55,764 nt of DNA, from positions 1-55,764 of IMG/VR virus record IMGVR_UViG_3300020201_000022, one strand, 5' to 3'. Positions 1 through 55,764 of this stretch are shown here, in pieces. Source of the DNA: a virus. The translations under genes and the position numbers were made by a program. The notes under the pieces are model-generated. The model ran no database searches and had not been told where the DNA came from. It saw only the letters and a program-made list of their open reading frames with translations. How positions within the stretch are numbered: position 1 is the first letter of the stretch; each line of letters opens with the position of its first letter.

Positions 1-1
1 T

Positions 2-193
2 CAGTCGCGTGAGATTGTCACGATGTCGCGCTTCATCGCGCTCAACTCGCGCGAAGGTGCATCGCTCCAGAAGGATTGGACCTCCGGCTTCCTAAAGCCA
101 ATTGACGCTAAACTCTCGCAACTCGTACAAGCCGGCGACGTGGCCGCGTACGCGCTCGCAATCACTGCGATTCAAAAGGGCTTGGTTCAGTAA
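2..193 (+). CDS. C-terminal fragment of secreted lysis-cassette protein
   Basis: Open reading frame entering from the left edge and ending at TAA 191-193, so only the last 63 residues are present. The first 134 bases are identical to 47070-47203, inside the secreted protein gene at 46516-47271. Six substitutions then accumulate toward the 3' end, only one of which (Gln/Lys) changes the protein. It is therefore the C-terminus of a second copy of that protein. By comparison the missing part should carry a signal peptide and a Pro-rich linker. The fragment is predicted helical (REIVTMSRFIALNS region). Function is unknown; its position just before small membrane proteins suggests a lysis or envelope role. 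Confidence is high that it is a gene end, low for function. Confidence 0.85.
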   Translation, partial: QSREIVTMSRFIALNSREGASLQKDWTSGFLKPIDAKLSQLVQAGDVAAYALAITAIQKGLVQ

Positions 194-209
194 GGGCTTG
201 GTTCAGTAA
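178..209. repeat. 16-bp perfect tandem duplication at a gene junction
   Basis: The 16-mer GGGCTTGGTTCAGTAA occurs at 178-193 and again at 194-209. The first copy contains the stop codon of the truncated gene. The last base of the second copy is the A of the next gene's ATG (209-211). The duplication therefore moved the downstream start codon 16 bp away without disrupting either frame. Confidence 0.9.
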
Positions 210-355
210 TGGCACTCGCACCGGACTATCCCACGAATCAAACCGCTCACTACCTGGGCTTCCTTCAAGGCTTGATCTTGGTCGTGATGTTTAGTTGGCT
301 GGCGATTGAATGCGCTCGAGCGGAGCAACAGAAGCAAAAGCACGACGCGCACTAG
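209..355 (+). CDS. Small single-span membrane protein (48 aa)
   Basis: ATG 209 to TAG 353-355. A polar N-terminus (MALAPDYPTNQ) is followed by one hydrophobic segment, about residues 16-34 (LGFLQGLILVVMFSWLAI), and a charged Glu/Gln/Lys/His tail, so the protein is probably N-out or N-in with one span. It starts 15 bases after the previous stop and is followed by the holin-like gene. The 39-aa membrane protein at 47556-47675 holds a comparable place in the second lysis cassette. A phage lysis accessory (holin partner or small spanin-like protein) is the natural guess but cannot be shown. No clear SD precedes it; translational coupling to the upstream gene is plausible. Confidence 0.6.
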   Translation: MALAPDYPTNQTAHYLGFLQGLILVVMFSWLAIECARAEQQKQKHDAH

Positions 356-400
356 ATTCAATTTGGTGGCTCTTAAAACTCTAGGGAGAAGGTTAATGAT

Positions 401-730
401 GTGGAGTTTACAAAAACGGAAATCGTGTTCTACGTCGCGATGTTCATCGCGTCGGGATTTGCTTGCCTCGCGCGTATCTGGCGCGACAATGAGCATGCTG
501 ACGTTCGCACTGTTTTTGGTAGGTGCCTTAGTTCGGGGTTTCTCTCTTTTGGAGCTGTCGCTATTTGGATCGGTCGCAATCCCGATCCTGCTATTGGCAG
601 CGGCGCTTATTGGCTGGCGATTGCGACCCTAGTGGGTTATTGCTCGCGAGATATTCAAGATCAGATTTTGACTCGCGGGATTAGTTGGATGCTGGAAAAG
701 TTTAGCGGTCCCGACAATGCGGCAAAATAG
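401..730 (+). CDS. Putative holin-like membrane protein
   Basis: 109 aa starting at GTG 401, chosen because a strong GGGAGAAGG (384-392) lies 8 bases upstream. An ATG pair at 396 would read another frame and give an unconvincing protein. Three hydrophobic stretches are visible (about residues 8-25, 43-58 and 68-80) separated by charged turns, and the tail is amphipathic and ends in Lys. Size, topology and position (after the lysis-type genes, before the tail fibre) fit a class I-type phage holin, which would permeabilise the inner membrane at lysis. No family-specific motif is recognised. Confidence 0.65.
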   Translation: MEFTKTEIVFYVAMFIASGFACLARIWRDNEHADVRTVFGRCLSSGFLSFGAVAIWIGRNPDPAIGSGAYWLAIATLVGYCSRDIQDQILTRGISWMLEKFSGPDNAAK

Positions 731-741
731 CAGGTAATGCA

Positions 742-3441
742 ATGTTCCATGAGGCTATGATTCACCCGTTCAACCGCGCATTCGATAAGACTTTTCCGCG
801 AACGCTCGTTGGTTCGATCGGTGGTGTTGCACCGGCAGTATTTACACTCCAATCCAACGGACTGCTTTTTCGACCTTCAATGACTTCGTTAGCCGACTGG
901 GATAATGTAGAGGCTCCTTGGGCAGCAGTTACAAGGGATGCTTTCCTTTCGGAGGGCATGATCGACAGGACGGTAGGTGACGCAAGATATGACTTTGGGC
1001 GAAGAAATCCAACGATACTGAAGGATGGCAATGACCTTTACTGCTTGACGAATGATTATCCGGCTACTGCACCATCCCTAAACTACATAACTCGCTCAAC
1101 AGATATGGGGCGAACATGGATTGAGATGGGGCAAACATCCGAGGCAAACGCGAAGATTGCAGGCGGATCGTGGGCTGGTTGTGCGTGCCCTGGATCGCTC
1201 AATAAGTGGGGGTCAGACTATCATTTCCATCGGGTTTTGACCGACACGACAGGGGGCTTTCCTCCTTACTCATGGGATATATGGTCGGCGACGGAGTTGC
1301 AAGTTCTTTCAGCAGGCAAGTATGGTAATTGGTCGGCGGTTCGCAATCAGCCAGCGGGTACAGGATGGGCAGAAACTAGCCTACTGCCGGGCGCAACACT
1401 TTTGCATTCAGGCACTTACTATCATTTTGCCCAGTCGTATGCAGCAGGCTGGACAATAGGGATAATGTCCGGCAGTTCTGCTAGTGGTCCGTTTACTCAG
1501 TTGGGTGCTACTGCTTTATTTGATTCGACTAATTTCCCAGCTAGCCGCCAGCCAGAAAATCCGCGTTGCTTTTTTCATCCAGGGTTAGGCAAGTTTGTGA
1601 TGCTTGTCAATTTAGTCAATGGTGATTTTACGGACTCCAGTGCGGTGATTGTCGGTACAAGTGACCCAACTAACTGGACTGGTGCGTCGATAGAAATCTT
1701 TGCATTTGTTTCGGCTACCCACGGAACGCGGAACATAGGTACGTCGAGCCATCTTTGTGGGCCGAGTAATGAGCTTATCTATAATGAAGCGTCCAATGAT
1801 ATTCTTGCTATGTACGATACGGACGCAATCAGCGCATCACCTGGATGGCATATCGGTAGGCGAATCGTGCCTGCAACATTGCGATACAGTGCGGGTGAAT
1901 ACACACTTAGCGGAGGTTCATTTAAGACACTGAAGAAAACAGTCTCGCACACGGACGTATGTATTGAAGCCGATGTAAAGTTTACCGCTGCATCTGGTAA
2001 TAGTATGGGCTTTCAGTTCCGTATGACTGGGGCCAATGGATACGCGGTTGCGGTCCGAGATAACGCAACAGTCGTACTTTATGATGCTGCGTATAACGTC
2101 ATCGAGATTGGTACAGGAACTGGGCCGACTCTTAACGTTTACAATCGCGTCAAAATACTTGCGGTAGGAACATCAATTAAAGTTTGGCTGAACGGTGTTT
2201 TGCAAGTAAACGTAACAAATGCAACCTATGCAAGCGGAACATCTGTTTGGGTGTACATGAATTCCGTAGCTGGTTCCCTACGAAATGTAAACGTCAGTAG
2301 TTCTGACAGTATTACAATTACAGGACTTTCGCCACGGCAAGTAATTGCATTACGTGATGTAGGCAATTTTTGCTCAAATGAAATAGTAGCTAATGGTGCT
2401 GGCGTTGCAACTGGGGTGATGATTGGGGACAGCACAGGATTACAGGCAGGCTCAACCATTCAATCAATTACGACTTCGCCTGGAGACTCCATAGAGATTA
2501 CTGGCGTGGTTGCGTTGCCAGTCGTAACGTCTGGATCAGTAATAGCAGGCTTTGACGGAATTGCAACATGCTCCATGTCCGCCACTGGTGCCTCTACCTA
2601 CCGATGGCAGAAAAAGGAAAGCGGAGTATGGCGTAACATTGTTAGCTCAAATGCAAATCCGTTTATTTTCAACTTTGAGGCTCAAGATTCCACGTTTTTA
2701 TATCGCGGAATCGCCTCAAACGCAAACGGCTCGATAGCGACTGAGGAAATTACATTTGCATTAGCTGCTCCGCCAGTCGCACCGCAATTAAAACTGCACT
2801 CTATAGTAGGTGTATTTGTCGAACGAACTGCACCTACTACGCTAGCTACAATAGGAGATAGAGTTGGTACGTGGAGAGACTCCACAAACTCATTCGACTT
2901 CGCCTCACCCAACGACAGCAATCGCGGGGTGTTAAACGCAAGAGGATTATTGACGGACGTTACCTCGATTTACATGGAGAACGCTTCGATAAGCGTTGCT
3001 CAAAACAAGTCGGCTTTTACTTTGTTTACGGAAATAGGTAAGTCAGTTGCGGGTAGTGCAAATAATATTGCTATTCGTCAAATAGATGTACTTGGTGTGC
3101 AGTGGTACAACGGTGATGTGTACGTCTACGCTGGCACAGGTTCTGCCTACGCTGCTGGGATGGGTACGCTAAGCAACTATCTGATTAGCGTGGTGTTCGA
3201 TGGAACGCTAACCGGCAACGCTAATAGACTAAAGATGTATATTGACGGAGTGCAGCAAACACTCACTTTCGCCGCTACCATACCGGCTTCTACGGCGAAC
3301 ACCGCAGGGCTGATAATTGGGGATGCTGTAGGCTCAATTGGAACAGCTCCATGGGTCGGATGGATTAAGAATATAATGCTTTACGACACAGCACTAAGCA
3401 GCGTTAATCGTGCTGCAATCGAAGATTATTTAGGTTATTAG
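742..3441 (+). CDS. Large tail-fibre / receptor-binding-like protein with LamG-type C-terminus
   Basis: 899 aa from ATG 742. Residues about 70-400 have the spacing of a BNR/glycosidase-like beta-propeller: repeated Asp/Trp/Gly turns and phrases such as RSTDMGRTW, an Asp-box-like motif. Residues about 400-520 form a concanavalin-like jelly roll (GNSMGFQFRM, VKILAVGTSIKVWLNG). About 590-680 looks Ig-like. The last 215 residues are a second LamG-like lectin fold (LISVVFDGTL, LKMYIDGVQ, WVGWIKNIMLYD). This build is typical of phage adhesins that bind or trim surface glycans. Its codon use is more AT-rich than its neighbours, suggesting recent acquisition, as expected for host-range proteins. A virion-associated glycosidase is the alternative. 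No N-terminal signal peptide is seen. Confidence 0.7.
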   Translation: MFHEAMIHPFNRAFDKTFPRTLVGSIGGVAPAVFTLQSNGLLFRPSMTSLADWDNVEAPWAAVTRDAFLSEGMIDRTVGDARYDFGRRNPTILKDGNDLYCLTNDYPATAPSLNYITRSTDMGRTWIEMGQTSEANAKIAGGSWAGCACPGSLNKWGSDYHFHRVLTDTTGGFPPYSWDIWSATELQVLSAGKYGNWSAVRNQPAGTGWAETSLLPGATLLHSGTYYHFAQSYAAGWTIGIMSGSSASGPFTQLGATALFDSTNFPASRQPENPRCFFHPGLGKFVMLVNLVNGDFTDSSAVIVGTSDPTNWTGASIEIFAFVSATHGTRNIGTSSHLCGPSNELIYNEASNDILAMYDTDAISASPGWHIGRRIVPATLRYSAGEYTLSGGSFKTLKKTVSHTDVCIEADVKFTAASGNSMGFQFRMTGANGYAVAVRDNATVVLYDAAYNVIEIGTGTGPTLNVYNRVKILAVGTSIKVWLNGVLQVNVTNATYASGTSVWVYMNSVAGSLRNVNVSSSDSITITGLSPRQVIALRDVGNFCSNEIVANGAGVATGVMIGDSTGLQAGSTIQSITTSPGDSIEITGVVALPVVTSGSVIAGFDGIATCSMSATGASTYRWQKKESGVWRNIVSSNANPFIFNFEAQDSTFLYRGIASNANGSIATEEITFALAAPPVAPQLKLHSIVGVFVERTAPTTLATIGDRVGTWRDSTNSFDFASPNDSNRGVLNARGLLTDVTSIYMENASISVAQNKSAFTLFTEIGKSVAGSANNIAIRQIDVLGVQWYNGDVYVYAGTGSAYAAGMGTLSNYLISVVFDGTLTGNANRLKMYIDGVQQTLTFAATIPASTANTAGLIIGDAVGSIGTAPWVGWIKNIMLYDTALSSVNRAAIEDYLGY

Positions 3442-3473
3442 TATTTCAGGACTAATCGAGATAAGGGAACAAC

Positions 3474-3719
3474 ATGGCAGCAGTAGCAATCACGACTACG
3501 ACTCAAGACATTGCTGGCGACTTCGACATAGTTGTACGGGGCAACCCGACCGACTGGACGAACGTTATTTTGCAAAAAGCACTAGGGGCGGGCGGAGCGA
3601 ACTTTATAACGTGCAAGGTTCTTGGCGGGCAAGGTCATCACTTCGTCAAAAACACAGGCAGCAACGCTTACAAATTACTAACGGCTGTCACTGGCGTAAC
3701 AATTGAATTTAACCAGTAG
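3474..3719 (+). CDS. Small hypothetical virion-associated protein
   Basis: 81 aa, ATG 3474 preceded by AAGGGAAC. Rich in Thr, Val and Gly with alternating hydrophobics, so probably all beta (MAAVAITTTTQDI, ending VTGVTIEFNQ). It sits 32 bases after the adhesin and just before the terminase genes. It could be a fibre accessory, chaperone or head-decoration protein; nothing identifies it further. The frame and SD make it likely to be expressed. Confidence 0.55.
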   Translation: MAAVAITTTTQDIAGDFDIVVRGNPTDWTNVILQKALGAGGANFITCKVLGGQGHHFVKNTGSNAYKLLTAVTGVTIEFNQ

Positions 3720-3777
3720 GCTCGGACGCAACTCTTTGTAAGGGTTTCGCCCGGAGTAAGAAAACACAGGCTTCACC

Positions 3778-4188
3778 TTGGCTATTCCGACAGATTACAC
3801 GCAAGAGCAAATTGAGTTCGCGCTGCGAGAGTGTGGTGGCTACCTCACTGGCGTAGCGAAGATGCTCGGCACGACCTACGAAGCGATTCGCTTGCACATT
3901 CGCAACAACGCGGACTTGCACATGGCGCAGTTGGACTACCGCGAAGAGTTGCTTGACACAGCCGAAAAAGGATTGCGTAAGGCAGTCTTCGCTGAGAAGC
4001 CTTGGGCTATAAAATTCGTATTGGCAAGACTAGGGAAGGGTCGAGGCTATGGGCAGACAATCGAGATCGACATACCTGCTGATAGCGCTAGTCGCGTGGT
4101 GGTGTACCTCCCTGACGATGGACGCGAAAGCAAACCAGATGGAAGTACGACCGCAACCAGGACCGCAGGTAACAGCGTTACAGAGTAG
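3778..4188 (+). CDS. terS: Terminase small subunit-like DNA-binding protein
   Basis: 136 aa from TTG 3778, the only start that keeps the N-terminal helix-turn-helix. Residues about 8-45 read as an HTH: EQIEFALRECGGYLTGVAKMLG, then YEAIRLHIRNN. This is the Fis/AsnC-like arrangement common in phage small terminases and adaptor proteins. A helical segment (residues 50-90) fits oligomerisation, and the tail is polar. It overlaps the large terminase gene that follows, the standard TerS-TerL order. Role: recognises the packaging site on concatemeric phage DNA and hands it to TerL. The family call rests on HTH plus context. Confidence 0.75.
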   Translation: MAIPTDYTQEQIEFALRECGGYLTGVAKMLGTTYEAIRLHIRNNADLHMAQLDYREELLDTAEKGLRKAVFAEKPWAIKFVLARLGKGRGYGQTIEIDIPADSASRVVVYLPDDGRESKPDGSTTATRTAGNSVTE

Positions 4189-5617
4189 CGCGGACATTCT
4201 GATTTACGGCGGTCAAGCTGGTGGCGGAAAGACCTGGTTGCTTTGCGCGGAGCCGTTGAGACGCATTCACAACGCGGGCTTCCGCGCGATAATCTTCCGC
4301 CGAACCTATCCGCAAATCATGGGTGGTGGTGGCATCTGGGAAGAAGCCAACGCGCTCTATCGACCACTGAAAGCGAAGATGCGCGAAGGCGATAAACTTG
4401 ACGCTGCTTTTCCAAGCGGTGCGACGGTCAAGTTCGGTCACCTTCAGCACGAAAAAACTAAGTACGACCATCAAGGTAAACAATACACGCTGATAGCGTT
4501 CGATGAGTTGACGCACTTCACTGAATCCCAGTTTTTCTACCTACTCTCGAGGAATCGATCTACGTGCGGGTTCAAGCCGTACGTACGGGCAACGTGCAAT
4601 CCCGATGCAGGTTCATGGGTCGCTGGCTTTATTTCGTGGTGGATTGGTGACGATGGATACCCGATCGCGGAACGAACTGGGGCGCTGCGATACTTCGTTC
4701 GGCATGAAGACGACACGCTTGATTGGGGCGACTCGAAGGAAGAGTTGATCGAGCGTCACCCGCTAATCACAACGGACCTAATTCTTAGCGTTACCTTCGT
4801 GCCAGCAACGCTCGACGATAACAAGATCCTGATGGAGAAGGATCCAGGATACAAAGCCAAGTTGATGAGTATGCCGCGCGTCGAGCGTATGCGATTGCTG
4901 GGCGGTAACTGGCGGATCAGCGAGGGCTCAATTATCGATTTGGAATGGCTTAGTCGTCGTTTCTCGATAGATGATGGCCACTACGTCATTTCTTACCAGG
5001 GGAATGTTTATCGTGTTCCACAATCGAAATGCAGACGTATTGCGACGGTTGACACGGCGGGCACAAGCAAGGAAAAGGCGGCAGCGGCCAAGCAGGGCAA
5101 GCAGCCAAGCAATTCAGCGTGCGCGGTGTGGGATCACTTACCAAGCTGGACGTTTTCGCATGAAGGTCGCCAGGAAACTCTCCGCAATCTGCTATTCCTG
5201 AGATACGTCTACGCGGCAAAGGTCGATTGGCCTAAACTACGCGTCGACATACCGGAAGTGTTGAAAGCGTGGAACGTACAACGCTGCTTCATCGAAAATG
5301 CTCATCATGGTCAACCCTTGCAGCACGAAATTAAATGCTGCTCAAGGGAACTTGTCGGGCCTGTGATACCAGGGATGGGTGACACAAGCTCAGGCGCAAA
5401 GTTAGAACGCGCGGTCGCTAGTGGGATGCTCAGTCGGATTGAATTTGGGCAACTATTTCTGCCCCATGATCCTGAACCGTGGGTACCTGATTACGTTCGA
5501 GAACTGACGACCTGGACCGGCTTGCCGGATGAACCAGCAGACAGAATCGACGTGACCAGCTACGCGTGCTACGTCACGAAGGCGGGCGGTAAGGCATGGG
5601 GAGGAGTTCTAACTTGA
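4139..5617 (+). CDS. terL: Terminase large subunit (DNA-packaging ATPase/nuclease)
   Basis: 492 aa from ATG 4139; an in-frame ATG at 4118 is the alternative, and both overlap terS. Walker A is GGQAGGGKT near residue 25, preceded by the adenine-binding-type ILIYGG strand. Walker B plus the catalytic Glu are in LIAFDELTHF near residue 123. ATCNPD (about 155) is the coupling motif. The C-terminal RNase H-like nuclease shows its first Asp in IATVDTAG (about 303), with later acidic positions in FIENAHHG and DRIDVTSYA. The length is normal for phage TerL. It docks on the portal, pumps DNA into the prohead and cuts the concatemer. Complete, with no missing catalytic motif seen. Confidence 0.93.
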   Translation: MEVRPQPGPQVTALQSSADILIYGGQAGGGKTWLLCAEPLRRIHNAGFRAIIFRRTYPQIMGGGGIWEEANALYRPLKAKMREGDKLDAAFPSGATVKFGHLQHEKTKYDHQGKQYTLIAFDELTHFTESQFFYLLSRNRSTCGFKPYVRATCNPDAGSWVAGFISWWIGDDGYPIAERTGALRYFVRHEDDTLDWGDSKEELIERHPLITTDLILSVTFVPATLDDNKILMEKDPGYKAKLMSMPRVERMRLLGGNWRISEGSIIDLEWLSRRFSIDDGHYVISYQGNVYRVPQSKCRRIATVDTAGTSKEKAAAAKQGKQPSNSACAVWDHLPSWTFSHEGRQETLRNLLFLRYVYAAKVDWPKLRVDIPEVLKAWNVQRCFIENAHHGQPLQHEIKCCSRELVGPVIPGMGDTSSGAKLERAVASGMLSRIEFGQLFLPHDPEPWVPDYVRELTTWTGLPDEPADRIDVTSYACYVTKAGGKAWGGVLT

Positions 5618-6021
5618 GAAAAAAGGGCAAGCCAGTGACCACCGAACAACGCAGCATGTTACCCACCATGCCGATTGAAGGACCAAAAAACAACTTCGTC
5701 GCGCATCGTGATGATCCAATGCTCTCAATGAGCGAAGCCGGTCGCTTGATCGGTCGCACTCATACCACCATTCGGCGTTGGATTGACGATGGCTTGATCG
5801 ATGCTGTGCGCGATGTTCGTGGATTGAGGCGCGTTCGCAAAAGTGAACTGATTCGGTTTACTGGCGTGACGGCGTTCGCGCGTAAGTCGCCTTACTTCTG
5901 GTTGCAGGAATCAGAATTGCCCGATGGCTATGTTTACGTCGATGGCGAGTATCCAAGCGTTCGTGAAATTGACACACTGAAGTATTACCCAGTCCCATTG
6001 CTAGAGACTAAATATGGCTAA
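5614..6021 (+). CDS. Small MerR/excisionase-type helix-turn-helix protein
   Basis: 135 aa. TTG 5614 is preferred because GGAGGAG lies 7 bases upstream and it overlaps the TerL stop; ATG 5596 is possible. Residues about 30-75 form a winged helix of the MerR/excisionase type: SMSEAGRLIGRTHTTIRRWI, then a wing with RGLRRVRKSELIRF. The C-terminal half is Tyr/Pro-rich (LPDGYVYVDGEYP) and unrecognised. Placement in a late structural operon suggests packaging or head accessory rather than excision. A DNA-binding regulator is the other option. Confidence 0.6.
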   Translation: MRKKGKPVTTEQRSMLPTMPIEGPKNNFVAHRDDPMLSMSEAGRLIGRTHTTIRRWIDDGLIDAVRDVRGLRRVRKSELIRFTGVTAFARKSPYFWLQESELPDGYVYVDGEYPSVREIDTLKYYPVPLLETKYG

Positions 6022-7123
6022 GCTAAAATTTATCGGTATCGCGCAGTCGGTGTCACAAATCGACGTGGTGACCCTCGGCGGAACGTGGGCCGCAGGTGAA
6101 AAAGCTCGCTTGACCATCAATGGCAAGTTCGTTGAATACACTGCGATTGTGGCCGACACCCCGGCTTTAGTTGCGGTTGGACTTGCGGCGGCCGCAGCGG
6201 CTTCAACGGCTGGCGAGTTCCGAGAGATTGCTTTCACTCGCGTTACCACAACGGTCATTGGAACCAGCATTGCAGGCACACCGTTCACGATGACCGTATC
6301 GGAGGACTCAGCTAGCGGAACGATCGGCACGTCGACAACGCAGGCGGCGACCGGTCCGAACCATTGGAACAATGCCGCAAACTGGTCAACCGCGGTGGTG
6401 CCGACCACAGCCGACGAGGTGTTCGTTGAAGCCTCCAGTGTGGCGATCCGTTATGGCTTCCCAACTGCTTTAGTGCTTGCCAAGTTCGTGCAATCCGCGG
6501 GAGCCGTTGGATTGCCCGACACCAACTCCGCAGGGTTCGAGGAGTACCGAGCAAAGTATCTGACGATCAGCGCGGCTATCGTTTCGGTCGACGGCGGAAC
6601 GCTCAGTCGCATCAGTACGGAATCGGTAACGAGTGTGATCACGTCACAGTCTCGCAACGCAGTGGACGTGAAGGTAAATCATGCTACCGCTCAAGTTCAC
6701 GCAATGGCCGGTGTGGTGCGCGTTGTTCCTTCCGATGCTGAGACCGGTCAAGCGGCTACGATTCGCTGCGCGGAGAATGCGCGGCTCGAGATCGGTGCCG
6801 GTGTGACAGTCGGAACAGTGCTGTCAGCCGGGATTTCAACGATTCGCGGAACGATCACAACGCTGACTGTGGAGGGCGGCGAGTGCAAGTTCCAAGGCGT
6901 TCTGACGACCGCAAACGTCAAGGGCGGAACGATGTACTACGAATCCGGCTCGACGATTACCACGGTCAATTTGAGCGAGCTGGGGCTCTTTGAATGTCGA
7001 ACGGACATTCGCGCTAAGACGGTCACGACTTTCAATATGACGGGCGGGCGATTGAGCAACCCGCATCGCGTGATCACATTTACGAACTTCCAGCCGGATA
7101 CGGACATGTTGCAGGCGGGGTAG
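6014..7123 (+). CDS. Putative beta-helical virion protein
   Basis: 369 aa, ATG overlapping the preceding stop by 8 bases. The N-terminal 85 residues resemble a small beta domain found in phage structural proteins. The remainder is a long run of short Thr/Val/Gly-rich strands with regular turns (GGTLSRIS, GGECKFQG, GGTMYYES, GGRLSNP), the look of a right-handed parallel beta-helix. No catalytic motif is seen. Likely an appendage or decoration of the capsid or tail in this late operon. The dense alanine stretch near residue 58 (LAAAAAAS) is probably a linker helix. Confidence 0.55.
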   Translation: MAKLKFIGIAQSVSQIDVVTLGGTWAAGEKARLTINGKFVEYTAIVADTPALVAVGLAAAAAASTAGEFREIAFTRVTTTVIGTSIAGTPFTMTVSEDSASGTIGTSTTQAATGPNHWNNAANWSTAVVPTTADEVFVEASSVAIRYGFPTALVLAKFVQSAGAVGLPDTNSAGFEEYRAKYLTISAAIVSVDGGTLSRISTESVTSVITSQSRNAVDVKVNHATAQVHAMAGVVRVVPSDAETGQAATIRCAENARLEIGAGVTVGTVLSAGISTIRGTITTLTVEGGECKFQGVLTTANVKGGTMYYESGSTITTVNLSELGLFECRTDIRAKTVTTFNMTGGRLSNPHRVITFTNFQPDTDMLQAG

Positions 7124-7127
7124 GAGG

Positions 7128-7180
7128 TAGGGTATTCGTAGGGTATTCGTAGGGGCTCGATGTTCGCGCTCGATGTTCGC
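7128..7180. repeat. Two adjacent short tandem duplications
   Basis: The 11-mer TAGGGTATTCG is duplicated at 7128-7149, and immediately after it the 13-mer GCTCGATGTTCGC is duplicated at 7155-7180. They fill the gap between the plus-strand beta-helical gene and the convergent minus-strand pair. No hairpin of terminator strength was seen. Confidence 0.85.
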
Positions 7181-7195
7181 GCGAACTTTGCCTTG

Positions 7196-7516
7196 CTATC
7201 GGGATGACCATTTGGCGAAAAACTCGTCAATTAAAGGCAACAACGTTCTTTTGCGCCTAAACTCCCGGTGTTCCTTTAGCTGCTGCAACGTAAACCCTTC
7301 GTCTATCCTCTTTGCAACGTGATACAGCTCTCGCCGTACCTTCGATGCTTTTGTGATTCCATTAAAGTCACACCAGTCAAGAAATCTTACGCCTGGGTTG
7401 TATCCTGATGTCATACCGGTGTGCGGCATTTCGCCAGGAAGATTTTCAACCATCTTTTCGAGTTCGTCTAATTTCGCTCGCATGACATTGATAGCCGCAA
7501 TTAAGTCGTTTGCCAT
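7196..7516 (-). CDS. Small alpha-helical hypothetical protein (106 aa)
   Basis: Minus-strand ATG 7516. Begins MANDLIAAINVMRAKLDELEKMVENL, an amphipathic helix. A mid region with Trp/Cys (FLDWCDF) and a basic C-terminus (EHREFRRKRTLLP) follow. It starts 3 bases after the stop of the minus-strand gene at 7520-7714, so the two form one operon of opposite polarity to the late genes around them. Such antisense pairs in a structural operon are typical morons, expressed independently from the prophage. Function not recognised. Confidence 0.6.
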   Translation of the reverse strand: MANDLIAAINVMRAKLDELEKMVENLPGEMPHTGMTSGYNPGVRFLDWCDFNGITKASKVRRELYHVAKRIDEGFTLQQLKEHREFRRKRTLLPLIDEFFAKWSSR

Positions 7517-7519
7517 AAA

Positions 7520-7714
7520 TCATAGTTCCATTTCTGCGCCACCTATGCAGTCCCCACACATCCAGCCCGCGTGCCCATAGATGCCATTATCATAGTAGCT
7601 CAGGTCGTCACTGACTTCATCACATGCTGAACAAACCATGTCCTGTGGGCAATCATCTTCTGCGATTTGTTCAGCATTTTCAAGTTCATCAACCAATGGT
7701 AAGTCGTTTGCCAT
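7520..7714 (-). CDS. Small zinc-ribbon-like acidic protein (64 aa)
   Basis: Minus-strand ATG 7714 with GGGTGA six bases upstream. Two CxxC pairs (CSAC about residue 28 and CGDC about 52) suggest a single treble-clef or ribbon zinc site. The rest is acidic. It shares its first five residues (MANDL) and 21 bp of DNA around the start (7700-7720) with the start of the next gene (7502-7522), so the initiation region was copied. Likely first gene of a two-gene moron. Function not recognised. Confidence 0.6.
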   Translation of the reverse strand: MANDLPLVDELENAEQIAEDDCPQDMVCSACDEVSDDLSYYDNGIYGHAGWMCGDCIGGAEMEL

Positions 7715-7945
7715 AAATCACCCGTTTGAAACATCTTGAACACATTGCGAGAGCTAAGGACCACCTGAGAATCGATCCAAGCTTCACTGGACGCGGACGC
7801 CAGCCACACGCCAGCCACACGCCAGATTGACTTCGTTCAAGATTTCTTTCCCGAAAAAGTGAATCTTTTGAACGTCCTGAACATCCTGAACGCATTCTAC
7901 AGCGCCGGCTATTGAAGTTCATCTGGGCGATGCAATGCTCAGTGC
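7715..7945. other. Intergenic region with short tandem repeats
   Basis: The 11-mer CGCCAGCCACA is repeated at 7798-7819, with a partial third copy to 7825. The stretch 7860-7900 (GAATCTTTTGAAC, then GAACATCCTGAACGCATTC) is nearly repeated at 44540-44580, upstream of the second lysis cassette. The divergent minus-strand pair and the plus-strand protease gene must both be transcribed from near here, but no convincing -35/-10 pair was found. Confidence 0.5.
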
Positions 7946-9337
7946 ATGGAAGGTGAATTTGCCAAAACGATGTTAAAGGTAGGAACCTATCACAGCCCTG
8001 ATGGCGTTGTGACAGTCACTCCTGAACGCCTCAAACATTGGGAACGGCAGGTTAAGGCAATCCAGAGCGTAGGGTACGCGATTCCATCGCACTTTGATCA
8101 CTCGAACGATGAGGAGCTGCTGACACCAATCAGCGAATCCGAGTTGCGAGCCAAGCAAAGTCGATCAGCCAAGAGCACGGTCGGCAAACTGAAAAGCTTT
8201 CAAGTTTCGCCAGATGGTCAGAGTGCTGAAATCGTTCTCCATACGCTTGAGCCGAACGCAACCAGGTCAGTCGCAAGCAATTCGATATACGTTTCGCCCG
8301 TTGTCCATCCTGAATGGAAAGACGGTGCCGGTAACAGATACCGCGATGCACTTACTTCGTTCGATTTGGTGGATTGGCCCGTCGATCACAGCCAAAGCAG
8401 TTTCACACCGTTGGTTCGAATGGGGCAGAGAGTTTGTCCTGCAATCCGCATGGGTGCAGGCAAGCCGCATTTTTTGGAGCGTCAGCAGATGTCAACAGCC
8501 ACAGCAACCAAGAATCGATCGCAAGCCGCGCGTAAATCTCGATTCAAGGCAGCTCTAGCCGTTGGCTTAAAACGCATGGGAAGCGATGCGGAGCCAGAAG
8601 ACGACGAAGACGACGAAAAGCCTTATGACGCAAGCGCGTCCGATATGGCTGATTCTGGTGCGGATACGCCAACGCCAAGCGATGATGCTTCCCCTACTGA
8701 TACCATCGGCGCGGAAGAAGCCAGCGCACCCGATCTACTCGATAGCGTGCTTAATTTGCTCGGCGAGTACGGCGTGACCCTTCCAGACGACACTACCGAT
8801 ACAACTCTGATCAACCATCTGCGTGTAGCGCTCACTGCGTTACTCAGCAGCCAAGGCCAAGAAGAAGACGAGCTAGGCGACGAGCAAGGCATGGATCAAC
8901 AAGCCATGCCACAGCCGGTCGCACCGACGATTGCGACGATGAGCGTTCAGCAACGCAAAGCACTTGATCGAGCCGCAATTGCCGAACGTGCTTTGAAAGA
9001 GTACCAGCGCTCACGAACCACGGAACGCCTGGGCGGTCTGCTCAAGGCCGGTCGATGCACACCCGCCGAACACGATTCCATGCTTCGCAATCTTGGCACT
9101 GTCCGTATGTCGATGTCAGACGACGGGAGTTTCAAGCCAAACCGCGTCGATCATTTCCTCGAGGACCGCGAAAGCGTTCCTAACGGCACTTACTGGACTG
9201 ATCAACAGCGAACGCAGGCAATCGGTCAAAAGATGTCGGTGGTCGAACCTCCTGACGCGATTACCAGTGGTGGTGGTCGGTCGCACTCCGAATTCGCCGA
9301 AGCCGTCCGCGCTATCGGTGGCAATCCTGACGAATAG
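7946..9337 (+). CDS. Phage protease/scaffold protein (Mu gpI-like)
   Basis: 463 aa from ATG 7946; an in-frame ATG at 7970 is possible. Residues 1-150 follow the layout of Mu gpI-type head-maturation proteases: GTYHSPDGVVTVTPE, HFDHSN and SIYVSPVVHPEW, with DLVDWPVD near the end of the domain. Residues about 180-340 are acidic and low-complexity (EPEDDEDDEK, Gln/Pro-rich), and the rest is helical, as expected for a fused scaffold. It precedes the decoration and capsid genes, the usual order. Role: assembles the prohead shell internally, then clears scaffold and trims capsid. Catalytic residues cannot be assigned safely by eye. Confidence 0.75.
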   Translation: MEGEFAKTMLKVGTYHSPDGVVTVTPERLKHWERQVKAIQSVGYAIPSHFDHSNDEELLTPISESELRAKQSRSAKSTVGKLKSFQVSPDGQSAEIVLHTLEPNATRSVASNSIYVSPVVHPEWKDGAGNRYRDALTSFDLVDWPVDHSQSSFTPLVRMGQRVCPAIRMGAGKPHFLERQQMSTATATKNRSQAARKSRFKAALAVGLKRMGSDAEPEDDEDDEKPYDASASDMADSGADTPTPSDDASPTDTIGAEEASAPDLLDSVLNLLGEYGVTLPDDTTDTTLINHLRVALTALLSSQGQEEDELGDEQGMDQQAMPQPVAPTIATMSVQQRKALDRAAIAERALKEYQRSRTTERLGGLLKAGRCTPAEHDSMLRNLGTVRMSMSDDGSFKPNRVDHFLEDRESVPNGTYWTDQQRTQAIGQKMSVVEPPDAITSGGGRSHSEFAEAVRAIGGNPDE

Positions 9338-9355
9338 TTTTAGGACCAACTTACC

Positions 9356-10171
9356 ATGCTCAACCAACAGCTAGGTTCACCTGGCGTACGCGCCGCAGCG
9401 TTCACGACTACCCGCGAAATTTTCTGGGGTGGTGACGCTTCGCGGCAGAAGATCGCACGCGGACAAGGCCAATTCAGCAGCACTATGCGCGATGCTGGCA
9501 GTTCGCCTACAACGGAAGTTCGCTCAGGATTGTTGCTCGGAGCCCTGACTGCTGATACCAAGCTCGTCCACTGGGATCCGGCTGCAACTGACGGTAGCCA
9601 ATGGCTTCGCGGTGTTAACGAACACGAACTGGTTATGGTCGAAGGCTACTCGTCGACTGCCGCCGAACGCTTTGGACCATACGTTCTGCAAGCTCCCTTG
9701 CGAGCCGCATCGCTCTTGATTCTAGGCACTGCATTGACAAGCAGCGATCACCAATACCTCGCCCGTCGATTGCTCGCGCTATCCGGTAGCTTGCTGGACG
9801 ATGACCCGATGGGTTATCTGGCTGGCGTGAACCAACGCACGATTCTGAAGACCGTTACCGGCGCGATCACCGCAGCCGAAAACGGCTCTCAATTTATCGT
9901 GGTCGGTGCCGGCGCTGTAACGCTAACCCTGCCGGCGCTGGTTACTGGCCTCAATTATCGATTCGTCAACGCAGCCGGGCAAAACCTAATCGTCGCGTCA
10001 GTTGCCGGTGACGACATGGTTGTGCTCAACGATTTGTCTGCTGACTCGGTGACGTTCTCGACCGCGAACCAATTGATCGGCGCTGCGCTCGACGTTTGGA
10101 GCGAGTACGTCAACGGCACGCTCAAGTGGATCACCAACGTTCAAATCGGCACTGGCACGATCGCAACCTAA
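9356..10171 (+). CDS. Head decoration-like protein
   Basis: 271 aa, ATG 9356 with AGGACC upstream. Residues about 55-130 (LLLGALTADTKLVHWDPAA, then GVNEHELVMVEGY) match the style of lambda gpD-type capsid stabilisers. The C-terminal 90 residues form a separate beta domain (GSQFIVVGAGAVTLTLPAL, FVNAAGQNLIVAS) of the kind attached to tail-fibre and head-fibre proteins. It lies directly between protease/scaffold and major capsid, the place of gpD. Inferred role: binds the expanded capsid surface. Confidence 0.65.
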   Translation: MLNQQLGSPGVRAAAFTTTREIFWGGDASRQKIARGQGQFSSTMRDAGSSPTTEVRSGLLLGALTADTKLVHWDPAATDGSQWLRGVNEHELVMVEGYSSTAAERFGPYVLQAPLRAASLLILGTALTSSDHQYLARRLLALSGSLLDDDPMGYLAGVNQRTILKTVTGAITAAENGSQFIVVGAGAVTLTLPALVTGLNYRFVNAAGQNLIVASVAGDDMVVLNDLSADSVTFSTANQLIGAALDVWSEYVNGTLKWITNVQIGTGTIAT

Positions 10172-10192
10172 CCCATAGCGGGTAATTGATTC

Positions 10193-10217
10193 AACTATCC
10201 GGTTCTGCCGGATAGTT
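10193..10217 (+). terminator. Hairpin between decoration and capsid genes
   Basis: Perfect 10-bp stem (10193-10202 with 10208-10217) and 5-base loop TTCTG, but no following U-run. More likely an RNA-processing or stability element, or partial attenuator, that lets the capsid gene be expressed at a different level than its upstream neighbours. Confidence 0.55.
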
Positions 10218-10265
10218 CGCACCCAACGGATTCACTCACTAAGTTTTTTGCAGGACTCACCAAAC

Positions 10266-11399
10266 ATGCCAGCACTACAAAGCCTCCTTTCGCCACAAGT
10301 GTTGACGAAAGTGATCAGCCAAAAAGCTAAGACGAGCGATTGGTTGCTCAACCTTATGGGCCTGGCACCAGGCGGAAAGAACGAATGTTTCGAGGGTCAC
10401 GGACGCATGGGAGCGTTCCACATCTTCGACCACACGCGTAAGGTCGCTCTCGGGCGTGCGCCAGGAACCGCAGCCGGTCGCTCCGCAGCTAACCCTATGG
10501 GCCAAGTGCTGTTCACCTACCCGCGCATGCACGATAGCCTTTCGTTGCCTGCCGAAATCCTGCACAACCTCGGCAAGATCAGCGACCCAGCCGTTCGTGA
10601 TAAAGCTGGTGCCGACATGATCGCTCGTCAGACCGATTATTGCGGGGAAAAGGCCGCGAACTGGCGCAAGGCTATGCTGATCGGTATGCTTCGCGATGCG
10701 CTGTACTACACAGTGGACGGCGATGATGTGAAGTTCAACTACACCAGCGGCAACCGAATTAACTTTCAGATGCCAGCCGGAAACAAGTCGCAGCTCAACA
10801 TGCTCGGCGAAGGCAACATCATCGGCACATCTTGGGCCAACCTCGACGCTGATATTCCCGACAACCTCGGCAAGATCAACCGCGCTTTCCAAATCCTATG
10901 CGGTGGCTTCTTGGCTGGTGCGATTATCCCGCACGCGATTTTCAATTTAATGCGCCGCAACAACGTGATCCAAGAGGAGCACGGTTCAAGCGTTTCACCA
11001 TATCTGCGATATGAAAAGCTGGAATTTGAATCAAGCCCTGGTAAAAGCATGTTAAACGTGCTGGTGTGTGAGTTCCGGTCGTTCCCTGGTTGTACTTTCT
11101 TCGTTACCGACGAAGTTATCGACCTGGGTTACGATTCAACCGAATCACTTCAGCCGATGGTGCCTGTTAATACTGGCATCTTCTTCGGTTTCACACCTGG
11201 CGACAACGTTGTGCAATGCTACCAAGGCTCGGAACCGATCAGCGAATACGACGGCGCGCCGGAAAGCGAAAAGGTCGGATTCTCGGCCTGGTCGGTCAAA
11301 CGCTCCAACCCAACCGCAACCGAGCTTTACACGCTCGACAATGCGCTGATCGTTAATCACATCCCCAAAGCAATTGCGAACCCAACGCTAGTTTTCTAA
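10266..11399 (+). CDS. Major capsid protein
   Basis: 377 aa from ATG 10266, with AGGA 10 bases upstream; TTG 10248 is in frame but less likely. Recognised by position (protease/scaffold, decoration, this gene, strong terminator, connectors), by length, and by a pattern of the lambda-gpE/HK97-fold type: a long N-terminal helix, the P-domain helix EKAANWRKAMLIGMLRDALY, and a C-terminal strand region with VTDEVIDLGYDS and GIFFGFTPGD. It would form the icosahedral shell. No covalent crosslink motif is evident. Confidence 0.78.
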   Translation: MPALQSLLSPQVLTKVISQKAKTSDWLLNLMGLAPGGKNECFEGHGRMGAFHIFDHTRKVALGRAPGTAAGRSAANPMGQVLFTYPRMHDSLSLPAEILHNLGKISDPAVRDKAGADMIARQTDYCGEKAANWRKAMLIGMLRDALYYTVDGDDVKFNYTSGNRINFQMPAGNKSQLNMLGEGNIIGTSWANLDADIPDNLGKINRAFQILCGGFLAGAIIPHAIFNLMRRNNVIQEEHGSSVSPYLRYEKLEFESSPGKSMLNVLVCEFRSFPGCTFFVTDEVIDLGYDSTESLQPMVPVNTGIFFGFTPGDNVVQCYQGSEPISEYDGAPESEKVGFSAWSVKRSNPTATELYTLDNALIVNHIPKAIANPTLVF

Positions 11400-11434
11400 G
11401 ACTGTCCCAGCGCGGTTTGCGCAGGAACGCCCGG

Positions 11435-11470
11435 AAGCCTCCGCGATTGCCCTGTCGCGGAGGCTTTTTT
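11435..11470 (+). terminator. Strong rho-independent terminator after the capsid gene
   Basis: Perfect 11-bp GC-rich stem (11435-11445 with 11456-11466), 10-base loop, then a run of T residues (11465-11470). It would insulate the capsid transcript, so the connector/tail genes starting at 11491 need read-through, antitermination or their own promoter. Confidence 0.9.
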
Positions 11471-11490
11471 CATGAACTAGGACGCTCGCT

Positions 11491-12024
11491 ATGCCAGTCA
11501 AGCCAAACCCGATCGGAACTGACGAGGATCTTGAAGGTTACTTCAGTTCCTACGGTATCGAATCGTGGGCTGACCATGACAGAGTTGGTGACCCGAGTGC
11601 GACGTTGGTACTTGATCAGTGCAAGATTTACGCGGGTTCGTTAATCGCGAGCAAGCTGGCTAGGCGCTACGAATACAGCTCCTTGATCACTTGCCCGATG
11701 ATGATCGAAGTGTGGTGTGTAATCGTGCTGCGAACGCTGACGTTCCGGCGCGGAAACCCACCTCCGGCTAGTCTCGAGTTTCGTTATCAGGAGTTGCTGC
11801 AACGCGATGGCTTACTCGATCAAATCGCCGATGGAACGCTGATGCTGACCGATGAAGACGGCAACCCGTTTCGACCGAAGAACGCAAACTCGCCAGGCTG
11901 GGCGAACCTCCATATTGACCGATTGTATCCCGAGAGCAAAGTGCGCGTGATCACTGGAAACTCGGATATGACACCAAGCAGACTGAGACGTAAAACCGAC
12001 CGATTCCCAGAGACTTTCGGATGA
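11491..12024 (+). CDS. Head-tail connector protein (DUF1320/gp36-like)
   Basis: 177 aa, ATG 11491. The pattern is that of small alpha-helical adaptors: N-terminal TDEDLEGYFSSYGIESWADHD, a middle helix with AGSLIASKLARRYEYS, then MMIEVWCVIVLRTLTFRRGNPPP, closely resembling Mu gp36-type DUF1320 proteins. It comes first after the capsid, where these adaptors are encoded. It would extend the portal ring to accept the tail. The stop overlaps the ATG of the next gene. Confidence 0.7.
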   Translation: MPVKPNPIGTDEDLEGYFSSYGIESWADHDRVGDPSATLVLDQCKIYAGSLIASKLARRYEYSSLITCPMMIEVWCVIVLRTLTFRRGNPPPASLEFRYQELLQRDGLLDQIADGTLMLTDEDGNPFRPKNANSPGWANLHIDRLYPESKVRVITGNSDMTPSRLRRKTDRFPETFG

Positions 12025-12836
12025 GCATAGTGACTTTCAACGGAGCCCGACCAGAAGCCTCGCGCATCATTCGCGCGTTGATCGCTTCGTTGACCGGTCA
12101 CGCTCGCACCGAAGCGGCTCGCAGCGTATTCATCGTAATGGGAATCGCAACGCTGACGGAGATTCATCAGGACTTTATCGTAAAGGCTCGCGGAGGTGCC
12201 GGCGCAGACGGAACAGTATGGCCGCGGCTATCCCCGAAAACGCTGGCGTACGGTCGCAGGTTTGGGCCTGGTGAGCAATCAGCGTTGAAAAAAGCCGCAG
12301 GACTCGGACGCGGCAACCAGTTTGCGCCCGGTGGTAAATCGGGCCTTCTGACGGCATCGCAGCTAAAGCAGTGGCGGGCGTTCTACGCAATGCTAATGAC
12401 AAAATACGCTGCGACCATGCCATTGTCCGCAGCTAAAGCCAAAGCAGCAGCTCAAGCTTGGGTAGCGATGAAGAAACGCGGAGCCAAGACGAAGCTCGAA
12501 GTCTACGGAAATCGAGAACACGAAGTATTGCGTGATACCGGCGTGCTTGCGAACAGCCTGTCCGTTGGAATCTTGAGCGGAGACGCATACCAAAAACCGA
12601 TGGTCGACGGCGGTGAAGAACAGATTTTCTCACTGATCGAGAACGGCGTGATTGTCGGTACGAACGTGAAATACGCCCGATCTCACCACGAAGGTCTTCG
12701 CGGAATCCCAAAGCGGCCAATCATGCCCGACGAAGATCGTATACCGCAAGTTTGGCTAGATCGAATCCTTGATGCTGGAATGCGAGCTCTCGCGAGTTCG
12801 ATCGAGCTGTCGATGTCTAGGGGGAGTGTCGCCTAA
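12021..12836 (+). CDS. Virion morphogenesis / tail completion protein (Mu gpG-like)
   Basis: 271 aa, ATGA overlap with the gene before. Helical N-terminus, then a long Lys/Ala-rich insert (residues 70-160). The C-terminal part has LEVYGNREHEVLRDTGVLANSL and VGTNVKYARSHHEG, followed by KRPIMP. These D/G/L...S, N-x-x-YA-x-xHxxG and RP phrases are characteristic of Mu gpG/HK97 gp10-type tail-completion proteins. It would help join head and tail. The Lys-rich insert makes it longer than usual. Confidence 0.75.
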   Translation: MSIVTFNGARPEASRIIRALIASLTGHARTEAARSVFIVMGIATLTEIHQDFIVKARGGAGADGTVWPRLSPKTLAYGRRFGPGEQSALKKAAGLGRGNQFAPGGKSGLLTASQLKQWRAFYAMLMTKYAATMPLSAAKAKAAAQAWVAMKKRGAKTKLEVYGNREHEVLRDTGVLANSLSVGILSGDAYQKPMVDGGEEQIFSLIENGVIVGTNVKYARSHHEGLRGIPKRPIMPDEDRIPQVWLDRILDAGMRALASSIELSMSRGSVA

Positions 12837-13399
12837 TGTTCATCGCTGAAGCCTGCCTACTCCAAGCCGTCCGCGACAAGCTCGTTACTGACCTGACGCT
12901 GGACGAACATCAGTGCCAAGTGGAGCTCGATGGCATGATGCCCGATTATGCGGGCAAGTTGTTCATTGCCGTTAGCCCTGGTGGTGTGCAAATTGGGCCG
13001 AGGCATAAGTCTAGCGGTGGCGCAATCGACTTAGTGATCGGCGTAAAGGTGACTGTTTACAACCGCGTTACCGAGATCGCTCGCGACAAACGACGCAGCA
13101 CGTTCATTCAATTACTAACAGGGCTCGCACCAACTCTTGAGAGCGTTGTGCGGGCGCTCGACAATAACTATACGTTGACGACTTCTGCCCTAGCGCTGCA
13201 AGCCGCTTCGGCGGTGAACGCTGGCGGGCTGTACCCCGAACCACTTCGGCAGTTCAGCCCCGAACTATCAGCACGCATGGTAATGCGAGACCCGTACGAC
13301 GCTGCGCAGATGAGTGGTATGCCAGCGGATCCAATCGTAGCAGTGGCAAGGTCGATCAATTTCAGTGGAGCACGTTACATGCAAGTGAGGGCATCATGA
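12836..13399 (+). CDS. Putative tail terminator / minor tail protein
   Basis: 187 aa, TAATG junction with the preceding gene. Alternating beta strands and helices (KLFIAVSPGGVQIG, AIDLVIGVKVTVYNRV) match the alpha/beta build of tail terminators, which cap the tail tube. The order connector, completion, this gene, tail tube supports that. No diagnostic motif. Confidence 0.55.
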   Translation: MFIAEACLLQAVRDKLVTDLTLDEHQCQVELDGMMPDYAGKLFIAVSPGGVQIGPRHKSSGGAIDLVIGVKVTVYNRVTEIARDKRRSTFIQLLTGLAPTLESVVRALDNNYTLTTSALALQAASAVNAGGLYPEPLRQFSPELSARMVMRDPYDAAQMSGMPADPIVAVARSINFSGARYMQVRAS

Positions 13400-13812
13400 G
13401 CGCTGTGATCATGCCTAACGACCGTTCGACGAAGCATCCCGCGGTAGGGTTCTGTCGAAACCCGCTATGCCAAGTGCAAGGTCAGCGCGAAGAACTATTC
13501 ACGTTTCCGATTACTCACGCTCACGTAAGTTGCCCAAAGTGCGGCGCGTGCATTGAACCGATGGTCGGTGTGTACGTGCTCACGCATTTGCTATTGCCAA
13601 TGCGCGGCGGTCCGATTCGCGGAGCCGGTGGCCTCTGCTACGTTTTCGCTTGCGACGATCAACGCGCCTACCTCGCTACAATGACGAACCTGGAAGCGGC
13701 AAGCGGTGACGTAAATGTGATCAACTGCCCAATCTGCAAAGCCAATGCGGCCAAGCTGGGAATTAAACTTGCGGACGGTTGGAAGCCCGACCCAGAATTA
13801 CTAGGAGTCTAA
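13396..13812 (+). CDS. Zinc-ribbon hypothetical protein in the tail operon
   Basis: 138 aa, overlapping the gene before by 4 bases. Three cysteine pairs: CRNPLC (about 16), CPKCGAC (about 46) and CPIC (about 115), with His residues between, so one or two zinc sites are likely. The middle is hydrophobic (VYVLTHLLLP). A zinc protein between the tail terminator and tail tube genes is unusual; it could be an assembly factor or a moron. No family recognised. Confidence 0.6.
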   Translation: MSAVIMPNDRSTKHPAVGFCRNPLCQVQGQREELFTFPITHAHVSCPKCGACIEPMVGVYVLTHLLLPMRGGPIRGAGGLCYVFACDDQRAYLATMTNLEAASGDVNVINCPICKANAAKLGIKLADGWKPDPELLGV

Positions 13813-13813
13813 T

Positions 13814-14329
13814 ATGTCGTTTATTGCCGGTGGATATAACATCACGTACAACGCGAAAGCTCTCGGTCAAACAGCCGAAGGGATTCGGATGACGTACGAG
13901 ATTTTCAAGAAAATCATTACAGGGCACTTGGGCGGGCAGACACCGCAAGATGCTGTTTACCAAGGCCAGAACCGAACCAGCTCGTTTCGATTGCTCGAAG
14001 CAAACGCGGCGGGCGTGGCAGACCTACTCTATGCGTACACGTCGACCATCGGCAACGAATGGCAACTCGGCATTATCGGCTTACTCGATGTCCGTGGGCA
14101 GGGAAGCGTATCGCCAGTAACGAGGTGTAAAGCGGTCGTTCTCACAGCGATCACTGGCACGAGTGCATCGAATGATGCAGCCGCAACCATTACACTGCCG
14201 CTATCGATTTTGCATGATCGATTCCCGGTCGACGTGCTACTTGCGCCGGACCTGAAGGAAGTTCCAATCCGACTCCAACACTACGTTAATATGAGCGAAG
14301 GAACCCCGACATTTGGTTCATCTACGTAA
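13814..14329 (+). CDS. Putative major tail tube protein
   Basis: 171 aa, ATG one base after the previous stop. Beta-rich with the features of siphophage tube subunits: a short N-terminal strand pair (SFIAGGYNITYNAKALGQT), a loop, a central helix (LLEANAAGVADLLYAY) and a closing strand (ATITLPLSILHDRFPVD). It lies directly before the chaperone and tape measure, as expected. It would polymerise as hexamer rings around the tape measure protein. Confidence 0.65.
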   Translation: MSFIAGGYNITYNAKALGQTAEGIRMTYEIFKKIITGHLGGQTPQDAVYQGQNRTSSFRLLEANAAGVADLLYAYTSTIGNEWQLGIIGLLDVRGQGSVSPVTRCKAVVLTAITGTSASNDAAATITLPLSILHDRFPVDVLLAPDLKEVPIRLQHYVNMSEGTPTFGSST

Positions 14330-14684
14330 TTGGTTTCGCAGGAAACCGGAAGAGAAACCGGAAGAGAAACCGGTTGCAAAGCAAGTGTTGTCGATCACAA
14401 CCGATCGTCCTACGCTGGAACTGACCCTGCCTGACGGGACTACCACCAGATGGCAGTATGACGTTGTTGTTCTGAAGCTAAAAATGCAGATGATTCAAGA
14501 CGCTTCGGGACGATCGATTCCAGACCAAGCGGATCTTCAGAAGTTTTGCGACTGCCTGATTTTGCTCGGAATGCCCGATTGCAATGTAGACGTTGCGTTG
14601 CGTATATGGTCATTAGTATTGGTTCAGTTTCAGCAAGTTGCGCTCTCGATTGCAAGGCAAGTTGAACAGTGTCGGTCGAGCTAA
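14313..14684 (+). CDS. Putative tail assembly chaperone
   Basis: 123 aa from TTG 14313, with AAGGA nine bases upstream and a 17-base overlap with the tube gene. A basic start with a duplicated KPEEKPEEKP is followed by a short beta region (TLELTLPDGTTTRWQYDVV) and a helical C-terminus. Size and place between tube and tape measure are those of gpG-type chaperones, which coat the tape measure before tube polymerisation. No second-frame partner is evident here, unlike the homologous position in the minus-strand module. Confidence 0.55.
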   Translation: MVHLRNWFRRKPEEKPEEKPVAKQVLSITTDRPTLELTLPDGTTTRWQYDVVVLKLKMQMIQDASGRSIPDQADLQKFCDCLILLGMPDCNVDVALRIWSLVLVQFQQVALSIARQVEQCRSS

Positions 14685-16099
14685 AAGTAACCCTAGTCGG
14701 CGAAGATCCTCAACAGCAGGCCGCGTTCACCAATCCGCAGCCTGCCCCGGCTAGCGGTGCGCAATCGCAGCCCGCTCAGCCGTCGACTAGCAGCACTTCG
14801 CAACCTGCCAGTCCTTTACCAAGTGCGACGAGCACAACCCCGCCAAGTGCAACGTCACCGCTCCAATCGCCTACAGAGCCAGCTACCACGGAACGCCAAA
14901 CGGTTCCTCCTGAATCCCTAGTTGTTGCTGAATTGGTAGGCGACAATACAGCCAAAGCGGACGCGCCGCCCGCCAGCGCACAGCCTACTGAAGCCAGTTC
15001 GCCCGCGTTATTCCCTGATTCGATCGAAGAACTAATCGATGCGATCGACGATCTTGTATCGGCCACTAAGGACGAGTCTAACAGTCGACGCGATGTTCTC
15101 GATGAACAAGGTCGATCAGCGAGACACGGAAGCCGTAAGGCTTTTGCAACTGCTCTGGACGAGGTTCTTCCCAATGAGGAGAAAGCCAAAAAGACCAAAG
15201 AGCAAACCGATGCGCCCGCAAAGTCGCTGTTCGACAATCTATCGGGCTTAATCGATCAGAAGATTGACGACTTTGGATTGAAGGGAAGTCGCGCCGGCAA
15301 TCTCGTTTCAAATCTAAGTCACACCGGAGCAGGACTTGCCAACCGCGCAACGCAGTTTGCTTCGGGACTGTTCGGCGCAGGTCAAGCGGCATCAGGTGCC
15401 GCAGCCGGTGCGGGAGCCAGCGCAGGGGCCGCAACTGGAGTTGCCGCAAGTGGTGCTGGAACTGCTGCCGCTGGCGCAGGGGCCGCGGCTGCAACCGGAG
15501 CAATGGCCGCAGCCGGTCCGCTTGTCGCCGTAGCGCTCGCAGCCGGAGCCGCAGCGCTCAGCGTCAAGAAGTTCATGGAGACAATGGACGCGGTTGCAAA
15601 AAACCTCGAAGACCTATCGCCAGCGATTGCATCTGTTCAAGCTCAATTCTCCGCGAACCAAGAGCTAATGCGGCTAGACCGTGCTAAGCGAATTGGCGAT
15701 GAAGTGGCTTCGCTGCAAGCCTCGCAGAACCGCTTGTCCGAATCGATGTACGAAATTCAAACGAAAATCTACGAGTTGCTACTAAAGACAGCTCCGCTAA
15801 TCGAAGTTGGAATCAATAGTTTGACTGTGATTATGAATACGCTGGACGTGCTCATTGCAACGGTCAATCGCATCTACGCCTCCATCACGTTGGACCCGAC
15901 CGACAATCAGCCAGCCGCAAAAGCACTAACTAAATCAATGGCAGATTTAGCCGATGCCATGCTCCTAATGTCGGGTCAAGATACTAACCCCAAGAATGAA
16001 CAGATTGACCCATTCCTTGCCGAATTGCTCGCAGCCGACAATAAGCTCAAGCCGCCTATTCCGCCTCGCAGGGGCAAAGGGTTGGGGGGACTTCCGTAA
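14669..16099 (+). CDS. Tape measure protein (short)
   Basis: 476 aa from GTG 14669, overlapping the chaperone by 16 bases. Residues 1-110 are a Pro/Ser/Thr/Gln-rich linker. A charged helical part (about 120-190) follows. Residues about 230-310 are an Ala/Gly-rich hydrophobic stretch typical of the membrane-inserting part of tape measures. The C-terminal helices (about 310-430) are amphipathic. The protein sets tail length and may act in DNA entry. At this length the tail would be short for a siphophage. It lacks lysozyme or peptidase motifs. Confidence 0.7.
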   Translation: MSVELKVTLVGEDPQQQAAFTNPQPAPASGAQSQPAQPSTSSTSQPASPLPSATSTTPPSATSPLQSPTEPATTERQTVPPESLVVAELVGDNTAKADAPPASAQPTEASSPALFPDSIEELIDAIDDLVSATKDESNSRRDVLDEQGRSARHGSRKAFATALDEVLPNEEKAKKTKEQTDAPAKSLFDNLSGLIDQKIDDFGLKGSRAGNLVSNLSHTGAGLANRATQFASGLFGAGQAASGAAAGAGASAGAATGVAASGAGTAAAGAGAAAATGAMAAAGPLVAVALAAGAAALSVKKFMETMDAVAKNLEDLSPAIASVQAQFSANQELMRLDRAKRIGDEVASLQASQNRLSESMYEIQTKIYELLLKTAPLIEVGINSLTVIMNTLDVLIATVNRIYASITLDPTDNQPAAKALTKSMADLADAMLLMSGQDTNPKNEQIDPFLAELLAADNKLKPPIPPRRGKGLGGLP

Positions 16100-17775
16100 T
16101 GGCAACACGCCAAATACTTGAATACAACGGCTACGTCTTTAACGAGTACACCGAAATCAGCGTTAGCGCGAGCATGGTTCAGGACGACGCGCAGACTACG
16201 GTACTCTACAACCGTTATCGGATTCGAGCCGAAACAACCATCTATGCGGATGCTGGCGACTCACCTGGGCAAGCGGGTACGCACTTCGCGAGAATCCGCG
16301 ATCGACTCAGCAAGCAAGGCAAGTATCTTGTTATCTCGCATCTTGGATTTAACGGCACACCTTTCGATGTCAACTTCACTGGTTCGGGCCGGCGCGACGT
16401 TACGCTAGGCCCACATCCTCGCATGATTTCCTGGGATGCTATCGGTCACGACAACGCGGTTCACGTAGTCTGGGAATGCGAAGTTTGCGTTTCGGAATGC
16501 GAACGCTACACCGGTGTAATGTCCGTCAATCATCGATTCTCGGCTCGCATTGATCCATCTGGCTACACGACGATCACCCACAGCGGATACCTCGAAGTTG
16601 CAGCGACCGTGGACGGCGACAACATTCTTGCAGCAGCCGATAACTTCCGGCAATTTGTTTTCAGCTTGCCAGCTCTCGAAGACTACCAGCGCGAAACGAG
16701 CTGGAACACCAGCCCCGACAATCGCAGGCTGGAGTTCACAATTGTCGAGAGTCAGATTCGTTCACCCAACGCATTCGCGACCGGCGTTGTCAACATCACT
16801 GGCAATCATGGCGTTGCTTGGCAACGTAATTCAGCCGCAAAGCTGACCCAGACGATCCGCGCAACAATCGAGTTGAGGCATGGAGTTGCGCGGTCCTACG
16901 CATGGGAGGTCTTCAAGGCGATCGTCACAAGCCGCGTAGCGTTCACCACAGCCAGCGGCGTCACGCTGTTTTTTGATCAACTCTATATCGATGAATCGCT
17001 GTTCGCGAACACGTTTAGTTTTTCGATCAACTACAGAACGATCATGGCTAAGCCTGACGATTCGATTCTAACAGCGCTGGCGGGTGCGTTTAGTGCATCG
17101 GGCTTTGCTGCCCCGATTAACCTTGGGACATGGGCCAACTGGAAAAGTAACATGTTGCAAGTTACAGGCAACCGCGGTATTTCGGACATTCGACTACGAC
17201 CCAACGGCGCACAGATTCACAACCTCTGCTCAGATAATTTTGTTAGCCCAACGAAACAAGTTACACCAACAGCACGCCCACCCATGCCTACGGCCGGCAC
17301 GAAGCTCTACAACGACAAGCCACCCGCTCGAGAAAGCTACCTCAAATACGATTCGTGGATCGAACTAGACGAAGAGGTTCCAACGACAACGCAAGTCACA
17401 GTGGATCCAGACGACTTGGAGCTAAAGACGTTTAATCCAAGCGACGAAAACGCAACGCTAGAGCCAGCAGGTTCGACAACCGGCGGCGGAACAGCCGTAA
17501 ACGTGACTCGTTACGTCGAAAGCCAAGCCGGTCGCGTGGAGATAGTTTGGCGTGGCTATGCCGAGCGTATCGGTTACCCGATTCCTCGCCCCGATAAACT
17601 GAAGGTCGGCGACGTGACGCTCTATCGAGTTGGACGAGCTCAATTCCGTCAGAAGTTCATCGGAAATGTACTGGGTCAACCGGTCTACGCAGCGGCGTGG
17701 AATCAACGCTATGCGGTTTCAATGCGACCGAAAAAGATGAACGATAACGACATGAACATCTGGCAGGGATTGTAA
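16099..17775 (+). CDS. Minor tail / distal tail protein
   Basis: 558 aa, TAATG junction. All-beta appearance throughout, with two similar halves of about 150 residues (WECEVCVSECERY and IELRHGVARSYAWEVFKAIV regions), then a Pro/Thr-rich linker (VTPTARPPMPT) and a C-terminal beta domain (VEIVWRGYAERIGYPIP). It directly follows the tape measure, the slot of the distal tail protein. The counterpart in the minus module (51073-52098) is shorter and not obviously similar. Structural role is inferred from position and composition. Confidence 0.6.
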   Translation: MATRQILEYNGYVFNEYTEISVSASMVQDDAQTTVLYNRYRIRAETTIYADAGDSPGQAGTHFARIRDRLSKQGKYLVISHLGFNGTPFDVNFTGSGRRDVTLGPHPRMISWDAIGHDNAVHVVWECEVCVSECERYTGVMSVNHRFSARIDPSGYTTITHSGYLEVAATVDGDNILAAADNFRQFVFSLPALEDYQRETSWNTSPDNRRLEFTIVESQIRSPNAFATGVVNITGNHGVAWQRNSAAKLTQTIRATIELRHGVARSYAWEVFKAIVTSRVAFTTASGVTLFFDQLYIDESLFANTFSFSINYRTIMAKPDDSILTALAGAFSASGFAAPINLGTWANWKSNMLQVTGNRGISDIRLRPNGAQIHNLCSDNFVSPTKQVTPTARPPMPTAGTKLYNDKPPARESYLKYDSWIELDEEVPTTTQVTVDPDDLELKTFNPSDENATLEPAGSTTGGGTAVNVTRYVESQAGRVEIVWRGYAERIGYPIPRPDKLKVGDVTLYRVGRAQFRQKFIGNVLGQPVYAAAWNQRYAVSMRPKKMNDNDMNIWQGL

Positions 17776-18269
17776 TGCGATTTCAAATCGACGGGAAAGA
17801 TTTTGAGTTGAGCATTTTCGACGCGCAAGCGGCGATGGAACGCTGCGAACAAATGGCGGGTATGTCAGCAACGTCGACCGCGCCGACCGTCGAACTATTA
17901 CATTCCGTAACCGCTTGGGCTCAGTCGCGTTTTAGTGTTCAATTGTCCGGAACAGCCGCTTGGCAGTTGTGGTGGTCAATCTGCGAACTAATGGACAGAA
18001 CGCGGAAAGCCTACCAGCGAATTGCCGATGTAGGAGCCTGGTTGCACGTTGACGGGACGCGCCTAGGTGAACTGGAAATGTATGGGCTGTACGCGAACTT
18101 ACCGCGAGTCAAGGCGCAGGCTACGCTGCAAGCAGGGAAGTTTGATCCAGCGGCGTACGACGCGATCTATCAGTTAGTGCTGGTGGCAACGGGAGACGAG
18201 AAGCAGGCGCGCGAAGCTCGAGCGCAGGCGTTGGAGCGTTTTGTCGATTCTCGTTGTGGAGGTAATTAG
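17775..18269 (+). CDS. Small tail/virion-associated protein of unknown function
   Basis: 164 aa, ATG overlapping the previous stop. N-terminal strand-turn (MRFQIDGKDFELSIFDAQAAM), then helices rich in Trp, Ala and Arg (WQLWWSICELMDRTRKAYQRIADV). Its 3' end carries the GGAGG that serves the portal gene at 18271, so the two are coupled. It could be a late-encoded chaperone or adaptor. Not recognised. Confidence 0.5.
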   Translation: MRFQIDGKDFELSIFDAQAAMERCEQMAGMSATSTAPTVELLHSVTAWAQSRFSVQLSGTAAWQLWWSICELMDRTRKAYQRIADVGAWLHVDGTRLGELEMYGLYANLPRVKAQATLQAGKFDPAAYDAIYQLVLVATGDEKQAREARAQALERFVDSRCGGN

Positions 18270-18270
18270 C

Positions 18271-21200
18271 GTGGTAAAAAACAATCGCAACCGAATCAAG
18301 AGCAAGCCAGCCGCGCAAACGCAAACGCAAAAGCTGAACGGCCAGAATAGGACGATCACGACGACACCCGGGGGCAAGCAGGCCGACACGTCGCGTTATC
18401 CTTCGTCGGGCCTCTACAAGCCGATTCCGCACATTTGGTTTCAACATCCGGTCGATCTTCCTCCGTTCACTTTCGCGACCGTCCGCGCTATGTTAATGGA
18501 CGAAGGAATACGGCTCAACTTCGAAACCCGCGCCGCTCCTATCTACGGTTTAACATTCGGCTGGGAAGAAAACGGAGTTTGGCAGGAAGGTATTAAGTGC
18601 CGAGATCCTGGCGTTGCTCAATTCATCTTCCGGCAGCTCCAACGTATTTGGAAAACGTTTCTGCCTGAAATCCTCCGCTCTCAGATTTGGGGCTGGTCGG
18701 CTGGCGAAGTAACGCTGAAGCTGTCTGAAGAAACCGGACTGATCGAAATCAACGAAATGCTCTCCCGTCACCCGATGGATTGCAAGTTGCTGAAGCGTGG
18801 TTGCGAGCGCTACGGCGTGCGTATCGAGCGAGTGGAAGGCGGCAACGTTGATCTACCGTTCCCCTATTCGTGGTTTCACTCCTACGGCTCCGAAGACGGC
18901 GAAGACTATGGAACTAGCGCAGCCTATGGCGCTTATAGTTCCTGGGCCGACAAATGGTTCGAGGGCGGTGCTCGCGAAGTGCGTCGGCTGTTCATGCACA
19001 AAGATGCCTACGGCGGTGTGGATCTAACCTACCCTGACGGCGAAACGTACATCACAGGGTTCGACACCCCGATTCCTAACAAAGACATTGCTCGTCAAAT
19101 CGTCGAAAACATCCGCGCCGGGGGAGTAACCGTTCGACCGTCCGACCGAGATGAAAACGGCAACGAAAAGTGGACGCTGTCACGCGCAACAGTCGCTAGT
19201 AACCCGTCGCACATCCTTCAGTACCCCAAGGATCTTGACGAAGAGATTCGGCACGGTATGGGCATTTGTGATGACGTGATCAATAGCGACTCTACGGGTG
19301 CCTGGGCGGGCAAAAAGATTCCGATGCAGTCGTTCTACTCGACGCTCGATTCGTGGGTGGTGAAGTTGCTCAAGGAGTTGTGCGTTCAACTGATCGATCC
19401 ATTGTTGGTCCTTAATTTTGGCCGCAAGGTCGAATACGAAACGGCGTTCAAGCCGCTCGCCAAGCAAGCAATGGAACAGCAAGGGCAAGGCGATGGCGGC
19501 GACCCGAACGGAGTTCCGCAAGACATGCAAGGGAATGAGCAGCCTGGTCAAACGGGAATCCCTGGCGGCAACGATGAACCGCAGCCACAGCCACAGGCTG
19601 ACGCAAACGCAAAGCCGGTCGGTATGAGCTTGGCCGATCAAGTCGGTTCCGGTGCGATCGATGTTCGCGACCTAGTTTCTCGAGCGAAAGAACTGTCATT
19701 GCTCCGCTTATCGAGCGCAACAGGCGATCAAACGGATAATGAGTTCGATTACTCACCGGAGCGGATTGAAGCGTTAGCGGACATTCTCGCAAGCATCTAC
19801 GGAGACAAAGCGGAGGAAGTGCTTGACGCGATTCTTCCAGAAGACAAGCCAATGAAGCTGGCGCTTTGGAACCCTAGTGATCACCCTCGCGGCAAGAATG
19901 GTCAATTCGTTGCCAAGGGGACTGAAGAGGCATATTCGCTGGCAAAGGAAAAGGTCGACTCTGCACACCGCAGCCGGTCCCCTGATTCGATGTCTGAGCT
20001 GATGTCGCACTTGAACACGTTGACAACCAAGCAACTGCACAGTCTGAAGAAAGACTACGGCACCAAGGCAAGCGCCAAGACGAAATCGGCCTTGATTGCG
20101 AAGCTGACCGAACGATTGACGAGTGGTAAACACCGCACCGCCGAACGCGAAGACGGCACGCCCGTTGCGCCAGTCCGTGAAAACGTCTACACAGTACCAA
20201 CTGGAACGCTAAACGTTGACCCCGCCCGATTCCAGTACAAAGTGAAGGGCATCGGCGAAAAGGGAGTGGGCGAAGAACTGAAGGGAACCAGCAAATGGGT
20301 TCCCGAGTTGGGTGGAGTGCTGCTAGTTTGGAGAGATCCAGAAAACGGCAAGGACTTCGTGATTAACGGACACCACCGGCACGAATTAGCGACTAGGGCT
20401 GGAACAGAGCAACTTAACGCCCGCTACATCGACGCTCCAACAGCGAAGCATGCGCGAGCAATCGGAGCACTCGCGAACATTGCTCAGGGTCATGGGACTG
20501 CAATCGACGCAGCCAAGTATCTTCGAGACTCTGGGAAGGATGTCGAGCATCTAAAGCGATCCGGTATATCAATGTCCGGTCGCGTAGCTAGCGATGCTGC
20601 AAGTTTGGTAGACCTGTCGGATAAATCGTTCGCAGCGGTCGCGCAAGGCAAAATGGAAGAAGACAAAGCAGTGGCGGTCGCTAAGCATCTGAAGGATCAC
20701 ACGCTACAAGACAAGTTGTTCAAGAAGATTTGGCAACTCGAAGACGATGGCAAGGATTGGAGCATTCGCGAAGTCGAAGCCGCATCGAAGAAGATGAGCC
20801 GCGCAGGGATATTCAAAGACACCGGAACGGACCTGTTTGGCGATTGGGAATCGGAAGAGTCAACGTTTGATCAGGAGGTGGAGCTTGAATCGTTTATTAA
20901 CAGGGCGTTCGCAACTGAGGCTAATGACTTTGCTGCCGTCAGTTCAACTCGTCGCGCAGAACGCGTCAGCGAAACCGGCAACGTGCTCAACGTCGACGCC
21001 AATCTACAAAAACGAGATTCCGCTAGGGCGTCACTATCAGACTTCGACCGAGAAGTTGGCCTCAAGGGGCCAGTCGCAGAAGCGATCAAAGCGCAGGCGG
21101 CGAGGTTAGCCAAAGCGACCAAGAAAGCCGACCGCGAATCGATCAAGAAAACAACTCTCGATGAAGTCCGCAAAGTGCTCTCTGCCATGCAATCGCCTGA

Positions 21201-22224
21201 ACCCGAGAAGCCTGGTATCACGCTGGACACTCGCACTAATGAAGCCGCCAAACCAGGCGACCAGCTCGGCATGTTCGGAGAAGTCGACAACGTACCAGGC
21301 GGTAAGCCAACACTCGATCGAGTTGGCGAAACGAAGGGGCGATCGGTCGGACTTTTCGAAACCGATGGCGACCCCGATCAAATGTTACTGTTCGATGATG
21401 GTGTAGCAACACCTGATCGGACTTGGAAACCGGACGAGAAACGAAAAACCAACTACGCGATTGCAATGTCGCTAACTAAACAAACTAAACGCTACAAGGG
21501 GCTCGCTACGCCAATAATGTGGACACTCACCGAAGACGAAGTTAAGCAGGTTAAATCCGGCGCTCGCACTTTGATTCGTATGCAAGACACCGACCAAGAC
21601 ACGATCATGATGTCACTTGGTCGATTGCAAGAGGAAAATCGAGTTCTGAGAATGGGCGTTGACGCAACAGGGCACAAACACAAAGACAAAGGACCGGGAG
21701 GCGGTCAGTTCACCAAAGGCGACGGCGGCGGCGACGGCGGTGGAGGTGGAGGAGGAGGAGGAGGAGGAGGAGGAAAAAGCACCGACTCAAAATCTGAACC
21801 ATCGAAAACCCAGCTACCAATATCACTAAGCGAAGTTGGTAACGGCGGAAAAACGCTCTATCGTGGCACGCGTGCTGGTAGCCGAGTAGACGAGTATCAA
21901 TTCTGGGCCGAGTCTAAATCCTACGCAGCTAGCTACGGAGGCGAAATCATTGTGGCTGAGATTTTAGACGAATCCAACATTCTTGATCTGCGGGGATGTA
22001 TCGACGAAAACGGCGACTATGACGGATCGAAAATCGAAGAGGCGTGCGAAGGTCTGGCCGAAGCGATGGGCATTGACGTGGAAACGACAATCGAGCGGGA
22101 GCGCCTATGGGACTGCTCGCCAGATGAACATGCTTCCGCTGTCGCTGTCCTCCGCGCTGCCGGATTTGCCGGGTGGCAGTGGTGGGAAGGCGACGACGAA
22201 GCGTATTGCTTGTTCGTGAGCTGA
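18271..22224 (+). CDS. Polyvalent portal protein: portal + ParB-like + ART-like C-terminus
   Basis: 1317 aa from GTG 18271, with GGAGG eight bases upstream. Residues about 35-400 are a Mu gp29/DUF935-type portal (PHIWFQHPVDLPPF, WGWSAGEVTLKL, MQSFYSTLDSWVVK). A Gly/Gln/Pro linker follows, then a short motif seen in phage-injected polyproteins (HPRGKNGQFV, about 535). Residues about 640-800 look like a ParB/sulfiredoxin-type domain (VINGHHRHELA, the GxxR-type basic motif region). Residues 1068-1153 are shared with the next gene. A (Gly)13-like linker leads to residues about 1190-1317, where LYRGT, FWAESKSYAASYG and a late Glu cluster resemble an ADP-ribosyltransferase R-S-E layout. Likely role: portal ring plus cargo enzymes injected with DNA. 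The portal call is firm, ParB moderate, ART tentative. Confidence 0.75.
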   Translation: MVKNNRNRIKSKPAAQTQTQKLNGQNRTITTTPGGKQADTSRYPSSGLYKPIPHIWFQHPVDLPPFTFATVRAMLMDEGIRLNFETRAAPIYGLTFGWEENGVWQEGIKCRDPGVAQFIFRQLQRIWKTFLPEILRSQIWGWSAGEVTLKLSEETGLIEINEMLSRHPMDCKLLKRGCERYGVRIERVEGGNVDLPFPYSWFHSYGSEDGEDYGTSAAYGAYSSWADKWFEGGAREVRRLFMHKDAYGGVDLTYPDGETYITGFDTPIPNKDIARQIVENIRAGGVTVRPSDRDENGNEKWTLSRATVASNPSHILQYPKDLDEEIRHGMGICDDVINSDSTGAWAGKKIPMQSFYSTLDSWVVKLLKELCVQLIDPLLVLNFGRKVEYETAFKPLAKQAMEQQGQGDGGDPNGVPQDMQGNEQPGQTGIPGGNDEPQPQPQADANAKPVGMSLADQVGSGAIDVRDLVSRAKELSLLRLSSATGDQTDNEFDYSPERIEALADILASIYGDKAEEVLDAILPEDKPMKLALWNPSDHPRGKNGQFVAKGTEEAYSLAKEKVDSAHRSRSPDSMSELMSHLNTLTTKQLHSLKKDYGTKASAKTKSALIAKLTERLTSGKHRTAEREDGTPVAPVRENVYTVPTGTLNVDPARFQYKVKGIGEKGVGEELKGTSKWVPELGGVLLVWRDPENGKDFVINGHHRHELATRAGTEQLNARYIDAPTAKHARAIGALANIAQGHGTAIDAAKYLRDSGKDVEHLKRSGISMSGRVASDAASLVDLSDKSFAAVAQGKMEEDKAVAVAKHLKDHTLQDKLFKKIWQLEDDGKDWSIREVEAASKKMSRAGIFKDTGTDLFGDWESEESTFDQEVELESFINRAFATEANDFAAVSSTRRAERVSETGNVLNVDANLQKRDSARASLSDFDREVGLKGPVAEAIKAQAARLAKATKKADRESIKKTTLDEVRKVLSAMQSPEPEKPGITLDTRTNEAAKPGDQLGMFGEVDNVPGGKPTLDRVGETKGRSVGLFETDGDPDQMLLFDDGVATPDRTWKPDEKRKTNYAIAMSLTKQTKRYKGLATPIMWTLTEDEVKQVKSGARTLIRMQDTDQDTIMMSLGRLQEENRVLRMGVDATGHKHKDKGPGGGQFTKGDGGGDGGGGGGGGGGGGGKSTDSKSEPSKTQLPISLSEVGNGGKTLYRGTRAGSRVDEYQFWAESKSYAASYGGEIIVAEILDESNILDLRGCIDENGDYDGSKIEEACEGLAEAMGIDVETTIERERLWDCSPDEHASAVAVLRAAGFAGWQWWEGDDEAYCLFVS
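21472..21730 (+). repeat. 259-bp direct repeat, copy 1 (inside portal gene)
   Basis: Near-identical, without indels, to 22236-22494, offset 764 bp. The shared coding part starts MWTLTEDE and runs through the EENRVLRMGVDATGHKHKDK and GPGGGQFTKGD segment. In copy 1 it joins the ParB-like part to the ART-like part. In copy 2 it is the N-terminus of the zeta-like protein. Confidence 0.95.
21721..21778 (+). repeat. Trinucleotide (GGN) repeat encoding a poly-glycine linker
   Basis: GGC/GGT/GGA repeats, including eight or more consecutive GGA units near 21745-21773, encode a run of about 13 glycines between the shared repeat domain and the ART-like domain. Slippage in steps of 3 would change linker length without a frameshift. 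Confidence 0.85.
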
Positions 22225-22235
22225 TCCCACGATGA

Positions 22236-22494
22236 CTAACTAAACAAACTGAACACTATAAGGGGCTCGCTATGCCGACAATGTGGACACTCACCGAAGA
22301 CGAAGCCAAGCAAGTTGAAGCCGGCGCTCGCACTTTGATTCGGATGCAAGATTCTGACCAAGACACAATCATGATGTCACTTGGTCGATTGCAAGAGGAA
22401 AATCGAGTTCTGAGAATGGGCGTTGACGCAACAGGTCATAAGCACAAAGACAAAGGACCGGGAGGCGGTCAGTTCACTAAAGGCGACGGCGGCG
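22236..22494 (+). repeat. 259-bp direct repeat, copy 2 (start of zeta-like gene)
   Basis: Second copy of the repeat at 21472-21730. It carries the AGGGG ribosome binding site and ATG of the zeta-like gene. In copy 1 the corresponding codon is ACG, so the start codon exists only here. Confidence 0.95.
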
Positions 22495-23360
22495 GTGGTG
22501 GTAGCGACAGCAAGCCGCAGAAAACGCAAGAGTCAGCACCAACCAGCCAATCGCCAAAAGCACCCGCAGCAGTACCGCAAGCCGATGCGCCCGCAGCCGC
22601 TAAGCCTTTGCCTGTCTCTGCCGGCGCTGTAAACAAAGAGGGACGCGACACGTTTGAACAACACCAGGTCAACGGCCAGTGGTCACCCGAACGTCAGAAG
22701 CTACACCAGGAAATCGTTGACAAGCATTTTTCCGGTAAGAAACCAGCTCCTAAAGGATCTGCCATTGCCTACGTTCTTGGCGGCGGTCCGGCTTCAGGCA
22801 AGTCGAGCATCGTCAATGGCGGACACGTAGCAATCGATCCAGACACGATTCACATTGACAGCGATGCAATCAAAGCCGAGTTGCCAGAGTACAACGAAAT
22901 GCTGCAAGCGAAAGACCATCGCGCAGCCTCGCATGTCCACGAAGAGTCAAGCCACGTTGCCAAGATGATCCAAGACAAAGCCAGTCGCGGCGGATACCAC
23001 ACTTTGCTTGACGGCACTGGCGATTCGAGCTTTGAATCGCTCAAAGGCAAGATTGACAAAATGCGAGCATCAGGCCAACGCGTGGTAGGACAATACGTGA
23101 CTGTCCCTACAGAGTTAGCCATTCAACGGAACATCGAACGCGCCAAGAAGACTGGTAGACTCCCCCCAGAATCGATGTTGAGAGCGTGTCACTCTTCTGT
23201 TTCCGCAATCGTTCCACAAGCAATTGAGGCTGGACTGTTCGATCAGTTCGACCTATGGGACACTGAAAACGGCGTTGTCAACGTAGCAAAAGTCGAGAAT
23301 GGAAAGCTGAACATCCTGGACCAAAAGCTATGGGAAAAGTTTAAGGCAAAAGCCTCGTAA
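22272..23360 (+). CDS. Zeta-toxin-like P-loop kinase with shared N-terminal module
   Basis: 362 aa, ATG 22272 with AGGGG upstream. Residues 1-76 duplicate the shared module of the preceding portal gene, ending in GPGGGQFTKGDG. A Pro/Gln/Ala linker follows to about 125. Residues about 165-340 are a zeta-type kinase: Walker A GGGPASGKS (about 171), IDPDTIHIDSDAIK (catalytic Asp region), HEESSHVAKMI, LLDGTGDS and RNIERAKKTGRLPP (basic lid). Zeta enzymes phosphorylate UDP-N-acetylglucosamine and related sugars, poisoning wall synthesis. As a virion-linked effector it could act on the new host or on rivals. A short acidic ORF follows and could be an antidote. Confidence 0.85.
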   Translation: MPTMWTLTEDEAKQVEAGARTLIRMQDSDQDTIMMSLGRLQEENRVLRMGVDATGHKHKDKGPGGGQFTKGDGGGGGSDSKPQKTQESAPTSQSPKAPAAVPQADAPAAAKPLPVSAGAVNKEGRDTFEQHQVNGQWSPERQKLHQEIVDKHFSGKKPAPKGSAIAYVLGGGPASGKSSIVNGGHVAIDPDTIHIDSDAIKAELPEYNEMLQAKDHRAASHVHEESSHVAKMIQDKASRGGYHTLLDGTGDSSFESLKGKIDKMRASGQRVVGQYVTVPTELAIQRNIERAKKTGRLPPESMLRACHSSVSAIVPQAIEAGLFDQFDLWDTENGVVNVAKVENGKLNILDQKLWEKFKAKAS

Positions 23361-23451
23361 ATTTCGAGCAATGTGAGTCTTCACAAAGCGAAGTAATTGA
23401 GTCTGCTATTCGGCGAACAAAAGATTTTAAGGACTGGAAAAGGGGTAACAA

Positions 23452-23631
23452 ATGATTCCAACAGAAGTAGCAGAGCGAATTCTTGTCGAGGTTAATCAGG
23501 AAAAAGAACCGAAAAAACCCGACACACCGGAAGAAGCCGAGTTTCGAAAGCAGTTGGAAAAAGAGTGTGCTGATATTGCGGCACAAGGCTATGCTGTGGA
23601 CGTTCCTCGAGAAATCACTGTAGCGGACTGA
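23452..23631 (+). CDS. Small acidic protein (59 aa), possible antidote to the zeta-like kinase
   Basis: ATG 23452 to TGA 23629-23631, preceded by AAAAGGGGTAAC. Strongly charged helical protein (VNQEKEPKKPDTPEEAEFRK), then VDVPREITVAD. It lies 91 bases after the zeta-like gene and just before a hairpin. Size and charge are compatible with an antitoxin, but it does not resemble the epsilon antitoxin family by eye. A non-toxin-related phage protein is equally possible. Confidence 0.5.
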   Translation: MIPTEVAERILVEVNQEKEPKKPDTPEEAEFRKQLEKECADIAAQGYAVDVPREITVAD

Positions 23632-23639
23632 AACGAAAA

Positions 23640-23673
23640 AACCCCTGAGTCAACGGGAATGGACTCAGGGGTT
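23640..23673. terminator. Perfect 12-bp hairpin with flanking A-run
   Basis: Stem 23640-23651 with 23662-23673, loop of 10 bases, an A-run on the left side and no T-run on the right. On the plus strand it is a stable hairpin without U-tail. On the minus strand it has a proper U-tail. It separates the zeta/antidote pair from the MuF operon. Confidence 0.75.
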
Positions 23674-23738
23674 AGCGGGAGCAGAGCGGGAAACTCAGCA
23701 GATGGTAATTTATCACACCTTTTGCCGGAAGCAATACT

Positions 23739-24041
23739 ATGATCGGAATCAAGCCGCAAACTTCTGTTCTCGCTACTGCCGAATCTATCGCGCCTTGGAA
23801 GCAGCGCGTTCTAGAGGAAAAAGAGCAACTTTGCGACAAGATCGGCAAGTTGGCTGCATTCATTGCGGGTGAAGCGTTCCGAAATCTTCCAGAATCTGAG
23901 CAGTTGCGCATGGCTCGCCAACTTCAGTCTATGCAGGAATACCGCACCATCCTCAGCGAGCGCATTGACGCTTGGCTAAGCGCAGTGGTTAACGTCCCGA
24001 CAGATCCGCCACAAACCGAAGTTGAAACCGTTTCCGAGTAA
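23739..24041 (+). CDS. Small helical phage protein (DUF7681-like)
   Basis: 100 aa, ATG 23739. The central part reads RVLEEKEQLCDKIGKLAAFI, FRNLPESEQLRMARQLQSM and YRTILSERI, the alternation of a short coiled coil. This matches small proteins found in many phages in early or replication-associated clusters (my recollection of the family, no search). It lies between the zeta/antidote pair and the MuF polyprotein. Function unknown. Confidence 0.6.
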   Translation: MIGIKPQTSVLATAESIAPWKQRVLEEKEQLCDKIGKLAAFIAGEAFRNLPESEQLRMARQLQSMQEYRTILSERIDAWLSAVVNVPTDPPQTEVETVSE

Positions 24042-24138
24042 TCGGAGTGAGGAAACTATGCACCGCCGCCCCCATTCGGGTGCGATAATAGGGGGCCCAA
24101 CTTTTAATAAGCAGTCGGATTGAGGAAACTATGCACCG
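24042..24138 (+). promoter_or_regulatory. Duplicated translation start creating a 21-codon leader ORF
   Basis: The 24-mer around the start of the polyvalent gene (24115-24138) is copied at 24042-24065 with one mismatch. The upstream copy gives an ORF at 24058-24123 (MHRRPHSGAIIGG..., 21 aa) whose TGA overlaps the GAGG ribosome binding site of the real start at 24131. This geometry allows translational coupling or attenuation of the giant protein. Confidence 0.7.
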
Positions 24139-27100
24139 TCAAATGGATTCGGTAGTCGGTACTTCATTACTTGGCGCAGTCGGACTGGCGGAAGCGTTCC
24201 TGGATCAAATTGCCATGAATGCGACCGGTGATGACGTTTGGAGCCGTAACGCTGCGTTGGAAGCGATCCGCGCCGGCGTACAGGCATTCGAGCCGCTGCT
24301 GGCTGCTCACTTATCGGACGCTGTTCTAGCCGGTTGGATCACTGGCTATGACAACGTTGCATCGCAGTTTCCACCGTGGCTACAACAAGAGTTCACTGAC
24401 TCGATTCGCAGGCGACCACCAGTTGACCCACCGGAGTTCAACTTGTTCGGCATGTTCGACCGAGAGCCAAAGCTGCGCCTGATCAACGTCGAGAACGCAG
24501 CTAAACGATTGATGGAAAAGGGGATTCTCACTCGACCTGAATTTGACTCAGCGACGGAGCAAGCACAACGCCAAGCGTTCACGATCGCGGGAGGGCTCGG
24601 CGCTGACACTATCGACCGGATGCGGTTCATGCTCAACACGGAGCTGAATGAAGGGCCAAGCCTGAAGGGATTCACGAATCGCATTACGGAAATGCTCGAC
24701 ACAAGCCCGATCGGACCAGGGCATCTCGAGAACGTCTACCGCACCAATCTGCAAGCGGCCTATCGTGACGGGCGCGAGACTCTGCGTAGTGATCCGGTCG
24801 TTGCGGCTACGTTCCCGTACCAAGCGTACATCGCGGTTCATGATGCACGCGCCAGGCACGAACATAGGGAGCTAGAAAAGTTCGGGCTCAATGGCACGAA
24901 CATCTACCGTTCAGACGATCCGTTTTGGGACTACTTCACTCCGCCTTGGGATTACAACTGTCGCTGTGGTGTGCAAATGCTGACACTCGAACAGGCAGCG
25001 GCGCGAGGAGTCAAAGAGGCTCAAGAATGGTTGCGAACCGGTCGCGCGCCGATCAACCCACAATTCCGCTACTCGCAAATACCGTTCGATCACACCGAAG
25101 GATTCGGGCACCGTGGCAACGTGGGCGTCATCATGATGTCATCGGTGCGAGCCCCCAGCGGATACAGCAAGACCGAACCGCTCGTAATCAACGGACGAGA
25201 GTACATTGGCGGGCAATTTATTCCAGGGGACGAGATTCAGCACGCCACAGCCTCGCAGAAAAAGGAACTTGAATCGGGAAAAAAAGCTCAAAACGATGCT
25301 CCATCACCAGCGAAAGCCCCCAAGCTCGACGGACCAGAGCCACCATCGCACTGGGTTAACACAATAGCAACCAAGCATGGCATCAAGCTTAAAAGCGGCT
25401 ACGGAGCCAAGATGTTCTGGGACCCTAAAGCCTCTTCTCGCGGATGGTACTTTCAACTAACCGGACCGGATGGAAAGCAGTCGTTTGCCGACCGCTACAC
25501 GGACGCCACAGGCGCAGCCAAGCACGCGGCAACGCTACTCCACGCTAGAGGACTTAATCAGCCGGTCGAAGCGAAACAGCCTAAGCCTAGCGAACCCAAG
25601 CCAGCGAAAGAGCGGGCACCGAAGCGCGAGGTGAAAACCAATCAAGGCAACTGGCACTACCAAAGCACCGAATTCGTTTCACGCGGAGCCAAGACGAAGT
25701 TCAACGATAACCTTGCGGCGCTGCGTACCCTAAAGACGATCGAACTGGAGCAGCGACCGGCCACGAAGGATGAACAAGCAGTTCTCTCGAAGTTTGTCGG
25801 CTGGGGACAATTTCCACAGGCGTTTGATGGTAATCATCGCAATCACGAATACAGTAAGTGGTCGAAAGAACGCGACGAGCTTCTCGAGTTGGTTGGGCAA
25901 ACGGCGTTTGCTTCTGCGAGGGCATCGACGATCAACAGCCACTACACCGCACCAGATGTTATCGAAGCACATTGGAAAATGGCGGAACGGCTGGGATTCA
26001 AGGGCGGCAAGTATCTCGAACCCGCGGTGGGCGGTGGCTACTATATCGGTCTAATGCCAGGTCACTTGGCGGAAAAAACCAACGTCACAGCCGTTGAAAT
26101 GGATAAGACCGCCGGTGCAATTTCGCAAGCACTTTACCCAGCGGCTAACGTCCACGTCAGCCCGTTTCAGAATCACGCAACACCCAACAACTTCTTTGAC
26201 CTAGTTGCGACCAACGTGCCGTTTGGAGCAATCCCCATAAGTGACCCGAAGTATCGCGCAATGAAGCCGATGGTTCACGATTACTACTTCCTGCGCTCGG
26301 TCGACACCGCTAAGCCTGGCGGTCTGATCATGCACATCACCAGCGCCGGAACGATGGACAAGCTGGACAAGCGAGTGCGCAAACACATTGACGACAATTG
26401 CGAGCTCGTTTCCGCGATTCGGTTTCCCGGTGGTGCGCATAAGGACAACGCTGGCACCGAAGTTGTTACCGACATGCTGATTCTACGCAAGAAGAACCCC
26501 ACAATCCCAGCGACCACCGATGAAACGCCAACGGAAGCGCAACCAGGGCACCATCGTTTCACTGGGACAACCGTAGATTCGCTTGGCCGCATCTACCACT
26601 GGGTAGACGGCGTTCGAGTCGCGGCACCACGCTGGGACGATACAGTGCAAGTTCCCGACCCTGACGGCGGCGACCCTATCACGATCAATCGCTACTTCGC
26701 CGAACATCCAGAACAAATGCTTGGACGGCTGGATCGAACCGGGACGATGTACTCAGGCAACCAGAAGAACGTTACGAAGAGTGACAACTACGACGAGATG
26801 CTGCAACAAGCAATCGATCGGCTACCCGAGAACATTGTAAGGACCGGCAATCAAGCACCGGACGAACCCGACGATTCGCGAATGATGGTGAAACCTGGCA
26901 GTCGTTTCCTCGACGGTCAGTATGTATTGCAAGACGGAAAGATTTACCAGCACAAAGACGGAGCATTGGAGCCGCAAGAATTCGACAAGCCAACGACTGA
27001 ACGCGTATTAGGGCAAATTGCAATCCGCGATGCAGCACGCGATCTACTGACTGCGCAGCGCTATGGCGGCGACATAGAAGGAGCACGCGAGCGACTGAAT

Positions 27101-30100
27101 GGACTCTACGATGAATACACTGCGAAACACGGTTCGCTACATGACGTAATGAATCGTCGAGCAATGAAGGTCGACCCCGACGCGCCATTCCTGCTTTCCC
27201 TGGAGCATTACAACAGCACTACTAAGCGCGCAGCGAAAGCGGACTTATTTTCGGTCGACACAATCGTTCCTGACGTACGCGCCGACAAAGCAGGCTCGAT
27301 TCCCGAAGCTATTGGAATCACGCTCCACGAAACTGGGGTAGTCGACCTGGACCGCATTGCACAACTGACTGGCAAATCTACCGAAGAGATTGGAGACGAA
27401 CTTGTATCGACTGGACTCGCATTTGACGACCCTAGCACCGGATGGCAATCTGCATCGGAGTATTTGAGCGGTAACACGCGCCGCAAGCTACTTGAGGCAA
27501 AAGCCGCTGCCGCCGCTGATCCTCGCTACGAACCAAACGTCGCAGCGTTAGAGCGCTTGCAGCCGGTCGACATTGAACCGGAAGAGATTGGAATCAAGCT
27601 CGGTTCTCCCTGGGTGCCTACAGCAATCGTCCAACAATTCGCCGCCGAAACTCTCGGTGCGAGAATGGACGAAGTGGAAATCAAGTACACGCCTGAACTT
27701 CAAGAGTGGCGAGTCAATCTTAATTCAATGCTTCACCATCGTCATTCGAACCGAAACGTATGGGGCGTGAAAAACGACAATGACGAAATTGTGTTTTCGT
27801 TTGAACACGCTATCAAAGCGGCATTGCATGGCAAGCAGCCGGTTATCCGTAGCGCAATGTCTGATGAAAATGGGAACCACCCGATCTTAGTGGAGCAAAC
27901 AAACGAAGCCTTGCAGAAAGTGGAAGAGTTAAAAGCGCAGTATAAGGATTGGGTTTGGTCGGATCCAGAGCGAGCGGAGAAACTGGCGAGGATCTACAAC
28001 GACACGCAGAACAACGTAGTCCCTCGGCACTTTGACGGCTCGCATCAGTCGTTCCCAGGCATGAACGCCAATTTCCAAATGCGGCAACTTCAAAAAGACT
28101 TCGTTTGGCGAGTGGTCACAACCGGCAAGGGAATGGCGGCGCACGAAGTCGGTACAGGGAAAACGGCCAGCATGATTGCATCGGCGATGGAGCTGCGCCG
28201 GCTAGGGCTGGCAAAGAAGCCTACGCTCGCATGTCTGAAGGGCAATATCGAGCAGATCACGAAGGAAGCACTCAATCTTTACCCGAACGCCAAGATACTC
28301 AGCACATCCGGCAACTTCGACGCAGCCAATCGCCAAAAAGTGCTCAACCAGATTGCCACAGGCGATTACGACTTGATCATCATGACTCATGACCATCTGG
28401 AAGCGATGAGCCTAAAACCGGAAACACTCTCAAAGTTTATTACGGAAGAAGTCGACGAGATTCAACATGCGATCGATGCCGCCAAAGCATTAGACCATAG
28501 CAATGCGCAAAAGTCTGAGGTCAAAAATCTCGAGAGGAAAAAGCAGGTTTTGAAAGAAAAACTAAAGAAAGCTTTAGCCGAAGAGACGAAGGACAAAGTG
28601 TTTTTTGAGGATACCGGCATCGACCAACTATTCGTCGACGAGGCGCATCATTTCAAAAGCCTGCCTTGCCATTCTCGCGAGAAACTAAAGGGCGTTCCAA
28701 GCGGTCGCTCAGACCGAGCAACCGACATGCTCGCAAAGACTCGCCACATTCTCGACGCCAACAACGGACGCGGAGTTGTATTCGCAACTGGAACGCCAAT
28801 CGTCAACACGATGGCAGAGCTATACGTGATGCAGCGGTATCTGCAACCGGATGCACTCAAGGAACGCGGCCTGCACCACTTCGATAGCTGGAAAGACACC
28901 TACGGCGAAACCAAGACCGATTTTGAGTTCAAGCTGAGTGGCGAAGTCGCTCAGACATCTCGCTTCTCGCAGTTTATGAACCTTCCAGAGTTGCGACATT
29001 TGAGCTCGGAGTTCATGGACATCCAGCGCGCCGATAATCTCAAGCGCGATGACGGCTCTCCGATTATTGTTCGACCAGTCAAGCACGATCAAGTTGTTGT
29101 CAGCGAGACAAACGATTCGGTAAAAGGCATGATGGCTGAAATTGAAAGCCGCGCTCTTGCGCTCCAGACCGCCAGGCTTAGCGGTGTCGACCGAGCGCAG
29201 ATGATGGCTGAAATTGAAAGCCGCGCTCTTGCGCTCAAGGGTAAACGCCCCGGTGGCAAAGGTAAAGACAACATGCTCAGCGTTTGCAACGATGCAAGAG
29301 CTGGATCGATCGATATGCGACTGATCGACGCGGAAGCGGAAGACCACCCCGAAAGCAAAGCCAACCGAGCGGTGCGGGAAGTGGTGCGACTGTATCACGA
29401 CCACCCCGGCAAGACTCAGTGCGTATTTAGCGATCTAGGTATCAATCCGACCAAGGCTAGCGGATTCAGCTTGTTCGCGGATATGAAGCAAAAGCTAGTC
29501 GACGCAGGCATTCCTCATGCCCACATCGTAGACTTTTCCGACGATGCGATGAAAGGCGCAAAGCGACAAGATACGATCGGTGCAATGCGCCGCGGTGATG
29601 CAAGGATTGCGTTTGGCTCGACAAAGCGACTCGGAACCGGCACAAACATTCAACCCAAACTACTCGCGGTTCATCACTTGGACATTCCCTACATTCCCGC
29701 AGCGCTCGAGCAACGCGACGGACGCGGCTATCGTTCCGGCAATCAGAACAAAGATTTTCATGTTTACAAGTATGTCCAACAAGGCTCAGCCGACCCGCTG
29801 TTCTGGCAGATACTTGCCCGCAAAACCGGATTCATCAATCAGTACATGCTTGGCGAAAGCAGCGCTCGCACAATGGAAGACATTAACGCGGAATCGCTGA
29901 CACCCGACGAAATGATTAACGTGGCTAGCGGTGGCTCAGACGCAATGGAACGCATCAGGACAGAGCAGGAAGTCAGTAAGCTACAGAGGGCACGACTACG
30001 GCACGAAGTTGACCAGACGCGGCTAGCGAAGTCGCTTTCCGAAGCTGATGAGCACCGCGCAGAGTTGCGGCAAGAACACGCAGCTCGCAGTCAGGACCAC

Positions 30101-30550
30101 AAACATTTCCAAGCGAACGACGAATGGAGAATCGACATCGGAGGGCGGGCGTTCACCGAACGCAAAGATGCCGAACCCGTACTGGCGGAAGCAATCGCCA
30201 AAGGCAAGGCAAGAATCGAAGCTCTGCCAAGCTATCAGCGTGGACCGGTTAGGGTTGCCACCTATCGCGGCGCGGAACTGATGATCAAGCCCGATGGAAT
30301 GCTGGCGATACAAGGACCAAGCAAAGCGCGGTATGAGAGTGGCCCGTCAATTGCATCGATCGATTACGCGGCGCGATCACTTGCAAAGCGCGTTGAAACC
30401 GCGCAGACTGCAATGGAGAACTACGAAACCGACTTGGTGAAGATGAAGCAACAGGTCGGGGAGTTCCGCAAGCAGCGAGAGTTGCAAGCAGCGACCACAA
30501 AGCTTGAAGCGCTAAAGGGCGAACGTAACGCGGCATTATTAAGGGGCTAA
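24131..30550 (+). CDS. Polyvalent protein: MuF head morphogenesis + DNA methylase + SNF2-like helicase
   Basis: 2139 aa. Residues about 160-300 are a MuF/SPP1 gp7-type domain (HLENVYRTNLQAAYRDGR, PPWDYNCRCGVQML), the minor head protein bound to the portal. Residues about 510-770 are an N6-adenine methylase: YLEPAVGGGYYIG (SAM loop) and NVPFG in place of NPPF/Y. Residues about 1315-1900 are a DEAD/SNF2 helicase: Walker A HEVGTGKT (about 1336), LFVDEAHHF (about 1500), GTPIVN, and motif VI EQRDGRGYRSG (about 1860). The C-terminus is coiled coil. Domain order resembles DarB-type antirestriction proteins injected with phage DNA. The NVPF change occurs in other polyvalent methylases as I recall, so loss of activity is not implied. 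It contains a 72-bp in-frame insertion described separately. Confidence 0.88.
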   Translation: MHRQMDSVVGTSLLGAVGLAEAFLDQIAMNATGDDVWSRNAALEAIRAGVQAFEPLLAAHLSDAVLAGWITGYDNVASQFPPWLQQEFTDSIRRRPPVDPPEFNLFGMFDREPKLRLINVENAAKRLMEKGILTRPEFDSATEQAQRQAFTIAGGLGADTIDRMRFMLNTELNEGPSLKGFTNRITEMLDTSPIGPGHLENVYRTNLQAAYRDGRETLRSDPVVAATFPYQAYIAVHDARARHEHRELEKFGLNGTNIYRSDDPFWDYFTPPWDYNCRCGVQMLTLEQAAARGVKEAQEWLRTGRAPINPQFRYSQIPFDHTEGFGHRGNVGVIMMSSVRAPSGYSKTEPLVINGREYIGGQFIPGDEIQHATASQKKELESGKKAQNDAPSPAKAPKLDGPEPPSHWVNTIATKHGIKLKSGYGAKMFWDPKASSRGWYFQLTGPDGKQSFADRYTDATGAAKHAATLLHARGLNQPVEAKQPKPSEPKPAKERAPKREVKTNQGNWHYQSTEFVSRGAKTKFNDNLAALRTLKTIELEQRPATKDEQAVLSKFVGWGQFPQAFDGNHRNHEYSKWSKERDELLELVGQTAFASARASTINSHYTAPDVIEAHWKMAERLGFKGGKYLEPAVGGGYYIGLMPGHLAEKTNVTAVEMDKTAGAISQALYPAANVHVSPFQNHATPNNFFDLVATNVPFGAIPISDPKYRAMKPMVHDYYFLRSVDTAKPGGLIMHITSAGTMDKLDKRVRKHIDDNCELVSAIRFPGGAHKDNAGTEVVTDMLILRKKNPTIPATTDETPTEAQPGHHRFTGTTVDSLGRIYHWVDGVRVAAPRWDDTVQVPDPDGGDPITINRYFAEHPEQMLGRLDRTGTMYSGNQKNVTKSDNYDEMLQQAIDRLPENIVRTGNQAPDEPDDSRMMVKPGSRFLDGQYVLQDGKIYQHKDGALEPQEFDKPTTERVLGQIAIRDAARDLLTAQRYGGDIEGARERLNGLYDEYTAKHGSLHDVMNRRAMKVDPDAPFLLSLEHYNSTTKRAAKADLFSVDTIVPDVRADKAGSIPEAIGITLHETGVVDLDRIAQLTGKSTEEIGDELVSTGLAFDDPSTGWQSASEYLSGNTRRKLLEAKAAAAADPRYEPNVAALERLQPVDIEPEEIGIKLGSPWVPTAIVQQFAAETLGARMDEVEIKYTPELQEWRVNLNSMLHHRHSNRNVWGVKNDNDEIVFSFEHAIKAALHGKQPVIRSAMSDENGNHPILVEQTNEALQKVEELKAQYKDWVWSDPERAEKLARIYNDTQNNVVPRHFDGSHQSFPGMNANFQMRQLQKDFVWRVVTTGKGMAAHEVGTGKTASMIASAMELRRLGLAKKPTLACLKGNIEQITKEALNLYPNAKILSTSGNFDAANRQKVLNQIATGDYDLIIMTHDHLEAMSLKPETLSKFITEEVDEIQHAIDAAKALDHSNAQKSEVKNLERKKQVLKEKLKKALAEETKDKVFFEDTGIDQLFVDEAHHFKSLPCHSREKLKGVPSGRSDRATDMLAKTRHILDANNGRGVVFATGTPIVNTMAELYVMQRYLQPDALKERGLHHFDSWKDTYGETKTDFEFKLSGEVAQTSRFSQFMNLPELRHLSSEFMDIQRADNLKRDDGSPIIVRPVKHDQVVVSETNDSVKGMMAEIESRALALQTARLSGVDRAQMMAEIESRALALKGKRPGGKGKDNMLSVCNDARAGSIDMRLIDAEAEDHPESKANRAVREVVRLYHDHPGKTQCVFSDLGINPTKASGFSLFADMKQKLVDAGIPHAHIVDFSDDAMKGAKRQDTIGAMRRGDARIAFGSTKRLGTGTNIQPKLLAVHHLDIPYIPAALEQRDGRGYRSGNQNKDFHVYKYVQQGSADPLFWQILARKTGFINQYMLGESSARTMEDINAESLTPDEMINVASGGSDAMERIRTEQEVSKLQRARLRHEVDQTRLAKSLSEADEHRAELRQEHAARSQDHKHFQANDEWRIDIGGRAFTERKDAEPVLAEAIAKGKARIEALPSYQRGPVRVATYRGAELMIKPDGMLAIQGPSKARYESGPSIASIDYAARSLAKRVETAQTAMENYETDLVKMKQQVGEFRKQRELQAATTKLEALKGERNAALLRG
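26291..26326 (+). repeat. Source segment of a 36-bp inverted templated insertion
   Basis: Codes for SVDTAKPGGL in the methylase domain. Its exact reverse complement is present at 29165-29200. Confidence 0.95.
29129..29236 (+). repeat. 36-bp direct duplication flanking a 36-bp inverted copy of distant sequence
   Basis: 29129-29164 and 29201-29236 are identical (MMAEIESRALAL twice). Between them 29165-29200 is the exact reverse complement of 26291-26326, 2.8 kb upstream in the same gene. The whole insert (72 bp) is in frame. Confidence 0.95.
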
Positions 30551-30922
30551 ATGATGGGCTACTGGACAAGTACAATGGAGCGGTTCAAGATCATCGACCG
30601 CTCAAATCACCCTTGGGCGGACACACTGACGCAAGCACTCGCGCAGGTCGAACCGGAAACACTCGCAGAACTGACAGCGAGCGGTGAACTGAACGCATTC
30701 CTGAGCTGCAAAGTTGACGAGTGTATGAAGTCGATTAGGTCGATGGAATCGCAAGGGATGGATCACGACGAAGCCAAGGAGTGTGCCTTTGAGTCGATGC
30801 TTCCAAAGGAACCTGAAGACGTAGAGGATTGGGAGCAAGAAGGCGCGGAAGCCGACGCAGTTGATGCTTTTAGTAAATGGATTGAATCTGATGCCAGAAG
30901 TGACTCGGACATGGAGGATTAA
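30551..30922 (+). CDS. Acidic small protein following the polyvalent gene
   Basis: 123 aa, ATG directly after the TAA of the polyvalent gene. The pattern is WTSTMERFKIIDRSNHPWADTL, then a helix and a strongly acidic C-terminus (PEDVEDWEQEGAEAD). Small acidic proteins of this type often sit beside large phage polyproteins; a chaperone or regulator is conceivable. Not recognised. Its 3' end overlaps the start of the hub-like gene. Confidence 0.6.
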   Translation: MMGYWTSTMERFKIIDRSNHPWADTLTQALAQVEPETLAELTASGELNAFLSCKVDECMKSIRSMESQGMDHDEAKECAFESMLPKEPEDVEDWEQEGAEADAVDAFSKWIESDARSDSDMED

Positions 30923-32297
30923 CGGCACGATCAAGCCGCTCAATCCTGCCGTACTCGCCGCACAATCGGAAGAACAAGACCAGGTTGCCGAATGGCATGG
31001 GTTCCCGAACGGCATCACGATTCCGCGAGGGCGGCAACACGGAGTCGCGCACTTCCTCCTCGGTGCTGACGATGTTGAAACGCTCAGGGACGCAGCGAAC
31101 ATTGAAATACTGTGCTATCACGAAGATGGCACCACGTTCTGGCACGGCTGGACTCTGCAAGTTGCGGAAGCGATCACCAAACAGAGCAAGCCCGCGCATT
31201 GGGTGCGGTTTGCGGATCCAAGATTTCTTTTTGAAAACAGCACTGCGGAAGGCGAACGCTACAACCTGCGCAATTCCGAAACGGACTTCGTGACAGCCAC
31301 CAAGAACGCTGGCACCGCCTACACCTGGCAGGAAGTGCTCGCAGACTTGTGGGCGAAATTACCTGGCGCTTATGCGGTTCCAACTCTTCCGACGCCCCCG
31401 GCATCGACCCCCGAGAATTTGTACTTCGACGGAATGGGCGCTTGGCGGGCGATCAATCAAGTGCTGAGCGCGATCGGTTGCACAGTTGTCTACGATCCGT
31501 TTACAGCGACGTTTGAGTTTATCGACTTGAATGTTGCGCAATCCATTACCTACCCGACCGATACGCTGCTGTTCGAGGGTTCGGCGATCGGCTCAGGCTT
31601 CGCGCTCCCTCAAAAAGCCGGTGTGCTTTATCACTGGTTGCCGGCAGGCACAAACGACTACTCGCCATTTAGAAAAAAGCCGCATTATCTCGAAGGCACC
31701 GTAGGCGGAACGCAAGGCACGTACGAAATCGTTGATACAACGTTCTACTGGACAGGTCGTTCGATGACTGGTCGGACCGGTGAAGTAGCGACCGCGATCA
31801 AGAACCTGATGGACCCACTTGTTGAGCCCGTACAGAAAACGTTTTCGGGCGTGTTCGAGGAACTGCCAGGCTCGCGGATTTCAGCGATTCGCTGGGTCAG
31901 CGACGGGACGCGAGGCTTTGAGACGTTGGTGTTCTACGGGTTCGAACCGTTTGAGTGGCCGCAATTACCTGATTATGAAGCGCAGGCAGGTGGTTCATCG
32001 ATTCAGTACACTATCGTCTCACTCACCACTGCGACGGGCGGACCGTATACAGGTTTGAAAGTCGCAACCGTGACGATACTTACCGCACCATGCGGACGCA
32101 GCGATCTGATTGGCGATTCCGTCGAAGTCGTGGATCATCTTGGTTGCGTGTTCGATTTAGTCGAAGCCAGCCTGATTGGCGTCAAAGGTTTGGCTGACGA
32201 GCAGGTTGCTGCATCGCTCGAAGCTGGTGCCGCACCTGGGACGATGAGCCCTTGCCATTGGGCCGCTACTGATCGTTGCTGCGTGGGAGGTGCATAA
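30891..32297 (+). CDS. Baseplate hub-like tail protein
   Basis: 468 aa from ATG 30891 (MPEVTRTWRING); an upstream TTG at 30861 is in frame but would lengthen the overlap. The N-terminal 100 residues are beta-rich. The middle (NLYFDGMGAWRAINQVLSAI, TVVYDPFTATFEFID) has the alternation of phage hub proteins that form a trimeric baseplate centre. The last 100 residues (GPYTGLKVATVT, WAATDRCC) are homologous to the separate minus-strand protein at 50636-51076. Here hub and tail-tip domain are fused; there they are split. It follows the injected polyproteins and precedes two tail-tip proteins. Confidence 0.65.
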   Translation: MPEVTRTWRINGTIKPLNPAVLAAQSEEQDQVAEWHGFPNGITIPRGRQHGVAHFLLGADDVETLRDAANIEILCYHEDGTTFWHGWTLQVAEAITKQSKPAHWVRFADPRFLFENSTAEGERYNLRNSETDFVTATKNAGTAYTWQEVLADLWAKLPGAYAVPTLPTPPASTPENLYFDGMGAWRAINQVLSAIGCTVVYDPFTATFEFIDLNVAQSITYPTDTLLFEGSAIGSGFALPQKAGVLYHWLPAGTNDYSPFRKKPHYLEGTVGGTQGTYEIVDTTFYWTGRSMTGRTGEVATAIKNLMDPLVEPVQKTFSGVFEELPGSRISAIRWVSDGTRGFETLVFYGFEPFEWPQLPDYEAQAGGSSIQYTIVSLTTATGGPYTGLKVATVTILTAPCGRSDLIGDSVEVVDHLGCVFDLVEASLIGVKGLADEQVAASLEAGAAPGTMSPCHWAATDRCCVGGA

Positions 32298-33298
32298 TGC
32301 CAACTAGAAGATGCTGCTGCGGCTCGGGTTGCGTGATCGTAGCCGACGATTTTGGGCGTGCCGATAATGCTTCGCTCGGTGCAAGCTGGATTGAATATCC
32401 ATCAGCGGCATTTGAGATTTTTAGCAATCAAGTTCGATCGGTAAACGGCGGCAAAGCAATTCACAACACAGTTCACCCGACTCCATCCGGCTCGATGGCG
32501 GTCTACATTGATACAGTGGCGGAAAACGAAGGCGATGTTTACGATTTGCTTGTTAATGTTGTCGATGCAAACAACCATCATCTAGCAAGGTTTGTCCGCA
32601 ACGATTTATTTGACTCAGAAATTTTACTCTACATTGTCAGCGGTGGAGTTGAAACGCTTCTCAATAGTGCAGTAATTGGCTCTATTAGTGGAACCGCAAG
32701 AACATTTTCAGCGTTTATTGCCGACAATGAATTTTGTGCCCAAGTAACTTTCGGTATCACTTCGCAGGTGACGGCCGACACGACGCTCAAAGCCCTCGGT
32801 TATCAAGCTGGCATCGGCACAACGACGCTTTCTCTGCTGATGGACAACTTTGAGTTTGCGCATCACTTGCAAACTAAAGCAACGTGCCCAAGTTGCGTTT
32901 GCCAATGCGGAATAGAATATGTGCCACCCTGCTTAAACATTCACTTGGAAGGTTCGGGAACCCGCATGGCTGCGCTCAATTGCGATTTCCAATTGCGATG
33001 GAATAGGACCAACGCATACTGGGAAGGAACTGCAAATTGCTGCGGCATCGATTGGCCGATGATCCTTAATTGCGGCGATGCAATATCGTGGGAGACATTC
33101 ACACTACTACCACTTGGATTCGATTGCACCGTGACTAACGGCGGCAACGTCGCTCGTTCCCCTGTGTCCGGATCATGCAGCCCATTCCTGCTGGAGTTCG
33201 GTCCGTACGCTGTGACTTCAGGCGACTTGGCTTGTTTGTGCGGCGGCGTGGGATTCCCCGACACTGGTAGTTGGACAGCAACAATTACGGAGTGTTAA
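32297..33298 (+). CDS. Cysteine-rich tail-tip protein with N-terminal lectin-like domain
   Basis: 333 aa from ATG 32297 (TAATG junction, GGGAGG upstream). N-terminus RRCCCGSGC, then VADDFGRADNASLGASW, the opening of a concanavalin-like jelly roll. Further cysteine groups are CPSCVCQCG (about 204), CCGIDWPMILNCGD and CLCGG near the C-terminus. Highly similar, roughly 85%, to the minus-strand protein at 49620-50624. Probably binds the host surface at the tail tip. The many cysteines imply disulfides in the mature virion or metal sites. Confidence 0.65.
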   Translation: MPTRRCCCGSGCVIVADDFGRADNASLGASWIEYPSAAFEIFSNQVRSVNGGKAIHNTVHPTPSGSMAVYIDTVAENEGDVYDLLVNVVDANNHHLARFVRNDLFDSEILLYIVSGGVETLLNSAVIGSISGTARTFSAFIADNEFCAQVTFGITSQVTADTTLKALGYQAGIGTTTLSLLMDNFEFAHHLQTKATCPSCVCQCGIEYVPPCLNIHLEGSGTRMAALNCDFQLRWNRTNAYWEGTANCCGIDWPMILNCGDAISWETFTLLPLGFDCTVTNGGNVARSPVSGSCSPFLLEFGPYAVTSGDLACLCGGVGFPDTGSWTATITEC

Positions 33299-33754
33299 AT
33301 GACTCCAGAGTTGCAAACAGTGCTTAATCGATCACCAGTTTGGCAACGGCTGTATGATACCGATCCAAGGTATCGAGCGGCATGGGATGCGGGTACAGGT
33401 CCTGGGCAAACAGGACCGCAGCCAGAGATCACCGAAGGACCAAAGTACAATCACTGGGGGCCGCTGCACTGGTACGCAGTCGAGCACGCTGCCGACTGGG
33501 ATGAAGCAAAGGCAAAAGCGTTCTATCGCAATTGGGAAAAGAATATTCCAAATACTGGCGGGTGTAGCTGCCCATCGCACTGGAAAAAGCTTGGTTTGAC
33601 TCCGGACTATTTATCTCCGAAAGCCTTTTTCGAATGGTCGTGGCGTTCTCACAACACAGTCAGCCGTCAGCTCGAAAACAAGCCGACTGTTACGCTCTGC
33701 GAGTGTTACCAAATCTGGTGGCCCGAACGAATGACCAACCGTGACGGCTCTTAA
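33299..33754 (+). CDS. Tail-tip associated protein (Cys/Trp-rich)
   Basis: 151 aa, ATG directly after the previous TAA. Paralogue of 49131-49619 on the minus strand; the first 65 residues are nearly identical (LNRSPVWQRLYDTDPRYRAAWDAG). Features NHWGPLHWYAVEHAADW, the pair CSCPSHW and a terminal CYQIWWPER. Always paired with the cysteine-rich tail-tip protein in this window, so probably its chaperone or partner. Not a recognised family. Confidence 0.6.
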   Translation: MTPELQTVLNRSPVWQRLYDTDPRYRAAWDAGTGPGQTGPQPEITEGPKYNHWGPLHWYAVEHAADWDEAKAKAFYRNWEKNIPNTGGCSCPSHWKKLGLTPDYLSPKAFFEWSWRSHNTVSRQLENKPTVTLCECYQIWWPERMTNRDGS

Positions 33755-33768
33755 TCACTGCCATTCTA

Positions 33769-33797
33769 TTGACTCACACTGCAATAGCAACTACCAT
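33769..33797 (+). promoter_or_regulatory. Putative sigma70-type promoter for the early region
   Basis: TTGACT (33769-33774), 17-base spacer, TACCAT (33792-33797). It lies between the last late gene and the string of small genes starting at 33849, where a new transcription unit is expected. Confidence 0.5.
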
Positions 33798-33848
33798 TGC
33801 GATTGGAATGTCTTTGCTTCCTGGTCTCTTCTAAGAGGAACGTACATC

Positions 33849-33995
33849 ATGGTTCGGTTTGTTGTCAATTGGGCTGTTGCAATCGTTGCTATGTACGCAC
33901 TGGTCTATTGCGCGGAATCCTTCGTGCACTGGTTTGAGGGCAGGGAATCGGAAAGCTATCCTGGTCGATGGATTTCAATTTTGATCAACAGTTAA
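33849..33995 (+). CDS. Small single-span membrane protein (48 aa)
   Basis: ATG 33849 with GAGGA ten bases upstream; an in-frame ATG at 33741 is upstream of the promoter and less likely. One hydrophobic segment (MVRFVVNWAVAIVAMYALVY) and a charged soluble tail (HWFEGRESESYPGRW). First gene after the early promoter. Function unknown. Confidence 0.55.
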   Translation: MVRFVVNWAVAIVAMYALVYCAESFVHWFEGRESESYPGRWISILINS

Positions 33996-34052
33996 TAACG
34001 CCCGGCAAGGATAGTCGTCGCGAATGTTACTTGCAAACTCCAAGGAATATCA

Positions 34053-34253
34053 ATGAGTAAGTTCTATTCGATCGCAGATGTTGCGGCGCTATTGAGCGTG
34101 CATCGATCGACGATAATTCGCACGGCGCAGCGGTTGGCGATAGGCACGCGCGTAGGGCGAACAATTATTTTCTCTCCCCCAGAGCTGAGAATGCTTAGGA
34201 AAAACGGCGTTTTCGCTGTCGGCAACCCTAATTTCCGCAAATTAAAGAAATAA
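34053..34253 (+). CDS. Excisionase/MerR-type HTH protein (66 aa)
   Basis: ATG 34053. SIADVAALLSVHRSTIIRTAQRL is a textbook HTH, followed by a wing (GTRVGRTIIFSPPELRML) and a basic tail ending FRKLKK. Size and fold match excisionases or small phage regulators. It is near the head of the early operon. No integrase gene is seen in the window to pair with it, so a transcription role is equally possible. Confidence 0.7.
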   Translation: MSKFYSIADVAALLSVHRSTIIRTAQRLAIGTRVGRTIIFSPPELRMLRKNGVFAVGNPNFRKLKK

Positions 34254-34342
34254 CTCACTGGCTCCTATTGCAACAGCCGAAGCGAATGTTAAGCTTAATA
34301 CCGTGAGGCAGTGAAGCGGGAAACTCAAAACGGGAGACTGAT

Positions 34343-34744
34343 ATGGAATCGAAACCAGTGACGCTCGAAGATCAAATAGACGATCGCGATGATCGGTTGC
34401 TGACTGTGCGATACAACGCAAGTCGCCAACTGGCAACGTTGTTTTGTACTGTGCTGTACGACTTGGCCCTGCGTGCCGAACGAATGCGAAAGCAAATCGC
34501 CTCCGAGTTTGATGCGCATATTTTGTCAGGGCAAAACAACGCGCATGTGGAGGAGCTTGTGAGTCAGGTTCTGCAATCTGCGTTCGACCAAGACCCGGTG
34601 GCGGCGTTGCAGCTCGACTATGCCGGCGCAGTGAAGAACGCGGACGGCTTGGAGTTGCTGACGAGCGACGAGATCGAGATTGCAACCGATCGACTGAGGC
34701 GTGATTTTCAGCGGCTTATCCGTCACACAGCCGGAACAAAGTAG
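34343..34744 (+). CDS. Helical hypothetical protein, early region
   Basis: 133 aa, ATG 34343 with GGGAGA upstream. Predicted all-helical: VTLEDQIDDRDDRLLTVRYN, ALRAERMRKQIASEFDAHIL, LQSAFDQDPVAALQLDYAG. No motif recognised. Start region (CAGTGAA...AAACGGGA...ATG) resembles that of the gene at 39228. Part of the early string of small genes. Confidence 0.6.
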   Translation: MESKPVTLEDQIDDRDDRLLTVRYNASRQLATLFCTVLYDLALRAERMRKQIASEFDAHILSGQNNAHVEELVSQVLQSAFDQDPVAALQLDYAGAVKNADGLELLTSDEIEIATDRLRRDFQRLIRHTAGTK

Positions 34745-34753
34745 GGGGCGATC

Positions 34754-34975
34754 ATGGGTTACGAAATTGAGGAGTTAACGCAACGCGGCTGGGAGGTAGT
34801 TCGGGGTGGCTTCTCGGACGTTAATCAGGCCGCAGAAGGTTGTGAGTCCATGCTTGCGGATTCGCCAGGAGGCAAGTTAAGAGTCGTTGAGGTTGAGAGG
34901 ATGTGCATAAAGGCAATCGTTGACGTAGTTGAGAGTTTGCGAACGGCTGTGCTGTACTTTCCTGGAGGGGAATGA
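34754..34975 (+). CDS. Small hypothetical protein (73 aa), early region
   Basis: ATG 34754, GGGGGCG upstream. Begins MGYEIEELTQRGWEVVRGGF and continues with a helix and a strand (GGKLRVVEVERMCIKAIV). Compact alpha/beta fold, no motif. The stop is two bases before the next ATG. Confidence 0.55.
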   Translation: MGYEIEELTQRGWEVVRGGFSDVNQAAEGCESMLADSPGGKLRVVEVERMCIKAIVDVVESLRTAVLYFPGGE

Positions 34976-34976
34976 C

Positions 34977-35294
34977 ATGGGGACTATGAGAGCACTATTA
35001 CACATTCACGATCAGCCGATGGATATGCCTGAGCAGTGCGCTCATTCGGAAGTAGTCGAGCTGCTGGAGTTGGTCCAGCAGGACTGGACGTTCCAAGGTC
35101 TCGACCAGTACAGCCATGAGAATATCCAGACTGTGCATGGTTCAATCGTACTGGGGTTAATGAATCGCTGCGAGAATATGAGGAAGGCATTGCAGTCGAT
35201 CGTAGATGACAACGAGTTTTGCAAGGCGTCGTTCCGGTCGTATGGAGACCGTGGACGAGAGTACGCAAAAACGGCACGGCAATCACTGGAATAA
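34977..35294 (+). CDS. Early protein, paralogue of 37687-38262
   Basis: 105 aa from ATG 34977 (GGAGGGG upstream). Residues about 18-65 (HSEVVELLELVQQDW, LDQYSHENIQTVHGSI, MNRCENMRKALQ) align with EVHELLDLVQADGQ..LDKYEPEHMQSTLGAT in the gene at 37687. Two diverged copies of one domain are therefore present. Function unknown. Confidence 0.6.
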   Translation: MGTMRALLHIHDQPMDMPEQCAHSEVVELLELVQQDWTFQGLDQYSHENIQTVHGSIVLGLMNRCENMRKALQSIVDDNEFCKASFRSYGDRGREYAKTARQSLE

Positions 35295-35308
35295 ACGGAG
35301 TGCATCCA

Positions 35309-35428
35309 ATGGAAGTTCTGCTAGAGATTTTTCTGTCCGCTGCAATCGCAGCGGCTCTAACATTCGCAGCACGCGTGCTGTGTTGCTTGGCTTTTGATGA
35401 CGATGGCTGGATCGAATCGGGAGAGTAA
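35309..35428 (+). CDS. Small membrane protein (39 aa)
   Basis: ATG 35309, ACGGAG upstream. One membrane span (IFLSAAIAAALTFAARVLCCLAF) and an acidic tail. Lies among early genes with tight spacing (2 bases to the next ATG), which supports expression. Function unknown. Confidence 0.5.
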   Translation: MEVLLEIFLSAAIAAALTFAARVLCCLAFDDDGWIESGE

Positions 35429-35430
35429 AT

Positions 35431-35703
35431 ATGTTTCGATGGTACTTGGTTCATCGGTATTACTTCAGTGAAAACAAGACTCTGCTGCTAGAGACGATTG
35501 ACGGTGTGTATTGCTCTTGCATCAGTAGAGCGCTGGACATTGCGAAGGGACGCAATTGCCTGGCGGAAGGGGACAAGTTGCGAGTGGAGGGAGCGTACAC
35601 GCAAGTCCAAGCGAAGCTTGCCAAGCGGTTGAGCGATGAGCATAAGGCGTCGGAGTTGGAGTTGTGGCCGATCGATGAATTTGTGCAGTGGATGCAGGTA
35701 TGA
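35431..35703 (+). CDS. Small hypothetical protein (90 aa), early region
   Basis: ATG 35431. Aromatic N-terminus (MFRWYLVHRYYFSENKTLLL), one Cys pair (CSC), then helices rich in Lys/Glu and a Trp-containing end (WPIDEFVQWMQV). Overlaps the following membrane protein gene by ATGA. No family recognised. Confidence 0.55.
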   Translation: MFRWYLVHRYYFSENKTLLLETIDGVYCSCISRALDIAKGRNCLAEGDKLRVEGAYTQVQAKLAKRLSDEHKASELELWPIDEFVQWMQV

Positions 35704-35828
35704 GCAACACAGATTTGGCGATGGCGATTGTGGCAACTGCGCGACTGCTGCAACTGATTGTGATAGTCGCGGGTGTTTTATGGGTGATTGGGGTGTGGCT
35801 CTCTTCACCGATCAATGAGCGGGATTAA
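35700..35828 (+). CDS. Small single-span membrane protein (42 aa)
   Basis: ATGA overlap (35700-35703) with the previous stop, ending TAA 35826-35828. Sequence is a polar start (MSNTDLAMA), one long hydrophobic helix (LLQLIVIVAGVLWVIGVWL) and a short charged end (NERD). The coupling and clean span argue that it is real. The early region thus has three small membrane proteins (33849, 35309, 35700), possibly superinfection-exclusion type proteins. Confidence 0.55.
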   Translation: MSNTDLAMAIVATARLLQLIVIVAGVLWVIGVWLSSPINERD

Positions 35829-35842
35829 GAAAGGGAAACAAG

Positions 35843-36673
35843 ATGGGAATTGAAGCAAAAGAAATAGGCAACGAAGAGTATCACAGTCTGCCAGGCATCA
35901 GCAACTCGAAGCTGAGCGTCTTGATTGAAGATCCGCGTGAGTATTTTCACCAGTTTCTCAGCGGGCAGTATGTCAAGAAATCGAAGGATCACTTTGATTT
36001 TGGTCATGCGGTTCATGAAATCTGCCTGCAAGGACTGCATAACGTGCAAGTCATTCCAGCGGAAGTGCTGACGAAGGACGGCAAGCGGGCGGGCAACGCA
36101 TGGCAGCAGTATGCGGCAGAAAATAGCGGCTCGATTTTGATGAAAGCAGCGGACTATCGAGCGGTGATGAATTGCGTCGAAGCGGTCAAGCGGCATCCAG
36201 TTGCGGGTGAGCTATTGAGCGCTCCAGGTTATTCGGAGCGTTACTTTGAGACGACTACCCTAAACGGAACCATCAAGCGATGTAAGCCCGACAGGGTGTG
36301 TGATTGGAACGGCAAGAAGATCGTGGTCGACTTGAAAACGACAACCTGCACACTGGCGCGAAAATTTGTGCGGTCGATCGAGGATTTCGGATACGCTCGG
36401 CAAGAATGCTTCTACCGGGATGTTCTCGAAGCGAATGACGTATTCGTGGATGCGTTTGTGTTCATCGCGGTCAAGGACAGTGCGCCTCACTGCGTCGACT
36501 GCTACTCCATCAAAAACGAGTGGCGAACGATGGCTCGCAAGGAAATCAATGACGCAATCGATGACCTGGAAGAACGGACGGCGACGGGCAATTGGGAATC
36601 GAAAACGGCCAACTTCATCGTTGAGTTGGCACCACCGGGAAACTTAAAATTTAAGGGTGAATACTCATTATGA
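35843..36673 (+). CDS. RecE-type PD-(D/E)XK exonuclease
   Basis: 276 aa, ATG 35843, GAAAGGG upstream. Layout of the phage RecE/DUF3799 exonuclease: ISNSKLSVLIEDPREYFHQF (N-terminal helix), FDFGHAVHEICL (conserved His/Glu helix), KCKPDRV-like Asp in RCKPDRVCDW (about 157), VVDLKTTT (the D-x-K motif, about 165), then FGYARQECFYRDVLEA (Gln/Tyr helix). It degrades one strand from double-stranded ends to give 3' tails for the RecT annealase encoded next (ATGA overlap). Recombination and replication functions of the phage. Confidence 0.88.
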   Translation: MGIEAKEIGNEEYHSLPGISNSKLSVLIEDPREYFHQFLSGQYVKKSKDHFDFGHAVHEICLQGLHNVQVIPAEVLTKDGKRAGNAWQQYAAENSGSILMKAADYRAVMNCVEAVKRHPVAGELLSAPGYSERYFETTTLNGTIKRCKPDRVCDWNGKKIVVDLKTTTCTLARKFVRSIEDFGYARQECFYRDVLEANDVFVDAFVFIAVKDSAPHCVDCYSIKNEWRTMARKEINDAIDDLEERTATGNWESKTANFIVELAPPGNLKFKGEYSL

Positions 36674-37638
36674 CCAACGGAGCAAAAGCAACCGCGATTG
36701 CGGTAGATCAACTGGGAGAGAAGCGGAGCGCCCCAGTCAACGAGCTGCGCAAGTATCTCGAAAAGTTGAAGCCACAACTGCAAGCGGCTTTACCGAAACA
36801 TTTGAACGCAGACCGCATGGCTCGGATTGCAATGACGGAGTTCAGCAAGAACCCAGCGCTGCAAGACTGCACGTTCCAATCGATCGCGGCATGTGTGATG
36901 ACCGCTTCGCAACTCGGTCTGGAAATCGGCGTGGGCGGTCAAGCCTACATGATTCCTTACGGGACCGTGGCAACGTTCGTGCCTGGTTGGAAAGGGCTGA
37001 TTGATCTTGTATCGCGGGCTGGTCGATCGAGCGTTTGGACGGGTGCGGTATTTGATGGCGACGTGTTCGATTGGGAGCTGGGCGATACGCCATTCCTAAA
37101 GCACAAGCCGATGGGCGAGAACGATCCCGACAAGATGCTGTTCGCTTATGCGATCGGCAGAGTCAATGGTTCGGATTGTCCAATCATTGAATGCTGGCCT
37201 AACGCTCGAATCAAGAAGCATTTTGACAAGAACGTGATTCCAAAGTTGCAGCGCAGCCACTACGCCAACAAGCACTGGGAAATGTACGCTCGCAAGGTCG
37301 TATTGTTGCAAGTGCTCAAGTATCTACCTCAGTCGATCGAGTTGCACGCGGCGGTTGAGATTGCACACGCGGCGGATGAAGGACGACCGGTTTCGATCGA
37401 TGCCGACTTTGTGACCATCGAGCACCAAACGGAAGAAAAGCAGCAATTGCCACTGGTTGCCAATCCAATGCCAGTAGGAGCCAGCGAGCCGATGGCGGAC
37501 TTCTGGAAAAAAATGGCGGCGCTCAATGAAGACCGCAAGCTAAGAGAGTGGTCGGACGAGATCGCGAGAACGCCAGCGCTGAACGACGAAGAGAGAGACT
37601 TGCTGTGGGTTGAAATCACGCGGCGGGTTGGAGGCTAA
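36670..37638 (+). CDS. recT: RecT single-strand annealing protein
   Basis: 322 aa, overlapping the exonuclease stop. Recognised by the RecT core: KPQLQAALPKHLNADRMARI, FQSIAACVMTASQLGLEIG, GGQAYMIPYG, ATFVPGWKGLIDLVSRAG, then YANKHWEMYARKVVLLQVLKYLP. Normal length. It coats 3' single strands and anneals them to complementary DNA, making phage recombination independent of host RecA and promoting exchange with other prophages. That is relevant in a window full of shuffled repeats. Confidence 0.95.
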   Translation: MTNGAKATAIAVDQLGEKRSAPVNELRKYLEKLKPQLQAALPKHLNADRMARIAMTEFSKNPALQDCTFQSIAACVMTASQLGLEIGVGGQAYMIPYGTVATFVPGWKGLIDLVSRAGRSSVWTGAVFDGDVFDWELGDTPFLKHKPMGENDPDKMLFAYAIGRVNGSDCPIIECWPNARIKKHFDKNVIPKLQRSHYANKHWEMYARKVVLLQVLKYLPQSIELHAAVEIAHAADEGRPVSIDADFVTIEHQTEEKQQLPLVANPMPVGASEPMADFWKKMAALNEDRKLREWSDEIARTPALNDEERDLLWVEITRRVGG

Positions 37639-37686
37639 TCCAGTAACACCGGGACTTGAACCACTTAGTTAAAGGAGACAGAAAGC

Positions 37687-38262
37687 ATGAAGACTATGAA
37701 AGAGATTCTACATACGGCGGATGGGATAACTAAACAGCCGATGCTTGACACCGATCTTGAGTATCGGGGCGACGAGGTTCATGAACTACTCGATTTGGTT
37801 CAGGCCGATGGGCAGATCCATGATCTTGACAAGTACGAACCGGAACACATGCAATCGACTCTAGGTGCGACACTATGCTGGGTGATGAAGCGACTGCAAG
37901 AAGCCGAACGGGAACTCCTGGCGGTGCAGCAGCGAGAGATTGATCGGCAACGCGAAGAGGTCGCGAGGCTTGAGCGCCATAGAGTTGAAGCCGAACGTGC
38001 TCGATTAGCTGAAGACAGCGAAACCTGGTTCGATGAGTACCATCGGATTCTCGTAAGCGATCGTGAACAGATTGCAACTGCCTGGGGCGTGAAGCTCACC
38101 AACAAGCCAGCCGAGTGGACGGAAGGATTTATGGCGTTCGAGAGTTGGCCGGTTGATGGATGCATTTATGACGCAACCGACAGTAACCCAAGGACACTCG
38201 AAAAAGCGAAGCGATGGGTGCAAGGTTGGACAGCCGCGCACATGCGTGAGATGCAACTTTGA
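37687..38262 (+). CDS. Early protein with helical N-terminal domain and C-terminal Trp-rich part
   Basis: 191 aa, ATG 37687, AAAGGAGA upstream. The N-terminal 75 residues are paralogous to 34977-35294. A charged coiled coil follows (REIDRQREEVARLERHRVEAE). The C-terminal 70 residues contain EWTEGFMAFESWPVDG and KRWVQGWTAAHMREMQL. The coiled coil plus terminal domain suggests a scaffold or regulator. Not recognised. The 255 bases downstream, up to 38518, hold no convincing gene. Confidence 0.6.
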   Translation: MKTMKEILHTADGITKQPMLDTDLEYRGDEVHELLDLVQADGQIHDLDKYEPEHMQSTLGATLCWVMKRLQEAERELLAVQQREIDRQREEVARLERHRVEAERARLAEDSETWFDEYHRILVSDREQIATAWGVKLTNKPAEWTEGFMAFESWPVDGCIYDATDSNPRTLEKAKRWVQGWTAAHMREMQL

Positions 38263-38517
38263 CTGCGTAATTCTAGCCAGAAGTAACGAACCTTCATGGC
38301 ATCTCAGATGGCGGCGAACACGGAAGTCGTTGCGGTCAAAGCAGGAATCAACACTTCTCCCCGTTGATCGCGTTGAGGGAGAGCGTAAGGGCCGGTTTAT
38401 CACGTGCCTTTCATGCTGGATACGTCAAGGGCCAGCACATTTAACACACAGACGAGAGTGTTGCGACCGCTCTCCGGAATCGCAGCATCGTGTTTTTATT
38501 AGAAAGAGAGTCTATCA

Positions 38518-38709
38518 ATGGTTAGTGAAGAAATAATTTTAGATCGTGATCGTGTTCACTGCATGGTTTTGGTTTTGACGGAACTACTAAAGGTCGAATC
38601 GCATTTTCAGTTTAAGTTGCGGTTCTCCAACAAAGAAACCGGCGAAAGGACGCTAACAATCGTCCCGCACTGTACGCCAGTCGAAATCAAGCTGGAAAGC
38701 TCGCGATGA
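38518..38709 (+). CDS. Small beta-rich hypothetical protein (63 aa)
   Basis: ATG 38518 with AGAAAGAGAG upstream. Strand/helix pattern (DRVHCMVLVLTELLKVES, FQFKLRFSNKETGERTLTIVP). Its stop codon overlaps the left end of the first attC-like site, the same geometry as several genes further right. Function unknown. Confidence 0.6.
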   Translation: MVSEEIILDRDRVHCMVLVLTELLKVESHFQFKLRFSNKETGERTLTIVPHCTPVEIKLESSR

Positions 38710-38791
38710 ACGTTTTGATTCAGGAAGCCGCGACCGCTGCGGCTTCCCTCCACGTTGGAGATGTTAGCGGCTTTCCTGCAATCATTTGTTC
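38708..38791. repeat. attC-like element 1
   Basis: Imperfect inverted repeat of 84 bp. Left arm GAAC-N3-TGATT-N-AGGAAGCCGC pairs with a right arm ending GCGGC-TTTCCT-N-CAATCA-N3-GTTC. Extrahelical bases (one arm has an extra C and an extra A) are typical of attC sites. Ends are GAAC and GTTC. The previous gene's stop overlaps the left end. Confidence 0.75.
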
Positions 38792-38811
38792 TCTGACTCG
38801 TGAGGTTTGAT

Positions 38812-39006
38812 ATGGCGAAAATGATACACGATGATTTCGAGGCTTGGATTCGCGATCGGTCCCGTGGCTGCATGGAGCCGTGCGAAATTGACGAGCTGTG
38901 TAAGGGTGATTTGGATTTTGAATCTGGCGACTACACGTTTCGCGATCTGGCTGTACAAGGACAGTGGGAGGCATGGCAGGCCGCAATTGAGAGCGCTCGC
39001 AGGTAG
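38812..39006 (+). CDS. Cassette protein, acidic, 64 aa
   Basis: ATG 38812 (MAKMIHDDFEAWIRDRS), TGAGG upstream. One Cys pair (CMEPC) and one more Cys (ELC), strongly acidic, ending in a Trp-containing helix (GQWEAWQAAIESARR). It is the only gene between attC-like elements 1 and 2, so it forms a one-gene cassette. Not recognised. Confidence 0.6.
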   Translation: MAKMIHDDFEAWIRDRSRGCMEPCEIDELCKGDLDFESGDYTFRDLAVQGQWEAWQAAIESARR

Positions 39007-39013
39007 AGTCAGA

Positions 39014-39097
39014 GAACGCTCGCATTGAAAACGCGGGCGACGAAATATTGGACCACACCGATAGACCTGATTCGCACGCGTTTTCAATGCGTTGTTA
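39014..39097. repeat. attC-like element 2
   Basis: Inner stem is a perfect 15-bp inverted repeat (39021-39035 with 39077-39091) around a 41-base loop. Outer ends are GAAC (39014-39017) and GTTAC (39094-39098), with unequal spacers between ends and stem. Confidence 0.78.
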
Positions 39098-39134
39098 CCG
39101 CGTCGGAAAACTATTTCGGGAAATACGCAAACAT

Positions 39135-39178
39135 TTCGTAGCTACGCTATTGATTCGTAGCTACGCTACCGATACAAT
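39135..39178 (+). promoter_or_regulatory. Promoter with two palindromic operator-like sites
   Basis: -35 TTGATT (39150-39155), 17-base spacer, -10 TACAAT (39173-39178). The 10-bp palindrome CGTAGCTACG occurs twice, at 39137-39146 (upstream of -35) and 39156-39165 (inside the spacer), 19 bp apart, each within a 15-bp direct repeat. Two dimers on the same DNA face would block RNA polymerase. The ribbon-helix-helix protein at 39602 is the obvious candidate regulator. Confidence 0.68.
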
Positions 39179-39227
39179 TAGGTATCGCAACAACGCGACG
39201 CAGTGAAACGCCAAACGGGAAAAGACG

Positions 39228-39602
39228 ATGACCACAACAAGCAGGATCTTGACTGATGGACGAAAGCTCGAAATCGAATCAGCGAACCGCTCCGTGAAGG
39301 AATGGAGAGTTTCGATCGACGGTAATTGTGTTGGTGAGGTAAATGGGGTTTACGCTTTCAATGAAAGCCAAATGCCCGTAAGGGATGGCGTGCGTTTTAC
39401 GCACTTCGTGAAGTTCGCTCATGATTCCTCTTTCTGCCTGCCAATTACCTCTAGCGAGTGGTCGCAACTCGAACCGCAGTGGGAAGCCGGGGGAATCGTT
39501 GACGAGGGCGCACGCAAGACCCGACCAGCAGATGCAATGCGGGCAGGTGCTCGCCGAGAATCCTTAATGGAATTCAACGATGAAAATGTGGAGTGCGGTT
39601 GA
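39228..39602 (+). CDS. Cassette protein, possible partner of RHH protein
   Basis: 124 aa, ATG 39228, about 50 bases after the -10 box. N-terminal beta hairpins (RILTDGRKLEIES, KEWRVSIDGNCVGEV), then a helix and an Ala/Arg-rich C-terminus. Its stop overlaps the start of the RHH gene. Two-gene unit, palindromic autoregulatory-looking operator and a small RHH second gene together resemble a toxin-antitoxin or regulator pair, but no toxin motif is visible. Confidence 0.6.
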   Translation: MTTTSRILTDGRKLEIESANRSVKEWRVSIDGNCVGEVNGVYAFNESQMPVRDGVRFTHFVKFAHDSSFCLPITSSEWSQLEPQWEAGGIVDEGARKTRPADAMRAGARRESLMEFNDENVECG

Positions 39603-39793
39603 TGCCACGTCATAGCCTCGGCACAAAAGCCCCCAGCGGCGCAAGCCGCGTTATCCGCTGCAAAATCAGTGAAGCGGAAGAGCATGCGGCGAAAGCCGCT
39701 GTGAATGAAGGCGAAAGCCTGAGTGAGCTAATTCGGATCGCGTTAGCTCGTGAAGTCAAACGCCGCGAAAAGGCTGCAAGTCGATCGCGGTAA
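39602..39793 (+). CDS. Ribbon-helix-helix DNA-binding protein (63 aa)
   Basis: ATG 39602, overlapping the previous TGA. SRVIRCKISEAEEHAAKAAVNEGESLSELIRIALAREVKRRE follows the CopG/Arc pattern: one strand (VIRCKIS), helix, turn (GESLSEL), helix. Basic C-terminus. Likely dimeric repressor acting on the CGTAGCTACG palindromes upstream. Its TAA is part of the TAACG left end of the next attC-like element. Confidence 0.75.
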   Translation: MPRHSLGTKAPSGASRVIRCKISEAEEHAAKAAVNEGESLSELIRIALAREVKRREKAASRSR

Positions 39794-39876
39794 CGTCAGC
39801 AATAATCCGCGTCGGGAGGCGCGACTATGACCAAACCAAAAGACACCAATCCCGACTCGGATTCATTGCGTTGTTC
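39791..39876. repeat. attC-like element 3 (85-bp repeat, copy A)
   Basis: Left arm AAC-N4-GCAAT-N-ATCCG-N-GTCGGGA pairs with right arm TCCCGAC-N-CGGAT-TCATTGC-N2-GTTC. 39792-39876 is identical over 85 bp to 42232-42316. It contains GGGAGG and the ATG (39827) of the gene to its right. Confidence 0.85.
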
Positions 39877-40147
39877 GTCAGCGAATTACGCTGACGGCAC
39901 ACCAATAACTCCAGAGTGGTTGGACTCGATATTCACGAGCGAAACGATGAACGGACATTCCCTACTGATCGACGGCTATGGCGATCTAATCGAATTGTAT
40001 CTTGCAGAAGATATTGACAAGCCGGGCGTTTATCGTGCGTCAATGATGCAGAGCGAGCCAGCGGACCTTATTGCGATTACTGGTCGCGTTTTCGTTACGC
40101 GCGGAAGCGTGCATTTGCTATTGAATGCGTTGGGGCATTTCGTCTGA
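39827..40147 (+). CDS. Cassette protein with attC-encoded N-terminus
   Basis: 106 aa if the ATG inside the attC-like element is used (GGGAGG eight bases upstream). The first 16 residues (MTKPKDTNPDSDSLRC) are then encoded by the element and are identical to those of 42267-42500. The unique part has an acidic alpha/beta pattern (TPITPEWLDSIF, LIDGYGDLIELYLAEDI, LIAITGRVFVTRG). Function unknown. A later start is possible, but no better SD is visible. Confidence 0.6.
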   Translation: MTKPKDTNPDSDSLRCSSANYADGTPITPEWLDSIFTSETMNGHSLLIDGYGDLIELYLAEDIDKPGVYRASMMQSEPADLIAITGRVFVTRGSVHLLLNALGHFV

Positions 40148-40235
40148 CGAACGTTGAATTCATTTGGTTCGCGGGTTTGAGTTCGCCCCGCACAAACCAA
40201 CGTAATGCGAACTCAAATGCAATTATTTGTTCGTC
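40146..40235. repeat. attC-like element 4
   Basis: Ends GACGAAC (40146-40152) and GTTCGTC (40229-40235) are exact reverse complements. Inner stem TTTGAGTTCGC (40176-40186) with GCGAACTCAAA (40207-40217). The left arm carries an extra duplicated ATTTGGTTCGC segment, so the arms are unequal. Confidence 0.78.
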
Positions 40236-40252
40236 GTTTCGGGAGTGCAGGC

Positions 40253-41140
40253 ATGGCAGAGAATAGCAAGATAGAGTGGACCGACCACACGTTTAATCCT
40301 TGGATGGGTTGCACAAAAGTTAGCCCTGCGTGCAAGAATTGTTACGCCGAACGCGATATGGATCACCGCTACGGCAAGGTTCAGTGGGGGCCAAACGGAA
40401 CGCGAGTAAAAACAAGCGTTGATAATTGGAGGAAGCCATTGCGATGGAATCGCGACGCACAAGAAAAGGGGGTTCGCTATCGCGTCTTTTGCGCATCACT
40501 TGCGGATGTGTTTGAGGATTGGGATGGACCCATGTTGACACATACCGGAGAGCAATACGAATTGACGATGGCAGGCGTTCGGCGCGAGTTGTTTCAGTTG
40601 ATCGACAACACGCCAAATCTCGATTGGTTACTGTTGACCAAGCGACCTGAAAACATCACAGAGCTATGGGTCGGTGGAACACGGTCGAACGTCTGGCTCG
40701 GAACGTCGATCGAGAATCAAGAGTGGGCCGATAAGCGATTGCCGCATTTGCATCACGTCAAGCGACAAGGGTTTGTCAACACAACATTCGTTTCAGCAGA
40801 ACCTTTGGTCGGGCCAATCATGTTGAAAGGTGAGCAAGACGGTTTGACGTACAACCACCTTGGACGCATGGGAATCGATTGGGTCATCACTGGTGGCGAA
40901 AGCGGACCGGACGCAAGGCCATGCAAGCCAGAATGGTTCCAGTCGCTACGCGACCAATGCGTAGCAGCGGGAACGGCGTTCCATTTCAAGCAGTGGGGCG
41001 AATTCGACGCAGAGGAAAAGCGAGTCGGAAAAAAGAACGCTGGCCGTCTTCTTGACGGTCGGACTCATGACGGTCTACCGATCGTTGCGGTTGGCGGGCT
41101 GAAAAGTATTTCGCACAAAATGGCCGAAATTGATAAATAG
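40253..41140 (+). CDS. DUF5131 / phage Gp37-Gp68 family protein
   Basis: 295 aa from ATG 40253. An upstream in-frame ATG (40205) lies inside the attC-like element and gives an unlikely extension. Hallmarks: KIEWTDHTFNPWMGCTKVSP, CKNCYAERD (three cysteines), FCASLADVFEDW, DWLLLTKRPENI, NVWLGTSIENQ, ISAEPL-type VSAEPLVG, DWVITGGESGP and HFKQWGE. This is the standard full-length family, a TIM-barrel fold with a C-x3-C-like cluster reminiscent of radical SAM proteins. Biochemical role in phages is not established. First gene of the largest cassette (40146-41750). Confidence 0.88.
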   Translation: MAENSKIEWTDHTFNPWMGCTKVSPACKNCYAERDMDHRYGKVQWGPNGTRVKTSVDNWRKPLRWNRDAQEKGVRYRVFCASLADVFEDWDGPMLTHTGEQYELTMAGVRRELFQLIDNTPNLDWLLLTKRPENITELWVGGTRSNVWLGTSIENQEWADKRLPHLHHVKRQGFVNTTFVSAEPLVGPIMLKGEQDGLTYNHLGRMGIDWVITGGESGPDARPCKPEWFQSLRDQCVAAGTAFHFKQWGEFDAEEKRVGKKNAGRLLDGRTHDGLPIVAVGGLKSISHKMAEIDK

Positions 41141-41143
41141 CAC

Positions 41144-41174
41144 TTGCTTATTCGGCCAATGTGGCCGATACTAT
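41144..41174 (+). promoter_or_regulatory. Promoter with internal 7-3-7 operator
   Basis: TTGCTT (41144-41149) and TACTAT (41169-41174) are separated by 19 bases (18 if TGCTTA is taken as -35). The spacer holds a perfect palindrome TCGGCCA-ATG-TGGCCGA (41152-41168). An extra TGGCCGA half-site lies at 41121-41127. It would drive the two genes at 41226 and 41540, of which the second is a small HTH protein and may bind here. Confidence 0.6.
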
Positions 41175-41225
41175 AGGCATGGCGAGTGAGGGTCACCCGC
41201 CGAAAACAAAAATTGGAGAACAAAC

Positions 41226-41540
41226 ATGAGCAAGACAGTACGAGTGATCGGCGACACAAAAGCAATCAAAGAAACACTCAAGAAGCACGGCTTTTTGTGG
41301 AACGCAGAAAAGTCGCGATGGCATAAATCGGTGAGCGACACGCAAGCTGAGCAACTGCTGAACGCAGACACACAGGACGCAACGCTGGCTGCGTTCCAGT
41401 GGAAATATCGAGGGTGCCAAGTGTCGGTGGGCGACACAGTGGTTTTCACGAGCAAGAAATTTGCGACTCTGGCTTCTGATGGCCAGTCGGACCCCGACGC
41501 TTTGGATGCAGATGGGCAGCCAAGATGGATGAGCTATTAA
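41226..41540 (+). CDS. Cassette hypothetical protein (104 aa)
   Basis: ATG 41226, TTGGAGAAC upstream. N-terminal alpha/beta unit: VRVIGDTKAIKETLKKHGFLWNAEKSRWHKSV. This pattern (strand, helix, GF-W-x-x-x-x-W) resembles small phage domains that bind nucleic acid or act as adaptors. Residues 60-80 form a beta pair (CQVSVGDTVVFTSKKF). The stop overlaps the next ATG (TAATG). A homologue probably lies just beyond the right window edge, since the last 12 bases of this gene are repeated there. Confidence 0.6.
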   Translation: MSKTVRVIGDTKAIKETLKKHGFLWNAEKSRWHKSVSDTQAEQLLNADTQDATLAAFQWKYRGCQVSVGDTVVFTSKKFATLASDGQSDPDALDADGQPRWMSY

Positions 41541-41747
41541 TGATTGATCCAACGAAGTACGGCACGATCACTGAGACGGCTCAGGCCGCCGGGATCGGTC
41601 GCGGTGGATTGCGTCACGCAATTGATCGCGGCGAGATCACGCAAACCGTCGAAACAATCGGTGGCACAACGCTGGTGAGTGTGGCGGCTGCGTTGCGTTG
41701 GTCAAAAAACCGGCCACCGCGAGGGCCAAAGCGGCAGGACAAATCCG
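41528..41747 (+). repeat. 220-bp inverted repeat, left copy
   Basis: Reverse complement of 55545-55764 with one mismatch. Covers the last bases of the preceding gene and almost all of the small HTH gene. The similarity runs to the window edge, so the full repeat is longer. Confidence 0.95.
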
Positions 41748-41752
41748 CATAA
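41540..41752 (+). CDS. Small HTH protein, module 1 copy
   Basis: 70 aa from ATG 41540 (TAATG junction); an in-frame ATG at 41525 is also possible. TITETAQAAGIGRGGLRHAIDRGEI is a helix-turn-helix, followed by VETIGGTTLVSVAAALRW and a basic Arg/Lys/Pro tail. It looks like a MerR/excisionase-like DNA binder. Differs from the copy at 55540-55752 by one internal residue and the last one (Ala versus Glu). The TAA forms the TAACG left end of attC-like element 5. Confidence 0.72.
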   Translation: MIDPTKYGTITETAQAAGIGRGGLRHAIDRGEITQTVETIGGTTLVSVAAALRWSKNRPPRGPKRQDKSA

Positions 41753-41834
41753 CGTTTTGATTCATCGAGCAACGGAAAGTAAACAATGACTACAAAAAAC
41801 GCTCAACCCGTTGCTTCGATGCAATCAATTGTTC
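41750..41834. repeat. attC-like element 5
   Basis: Left arm TAACGTT-TTGATT-N-ATCGA-GCAACGG pairs with right arm CCGTTGC-TTCGAT-N-CAATCA-ATTGTTC. One extra base in the right arm (TTCGAT opposite ATCGA) and one at N. Contains the ATG (41786) of the cysteine-protease gene. Confidence 0.8.
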
Positions 41835-42223
41835 GTCGTCTCCCTAATGCGGTAAAGCAGACGACGCCAACCAATTGTTTCCAAGCATGTGTTGCAACAG
41901 TGCTTGGCGTGCCGATTGAAGACGTGCCCGAAGCGTGTGATGGTGCCAAGTGGGATTGGGATGCGTTCCAAGACTGGCTGGCGTTGCGAGGGCTGCAAGC
42001 GATTGAAGTCGGATTCGGAAATGGTGGAACCATTTACCCAGTGCGTCATCCGGTGTTGTGCATTGTCACCGGAAGATCGCCGCGAGAATGCACAACAGGC
42101 CGTCACGCGGTCGTAGGCGAATTACTAGGGCTGGAAGGATTCCGATTGCTGCATGATCCGCATCCGTCTGATGTGTGGATTGACGGCGAGCCAACGCACG
42201 CTGTGTTTTTTGTTTCGATTTGA
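41786..42223 (+). CDS. Papain-like (C39-like) cysteine protease, cassette gene
   Basis: 145 aa, ATG 41786 inside attC-like element 5. The first 16 residues are therefore encoded by the element. TPTNCFQACVATVLGVPIEDVPE carries the catalytic-type Gln-x-x-Cys region: CFQACVA with a preceding Asn/Thr helix cap. GRHAVVGE (about 111) holds the His, and HDPHPSDVW gives the following Asp/Asn region. This is the arrangement of small phage C39-like peptidases (TNCF-A-C pattern). Substrate unknown; possibly host proteins. Whether the attC-encoded start is used is uncertain, but the catalytic Cys is outside the element. Confidence 0.75.
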   Translation: MTTKNAQPVASMQSIVRRLPNAVKQTTPTNCFQACVATVLGVPIEDVPEACDGAKWDWDAFQDWLALRGLQAIEVGFGNGGTIYPVRHPVLCIVTGRSPRECTTGRHAVVGELLGLEGFRLLHDPHPSDVWIDGEPTHAVFFVSI

Positions 42224-42230
42224 GTACGAC

Positions 42231-42316
42231 GAACGTCAGCAATAATCCGCGTCGGGAGGCGCGACTATGACCAAACCAAAAGACACCAATCCCGACTCGG
42301 ATTCATTGCGTTGTTC
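42231..42316. repeat. attC-like element 6 (85-bp repeat, copy B)
   Basis: Identical to element 3 over 85 bp. Ends GAAC (42231-42234) and GTTC (42313-42316). Holds the GGGAGG and ATG (42267) of the next gene. Confidence 0.85.
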
Positions 42317-42500
42317 TGTCGCTACGCCAGTCGGGGTTGTGCCGTGCAAGGTCGGGACGCAACCGTGGCTGGTCGTGGTAAACAGAAGACGCAAAACAAT
42401 TAAGGTCGGCGACGTTATTTTAATACGCGAGGCCGGCGTAGGACACAAATGGATTCGCGTTCGTGTCGAGAATCTCGAACCTTTGCGAGTTAGTCGATAG
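42267..42500 (+). CDS. Cassette protein with attC-encoded N-terminus, beta-barrel-like
   Basis: 77 aa with the same first 17 residues as 39827-40147. The unique part reads as a small SH3/KOW-like barrel: VVPCKVGTQPWLVVVNRRRK, TIKVGDVILIREAG, KWIRVRVENLEPLRV. It might bind RNA or DNA. Overlaps the next attC-like element at its stop codon. Confidence 0.6.
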   Translation: MTKPKDTNPDSDSLRCSVATPVGVVPCKVGTQPWLVVVNRRRKTIKVGDVILIREAGVGHKWIRVRVENLEPLRVSR

Positions 42501-42584
42501 AACGATTACAATCACCGGGAACGCGGTGACAAACTAACCATTTCAAAAGACTTCGCCGCGTTCTCCGGTGCATTGTCTTGTTCT
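42499..42584. repeat. attC-like element 7
   Basis: Left arm AGAAC-N4-CAAT-N-ACCGG-GAACGCGG pairs with right arm CCGCGTT-CTCCGGTG-CATTG-TC-N-TGTTCT. Ends AGAAC and GTTCT. Central loop about 25 bases. Confidence 0.82.
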
Positions 42585-42609
42585 AACGCCAGAGTTTACG
42601 GAAACGAAA

Positions 42610-43029
42610 ATGATTCGCGAAATACTAAAAGAAGCGGCTGATTTATTTAAGAAGCTAGAAGAGGCAGAGTACGCAGAAAAGCTTACTAAGTCCTACGAGG
42701 TCGGCAAAAATAATGCAGTGGAGTTGCCGTTCGCTCCCGGAGATACCGTGTATCAATACGGAATTGGAGATCATGAATTTTCGGAGTATCGCGTTGAAGC
42801 GGAAAATAGATTGCATTGGTGTCGTACACGATACCGCTGGGCCGATCAGGACGACATCGAGACGCTCGCATTGACGAAGGCTGAAGCCGCGACGAAGTTT
42901 GCCGTTTGGCTTGGGACTGCCAGCCAGGAAGATAAAGACGAAGCCGCAAAAGGCATTGCGGAATCGCTTGATTACCACCGGAAGAACCTTGCGGATTACG
43001 AACTTATTAGCGCGGCTATTGGTCGTTAG
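42610..43029 (+). CDS. Cassette hypothetical protein (139 aa)
   Basis: ATG 42610, preceded by TTACGGAAACG. N-terminal coiled coil (IREILKEAADLFKKLEEAEYAEKL), central beta region (LPFAPGDTVYQYGIGDHEF, RVEAENRLHWCRTRYRWAD) and a helical C-terminus. Not recognised. The TAG overlaps a GAAC that begins a half attC-like sequence (43029-43040). Confidence 0.6.
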   Translation: MIREILKEAADLFKKLEEAEYAEKLTKSYEVGKNNAVELPFAPGDTVYQYGIGDHEFSEYRVEAENRLHWCRTRYRWADQDDIETLALTKAEAATKFAVWLGTASQEDKDEAAKGIAESLDYHRKNLADYELISAAIGR

Positions 43030-43040
43030 AACAACTTATT
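43029..43040. repeat. Junction: GAACAACTTATT, right end of the cassette run
   Basis: GAACAACTTATT at 43029-43040 looks like a left attC end, but no matching right arm follows. The same AACAACTTATT directly follows the stop of the other HTH copy (55541-55531, minus strand), so this is probably the original flank of the cassette insertion. Confidence 0.65.
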
Positions 43041-43173
43041 ATGACGCTACGCGCAGAATAATTCTCGAGGCAGTGCCGTTGATATCGACGCAGATTGCGA
43101 ACCCTCAGTTGCGAGTTTTTGCGGGTTAGAAAACTCGATTTATTAGTGATCGAAAACGGATAGGTAAAACAGC

Positions 43174-43989
43174 ATGAAGCGGGACGCTTTTACACACCCC
43201 AAAACGCTCGACTTGGCATCGCGATTAGACATTAGCCGCGCTCACGCGATCGGTATCCTGGCGCTACTCTGCGACTTCACGGCGACCTACGCTCCGCAGG
43301 GTGACATCGGTAAACATCGCGATGGTGCGATAGCTCGCGGGTGTGACTGGGTAGGTAATCCAGGGGAATTTATTCAAGCCCTACTGGACTCCGGGTGGTT
43401 GGACCTAGACCCCTCACATAGACTGGTTGTGCACGATTGGGAAGACCATTGCGAGCAGTGGGTTAGACTCAAATTGGCTAAACTGAAACTAGCCTTTATA
43501 GTGGTAAAATCCTCAGCAGAGCCTATTGCAGAGCCTATTGCAGAGCGCTCAGCAGAAGCCAGCGCCTCGCGTGACCTATCCTATCCTATCCTATCCCCTC
43601 CTAGCCTAGCCAAGCCTTCACCCTCCTCTACCCTCCTATCCTCAGCAGTGCCGACTAGATCGATGGACGAGGACGAGGGAATTTTGAAAGTTGATTTTGA
43701 TGATTGCTTACGATCGTGCTTGCGGTTGAGCAAGGCGTGTCTTGCACGATCGCACAAGCTGTCAGCCGACGAAATCTGGAAGCTCGTCTGGATGGCGATG
43801 GCGCTGGGGCAGGATGGCCTCATCGCGGAAGTAGCTACGAAGATTCACAACCGAGAAGTCACGAAGCCCAAAGCGTATATCGACGCGTCATTGCGAAAGG
43901 CGTGTATCGAGCGAAACACCGATATGCTTCGTGTCGCAAGGTGCGCACCCGAAAGACCGAAACCAATTACGGCCAACGCGGATATTTAA
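43174..43989 (+). CDS. Replication initiator / DnaD-like protein
   Basis: 271 aa, ATG 43174. The N-terminal 105 residues form a winged-helix replisome-organiser-like domain: DAFTHPKTLDLASRLDISRAH, IGILALLCDFT, GAIARGCDWVGNPGEFIQAL, SGWLDLD and LVVHDWEDH. A Ser/Pro/Ala linker (about 118-160) carries duplicated EPIAEPIAE and lies over a pentanucleotide repeat. The C-terminal helical domain (LRSCLRLSKACLARSHKLSADEIWKLVWMAMAL) resembles a DnaD-like second domain. It would open the phage origin and recruit helicase. No helicase loader follows; RusA does. Confidence 0.75.
   Translation: MKRDAFTHPKTLDLASRLDISRAHAIGILALLCDFTATYAPQGDIGKHRDGAIARGCDWVGNPGEFIQALLDSGWLDLDPSHRLVVHDWEDHCEQWVRLKLAKLKLAFIVVKSSAEPIAEPIAERSAEASASRDLSYPILSPPSLAKPSPSSTLLSSAVPTRSMDEDEGILKVDFDDCLRSCLRLSKACLARSHKLSADEIWKLVWMAMALGQDGLIAEVATKIHNREVTKPKAYIDASLRKACIERNTDMLRVARCAPERPKPITANADI
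43576..43595 (+). repeat. Pentanucleotide repeat (CTATC)4 in coding sequence
   Basis: Four perfect CTATC units inside the linker of the replication gene, followed by a C/T-rich imperfect stretch to about 43640. Gain or loss of one unit would shift the frame before the C-terminal domain. Confidence 0.9.
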
Positions 43990-44006
43990 CCTGGAAGGAA
44001 TCGAAA

Positions 44007-44528
44007 ATTAAAGAAATAACATTTACTGTGATAGGTAGACCGCAACAGCGAGGCTCAAAGAAGGTCGGCTTAATTCCGCAAGGGTCGAACGGATTTTTGA
44101 TGAAGAACGGCAGGCCGGTTGTGGTTGCTCGCGATGCTAACGAAAACAGCAAAGCCTGGATGGACTCGGTTAAGCTCGCAGCGTACGACGCCTATCGAGG
44201 CGAGTTGCTTATGGGTCCGGTCGAAATGCTTGTAAGGTTTTATTTCAAGCGACCCAACAGCCACTACGGGACCGGCAAGAACGTGATACAGCTCAAGGCC
44301 TCCGCACCGATGTATCACTCGCAATCACCGGACCTGGACAAGTTGGTCCGTTGCTTGGGCGATGCGCTGACGGGTGTGGTCTACGTCGATGATCGCCAAG
44401 TGTGCAGGACGTTGAGCCAGCGAGAATGGACGACGACCACCGAACGCGCGGAAGTCACGATTCGCGAGTTGTTCAGCTCGCCGATCGATCAGCCAAAACC
44501 CGAACAGCTTGGCTTACCCCTCACTTAG
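44007..44528 (+). CDS. rusA: RusA-like Holliday junction resolvase, module 1
   Basis: 173 aa if started at ATT 44007; AAGGA lies six bases before it. GTG 44028 is the nearest standard start, but it lacks an SD and removes the first strand (KEITFTV). Recognised by the RusA core: FTVIGRPQQRGSKK at the start, then SPDLDKLVRCLGDALTGVVYVDDRQV, with the acidic triad D-x-D...D-x-x...DD. It cuts Holliday junctions to allow packaging of debranched DNA. Complete otherwise. The C-terminus (QPKPEQLGLPL) is typical. Confidence 0.85.
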   Translation: MKEITFTVIGRPQQRGSKKVGLIPQGSNGFLMKNGRPVVVARDANENSKAWMDSVKLAAYDAYRGELLMGPVEMLVRFYFKRPNSHYGTGKNVIQLKASAPMYHSQSPDLDKLVRCLGDALTGVVYVDDRQVCRTLSQREWTTTTERAEVTIRELFSSPIDQPKPEQLGLPLT

Positions 44529-44694
44529 CGGTTGAAGCTTTTGAATCTTTTGAACATCCTGAACATCCTGAACGCATTCCGTCGCCTTGGTGCTTTACAC
44601 CGGCTCGAAGTTGCTGCAAGCTCGCTAAGTGCCACCAGACGCCCGCTAACGAGCGTAAAACTTTTAGCCCGACATTTGCCGAAGGAATCACCAA
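44529..44694. other. Intergenic region before the lysis cassette
   Basis: Contains CACTTAGCG (44522-44530) and its inverted copy CGCTAAGTG (44623-44631), plus GAACATCCT twice in tandem (44553-44570) and a GAATCTTTTGAAC...GAACGCATTC motif shared with 7860-7900. No clear promoter seen. Confidence 0.5.
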
Positions 44695-45534
44695 ATGCGT
44701 TCTCCGTCGATCCTCACCGCTGCAATCGCGTGCCTGCTGTCGAGCAGCGCGTTCGGCCAGATTTTCCCGAATGCGTTTTGGAATGCTCCCGCGAAAGTTA
44801 GTTCATCCTGCCCTGGTGGGGTTTGCCCGACGGGTGTGACAACTGCAAATACCGCGCCGGGTCACTGGAGTTACCCAGGCTCAATCGATTCGCATCTCGA
44901 AGGAACCCACGGCGTTTCGACGGCGGGCATGAGCTTTCAGCAAAAACGGAACCTGCATGATTCGCTCCACGAAAGCCCGATGTCGGATCAGTTCAGGCAA
45001 TATCCGGCAGTTTCAAAATCCACCAGCTACGGTTCGGCGGGCTCCTCAGTGCGCGGCTACGGCTCAAGCGGATCTTCGTTCGGTCGCGACTACGACGGCG
45101 CTGTGATCACCTCGGTTGGCCCACCTTTGGCACCACCACTGCCTCAAGCGGCAGTAAACGACGTTTCGGCGCTCAAGGTCGGCGATAGGGTCGCTTTCAG
45201 GCGTGCGTTGCTCGATGCCGGTCGCAAAGCCAGGGATTGCGGGGATATTACTTCGCTCGAATTTTTCATGCTTTCCGCGTCGAGTCGCAACCCTAGAACG
45301 CTCGAGAAAATGCAAGCGGCTGTACACGAAGCAGCGATCGAAGAAGGCCTTGCAACGACTCAGGCGATCAACTGGGACGGGTTGATTGAGTTCATCGAGA
45401 AGCTTATTCCGATCATTATTAAGTTGATTGATTTGTTTTCAATGAGTCAACCTATGCAATCGTTCGATTTTGTGCCCGTCCAGCAGTATGCATACAGCCC
45501 ACCGTTGCAGGATTGCTTCGCGTCGGCGGTCTAG
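44695..45534 (+). CDS. Secreted protein of the lysis region
   Basis: 279 aa, ATG 44695 with AAGGA upstream. Signal peptide: MRSPSILTAAIACLLSSSAFGQ, with likely cleavage after AFG or GQ. A CPGGVCP loop (about 38) follows, then a Ser/Gly-rich stretch, a helical domain (VGDRVAFRRALLDAGRKARD) and a hydrophobic segment near 228-245 (LIPIIIKLIDLF). The C-terminus is polar. It is the first gene of a cassette with the subtilase, another secreted protein and small membrane proteins. Possible envelope-active function at lysis; not recognised. Confidence 0.65.
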   Translation: MRSPSILTAAIACLLSSSAFGQIFPNAFWNAPAKVSSSCPGGVCPTGVTTANTAPGHWSYPGSIDSHLEGTHGVSTAGMSFQQKRNLHDSLHESPMSDQFRQYPAVSKSTSYGSAGSSVRGYGSSGSSFGRDYDGAVITSVGPPLAPPLPQAAVNDVSALKVGDRVAFRRALLDAGRKARDCGDITSLEFFMLSASSRNPRTLEKMQAAVHEAAIEEGLATTQAINWDGLIEFIEKLIPIIIKLIDLFSMSQPMQSFDFVPVQQYAYSPPLQDCFASAV

Positions 45535-45572
45535 TCTCTGCGTTCGAACCTGTCGGCTGGAGCAATCAGATA

Positions 45573-46523
45573 ATGGACGACGAAAATAGATTCCATTTGC
45601 CACCGGATTTATTCATTGACGAATCGCAAGTCTTCCCACTGTCGGACGAGTTGCCGAAGGGTGCCTGGCACATTACCGCGAAGCTGCGCGAGCTGCACAA
45701 TCGCAAGGTCGACGGAGCCAACGTCATCGTTGCAGTCAACGATACGGCCGGTCAAGCCGATCACCCGTTCCTGCCAAAGCAACTGGCCGGCAAAGACTTC
45801 ACCAACTCACGCTATGGACTGCGCGACACACATGGGCACGGAACGCATTGCCAAGGAATCGTCATCAGTGTCGCTCCAAAGGCGAGTCTTGTAACCGCGA
45901 AAGTGCTCGGCGACTCCGGCAGTGGTTCAACGACTGGGATCAATGCAGGACGAGTGTGGGCAGCGCAGCAAGGCGCGGATGTGATCAGCGAATCACTCGG
46001 AGACGGCGGCGGACCACCACTCGCGGCAGACCTTGCGGCCTACGATCAAGCCTACGCAGCCGGTGCATCAATTTGCGTAGCAGCATTAGGCAACGCTGGC
46101 TACAACGGTCGTTCCACCATCGGGCGACCTGGTTCTTACTCGACTCGCAATCACGGCATCGCGGCTATCGGATCCGATTGGCGTACGATCGCGGGTTTCT
46201 CCAGTGGTGGGCCTCAAGCTCGCTTCGCCGCTCCCGGCGCTGGAATCATCAGTTGTCGACCTGGTGCCGGTTGGGTCACGATGAGCGGTACGTCGATGGC
46301 GACTCCGTGGCAAGCTGGCCTTTACGCGTTGCTGATCGGCTATCGCCGTGGCATCGGATTGCCCGACTTGAAAGGGCCTGAAGAATGGTCCGACTGGTTC
46401 GTTACCGAGAAGCTGACCGTCGATCTCGGTGCGCCTGGCTGGGATCCGAGATATGGCAACGGCCTGGTCGACGTGAACAAGGTTGCTGATTATCTTCTGG
46501 AGCGCACAACACAAAATGTTTAA
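45573..46523 (+). CDS. Subtilisin-like serine protease (S8 family)
   Basis: 316 aa from ATG 45573 (MDDENRF); an in-frame start upstream (45513) is less likely. All catalytic motifs are intact: Asp in VAVNDTAG (about 54), His in HGHGTHCQG (about 89), the oxyanion Asn in ALGNAG, and Ser in SGTSMATP (about 254). No signal peptide or clear prodomain is visible, so export would need the holin or another route. It sits where an endolysin would be expected, between two secreted proteins. Proposed role (inference): digest the proteinaceous cell envelope during lysis. A prophage moron protease is the alternative. Confidence 0.9.
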   Translation: MDDENRFHLPPDLFIDESQVFPLSDELPKGAWHITAKLRELHNRKVDGANVIVAVNDTAGQADHPFLPKQLAGKDFTNSRYGLRDTHGHGTHCQGIVISVAPKASLVTAKVLGDSGSGSTTGINAGRVWAAQQGADVISESLGDGGGPPLAADLAAYDQAYAAGASICVAALGNAGYNGRSTIGRPGSYSTRNHGIAAIGSDWRTIAGFSSGGPQARFAAPGAGIISCRPGAGWVTMSGTSMATPWQAGLYALLIGYRRGIGLPDLKGPEEWSDWFVTEKLTVDLGAPGWDPRYGNGLVDVNKVADYLLERTTQNV

Positions 46524-47271
46524 GCCAATCCTGATTCTGCTGCTGCTGTGCTCGTCTGCTTTCGCGCAAGTGAAGGTTGATGTCGAACCGTTCTCCGCGA
46601 TCATCGCGAAGTCTGCGAGAGTTGAGCCCCTGGTTGATTCCGTGGCGGTCATAGTCACTGATCGAATCGCTGATCGTAGCGGAGCGTTCTTGACGATAGC
46701 TTCCGAATCGAAGTGGGCAACTCCGTATATCGATGCAAGCGGCGTGGAGATTTCTCAATCGCAGGCTGACGCAAAACGCTGGATCATGTTTGCGAAGCCG
46801 GGCAAGTATCGCGTGCAAATCATCGAATTCGACCCAGAGCGCGGACCACGATTCACGCCCGTCGAAGTCGTTATCGGCACGCCAACAAAACCCGATGAGC
46901 CCGGCACGCCCGAAAAACCCGAAGATCCAAAGCCGCCAGTCGGCGATTTTGTTGCGTTGAGAAACTCGGCGGATGAACTGGCCGACAAACTGAACGATCC
47001 GCCAACGCGAGCATCACTCGCGAAAGCCTACGAACATGCTCTCAATGCAGCGGCCGGCAAAGACTATGCTCAGTCGCGTGAGATTGTCACGATGTCGCGC
47101 TTCATCGCGCTCAACTCGCGCGAAGGTGCATCGCTCCAGAAGGATTGGACCTCCGGCTTCCTAAAGCCAATTGACGCTAAACTCTCGCAACTCGTAAAAG
47201 CCGGCGACGTGGCCGCGTACGCGCTCGCAATTACAGCGATTCAAAAAGGCTTAGTTCAAAATGCCAACTGA
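46516..47271 (+). CDS. Secreted protein with Pro-rich linker, lysis region
   Basis: 251 aa from ATG 46516, overlapping the subtilase end. Signal peptide MFKPILILLLLCSSAFAQ, then a beta domain (VDSVAVIVTDRIADRSGAFL, KYRVQIIEFDPERGP), a Pro/Glu/Lys linker (TPTKPDEPGTPEKPEDPKPP) and a helical C-terminus. The C-terminal 63 residues match the truncated gene at 2-193, so at least two related lysis cassettes exist. No enzyme motif is seen; possibly a periplasmic adaptor. Confidence 0.7.
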   Translation: MFKPILILLLLCSSAFAQVKVDVEPFSAIIAKSARVEPLVDSVAVIVTDRIADRSGAFLTIASESKWATPYIDASGVEISQSQADAKRWIMFAKPGKYRVQIIEFDPERGPRFTPVEVVIGTPTKPDEPGTPEKPEDPKPPVGDFVALRNSADELADKLNDPPTRASLAKAYEHALNAAAGKDYAQSREIVTMSRFIALNSREGASLQKDWTSGFLKPIDAKLSQLVKAGDVAAYALAITAIQKGLVQNAN

Positions 47272-47566
47272 TCCAAACATTATCGGCAGTGTCCTTTCAA
47301 CGCTTGGCATTGGCGGCGCTCTGGTGTGGTATCTGTATTACACCACCAGCGTGACAATGCCGAAACGTGATGATCACTACTCGCAAACGCTAAACGAGAT
47401 CACCAAAGAGTTTACGACGTGCCTGAAGGAAGAGCGAGATTATCGACGCACTGAGATCATCGAACTCAAGGCGGTCATTCGTGAATCCAGGTGCCTGTTT
47501 ACTTTGCCAGAAAAACAGAATCAAAGAGTACAGCAAGAATCGGAATCAACTCGGAATGAACCTTGA
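47261..47566 (+). CDS. Holin/spanin-like membrane protein (101 aa)
   Basis: ATG 47261 overlapping the previous stop. One N-terminal membrane span (IIGSVLSTLGIGGALVWYLYY), then a charged helical body (YSQTLNEITKEFTTCLKEERDYRRTEIIELKAVIRE) and a polar tail. The topology of an i-spanin or of phage holin-like proteins with a coiled-coil periplasmic domain. It partners with the next small membrane gene, which overlaps its end, as spanin pairs often do. Confidence 0.6.
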   Translation: MPTDPNIIGSVLSTLGIGGALVWYLYYTTSVTMPKRDDHYSQTLNEITKEFTTCLKEERDYRRTEIIELKAVIRESRCLFTLPEKQNQRVQQESESTRNEP

Positions 47567-47675
47567 CGCCCAACAATTTGCAGTGGTCGCCGTGATGCTC
47601 TGTATCCTGCTCATCACTTACGCCTGCCTCTATCGCTGGGACGAAAACTACCCGAACGATCAAGGCGCTGAATAA
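47556..47675 (+). CDS. Small membrane protein (39 aa)
   Basis: ATG 47556, overlapping the preceding gene by 11 bases. MNLDAQQFAVVAVMLCILLITYACLYRW: one span, then an acidic tail. A Cys in the hydrophobic segment is not a lipobox. Occupies the same place as the 48-aa protein at 209-355. Confidence 0.55.
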   Translation: MNLDAQQFAVVAVMLCILLITYACLYRWDENYPNDQGAE

Positions 47676-47721
47676 TTTTGCGGGCAACCGGCCGCATGAA
47701 ACCGTAACCCGAGCTGACCCA

Positions 47722-48048
47722 ATGCCACCACCGACCGCTCGCCCGTCGCTATGTTCAACTTGCGGCGCTCGCAAGATAGGCCGCTGCAATCGCTGCCGCC
47801 AGCCTCGCACCAATCGCAAGTCAGCGCATCAGCGGGGCTACGATCGTCGCTGGCGAACCGCGTCGCTGACCTTCCTTGCTCGGCCCGAAAACCGCACCTG
47901 TGCCATCTGCAAAAATCGCCTCGCCGAATGCGTCGACCACATCATTGACCATCACGGCGACAAAGAAACATTCTGGGACGTGAGCAACTGGCAACCCGCC
48001 TGCATCGCCTGCAACACCCGCAAAGCCCACCGCCGCAAACGCCACTAA
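47722..48048 (+). CDS. HNH endonuclease
   Basis: 108 aa, ATG 47722. Zinc-finger-like pairs CSTC (about 11) and CNRC (about 22), then the HNH core: CAICKNRLAECVDHIIDHHGDKETF, ending NWQPACIACNTRKAHR. Two CxxC pairs bind structural zinc and the VDHI/N...H residues form the active site. Phage HNH proteins of this size next to terminase genes are known to aid DNA packaging by cutting at cos or pac sites. Its neighbour is a P27-type small terminase, a classic pairing. Confidence 0.92.
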   Translation: MPPPTARPSLCSTCGARKIGRCNRCRQPRTNRKSAHQRGYDRRWRTASLTFLARPENRTCAICKNRLAECVDHIIDHHGDKETFWDVSNWQPACIACNTRKAHRRKRH

Positions 48049-48101
48049 GCACCAAGCACCAAGCACTCCCCACCAAGCACCAAGCACCAAGCACCAAGCA
48101 C
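48046..48101. repeat. Heptamer tandem repeat (AAGCACC)n
   Basis: About seven AAGCACC units in two blocks separated by CACTCCCC, starting at the stop codon of the HNH gene. Similar arrays lie at 48626-48657, 52102-52203 and 54233-54263. Confidence 0.95.
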
Positions 48102-48114
48102 GAATTTGAATTAA

Positions 48115-48615
48115 ATGGGCCAACGCGGACCGCTCCCCAAACCAACTTCAGCTCGAGCGCGCGAAGGCAACCCGCGCCGGCGTCCGCTGCCAACGGATGA
48201 ACCCAGCCCGGCAGAGATCGCTATCGACCGCCTGCCACCACCGCCGGATCATCTGACCGCCGACGCCAAGCAAGTATTCTCCGCGCTCGCCAAGCTGCTG
48301 AGCGATTCGAAATTGCTGACCGTTGCCGACGTGCTGCCCATTGAATTACTGGCCGACTGCTACACGCAATGGATCAAGGCGCTGAAGATCCGCGCCGAGG
48401 CTGGCGTGATAACGCAGATGCTGAACCGCGATGGCGAAGTAATCGGTTCATGCGAGTCCGCGGAATCGAAGCTCTGTAGATCCTTGGCCGCCGACTGCAA
48501 CCGCTGGTTCAAAGTTTTAGGCCTCGGCCCCGCCTACCGCGTCGGCTTGCGAATGACCACCGACGGAGCCGACGAAATCGAAGATCCATTGGCCGCGTCG
48601 ATAGCGAATGGATAA
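48115..48615 (+). CDS. terS: P27-family terminase small subunit
   Basis: 166 aa, ATG 48115. Begins MGQRGPLPKPTSARAREGNP, the N-terminal signature of the P27/HK97-type small terminase (MxxRGPxPxPxxLKxLxGN). Helices with DHLTADAKQVFSALAKLLSD and LLADCYTQWIKALK follow, and the end includes the common FKVLGLGPAYRVGL. A complete subunit, distinct from the terS at 3778. It is flanked by inverted heptamer repeats and has no large subunit downstream, since the next genes run the other way. Confidence 0.88.
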   Translation: MGQRGPLPKPTSARAREGNPRRRPLPTDEPSPAEIAIDRLPPPPDHLTADAKQVFSALAKLLSDSKLLTVADVLPIELLADCYTQWIKALKIRAEAGVITQMLNRDGEVIGSCESAESKLCRSLAADCNRWFKVLGLGPAYRVGLRMTTDGADEIEDPLAASIANG

Positions 48616-48625
48616 CAAACAAAAC

Positions 48626-48657
48626 CGTGCTTGGTTCTTGGTGCTTGGTGCTTGGTT
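48626..48657. repeat. Heptamer tandem repeat, inverted orientation
   Basis: GGTGCTT/GGTTCTT-type heptamers between the convergent ends of the P27 TerS gene and the minus-strand decoration gene. They can pair with the array at 48046-48101, making inverted repeats around the TerS gene. Confidence 0.9.
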
Positions 48658-49066
48658 ACGCGTGCAGGATGTCGGTGGCTTCGATGGAGAGATCTAACTG
48701 GGTCGCTGTTGCAGCGGTGCCTAGTCGACTGATCCGATTGCCGGTCGCTAGATCCGCGTCGGGCACAACCTCACCAGCCGTTGCACCGACGTAATAGGTC
48801 TCTCCGACCAGCATCGTTGTGCCGACCAGAATCACACTGCCCGCCGTTGCCACGTAGCCGTAGCCGTCGGCGACGCCTGGCGTCATCGACACGCCTTTGA
48901 CCGTCGCCGCCGCCGAGCTGAGATTGTTGTCAGACAATTTTACCTTGTTGTCCGTCGCGTCCAGATAGACAGGTTGCCCGGCTGCGATCGTGGCCCCGTA
49001 TTTGTAGCGGGTGCTCTTCGTGTCGGCAGTTGGTCGAACCGCTGTAATACCAGTTAATGCCGCCAT
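48656..49066 (-). CDS. Head decoration / capsid cement-like protein (DUF2190-like)
   Basis: 136 aa on the minus strand, ATG 49066. Small beta-rich protein: YKYGATIAAGQPVYLDATDNKVK, ATVKGVSMTPG, GDGYGYVATAGSVILVG-like repeats and GETYYVGATAGEV. This is the pattern of DUF2190/cement proteins, trimeric capsid stabilisers. It is the last gene of the minus-strand module before the convergent junction. A capsid partner is not in the window. Confidence 0.65.
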   Translation of the reverse strand: MAALTGITAVRPTADTKSTRYKYGATIAAGQPVYLDATDNKVKLSDNNLSSAAATVKGVSMTPGVADGYGYVATAGSVILVGTTMLVGETYYVGATAGEVVPDADLATGNRISRLGTAATATQLDLSIEATDILHA

Positions 49067-49130
49067 TTGATCCGCTCCCGAAAGTGCCTACAAAATCACA
49101 AAGAATCTACCCGTTATCAACGTTGCCAAT

Positions 49131-49619
49131 CTAAACGGCTATCTGGGACTTGTCCGACGTTTCAGCGTTCAGCAATAAACGCTCCGGCCACCAAATCGCG
49201 TAGCACTCATCCAGCGTAATGCGATTGATCCGCTTCCCCTGCTCGATCAATTCCGCCGTCACCACATCGTGCATACTCCAGCACGATTCGAAGAACGCCG
49301 GCGCGGATCCAAAATCAGGTTTCAATGCCAACCGCAACCAATTCGATTTGCACCCGCAACCCTTTTCAGGAATCCGTTTTTCCCAGTGATTGAAAAATAA
49401 CTTGGCTCTGCGAACCGACCAGTCCGCCGCGTGCTCTACTGCATACCAATGCAGCGGTGCCCAGTGATTGTATCGCGGTCCTTCGGTGACTTCCGGTTGT
49501 GGTCCTGATTGCCCTGGACCTGCACCCGCATCCCAGGCCGCTCGATACCTTGGATCTGTATCGTACAGCCGTTGCCACACTGGCGACCGATTAAGGACTG
49601 CTTGTAGTTCAGGTGTCAT
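49131..49619 (-). CDS. Tail-tip associated protein, module 2 copy
   Basis: 162 aa, minus ATG 49619, directly after the TAA of the gene upstream. Paralogue of 33299-33754: first 65 residues nearly identical (LNRSPVWQRLYDTDPRYRAAWDAG). The rest diverges but keeps the C-x-C and the YAIWWPER-like end. Same gene order and same TAA-ATG junction as in module 1. Function inferred only from its pairing with the cysteine-rich protein. Confidence 0.65.
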   Translation of the reverse strand: MTPELQAVLNRSPVWQRLYDTDPRYRAAWDAGAGPGQSGPQPEVTEGPRYNHWAPLHWYAVEHAADWSVRRAKLFFNHWEKRIPEKGCGCKSNWLRLALKPDFGSAPAFFESCWSMHDVVTAELIEQGKRINRITLDECYAIWWPERLLLNAETSDKSQIAV

Positions 49620-50624
49620 TTAGCATTCCGTAATTACCGCTGTCCAACTGCCAGTCTCAGGCCATCCCACGCCGCCGCAAAGACACGCCAGGTCGCCATC
49701 GGTAACTTGGTACGGCCCGAACTCAAGCGAGAATGGATTGCACGATCCGGCGACTGGTGATCTCGCTACGTTGCCTCCGTTGGTCACCGTACAATCGAAT
49801 CCAAGCGGCAACAGCGTGAATGATTCCCATGTTAATCCGTCGCCGCAATTCAAAATCATCGGCCAATCGATGCCGCAACAGTTTGCCGTTCCCTCCCAAT
49901 ACGCATCAGTTCGATTCCAGCGCAGTTGAAAATCGCAGTTCAGCGAAGCCAGTCTAATGCCTGAACCTTCCAAGTGAATGTTTAGGCAAGGAGGCACGTA
50001 GTAGTCACCGCACTGGCAAACGCAACTTGGGCAACCCGGCTTAGTTTGCAGGTGATGCGCAAACTCAAAGTTGTCCATCAGAAGCGAGAGCGTAGTTGTG
50101 CCGATGCCAGCTTGATAGCCCAGAGAAATTAGCGTCGTGTCTGCCGTGACTTGCGAGGTGATTGAGAATGTTACCTGAGCACAAAATTCATTGTCGGCAA
50201 TGAACGCTGAGAATGTTCTCGCTGTTCCAGTGATTGAGCCAATGATCGCACTGTTCAGTAGCGTCTCAACTCCACCGCTAACGATGTAAAGCTGAATTTC
50301 TGAGTCGAATAAATCGTTTCGCACAAACCTTGCTAAGTGATGATTATCTTCATCAACAACATTCAAAAGCAAATCGTAAACATCGCCTTCGCTTTCTGCC
50401 ACTGTATCAACGTACACCGCCATCGAGCCCGACGGCGTTGGGTGGACTGTGTTGCAGATCGCCTTGCCGCCCGCGTCAGCACGAACTTGATTGCTGAAAA
50501 TCTCGAACGCACTTGCGGCGTATTCCGTCCAACTCGCGCCAAGTGACGCATTGTCCGCACGGTTGAAATCGTCGGCGAAGATCACGCAGCTCTCTGAACC
50601 GCAACAGCACAGTCTCGGTGGCAT
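49620..50624 (-). CDS. Cysteine-rich tail-tip protein, module 2 copy
   Basis: 334 aa, minus ATG 50624. Starts MPPRLCCCGSESC, then FADDFNRADNASLGASW, the jelly-roll opening; later CPSCVCQCG, CCGIDWPMILNCGD and CLCGG. All cysteine positions seen in the module 1 copy (32297-33298) are kept, so they are under selection. Likely a surface-binding tail-tip protein. The two copies are roughly 85% identical in protein but lie on opposite strands about 17 kb apart. Confidence 0.7.
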   Translation of the reverse strand: MPPRLCCCGSESCVIFADDFNRADNASLGASWTEYAASAFEIFSNQVRADAGGKAICNTVHPTPSGSMAVYVDTVAESEGDVYDLLLNVVDEDNHHLARFVRNDLFDSEIQLYIVSGGVETLLNSAIIGSITGTARTFSAFIADNEFCAQVTFSITSQVTADTTLISLGYQAGIGTTTLSLLMDNFEFAHHLQTKPGCPSCVCQCGDYYVPPCLNIHLEGSGIRLASLNCDFQLRWNRTDAYWEGTANCCGIDWPMILNCGDGLTWESFTLLPLGFDCTVTNGGNVARSPVAGSCNPFSLEFGPYQVTDGDLACLCGGVGWPETGSWTAVITEC

Positions 50625-50635
50625 TGTTCAAACTC

Positions 50636-51076
50636 CTAACATGGGTCAGCGTACAATCCGGAGTTTGCAGAACAGCAACGATTTACCGCCGCCCAGTGAA
50701 TCGGTGTCTTTTCGTCACAAGCCGCAGTGGCGTCGAGCGACAAAAATACCATCTCTGCCGCCCATACCGTGTAGCCGGTCATAACTGGCAGATCGAGAAT
50801 GCAGCCGCTGTGGTCGACGACTTCCAACTCGGTCGAAACTAAATCGTCCTGACCAGGTGGCGAGCCCTTAACCGTTACCGTCGCGACGACTAATCCGGTA
50901 TACGGTCCCGATACCGCCTCCGCAATTGAGACGACTTTGCATTCCAGCAGACTCCCCGCGCCACCGCCCTCGAACGGACGCGTGTTGTGATAGCGCCTCG
51001 GCGGTTGGTACTTGTCCTGATTTATCAGCCGCTTCAGCTTCCTCGCGGCTTCCTCGGTCAATGTGAAATCTTTCAC
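50636..51076 (-). CDS. Tail-tip protein homologous to the C-terminus of the hub-like protein
   Basis: 146 aa, minus ATG 51076. The N-terminal 40 residues are basic and helical (EEAARKLKRLINQDKYQPPRR). From about residue 48 it matches the last 100 residues of 30891-32297: GPYTGLVVATVT, VEVVDHSGC-like strand and IHWAAVNRCC. In module 1 this domain is fused to the hub; here it is a separate small protein. Overlaps the previous gene by 4 bases. Confidence 0.65.
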   Translation of the reverse strand: MKDFTLTEEAARKLKRLINQDKYQPPRRYHNTRPFEGGGAGSLLECKVVSIAEAVSGPYTGLVVATVTVKGSPPGQDDLVSTELEVVDHSGCILDLPVMTGYTVWAAEMVFLSLDATAACDEKTPIHWAAVNRCCSANSGLYADPC

Positions 51077-52098
51077 GATCCGAGAGCCCCCAGCAGTGTG
51101 AGCGTATTGAAATCAATCTCTTCGAAATCCAACCATTCGCCGTACACGACCGGATCACTCGGAGCGGCTGGTTGCCCATCGCCGTTGAGGTAAACCGGAT
51201 CTTGGATCGATCGCCCGTTCAGATCTTTCAGCGCCGCGTGCATCGGCTTGCCCGCGTCCAGCAGCGTACCAATCACTCCAGGATCACCAGGAGCCGCCCG
51301 TCGTGACGTGCCCTTGTCTTGGATCAGCCATTCCCAACCCTGCGGATCATGCGCGACTTCCACGGTGATCTCGACCAGATTGACATTGCCCCATCGCATC
51401 TTGGAAAGGTTGACTGAATCAAGCAGGGCAGTGCGAGCGGACCACAGGAAAGACTTGCCGCCAAACAGCACCGTGAAAGCGACTTGGTTTAGCGAGCCTT
51501 CGGCATCAACTAGATTGCTTGGCACTGTCGCCCGCAACCAACGGAATGTCCAGATGTACATCCGTCGGCGATGCTCTGGCGTTTCCACAAACGGCTGCAA
51601 CGCGGAATTCACCAACGGGCTTTTGCCGTCGGCATCTTCGTTGTCGACCATGTACGTGGCCGATGCGCCAGTCAACGAGTATCCATCCACGTACTTTGCT
51701 TTCACCGCTGGTTCATGCACCACCACGGTTCGCCGCTGCCATGTCGGTGACCAGTCTTCCGGATCGATCGAGCCGCTGTTCGGTGTCGGCGTTGATTGCT
51801 GATCGGGCTCGTCTTCTTCCATCTCTTTCCAGTGGACGTTGACGGTCCACAGGTAACCCTGATTGGCTTCGGATGAACAGGTGATCCGATCACAGATTAA
51901 ATAGTTACTGCCGAGTTGCTTGAGCGTTCCCTTTGGAATCGGGTTGCCGGATGATACCCACAGTTCCGCCATCTCGACTTTATCGATGCGAGCGCTGACG
52001 CGAACCAGGTACTGATCCACGTCGCTGGCCGTGGTTGCGCTGAACTCCAGGTCACCCGTCCGCAACCGTCGCTGTCTAATAATTAGGGCCATATACAA
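51073..52098 (-). CDS. Minor/distal tail protein, module 2
   Basis: 341 aa, minus ATG 52098; ATG 52092 gives the same protein two residues shorter. Beta-rich with LIIRQRRLRTGDLEF at the start, WLRATVPSNLVDAEGSLNQV midway, and a C-terminal DPVVYGEWLDFEEIDFNTL. It comes right after the tape measure, the distal tail protein slot. Not visibly similar to the module 1 protein at 16099-17775. Structural role inferred from order. Confidence 0.55.
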   Translation of the reverse strand: MYMALIIRQRRLRTGDLEFSATTASDVDQYLVRVSARIDKVEMAELWVSSGNPIPKGTLKQLGSNYLICDRITCSSEANQGYLWTVNVHWKEMEEDEPDQQSTPTPNSGSIDPEDWSPTWQRRTVVVHEPAVKAKYVDGYSLTGASATYMVDNEDADGKSPLVNSALQPFVETPEHRRRMYIWTFRWLRATVPSNLVDAEGSLNQVAFTVLFGGKSFLWSARTALLDSVNLSKMRWGNVNLVEITVEVAHDPQGWEWLIQDKGTSRRAAPGDPGVIGTLLDAGKPMHAALKDLNGRSIQDPVYLNGDGQPAAPSDPVVYGEWLDFEEIDFNTLTLLGALGS

Positions 52099-52101
52099 AA
52101 C

Positions 52102-52203
52102 CGTTCTTGGTGCTTGGTGCTTAGTGCTTAGTGCTTAGTGCTTGGTGCTTGGTTTTTTCCCCCCGAACCAAGCACCAAGAACCAAGAACCAAGAACTAAG
52201 AAC
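52102..52203. repeat. Heptamer repeat forming a large hairpin
   Basis: GGTGCTT/AGTGCTT heptamers (52104-52152), a T6C6 spacer, then AAGCACC/AAGAACC heptamers (52163-52203). The two halves are inverted and would fold into a long imperfect hairpin in the gap between the tape measure and distal tail genes. Confidence 0.92.
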
Positions 52204-52212
52204 ATGTATTAT

Positions 52213-53550
52213 TTATAAATCCACGGGGATTGGTTTGTCTTGATTGCGGACCGCATCAATCAGCCGATCGGTCGACCGCTTGGCTTCATCCAGCTTGGCC
52301 ATGTGCTCCGCTTGCCGCTTCTCCGCAGCCACTGATTCCAACTTGGCCTGTTCTTCCAAACGCCGCTGAGCCTCAATCAATTCGGCGGGTGTCTGAGGTG
52401 CCTGATTCGCCGACTCATCGAAGACTGGGAAGCGTGTCGTTGGATTCAACTGCGGACCATTGGCTTGCTGGTTTTTTAGTGCGTCCTTCTCGGCCAAGCG
52501 AGTCTGCGAATCGGCTTCGTTCTCGGCTCTCACTTCTTTCAATCGGTCCAGCATTTTTTCAGCACTGTCAAACGTCAGCGCCTCACTCGCGTCGTTAAGC
52601 GCCCCGGAGAAATCGCCGACGGCGATTCGTCCCAACACATCGAACTGAACCGTCAGCAGTTCGTACAAATCTTTTGCCAAACCAACTGCCGTCGCGAGGC
52701 CATCGACAAACCCACGCATCGCCGACTGCATCCCGCCGATTTCATTGGCCGCTGCCAGAAATTCTTCGCTAAAGATTTTGAACAGCGGCGCTAGCTCAGC
52801 CGCGCCCAACTGGACTAGCCCCTCGAAGATCACGCCGACTCTCGCCCATTGGTCGCTGGCCTCAGCCGCCGCCGCCACCTGAGCATCAGACAGGCCCAAC
52901 CACTTCGCCGCAAAGTTGTATGACTCCTCGATCGCATCCGCCCCGCCGCGCAACGCTCCGACTAAGCCAGCCGCCCCCTTGCCAAACAAATCGTAGGCGA
53001 TCGCTAGCTGTGCCGTCGGATCGCCAATCTGTCTGGTTGCTTCCGCGATCTGCTTCAGCGCTTCCACCGGACCCGCTTGCAGCAATGCGCCCGCATCCAG
53101 CCCCAATCGGTCAAGGGCTTCCTTGGTTTTGCCCGAACCAGATCGAGCCTCATCAAGACCGACCAGCAATTTTTGCAACGCGGTATCGATCGTCCCCGAG
53201 TCCAAGCCGGTCAGCTCGCCGAGGGAAAACTCCAGCCCTCGCAGCTCCGTGAAACTGATCGCCAGTTTATTGGCCACGTCCGCTTTGTCGGCGATCCTAT
53301 CCAGTTCGTCATAGACGCCGCGAATCGCGATCACTGCCGTAGCCGCACCCGCAGCCAGCGCGGCAAAACCTGCGGTCACCGCTGCTGTGATCGGTGTTCC
53401 GATGCCCGCGAAAACATCCTTCAGCCCGCCGAGTTTTCCGCCGACGCCGCCGCTGAATGCGTTCACATCACGTTGCGCCTTGCCCAGCTCCGTCGACAGA
53501 CCGTTAGCGTTGCCGGTGATTCTTAGATTCAGCGCTTCAAGCTGTGCCAT
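52213..53550 (-). CDS. Tape measure protein, module 2
   Basis: 445 aa, minus ATG 53550. Begins with LRITGNANGLSTELGKAQRDVNAF, the lambda-type tape measure N-terminus. A Gly/Ala hydrophobic stretch (ITAAVTAGFAALAAGAATAVIAI, about 55-80) follows, then long helices and a coiled-coil C-terminus (LIEAQRRLEEQAKLESVAAEKRQ). Directly downstream of the frameshift chaperone pair, as in lambda. The short length predicts a short tail tube. Diverged from the module 1 tape measure. Confidence 0.85.
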   Translation of the reverse strand: MAQLEALNLRITGNANGLSTELGKAQRDVNAFSGGVGGKLGGLKDVFAGIGTPITAAVTAGFAALAAGAATAVIAIRGVYDELDRIADKADVANKLAISFTELRGLEFSLGELTGLDSGTIDTALQKLLVGLDEARSGSGKTKEALDRLGLDAGALLQAGPVEALKQIAEATRQIGDPTAQLAIAYDLFGKGAAGLVGALRGGADAIEESYNFAAKWLGLSDAQVAAAAEASDQWARVGVIFEGLVQLGAAELAPLFKIFSEEFLAAANEIGGMQSAMRGFVDGLATAVGLAKDLYELLTVQFDVLGRIAVGDFSGALNDASEALTFDSAEKMLDRLKEVRAENEADSQTRLAEKDALKNQQANGPQLNPTTRFPVFDESANQAPQTPAELIEAQRRLEEQAKLESVAAEKRQAEHMAKLDEAKRSTDRLIDAVRNQDKPIPVDL

Positions 53551-53904
53551 CGGTCTGAGCCTTTTCTTTTTCCGCCGCTGCTGCCCTGTCTGCGTCTAGT
53601 CTCTCTGCGTCTAGCCTGTCTGCGTCCAGCAACGCGATCAGATCATCGTCATCTGCATCCACGCAACCCACATGCGGATAGGTGGGTCGCACGTCCTCGA
53701 ACTTTGCCCCTCGCTGCCACATCGATGCTACCGCCGCTCGATAGTCTCGCCGCGTCTCGCCCCACGGATCTATTTCATAGAGCGCCAACCAGTCGAGCAA
53801 TTCATCCGTCGTCAGATCCTGGATCAGATACCGAGGGTGTCTGTATCCGAGTTCTCTGGACAAGGCGAACATGGCTCGGACTGATTCGGCTCCGATTTTT
53901 TTTT
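53537..53904 (-). CDS. Tail assembly chaperone T-like part, made by -1 frameshifting
   Basis: The frame contains LTTDELLDWLALYEIDPWGETRRD, the T-type signature of lambda gpGT chaperones (E-L-x-x-W-x-x-Y-x-x-x-PWGE-x-R). It is open upstream of its only ATG (53872) through the A9 run at 53896-53904, and it is -1 relative to the gene at 53824-54228. A slip at A9 gives a 230-residue fusion (111+119). A free start at 53872 would drop the junction but is possible. The C-terminus has LDADRLDAERLDADR repeats. It links chaperone G to the tape measure and tube. Confidence 0.78.
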
Positions 53905-54228
53905 ACGTTCTTCACTCGCCCCGCACAGCTCATTGAACTCACGGACTGCCTTAGCCAGCTCGACCATTTGCGACGGATGCCGAAGCAACCAACTTCGCCC
54001 GCGTTCGTTATCAAATACACCAGGCCCGTTTTCGTCCCCGATTCCCAACTGGCATTCACGCAACGAATAGGGAATCATTTCTTCCGCCGAAGCGTGCGGC
54101 AACCGCATCAATTCAAAAACCTGTTGAGACTCAAGTCTCCACAGATAAAGGCCACCAGGCCAACCCTCAATTTCGAGTTTACGCTTAACCGGAAACGCGA
54201 CTTCTAACGCAGCCAACAATTCAATCAT
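53824..54228 (-). CDS. Tail assembly chaperone G-like
   Basis: 134 aa, minus ATG 54228. LLAALEVAFPVKRKLEIEGW, then RLESQQVFELMRLPHASAEEM and MVELAKAVREFNELCGASEERKKK. Helical protein of gpG-type. The last 23 residues after the three Lys codons are read only without frameshifting. It lies directly before the tape measure with the T-like frame in between, matching the classic G/GT layout. Confidence 0.75.
   Translation of the reverse strand: MIELLAALEVAFPVKRKLEIEGWPGGLYLWRLESQQVFELMRLPHASAEEMIPYSLRECQLGIGDENGPGVFDNERGRSWLLRHPSQMVELAKAVREFNELCGASEERKKKSEPNQSEPCSPCPENSDTDTLGI
53896..53904 (-). promoter_or_regulatory. A9 slippery site for -1 ribosomal frameshift
   Basis: Nine A residues on the minus strand read as three Lys codons (109-111) in the G frame. 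It gives an A AAA AAA heptamer. After a -1 slip, translation continues ATC GGA GCC into the T-like frame. Confidence 0.8.
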
Positions 54229-54232
54229 AGTT

Positions 54233-54263
54233 CCACCAAACTAAGCACTAAGAACCAAGCACG
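54233..54263. repeat. Heptamer repeat remnant
   Basis: AAGCACT/AAGAACC/AAGCACG units between the G-like chaperone gene and the preceding minus-strand gene. Same family as the arrays at 48.05, 48.63 and 52.1 kb. Confidence 0.8.
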
Positions 54264-54269
54264 CATTTA

Positions 54270-54572
54270 TTATTTATCCAATGAACATCGAAGACAAACC
54301 GCCGTGGTGATCAGTGCGCGACACGTCGGGCACCGATGCTCTCTGACCGTATCCGATTCAAACGGCAGGACCTCGCGTCGAATCTCAGCGATCAGTGATC
54401 TATTGCGGCCAAGCTCGCGTTCGAGTTCACGCAAGGGCCTATTGTCACTGTCCAGTAGAAAGCGTCGGATGTTTTGCTTTTCTTCATCCGTCGCAGGCTT
54501 ACGCGGTCTCGGCGTCAAATCCGCTGACCAACGGTAACAAGAGCTGTAATGAATGCGGGTGATCCCCGCCAC
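54270..54572 (-). CDS. Small HTH/zinc-ribbon-like protein
   Basis: 100 aa, minus ATG 54572. Helix-rich centre (EEKQNIRRFLLDSDNRPLRE and LERELGRNRSLIAEIRREV) that could be an HTH, and a C-terminal zinc ribbon (CPTC about 81 and CLRC about 94). Overlaps the gene upstream by 74 bases in another frame. Possible DNA-binding regulator of the tail operon. Not a recognised family. Confidence 0.5.
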   Translation of the reverse strand: MAGITRIHYSSCYRWSADLTPRPRKPATDEEKQNIRRFLLDSDNRPLRELERELGRNRSLIAEIRREVLPFESDTVREHRCPTCRALITTAVCLRCSLDK

Positions 54573-54891
54573 TGCTCTGAACGTCCGACCGCTTGCGATC
54601 AGCAGTCTTACGCGCCGAACTCGGCTTTTTTTTTTCGACTTCCGAGGCCGCGAAATTATTGACGATGGTCGCCGCGATCAATTGAGATGGTTCAATTCCC
54701 GTCAGCGCCGAAGTCTGCTCGAAATGGTCGACGATCGATTGCGGCAGATCCAACGTCCACGGATCGTTGATTGTGATCCTGCCAGTGCTACCAGTGCTGC
54801 TACTCAGATTCGATGCCGACCCTGCGAAATTTCGGTTGGGCAGGACTCTTTGGACTGCCACGCGGTTGAGATCTCGGCTTTCGTTTTCCAT
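54499..54891 (-). CDS. Hypothetical protein, module 2
   Basis: 130 aa, minus ATG 54891 with AAAGGA 12 bases upstream. Overlaps the RusA gene by 92 bases and the next gene by 74. A core of DPWTLDLPQSIVDHFEQTSALTG and EPSQLIAATIVNNFAASEV could be a ribbon-helix-helix-like or helical unit. A Lys/Ser-rich tail follows. The overlaps make the exact start uncertain; a shorter product is possible. Confidence 0.45.
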   Translation of the reverse strand: MENESRDLNRVAVQRVLPNRNFAGSASNLSSSTGSTGRITINDPWTLDLPQSIVDHFEQTSALTGIEPSQLIAATIVNNFAASEVEKKKPSSARKTADRKRSDVQSSGGDHPHSLQLLLPLVSGFDAETA

Positions 54892-55339
54892 TTTGGAGCA
54901 CGTCCTTTGCGTTGTTTGTTTGGTCCGACCACCCCGGCAAACTGTCCACTAGCTGTTGATCCTTCACCGCCGAAAGCCGCAACGTGATACCACGTTTCCG
55001 CCGCCTTTCGCCCCAGAAGCGAAGAACGCACACAACTTGACAATCATTGTACAACACACCCGCCGACTGTAGCGAGTCCCACAGTGCCTTCTCGTAATTG
55101 TCCAGATCGCAGCTCTGCCCGTTGGGGTGCAGGACCAGCACCGCCGCCACCGGCCCTAAGAATTTCGGTAACCGCATCTGTAGGCAAAGGGCCTGCACCT
55201 CGGTTCGGTATCGCTTGGCCTCCGCTGAAAGATAGACTCCGCCGCTATGATGGCCCCAGTATTTATTGACCGACGGCGGCATAGGAAAGACTGCTTCCGC
55301 CGACTGGTCAGACTTCAGAAACTCAAGCCATCGTTCCAT
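54800..55339 (-). CDS. rusA: RusA-like Holliday junction resolvase, module 2
   Basis: 179 aa, minus ATG 55339. FPMPPSVNKYW is the RusA opening, and CDLDNYEKALWDSLQSAGVLYNDCQV carries the D-x-DN...D...ND acidic core (the usual DD is ND here). A basic C-terminal extension follows (KRKPRSQPRGSPKSPAQPK). It lies after the small HTH gene, the same relation as in module 1. Debranches replicated phage DNA before packaging. The Asp-to-Asn at the last acidic pair might lower activity, though one Asp remains. Confidence 0.88.
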   Translation of the reverse strand: MERWLEFLKSDQSAEAVFPMPPSVNKYWGHHSGGVYLSAEAKRYRTEVQALCLQMRLPKFLGPVAAVLVLHPNGQSCDLDNYEKALWDSLQSAGVLYNDCQVVCVLRFWGERRRKRGITLRLSAVKDQQLVDSLPGWSDQTNNAKDVLQNGKRKPRSQPRGSPKSPAQPKFRRVGIESE

Positions 55340-55357
55340 CGCTCGGCCTATGAAAAA

Positions 55358-55495
55358 CTAGCCAACAACCCGCAACTTGAACGGCTCCCCGCTCATTGTC
55401 TCAGCGACATTCAAAACGTGTCGGTACAGATAACAGAGCGCCGAGAACGCTTGCACCCGGATCATTTCATACAGTTGCGTTTTCAACTCACTCAC
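55358..55495 (-). CDS. Small helical protein (45 aa)
   Basis: Minus-strand GTG 55495 to TAG 55358-55360, with ACGGAGA about ten bases upstream. VSELKTQLYEMIRVQAFSALC then YLYRHVLNVAETM: one long amphipathic helix. Fills the space between the HTH and RusA genes. No family recognised. Confidence 0.5.
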   Translation of the reverse strand: MSELKTQLYEMIRVQAFSALCYLYRHVLNVAETMSGEPFKLRVVG

Positions 55496-55539
55496 GTTTT
55501 CGTCTCCGTGTTATTTGCGCTAAACTGACCAATAAGTTG

Positions 55540-55752
55540 TTACTCGGATTTGTCCTGCCGCTTTGGCCCTCGCGGTGGCCGGTTTTTTGACCAACGCAAC
55601 GCAGCCGCCACACTCACCAGCGTTGTGCCACCGATTGTTTCGACGGTTTGCTTGATCTCGCCGCGATCAATTGCGTGACGCAATCCACCGCGACCGATCC
55701 CGGCGGCCTGAGCCGTCTCAGTGATCGTGCCGTACTTCGTTGGATCAATCAT
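55540..55752 (-). CDS. Small HTH protein, module 2 copy
   Basis: 70 aa, minus ATG 55752. Near-identical to 41540-41752: one internal change (Thr to Lys) and a different last residue. HTH in TITETAQAAGIGRGGLRHAI, basic tail. The bases before the ATG match the end of the gene at 41226-41540, so a copy of that gene probably continues beyond the window. Directly after the stop, AACAACTTATT marks what appears to be an unoccupied cassette junction. Confidence 0.72.
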   Translation of the reverse strand: MIDPTKYGTITETAQAAGIGRGGLRHAIDRGEIKQTVETIGGTTLVSVAAALRWSKNRPPRGPKRQDKSE

Positions 55753-55764
55753 TAATAGCTCATC
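55545..55764 (-). repeat. 220-bp inverted repeat, right copy
   Basis: Reverse complement of 41528-41747 with one mismatch, running to the window end. Together with the tail-tip paralogues it shows that the two modules are inverted relatives. Confidence 0.95.

Follow-up and report, generated by a model that had tools for sequence, protein, structure and literature searches.

The window, a 55,764-nucleotide stretch of viral DNA, harbors an array of genes and hairpins (38709–43029) placed between recT and a replication-initiation gene, with co-directional phage genes on both sides (Table 1). The original prediction had located such an array within a phage replication/recombination block beside recT, and the identity of the flanking genes agrees with that placement. 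No attC was found upstream of the ORF that directly precedes the array, which is either a backbone gene or a cassette whose attC has been lost.

Table 1. Genes, attC sites, and attI-like motif of the array and its flanks.
Feature	Position	Strand	Evidence
Exonuclease VIII-like gene, upstream phage recombination module	35843–36673	+	phrog_412, E 4e-48
RecT-like annealing protein gene	36670–37638	+	phrog_148, E 4e-56
63-aa ORF directly before array; stop overlaps first core	38518–38709	+	
attC 1, two extrahelical bases	38709–38790	- (top strand = minus)	CM 13.4 bits
Cassette 1 gene, 64 aa, unknown	38812–39006	+	
attC 2, perfect stem without extrahelical bases	39015–39096	-	CM 10.3 bits
Cassette 2 gene a, 124 aa, unknown	39228–39602	+	
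Cassette 2 gene b, 66 aa, Arc-like repressor	39593–39793	+	phrog_6506, E 1e-5
attC 3, near-identical to attC 6	39792–39875	-	CM 12.8 bits
Cassette 3 gene, 106 aa	39827–40147	+	
attC 4	40150–40231	-	CM 19.6 bits
Cassette 4 gene a, DUF5131 (Gp37/Gp68-like) protein	40253–41140	+	PF07505, E 5e-77
Cassette 4 gene b, 104 aa, unknown	41226–41540	+	
Cassette 4 gene c, 75 aa, weakly similar to phage DNA-binding proteins	41525–41752	+	
attC 5, contains ribosome site and ATG of following gene	41751–41833	-	CM 36.3 bits
Cassette 5 gene, 145 aa	41786–42223	+	phrog_5845
attC 6, near-identical to attC 3	42232–42315	-	CM 12.5 bits
Cassette 6 gene, 77 aa	42267–42500	+	
attC 7	42501–42582	-	CM 29.8 bits
Cassette 7 gene, 139 aa, adjoins attI-like end	42610–43029	+	
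attI-like motif, plus strand AACAACTTATTATGACG, fixed array end	43030–43046	-	11-mer common to two further arrays
Phage replication initiation protein gene, downstream of array	43174–43989	+	phrog_9474, E 9e-20
Second copy (99%) of 3′ part of cassette 4 (gene c)	55539–55764	-	

All seven of the imperfect inverted repeats claimed for this region are present as AAC…GTT hairpins of 82–84 nt from core to core, located within 38709–42582. These seven outscore every other AAC…GTT hairpin in the 55.8-kb window (26–36 versus 25 for the next best), and the single best hairpin exceeded a score of 25 in 2 of 200 dinucleotide shuffles of 38500–43150. The right end is GTTC in six and GTTA(C) at site 39015, as had been described, and stop codons fall at −2 to +8 nt relative to each left AAC core, matching the claim that gene stops overlap or abut the left ends. 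The stems are strong and are intact in all seven sites. Extrahelical bases, which had been ascribed to the repeats in general, occur in six of them at matching positions (about 5 bp, G, 6 bp, A) and invariably in the 5′ arm of the minus strand; they are missing from the perfect stem of attC 2 (39015), which has possibly decayed. Arm sequences vary among the sites, while the AAC/GTT cores, the length, and the extrahelical positions are preserved. The divergence of arms around a conserved fold and ends holds generally but not for attC 3 (39792) and attC 6 (42232), which are ~99% identical copies heading different genes. An exact-sequence search of viral and genome collections with attC 3 returned no match. 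This site contains a GGGAGG ribosome site and the ATG of the following gene, such that the first 17 residues of the cassette 3 product, MTKPKDTNPDSDSLRCS, are predicted to be encoded by attC 3; the attC-encoded first 17 residues predicted for cassette 6 are identical.

The covariance check called for in the original prediction was performed with an attC model (R1) trained on eight attC sites from phage arrays of normal orientation, none of them from this window. In a scan of 36–45 kb, the top seven matches of this independent model are exactly the seven hairpins (10.3–36.3 bits, best E value 5e-10), all on the minus strand only, and the next-best match reaches 6.6 bits. Four of the seven score only 10–13 bits. 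Judged from sequence and without a recombination assay, the seven hairpins are integron attC sites. Because these sites lie on the minus strand and the genes on the plus strand, all seven cassettes are reversed, and none conforms to the usual cassette, in which the gene runs along the attC top strand and away from attI. The earlier suggestion of genes inverted with respect to attC is thus supported by the strand of the model matches, as well as by natural insertions and deletions in relatives (see below).

The units carry the hallmarks of gene cassettes, i.e., R/L boxes, extrahelical bases (except in attC 2), and AAC/GTT cores. With seven sites on one strand in 3.9 kb and no intI nearby, they also fit the definition of a CALIN (at least two nearby attC sites in a common orientation, without an integrase), but not that of a complete integron, which requires intI in cis. 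Neither IntI (TIGR02249) nor tyrosine recombinases (PF00589) were found in searches of this record, in line with the claim that the window lacks an integron integrase. Therefore, recombination occurs in trans or has ceased, and the current mobility of this array is unproven. Mobilization in trans is an inference, as this record lacks IntI and has no known host. The RecT loci in genome contigs (only two were retrieved), palindrome statistics, and composition statistics did not identify the host. A replication-protein scan of viral contigs gave no matches, and no second genome of this phage spanning the array was found, so no insertion or deletion could be seen in its own lineage. A promoter scan was uninformative; a Pc at attI would run antisense to the cassette genes.

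The array terminates at 43030 in AACAACTTATT, where there is no hairpin. This sequence terminates three arrays, that of the window and two others, at the corresponding end each time, and in relatives a comparable fixed AAC end lies immediately upstream of intI. The motif is short and is best termed attI-like, its function as attI being inferred. The second copy of the cassette 4c sequence ends at AAC followed by AACAACTTATT in a different phage context. The gene is thus present twice in the window, inside the array and beside the motif. Both copies are joined to their surroundings at the AAC core, from which their neighbors diverge. Cassettes that move whole, breaking at the core, are evident from this pair and from three clean insertions/deletions in the related loci L200 and L201.

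The window tail (47259–55764) is not colinear with the near-identical contig L021, which joins 47258 to ~190. The last 8.5 kb, which hold the second cassette copy, may be a chimeric join.

In related viral records, IntI is encoded in cis beside arrays of like kind (G2, L200, L205, L209, and others), which answers the search for intI that had been proposed. In G2 (IMGVR_UViG_3300037070_001164), IntI scores 321 bits with TIGR02249 (cut-off 265), at least 10 attC sites lie on one strand with the cassette genes on the opposite strand, and the array includes a DUF5131 gene product 64% identical to that of the window. Overall, cassette 4 DUF5131 has 63–64% identical relatives within two other reversed phage arrays. 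DUF5131 itself was ruled out as a marker of the reversed type, as L085 and L092 carry it with normal orientation. The near-identical phages L200 and L201 share 99.93% identity in the region of IntI, but their cassette content differs by three; all three breaks are at the AAC core, and in each of the three the hairpin stays with the downstream gene. These cassette insertions and deletions prove reversed polarity in L200/L201. In L226 and L230, the fixed ends are alike and the contents are exchanged. An independent provirus record (G1/L078) harbors a DUF5131 cassette, reversed attC, AACAACTTATT, a subtilase, and a replication gene. Phages that share RecT lack the array, so the block is no constant feature of this gene neighborhood; the comparison of presence and absence that had been recommended does not find it always intact.

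Among viral IntI loci, 17 of the 23 classifiable arrays are reversed and six are normal. The same pipeline applied to bacterial chromosomal loci yields no reversed and seven normal arrays (0/7 classifiable). L186 and L217 were unclassifiable or left out of the count. With the first automatic ORF calls, several relatives seemed mixed or normal, which was resolved by calls that require a ribosome site. Reversed polarity is the rule in phage-borne arrays, and in relatives it is proven by natural insertions and deletions.

It is highly probable that 38709–43029 is a reversed seven-cassette array, a CALIN within a tailed phage's early replication/recombination operon, with IntI supplied in trans and expression by operon read-through. 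Each unit consists of an attC followed by its own gene(s) downstream, with all cassette ORFs directed toward attI rather than away from it. With the attC top strand on the minus strand of the window, it is the plus strand that would fold as the recombinogenic bottom strand. It is hypothesized that IntI from a host integron or another phage joins an incoming attC to the attI-like site at 43030, so that new cassettes would enter at the right end of the array. Rather than starting at Pc, transcription would proceed by read-through from upstream phage promoters, in the same direction as recT and the replication gene. Every cassette carries its own ribosome site, which in the case of attC 3, 5, and 6 lies inside the attC itself. 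That IntI still acts on the array, that 43030 serves as attI, and that the operon drives expression are all inferred.

The polarity could in principle be normal (top strand plus, each cassette a gene with the hairpin after it), leaving only the extra bases unusual. The AAC…GTT cores are symmetric, so polarity depends on extra bases, spacing, and context, and the stops abut the left cores as they abut attC in ordinary cassettes. Yet a model built from ordinary-orientation arrays scores the seven sites on the minus strand only, the gene at 42610–43029 would be left without its own attC, and the hairpin-free end of the array lies where attI lies in the IntI-bearing relatives. For relatives, this arrangement is refuted by the L200/L201 hairpins, which travel with the downstream gene in three of three cases, and for the window it is very improbable. 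Still less credible is that the hairpins are not integron sites. Their strong stems, parts of which match loose terminator patterns in some cases, would suit an intergenic hairpin family, transcription terminators, or non-autonomous transposable elements. Terminators and such transposons were rejected, as the arms differ while cores, length, and extrahelical positions are kept, the attC model matches with E values down to 5e-10, and like sites adjoin true IntI in relatives.

The lack of colinearity with L021 points to at least one doubtful join in the record, and an assembly artefact could have fused phage DNA to a bacterial integron. There is very little chance of this, given that the array lies deep inside the 47-kb part between co-directional phage genes and that the same elements recur in the independent provirus record. 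A relict, i.e., cassettes taken up by an integrase-bearing ancestor and now immobile in the phage operon, is unlikely but deserves more weight: it would account for the absence of IntI from the record, the loss of extrahelical bases from attC 2, and the low scores of several sites. It is harder to reconcile with a 99%-identical cassette piece in two contexts, the 99%-identical attC 3 and 6 before different genes, seven intact stems, and RecT-bearing relatives without the array.

Integrons are taught as bacterial platforms of fixed polarity, with cassettes that point away from the integrase and are transcribed from Pc. The reversed array suggests a simple rule, in which genes follow the phage operon and either the cassettes or intI flip to comply. 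Somewhat more tentatively than the reading of the locus itself, we favor the view that phages possess an integron class of their own, in which reversed cassettes form part of the operon under phage promoters and attC sites provide translation starts and sometimes N-termini. This class would have arisen more than once, alongside the flipped-intI solution, and its cassette pool would be largely separate from that of bacteria because ordinary cassettes would be read backwards. Phages would thereby be integron users in their own right, beyond carriers, with a separate pool of accessory genes. Software that presumes the ordinary orientation of cassettes will misannotate reversed arrays.

Clusters of attC sites in phages are already known, and phage attC sites are used by IntI1 with a preference for the bottom strand (Qi et al. 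2023, PMC9892861). The window shares with those phage CALINs and integrons the integrase-free attC clusters in phage genomes. However, the cassettes there are reported to form typical arrays of one direction or to have divergent attC sites, and systematic reversal of genes relative to attC is not described; here, reversal is the rule, with IntI in cis in many phages. No systematically reversed form emerged from the literature searched. In Treponema-type integrons (PMC3607928), intI and cassette genes are co-directional, a layout common to the type B phages L178, L192, L198, and Virus Rctr41k. In the Treponema type, the flip concerns intI with respect to attI and leaves the cassettes ordinary, whereas the window type has the ordinary intI–attI–array geometry and flipped cassette genes. 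The likeness to bacterial chromosomal integrons extends to the IntI family (TIGR02249), attC geometry, and an attI just upstream of intI, but in all seven classifiable bacterial controls the genes run along the attC top strand and diverge from intI. Bacteria have single reversed cassettes not under Pc, such as symE/sRNA-Xcc1 in Xanthomonas (PMC12444791), with the same opposite gene direction. These are exceptions in ordinary arrays, whereas in the window the whole array is aligned with the phage operon.

The seven imperfect inverted repeats between recT and the replication initiator gene, each 82–84 nt from AAC to GTT, are the highest-scoring of all AAC...GTT hairpins in the window (scores 26–36); of 200 dinucleotide-shuffled versions of the region, only 2 give a top score above 25. 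Extrahelical bases occur at matching places in six of the seven, always on the minus-strand 5′ arm, while the hairpin at 39015 has a perfect stem. A covariance model of eight attC from ordinary-orientation arrays of other phages (L085, L092, L163, L192, and L198), applied to both strands of 36–45 kb with filters off, returns exactly these sites as its best seven matches and places every one on the minus strand (36.3, 29.8, 19.6, 13.4, 12.8, 12.5, and 10.3 bits; next match, 6.6 bits). With default filters, two are retained (E 3e-9 and 4e-7), although E-values of this model are rough. The hairpins are attC sites of the minus strand and, because all array genes lie on the plus strand, every cassette is reversed. 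Both the attC-like character of the repeats and the reversal of the genes, claimed in the original prediction, are thereby upheld.

Gene stop codons fall within −2 to +8 nt of the following AAC core. The right end of the array (43030) is AACAACTTATT, without a hairpin. This 11-mer also marks the end of the array in provirus record G1 (UViG_2509276001_000003) and of another array fragment of the window, on the minus strand at 55541. The equivalent fixed end of IntI-bearing contigs is AACTTAAATTCAACG, ~85 nt before intI (L200, L201, and L167), or AACGTYAATTCGACC (L226 and L230). That these ends are attI sites is an inference. Just beyond that of G1, a TnpB-like gene is recognizable by eye from the sequence.

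Some attC sites hold translation starts. attC 3 and attC 6 are almost identical and both hold GGGAGG and ATG, such that two different cassette proteins share their first 17 residues, MTKPKDTNPDSDSLRCS. Among the attC sites of reversed arrays, 17 of the 35 that measure 78 nt or more and 4 of the 44 below that length contain a ribosome site and start codon reading into the gene. The attC of a second viral record, G2, likewise code a shared start, M(E/D)N...AVNRGDCY. Since such sites code the first 16–20 residues of the cassette protein, unrelated proteins have a common N-terminus.

Coordinates of features in the window and in compared records
Feature	Record	Position	Remark
recT	window	36670-37638	left of hairpin array
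Replication initiator gene	window	43174-43989	right of hairpin array
DUF5131 gene	window	40253-41140	
DUF5131 gene	G1	26617-27567	
DUF5131 gene	G2	17992-18996	
DUF5131 gene	L085, L092		
attC-encoded N-termini	window	39827-39877, 42267-42317	16-20 residues
attC-encoded N-termini	G2	31792, 34964	16-20 residues; reversed coordinates
TnpB-like gene	L078 (G1)	7021-8157	
IntI with phage integrase (phrog_1)	L204	13431-14582	side by side
IntI with phage integrase (phrog_1)	L209	5935-7269	side by side
IntI with phage integrase (phrog_1)	L226	10629-11921	side by side
Flipped intI	L159		Virus Rctr41k, KX853513
Flipped intI	L163, L178, L192, L198		

Movement is recorded in relatives. Over a 4.1-kb stretch that includes IntI, L200 and L201 share 99.93% identity, yet two insertions and one deletion separate their arrays. 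All three indels break exactly at |AAC, left of the hairpin, which remains with the gene on its right; if the minus strand is the top strand, this is what R′ recombination should produce. Assignment of the hairpin to the preceding gene's cassette is excluded by the same indels. L226 and L230, ~97% identical around intI, have exchanged their contents wholesale between the same two fixed ends. Cassette 4 is partly duplicated in the window: its 3′ portion (ORF 41525–41752) recurs at 55539–55764 (99%), followed in the array by attC 5 and in the second copy by the attI-like motif; in both, the joint is at AAC. The array is absent from the RecT relatives compared.

Viral contigs were scanned with an IntI-specific alignment, and the best 80 of 417 IntI-like loci were examined through one pipeline (home-made hairpin scanner and ORF caller, polarity from extrahelical bases, and ORFs with a ribosome site). 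Among these, 17 arrays are reversed, 6 normal, and 3 uncallable, near-duplicates included (L200/L201/L204 and L226/L230). The same pipeline on 20 bacterial chromosomal regions with IntI yields 7 normal arrays and no reversed one, with 2 uncallable. Five of the six normal viral arrays have a flipped intI, which gives intI and cassettes a common direction once more, a second phage solution also seen in Treponema; the sixth (L233) comes from a bacterial isolate record, as IMG/VR records may include bacterial DNA. The Rctr41k record labels intI merely as xerD and has no annotation for its six attC sites.

Window-like records (type A) contain tail genes and, adjoining intI, a phage integrase distinct from it. 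In three temperate phages, IntI lies beside the phage's own lysogeny integrase, two tyrosine recombinases with different jobs. In the IntI tree, most IntIs of reversed arrays fall apart from bacterial ones, those of flipped-intI phages group in a separate clade, and the G2 and L208 proteins are placed elsewhere; this placement makes several origins likely.

G2 (IMGVR_UViG_3300037070_001164) was reached through DUF5131 of cassette 4 (protein identity to the window 64%; G1, 63%). A DUF5131 (Gp37/Gp68) gene recurs within or next to phage cassette arrays, both reversed and normal. The G2 IntI is bona fide (TIGR02249, 321 bits; cut-off 265), its best solved relative being IntI4 (PDB 2a3v). At least 10 near-uniform attC and several more divergent ones lie on the plus strand of G2, with cassette genes and intI on the minus strand. 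G1 is arranged likewise, but its record lacks intI. The intI sought in related genomes thus stands beside reversed arrays in G2 and other viral relatives.

The window, an IMG/VR virus record of 55,764 bases, carries genes for terminase, portal, exonuclease VIII, RecT, and a replication initiator, among others typed as phage genes. Positions 1–189 match 47070–47258 (97%), and a near-identical contig, L021, joins 47258 straight to ~190; the phage genome is therefore probably a 47.07-kb circle, judged from these sequences. The last 8.5 kb (47259–55764) appears to be either a fragment of a related phage or an insert; 49419–50625 is 80% identical, inverted, to 32296–33499.

No IntI was found in the window record, as the original prediction had noted, and mobilization in trans is inferred without experiment, as is any present-day action of an IntI on this array. 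In the most likely mechanism, an IntI supplied in trans would join attC, folded from the plus strand, to the attI-like site, and new cassettes would enter at the right end. Transcription would start from phage promoters. Since phage genes here are read rightwards, only cassettes in reversed orientation would be read in sense.

Clusters of attC and integrons in phages are already known (PMC9892861). No account of arrays reversed as a rule was found in the literature searched; this comprised open-licence papers only, so the absence does not prove priority. A flipped intI has been described in Treponema (PMC3607928), and the flipped-intI phages resemble it, with cassettes of ordinary polarity. 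In Xanthomonas, a single reversed cassette has been described (PMC12444791), whereas in the window every cassette of the array is reversed.
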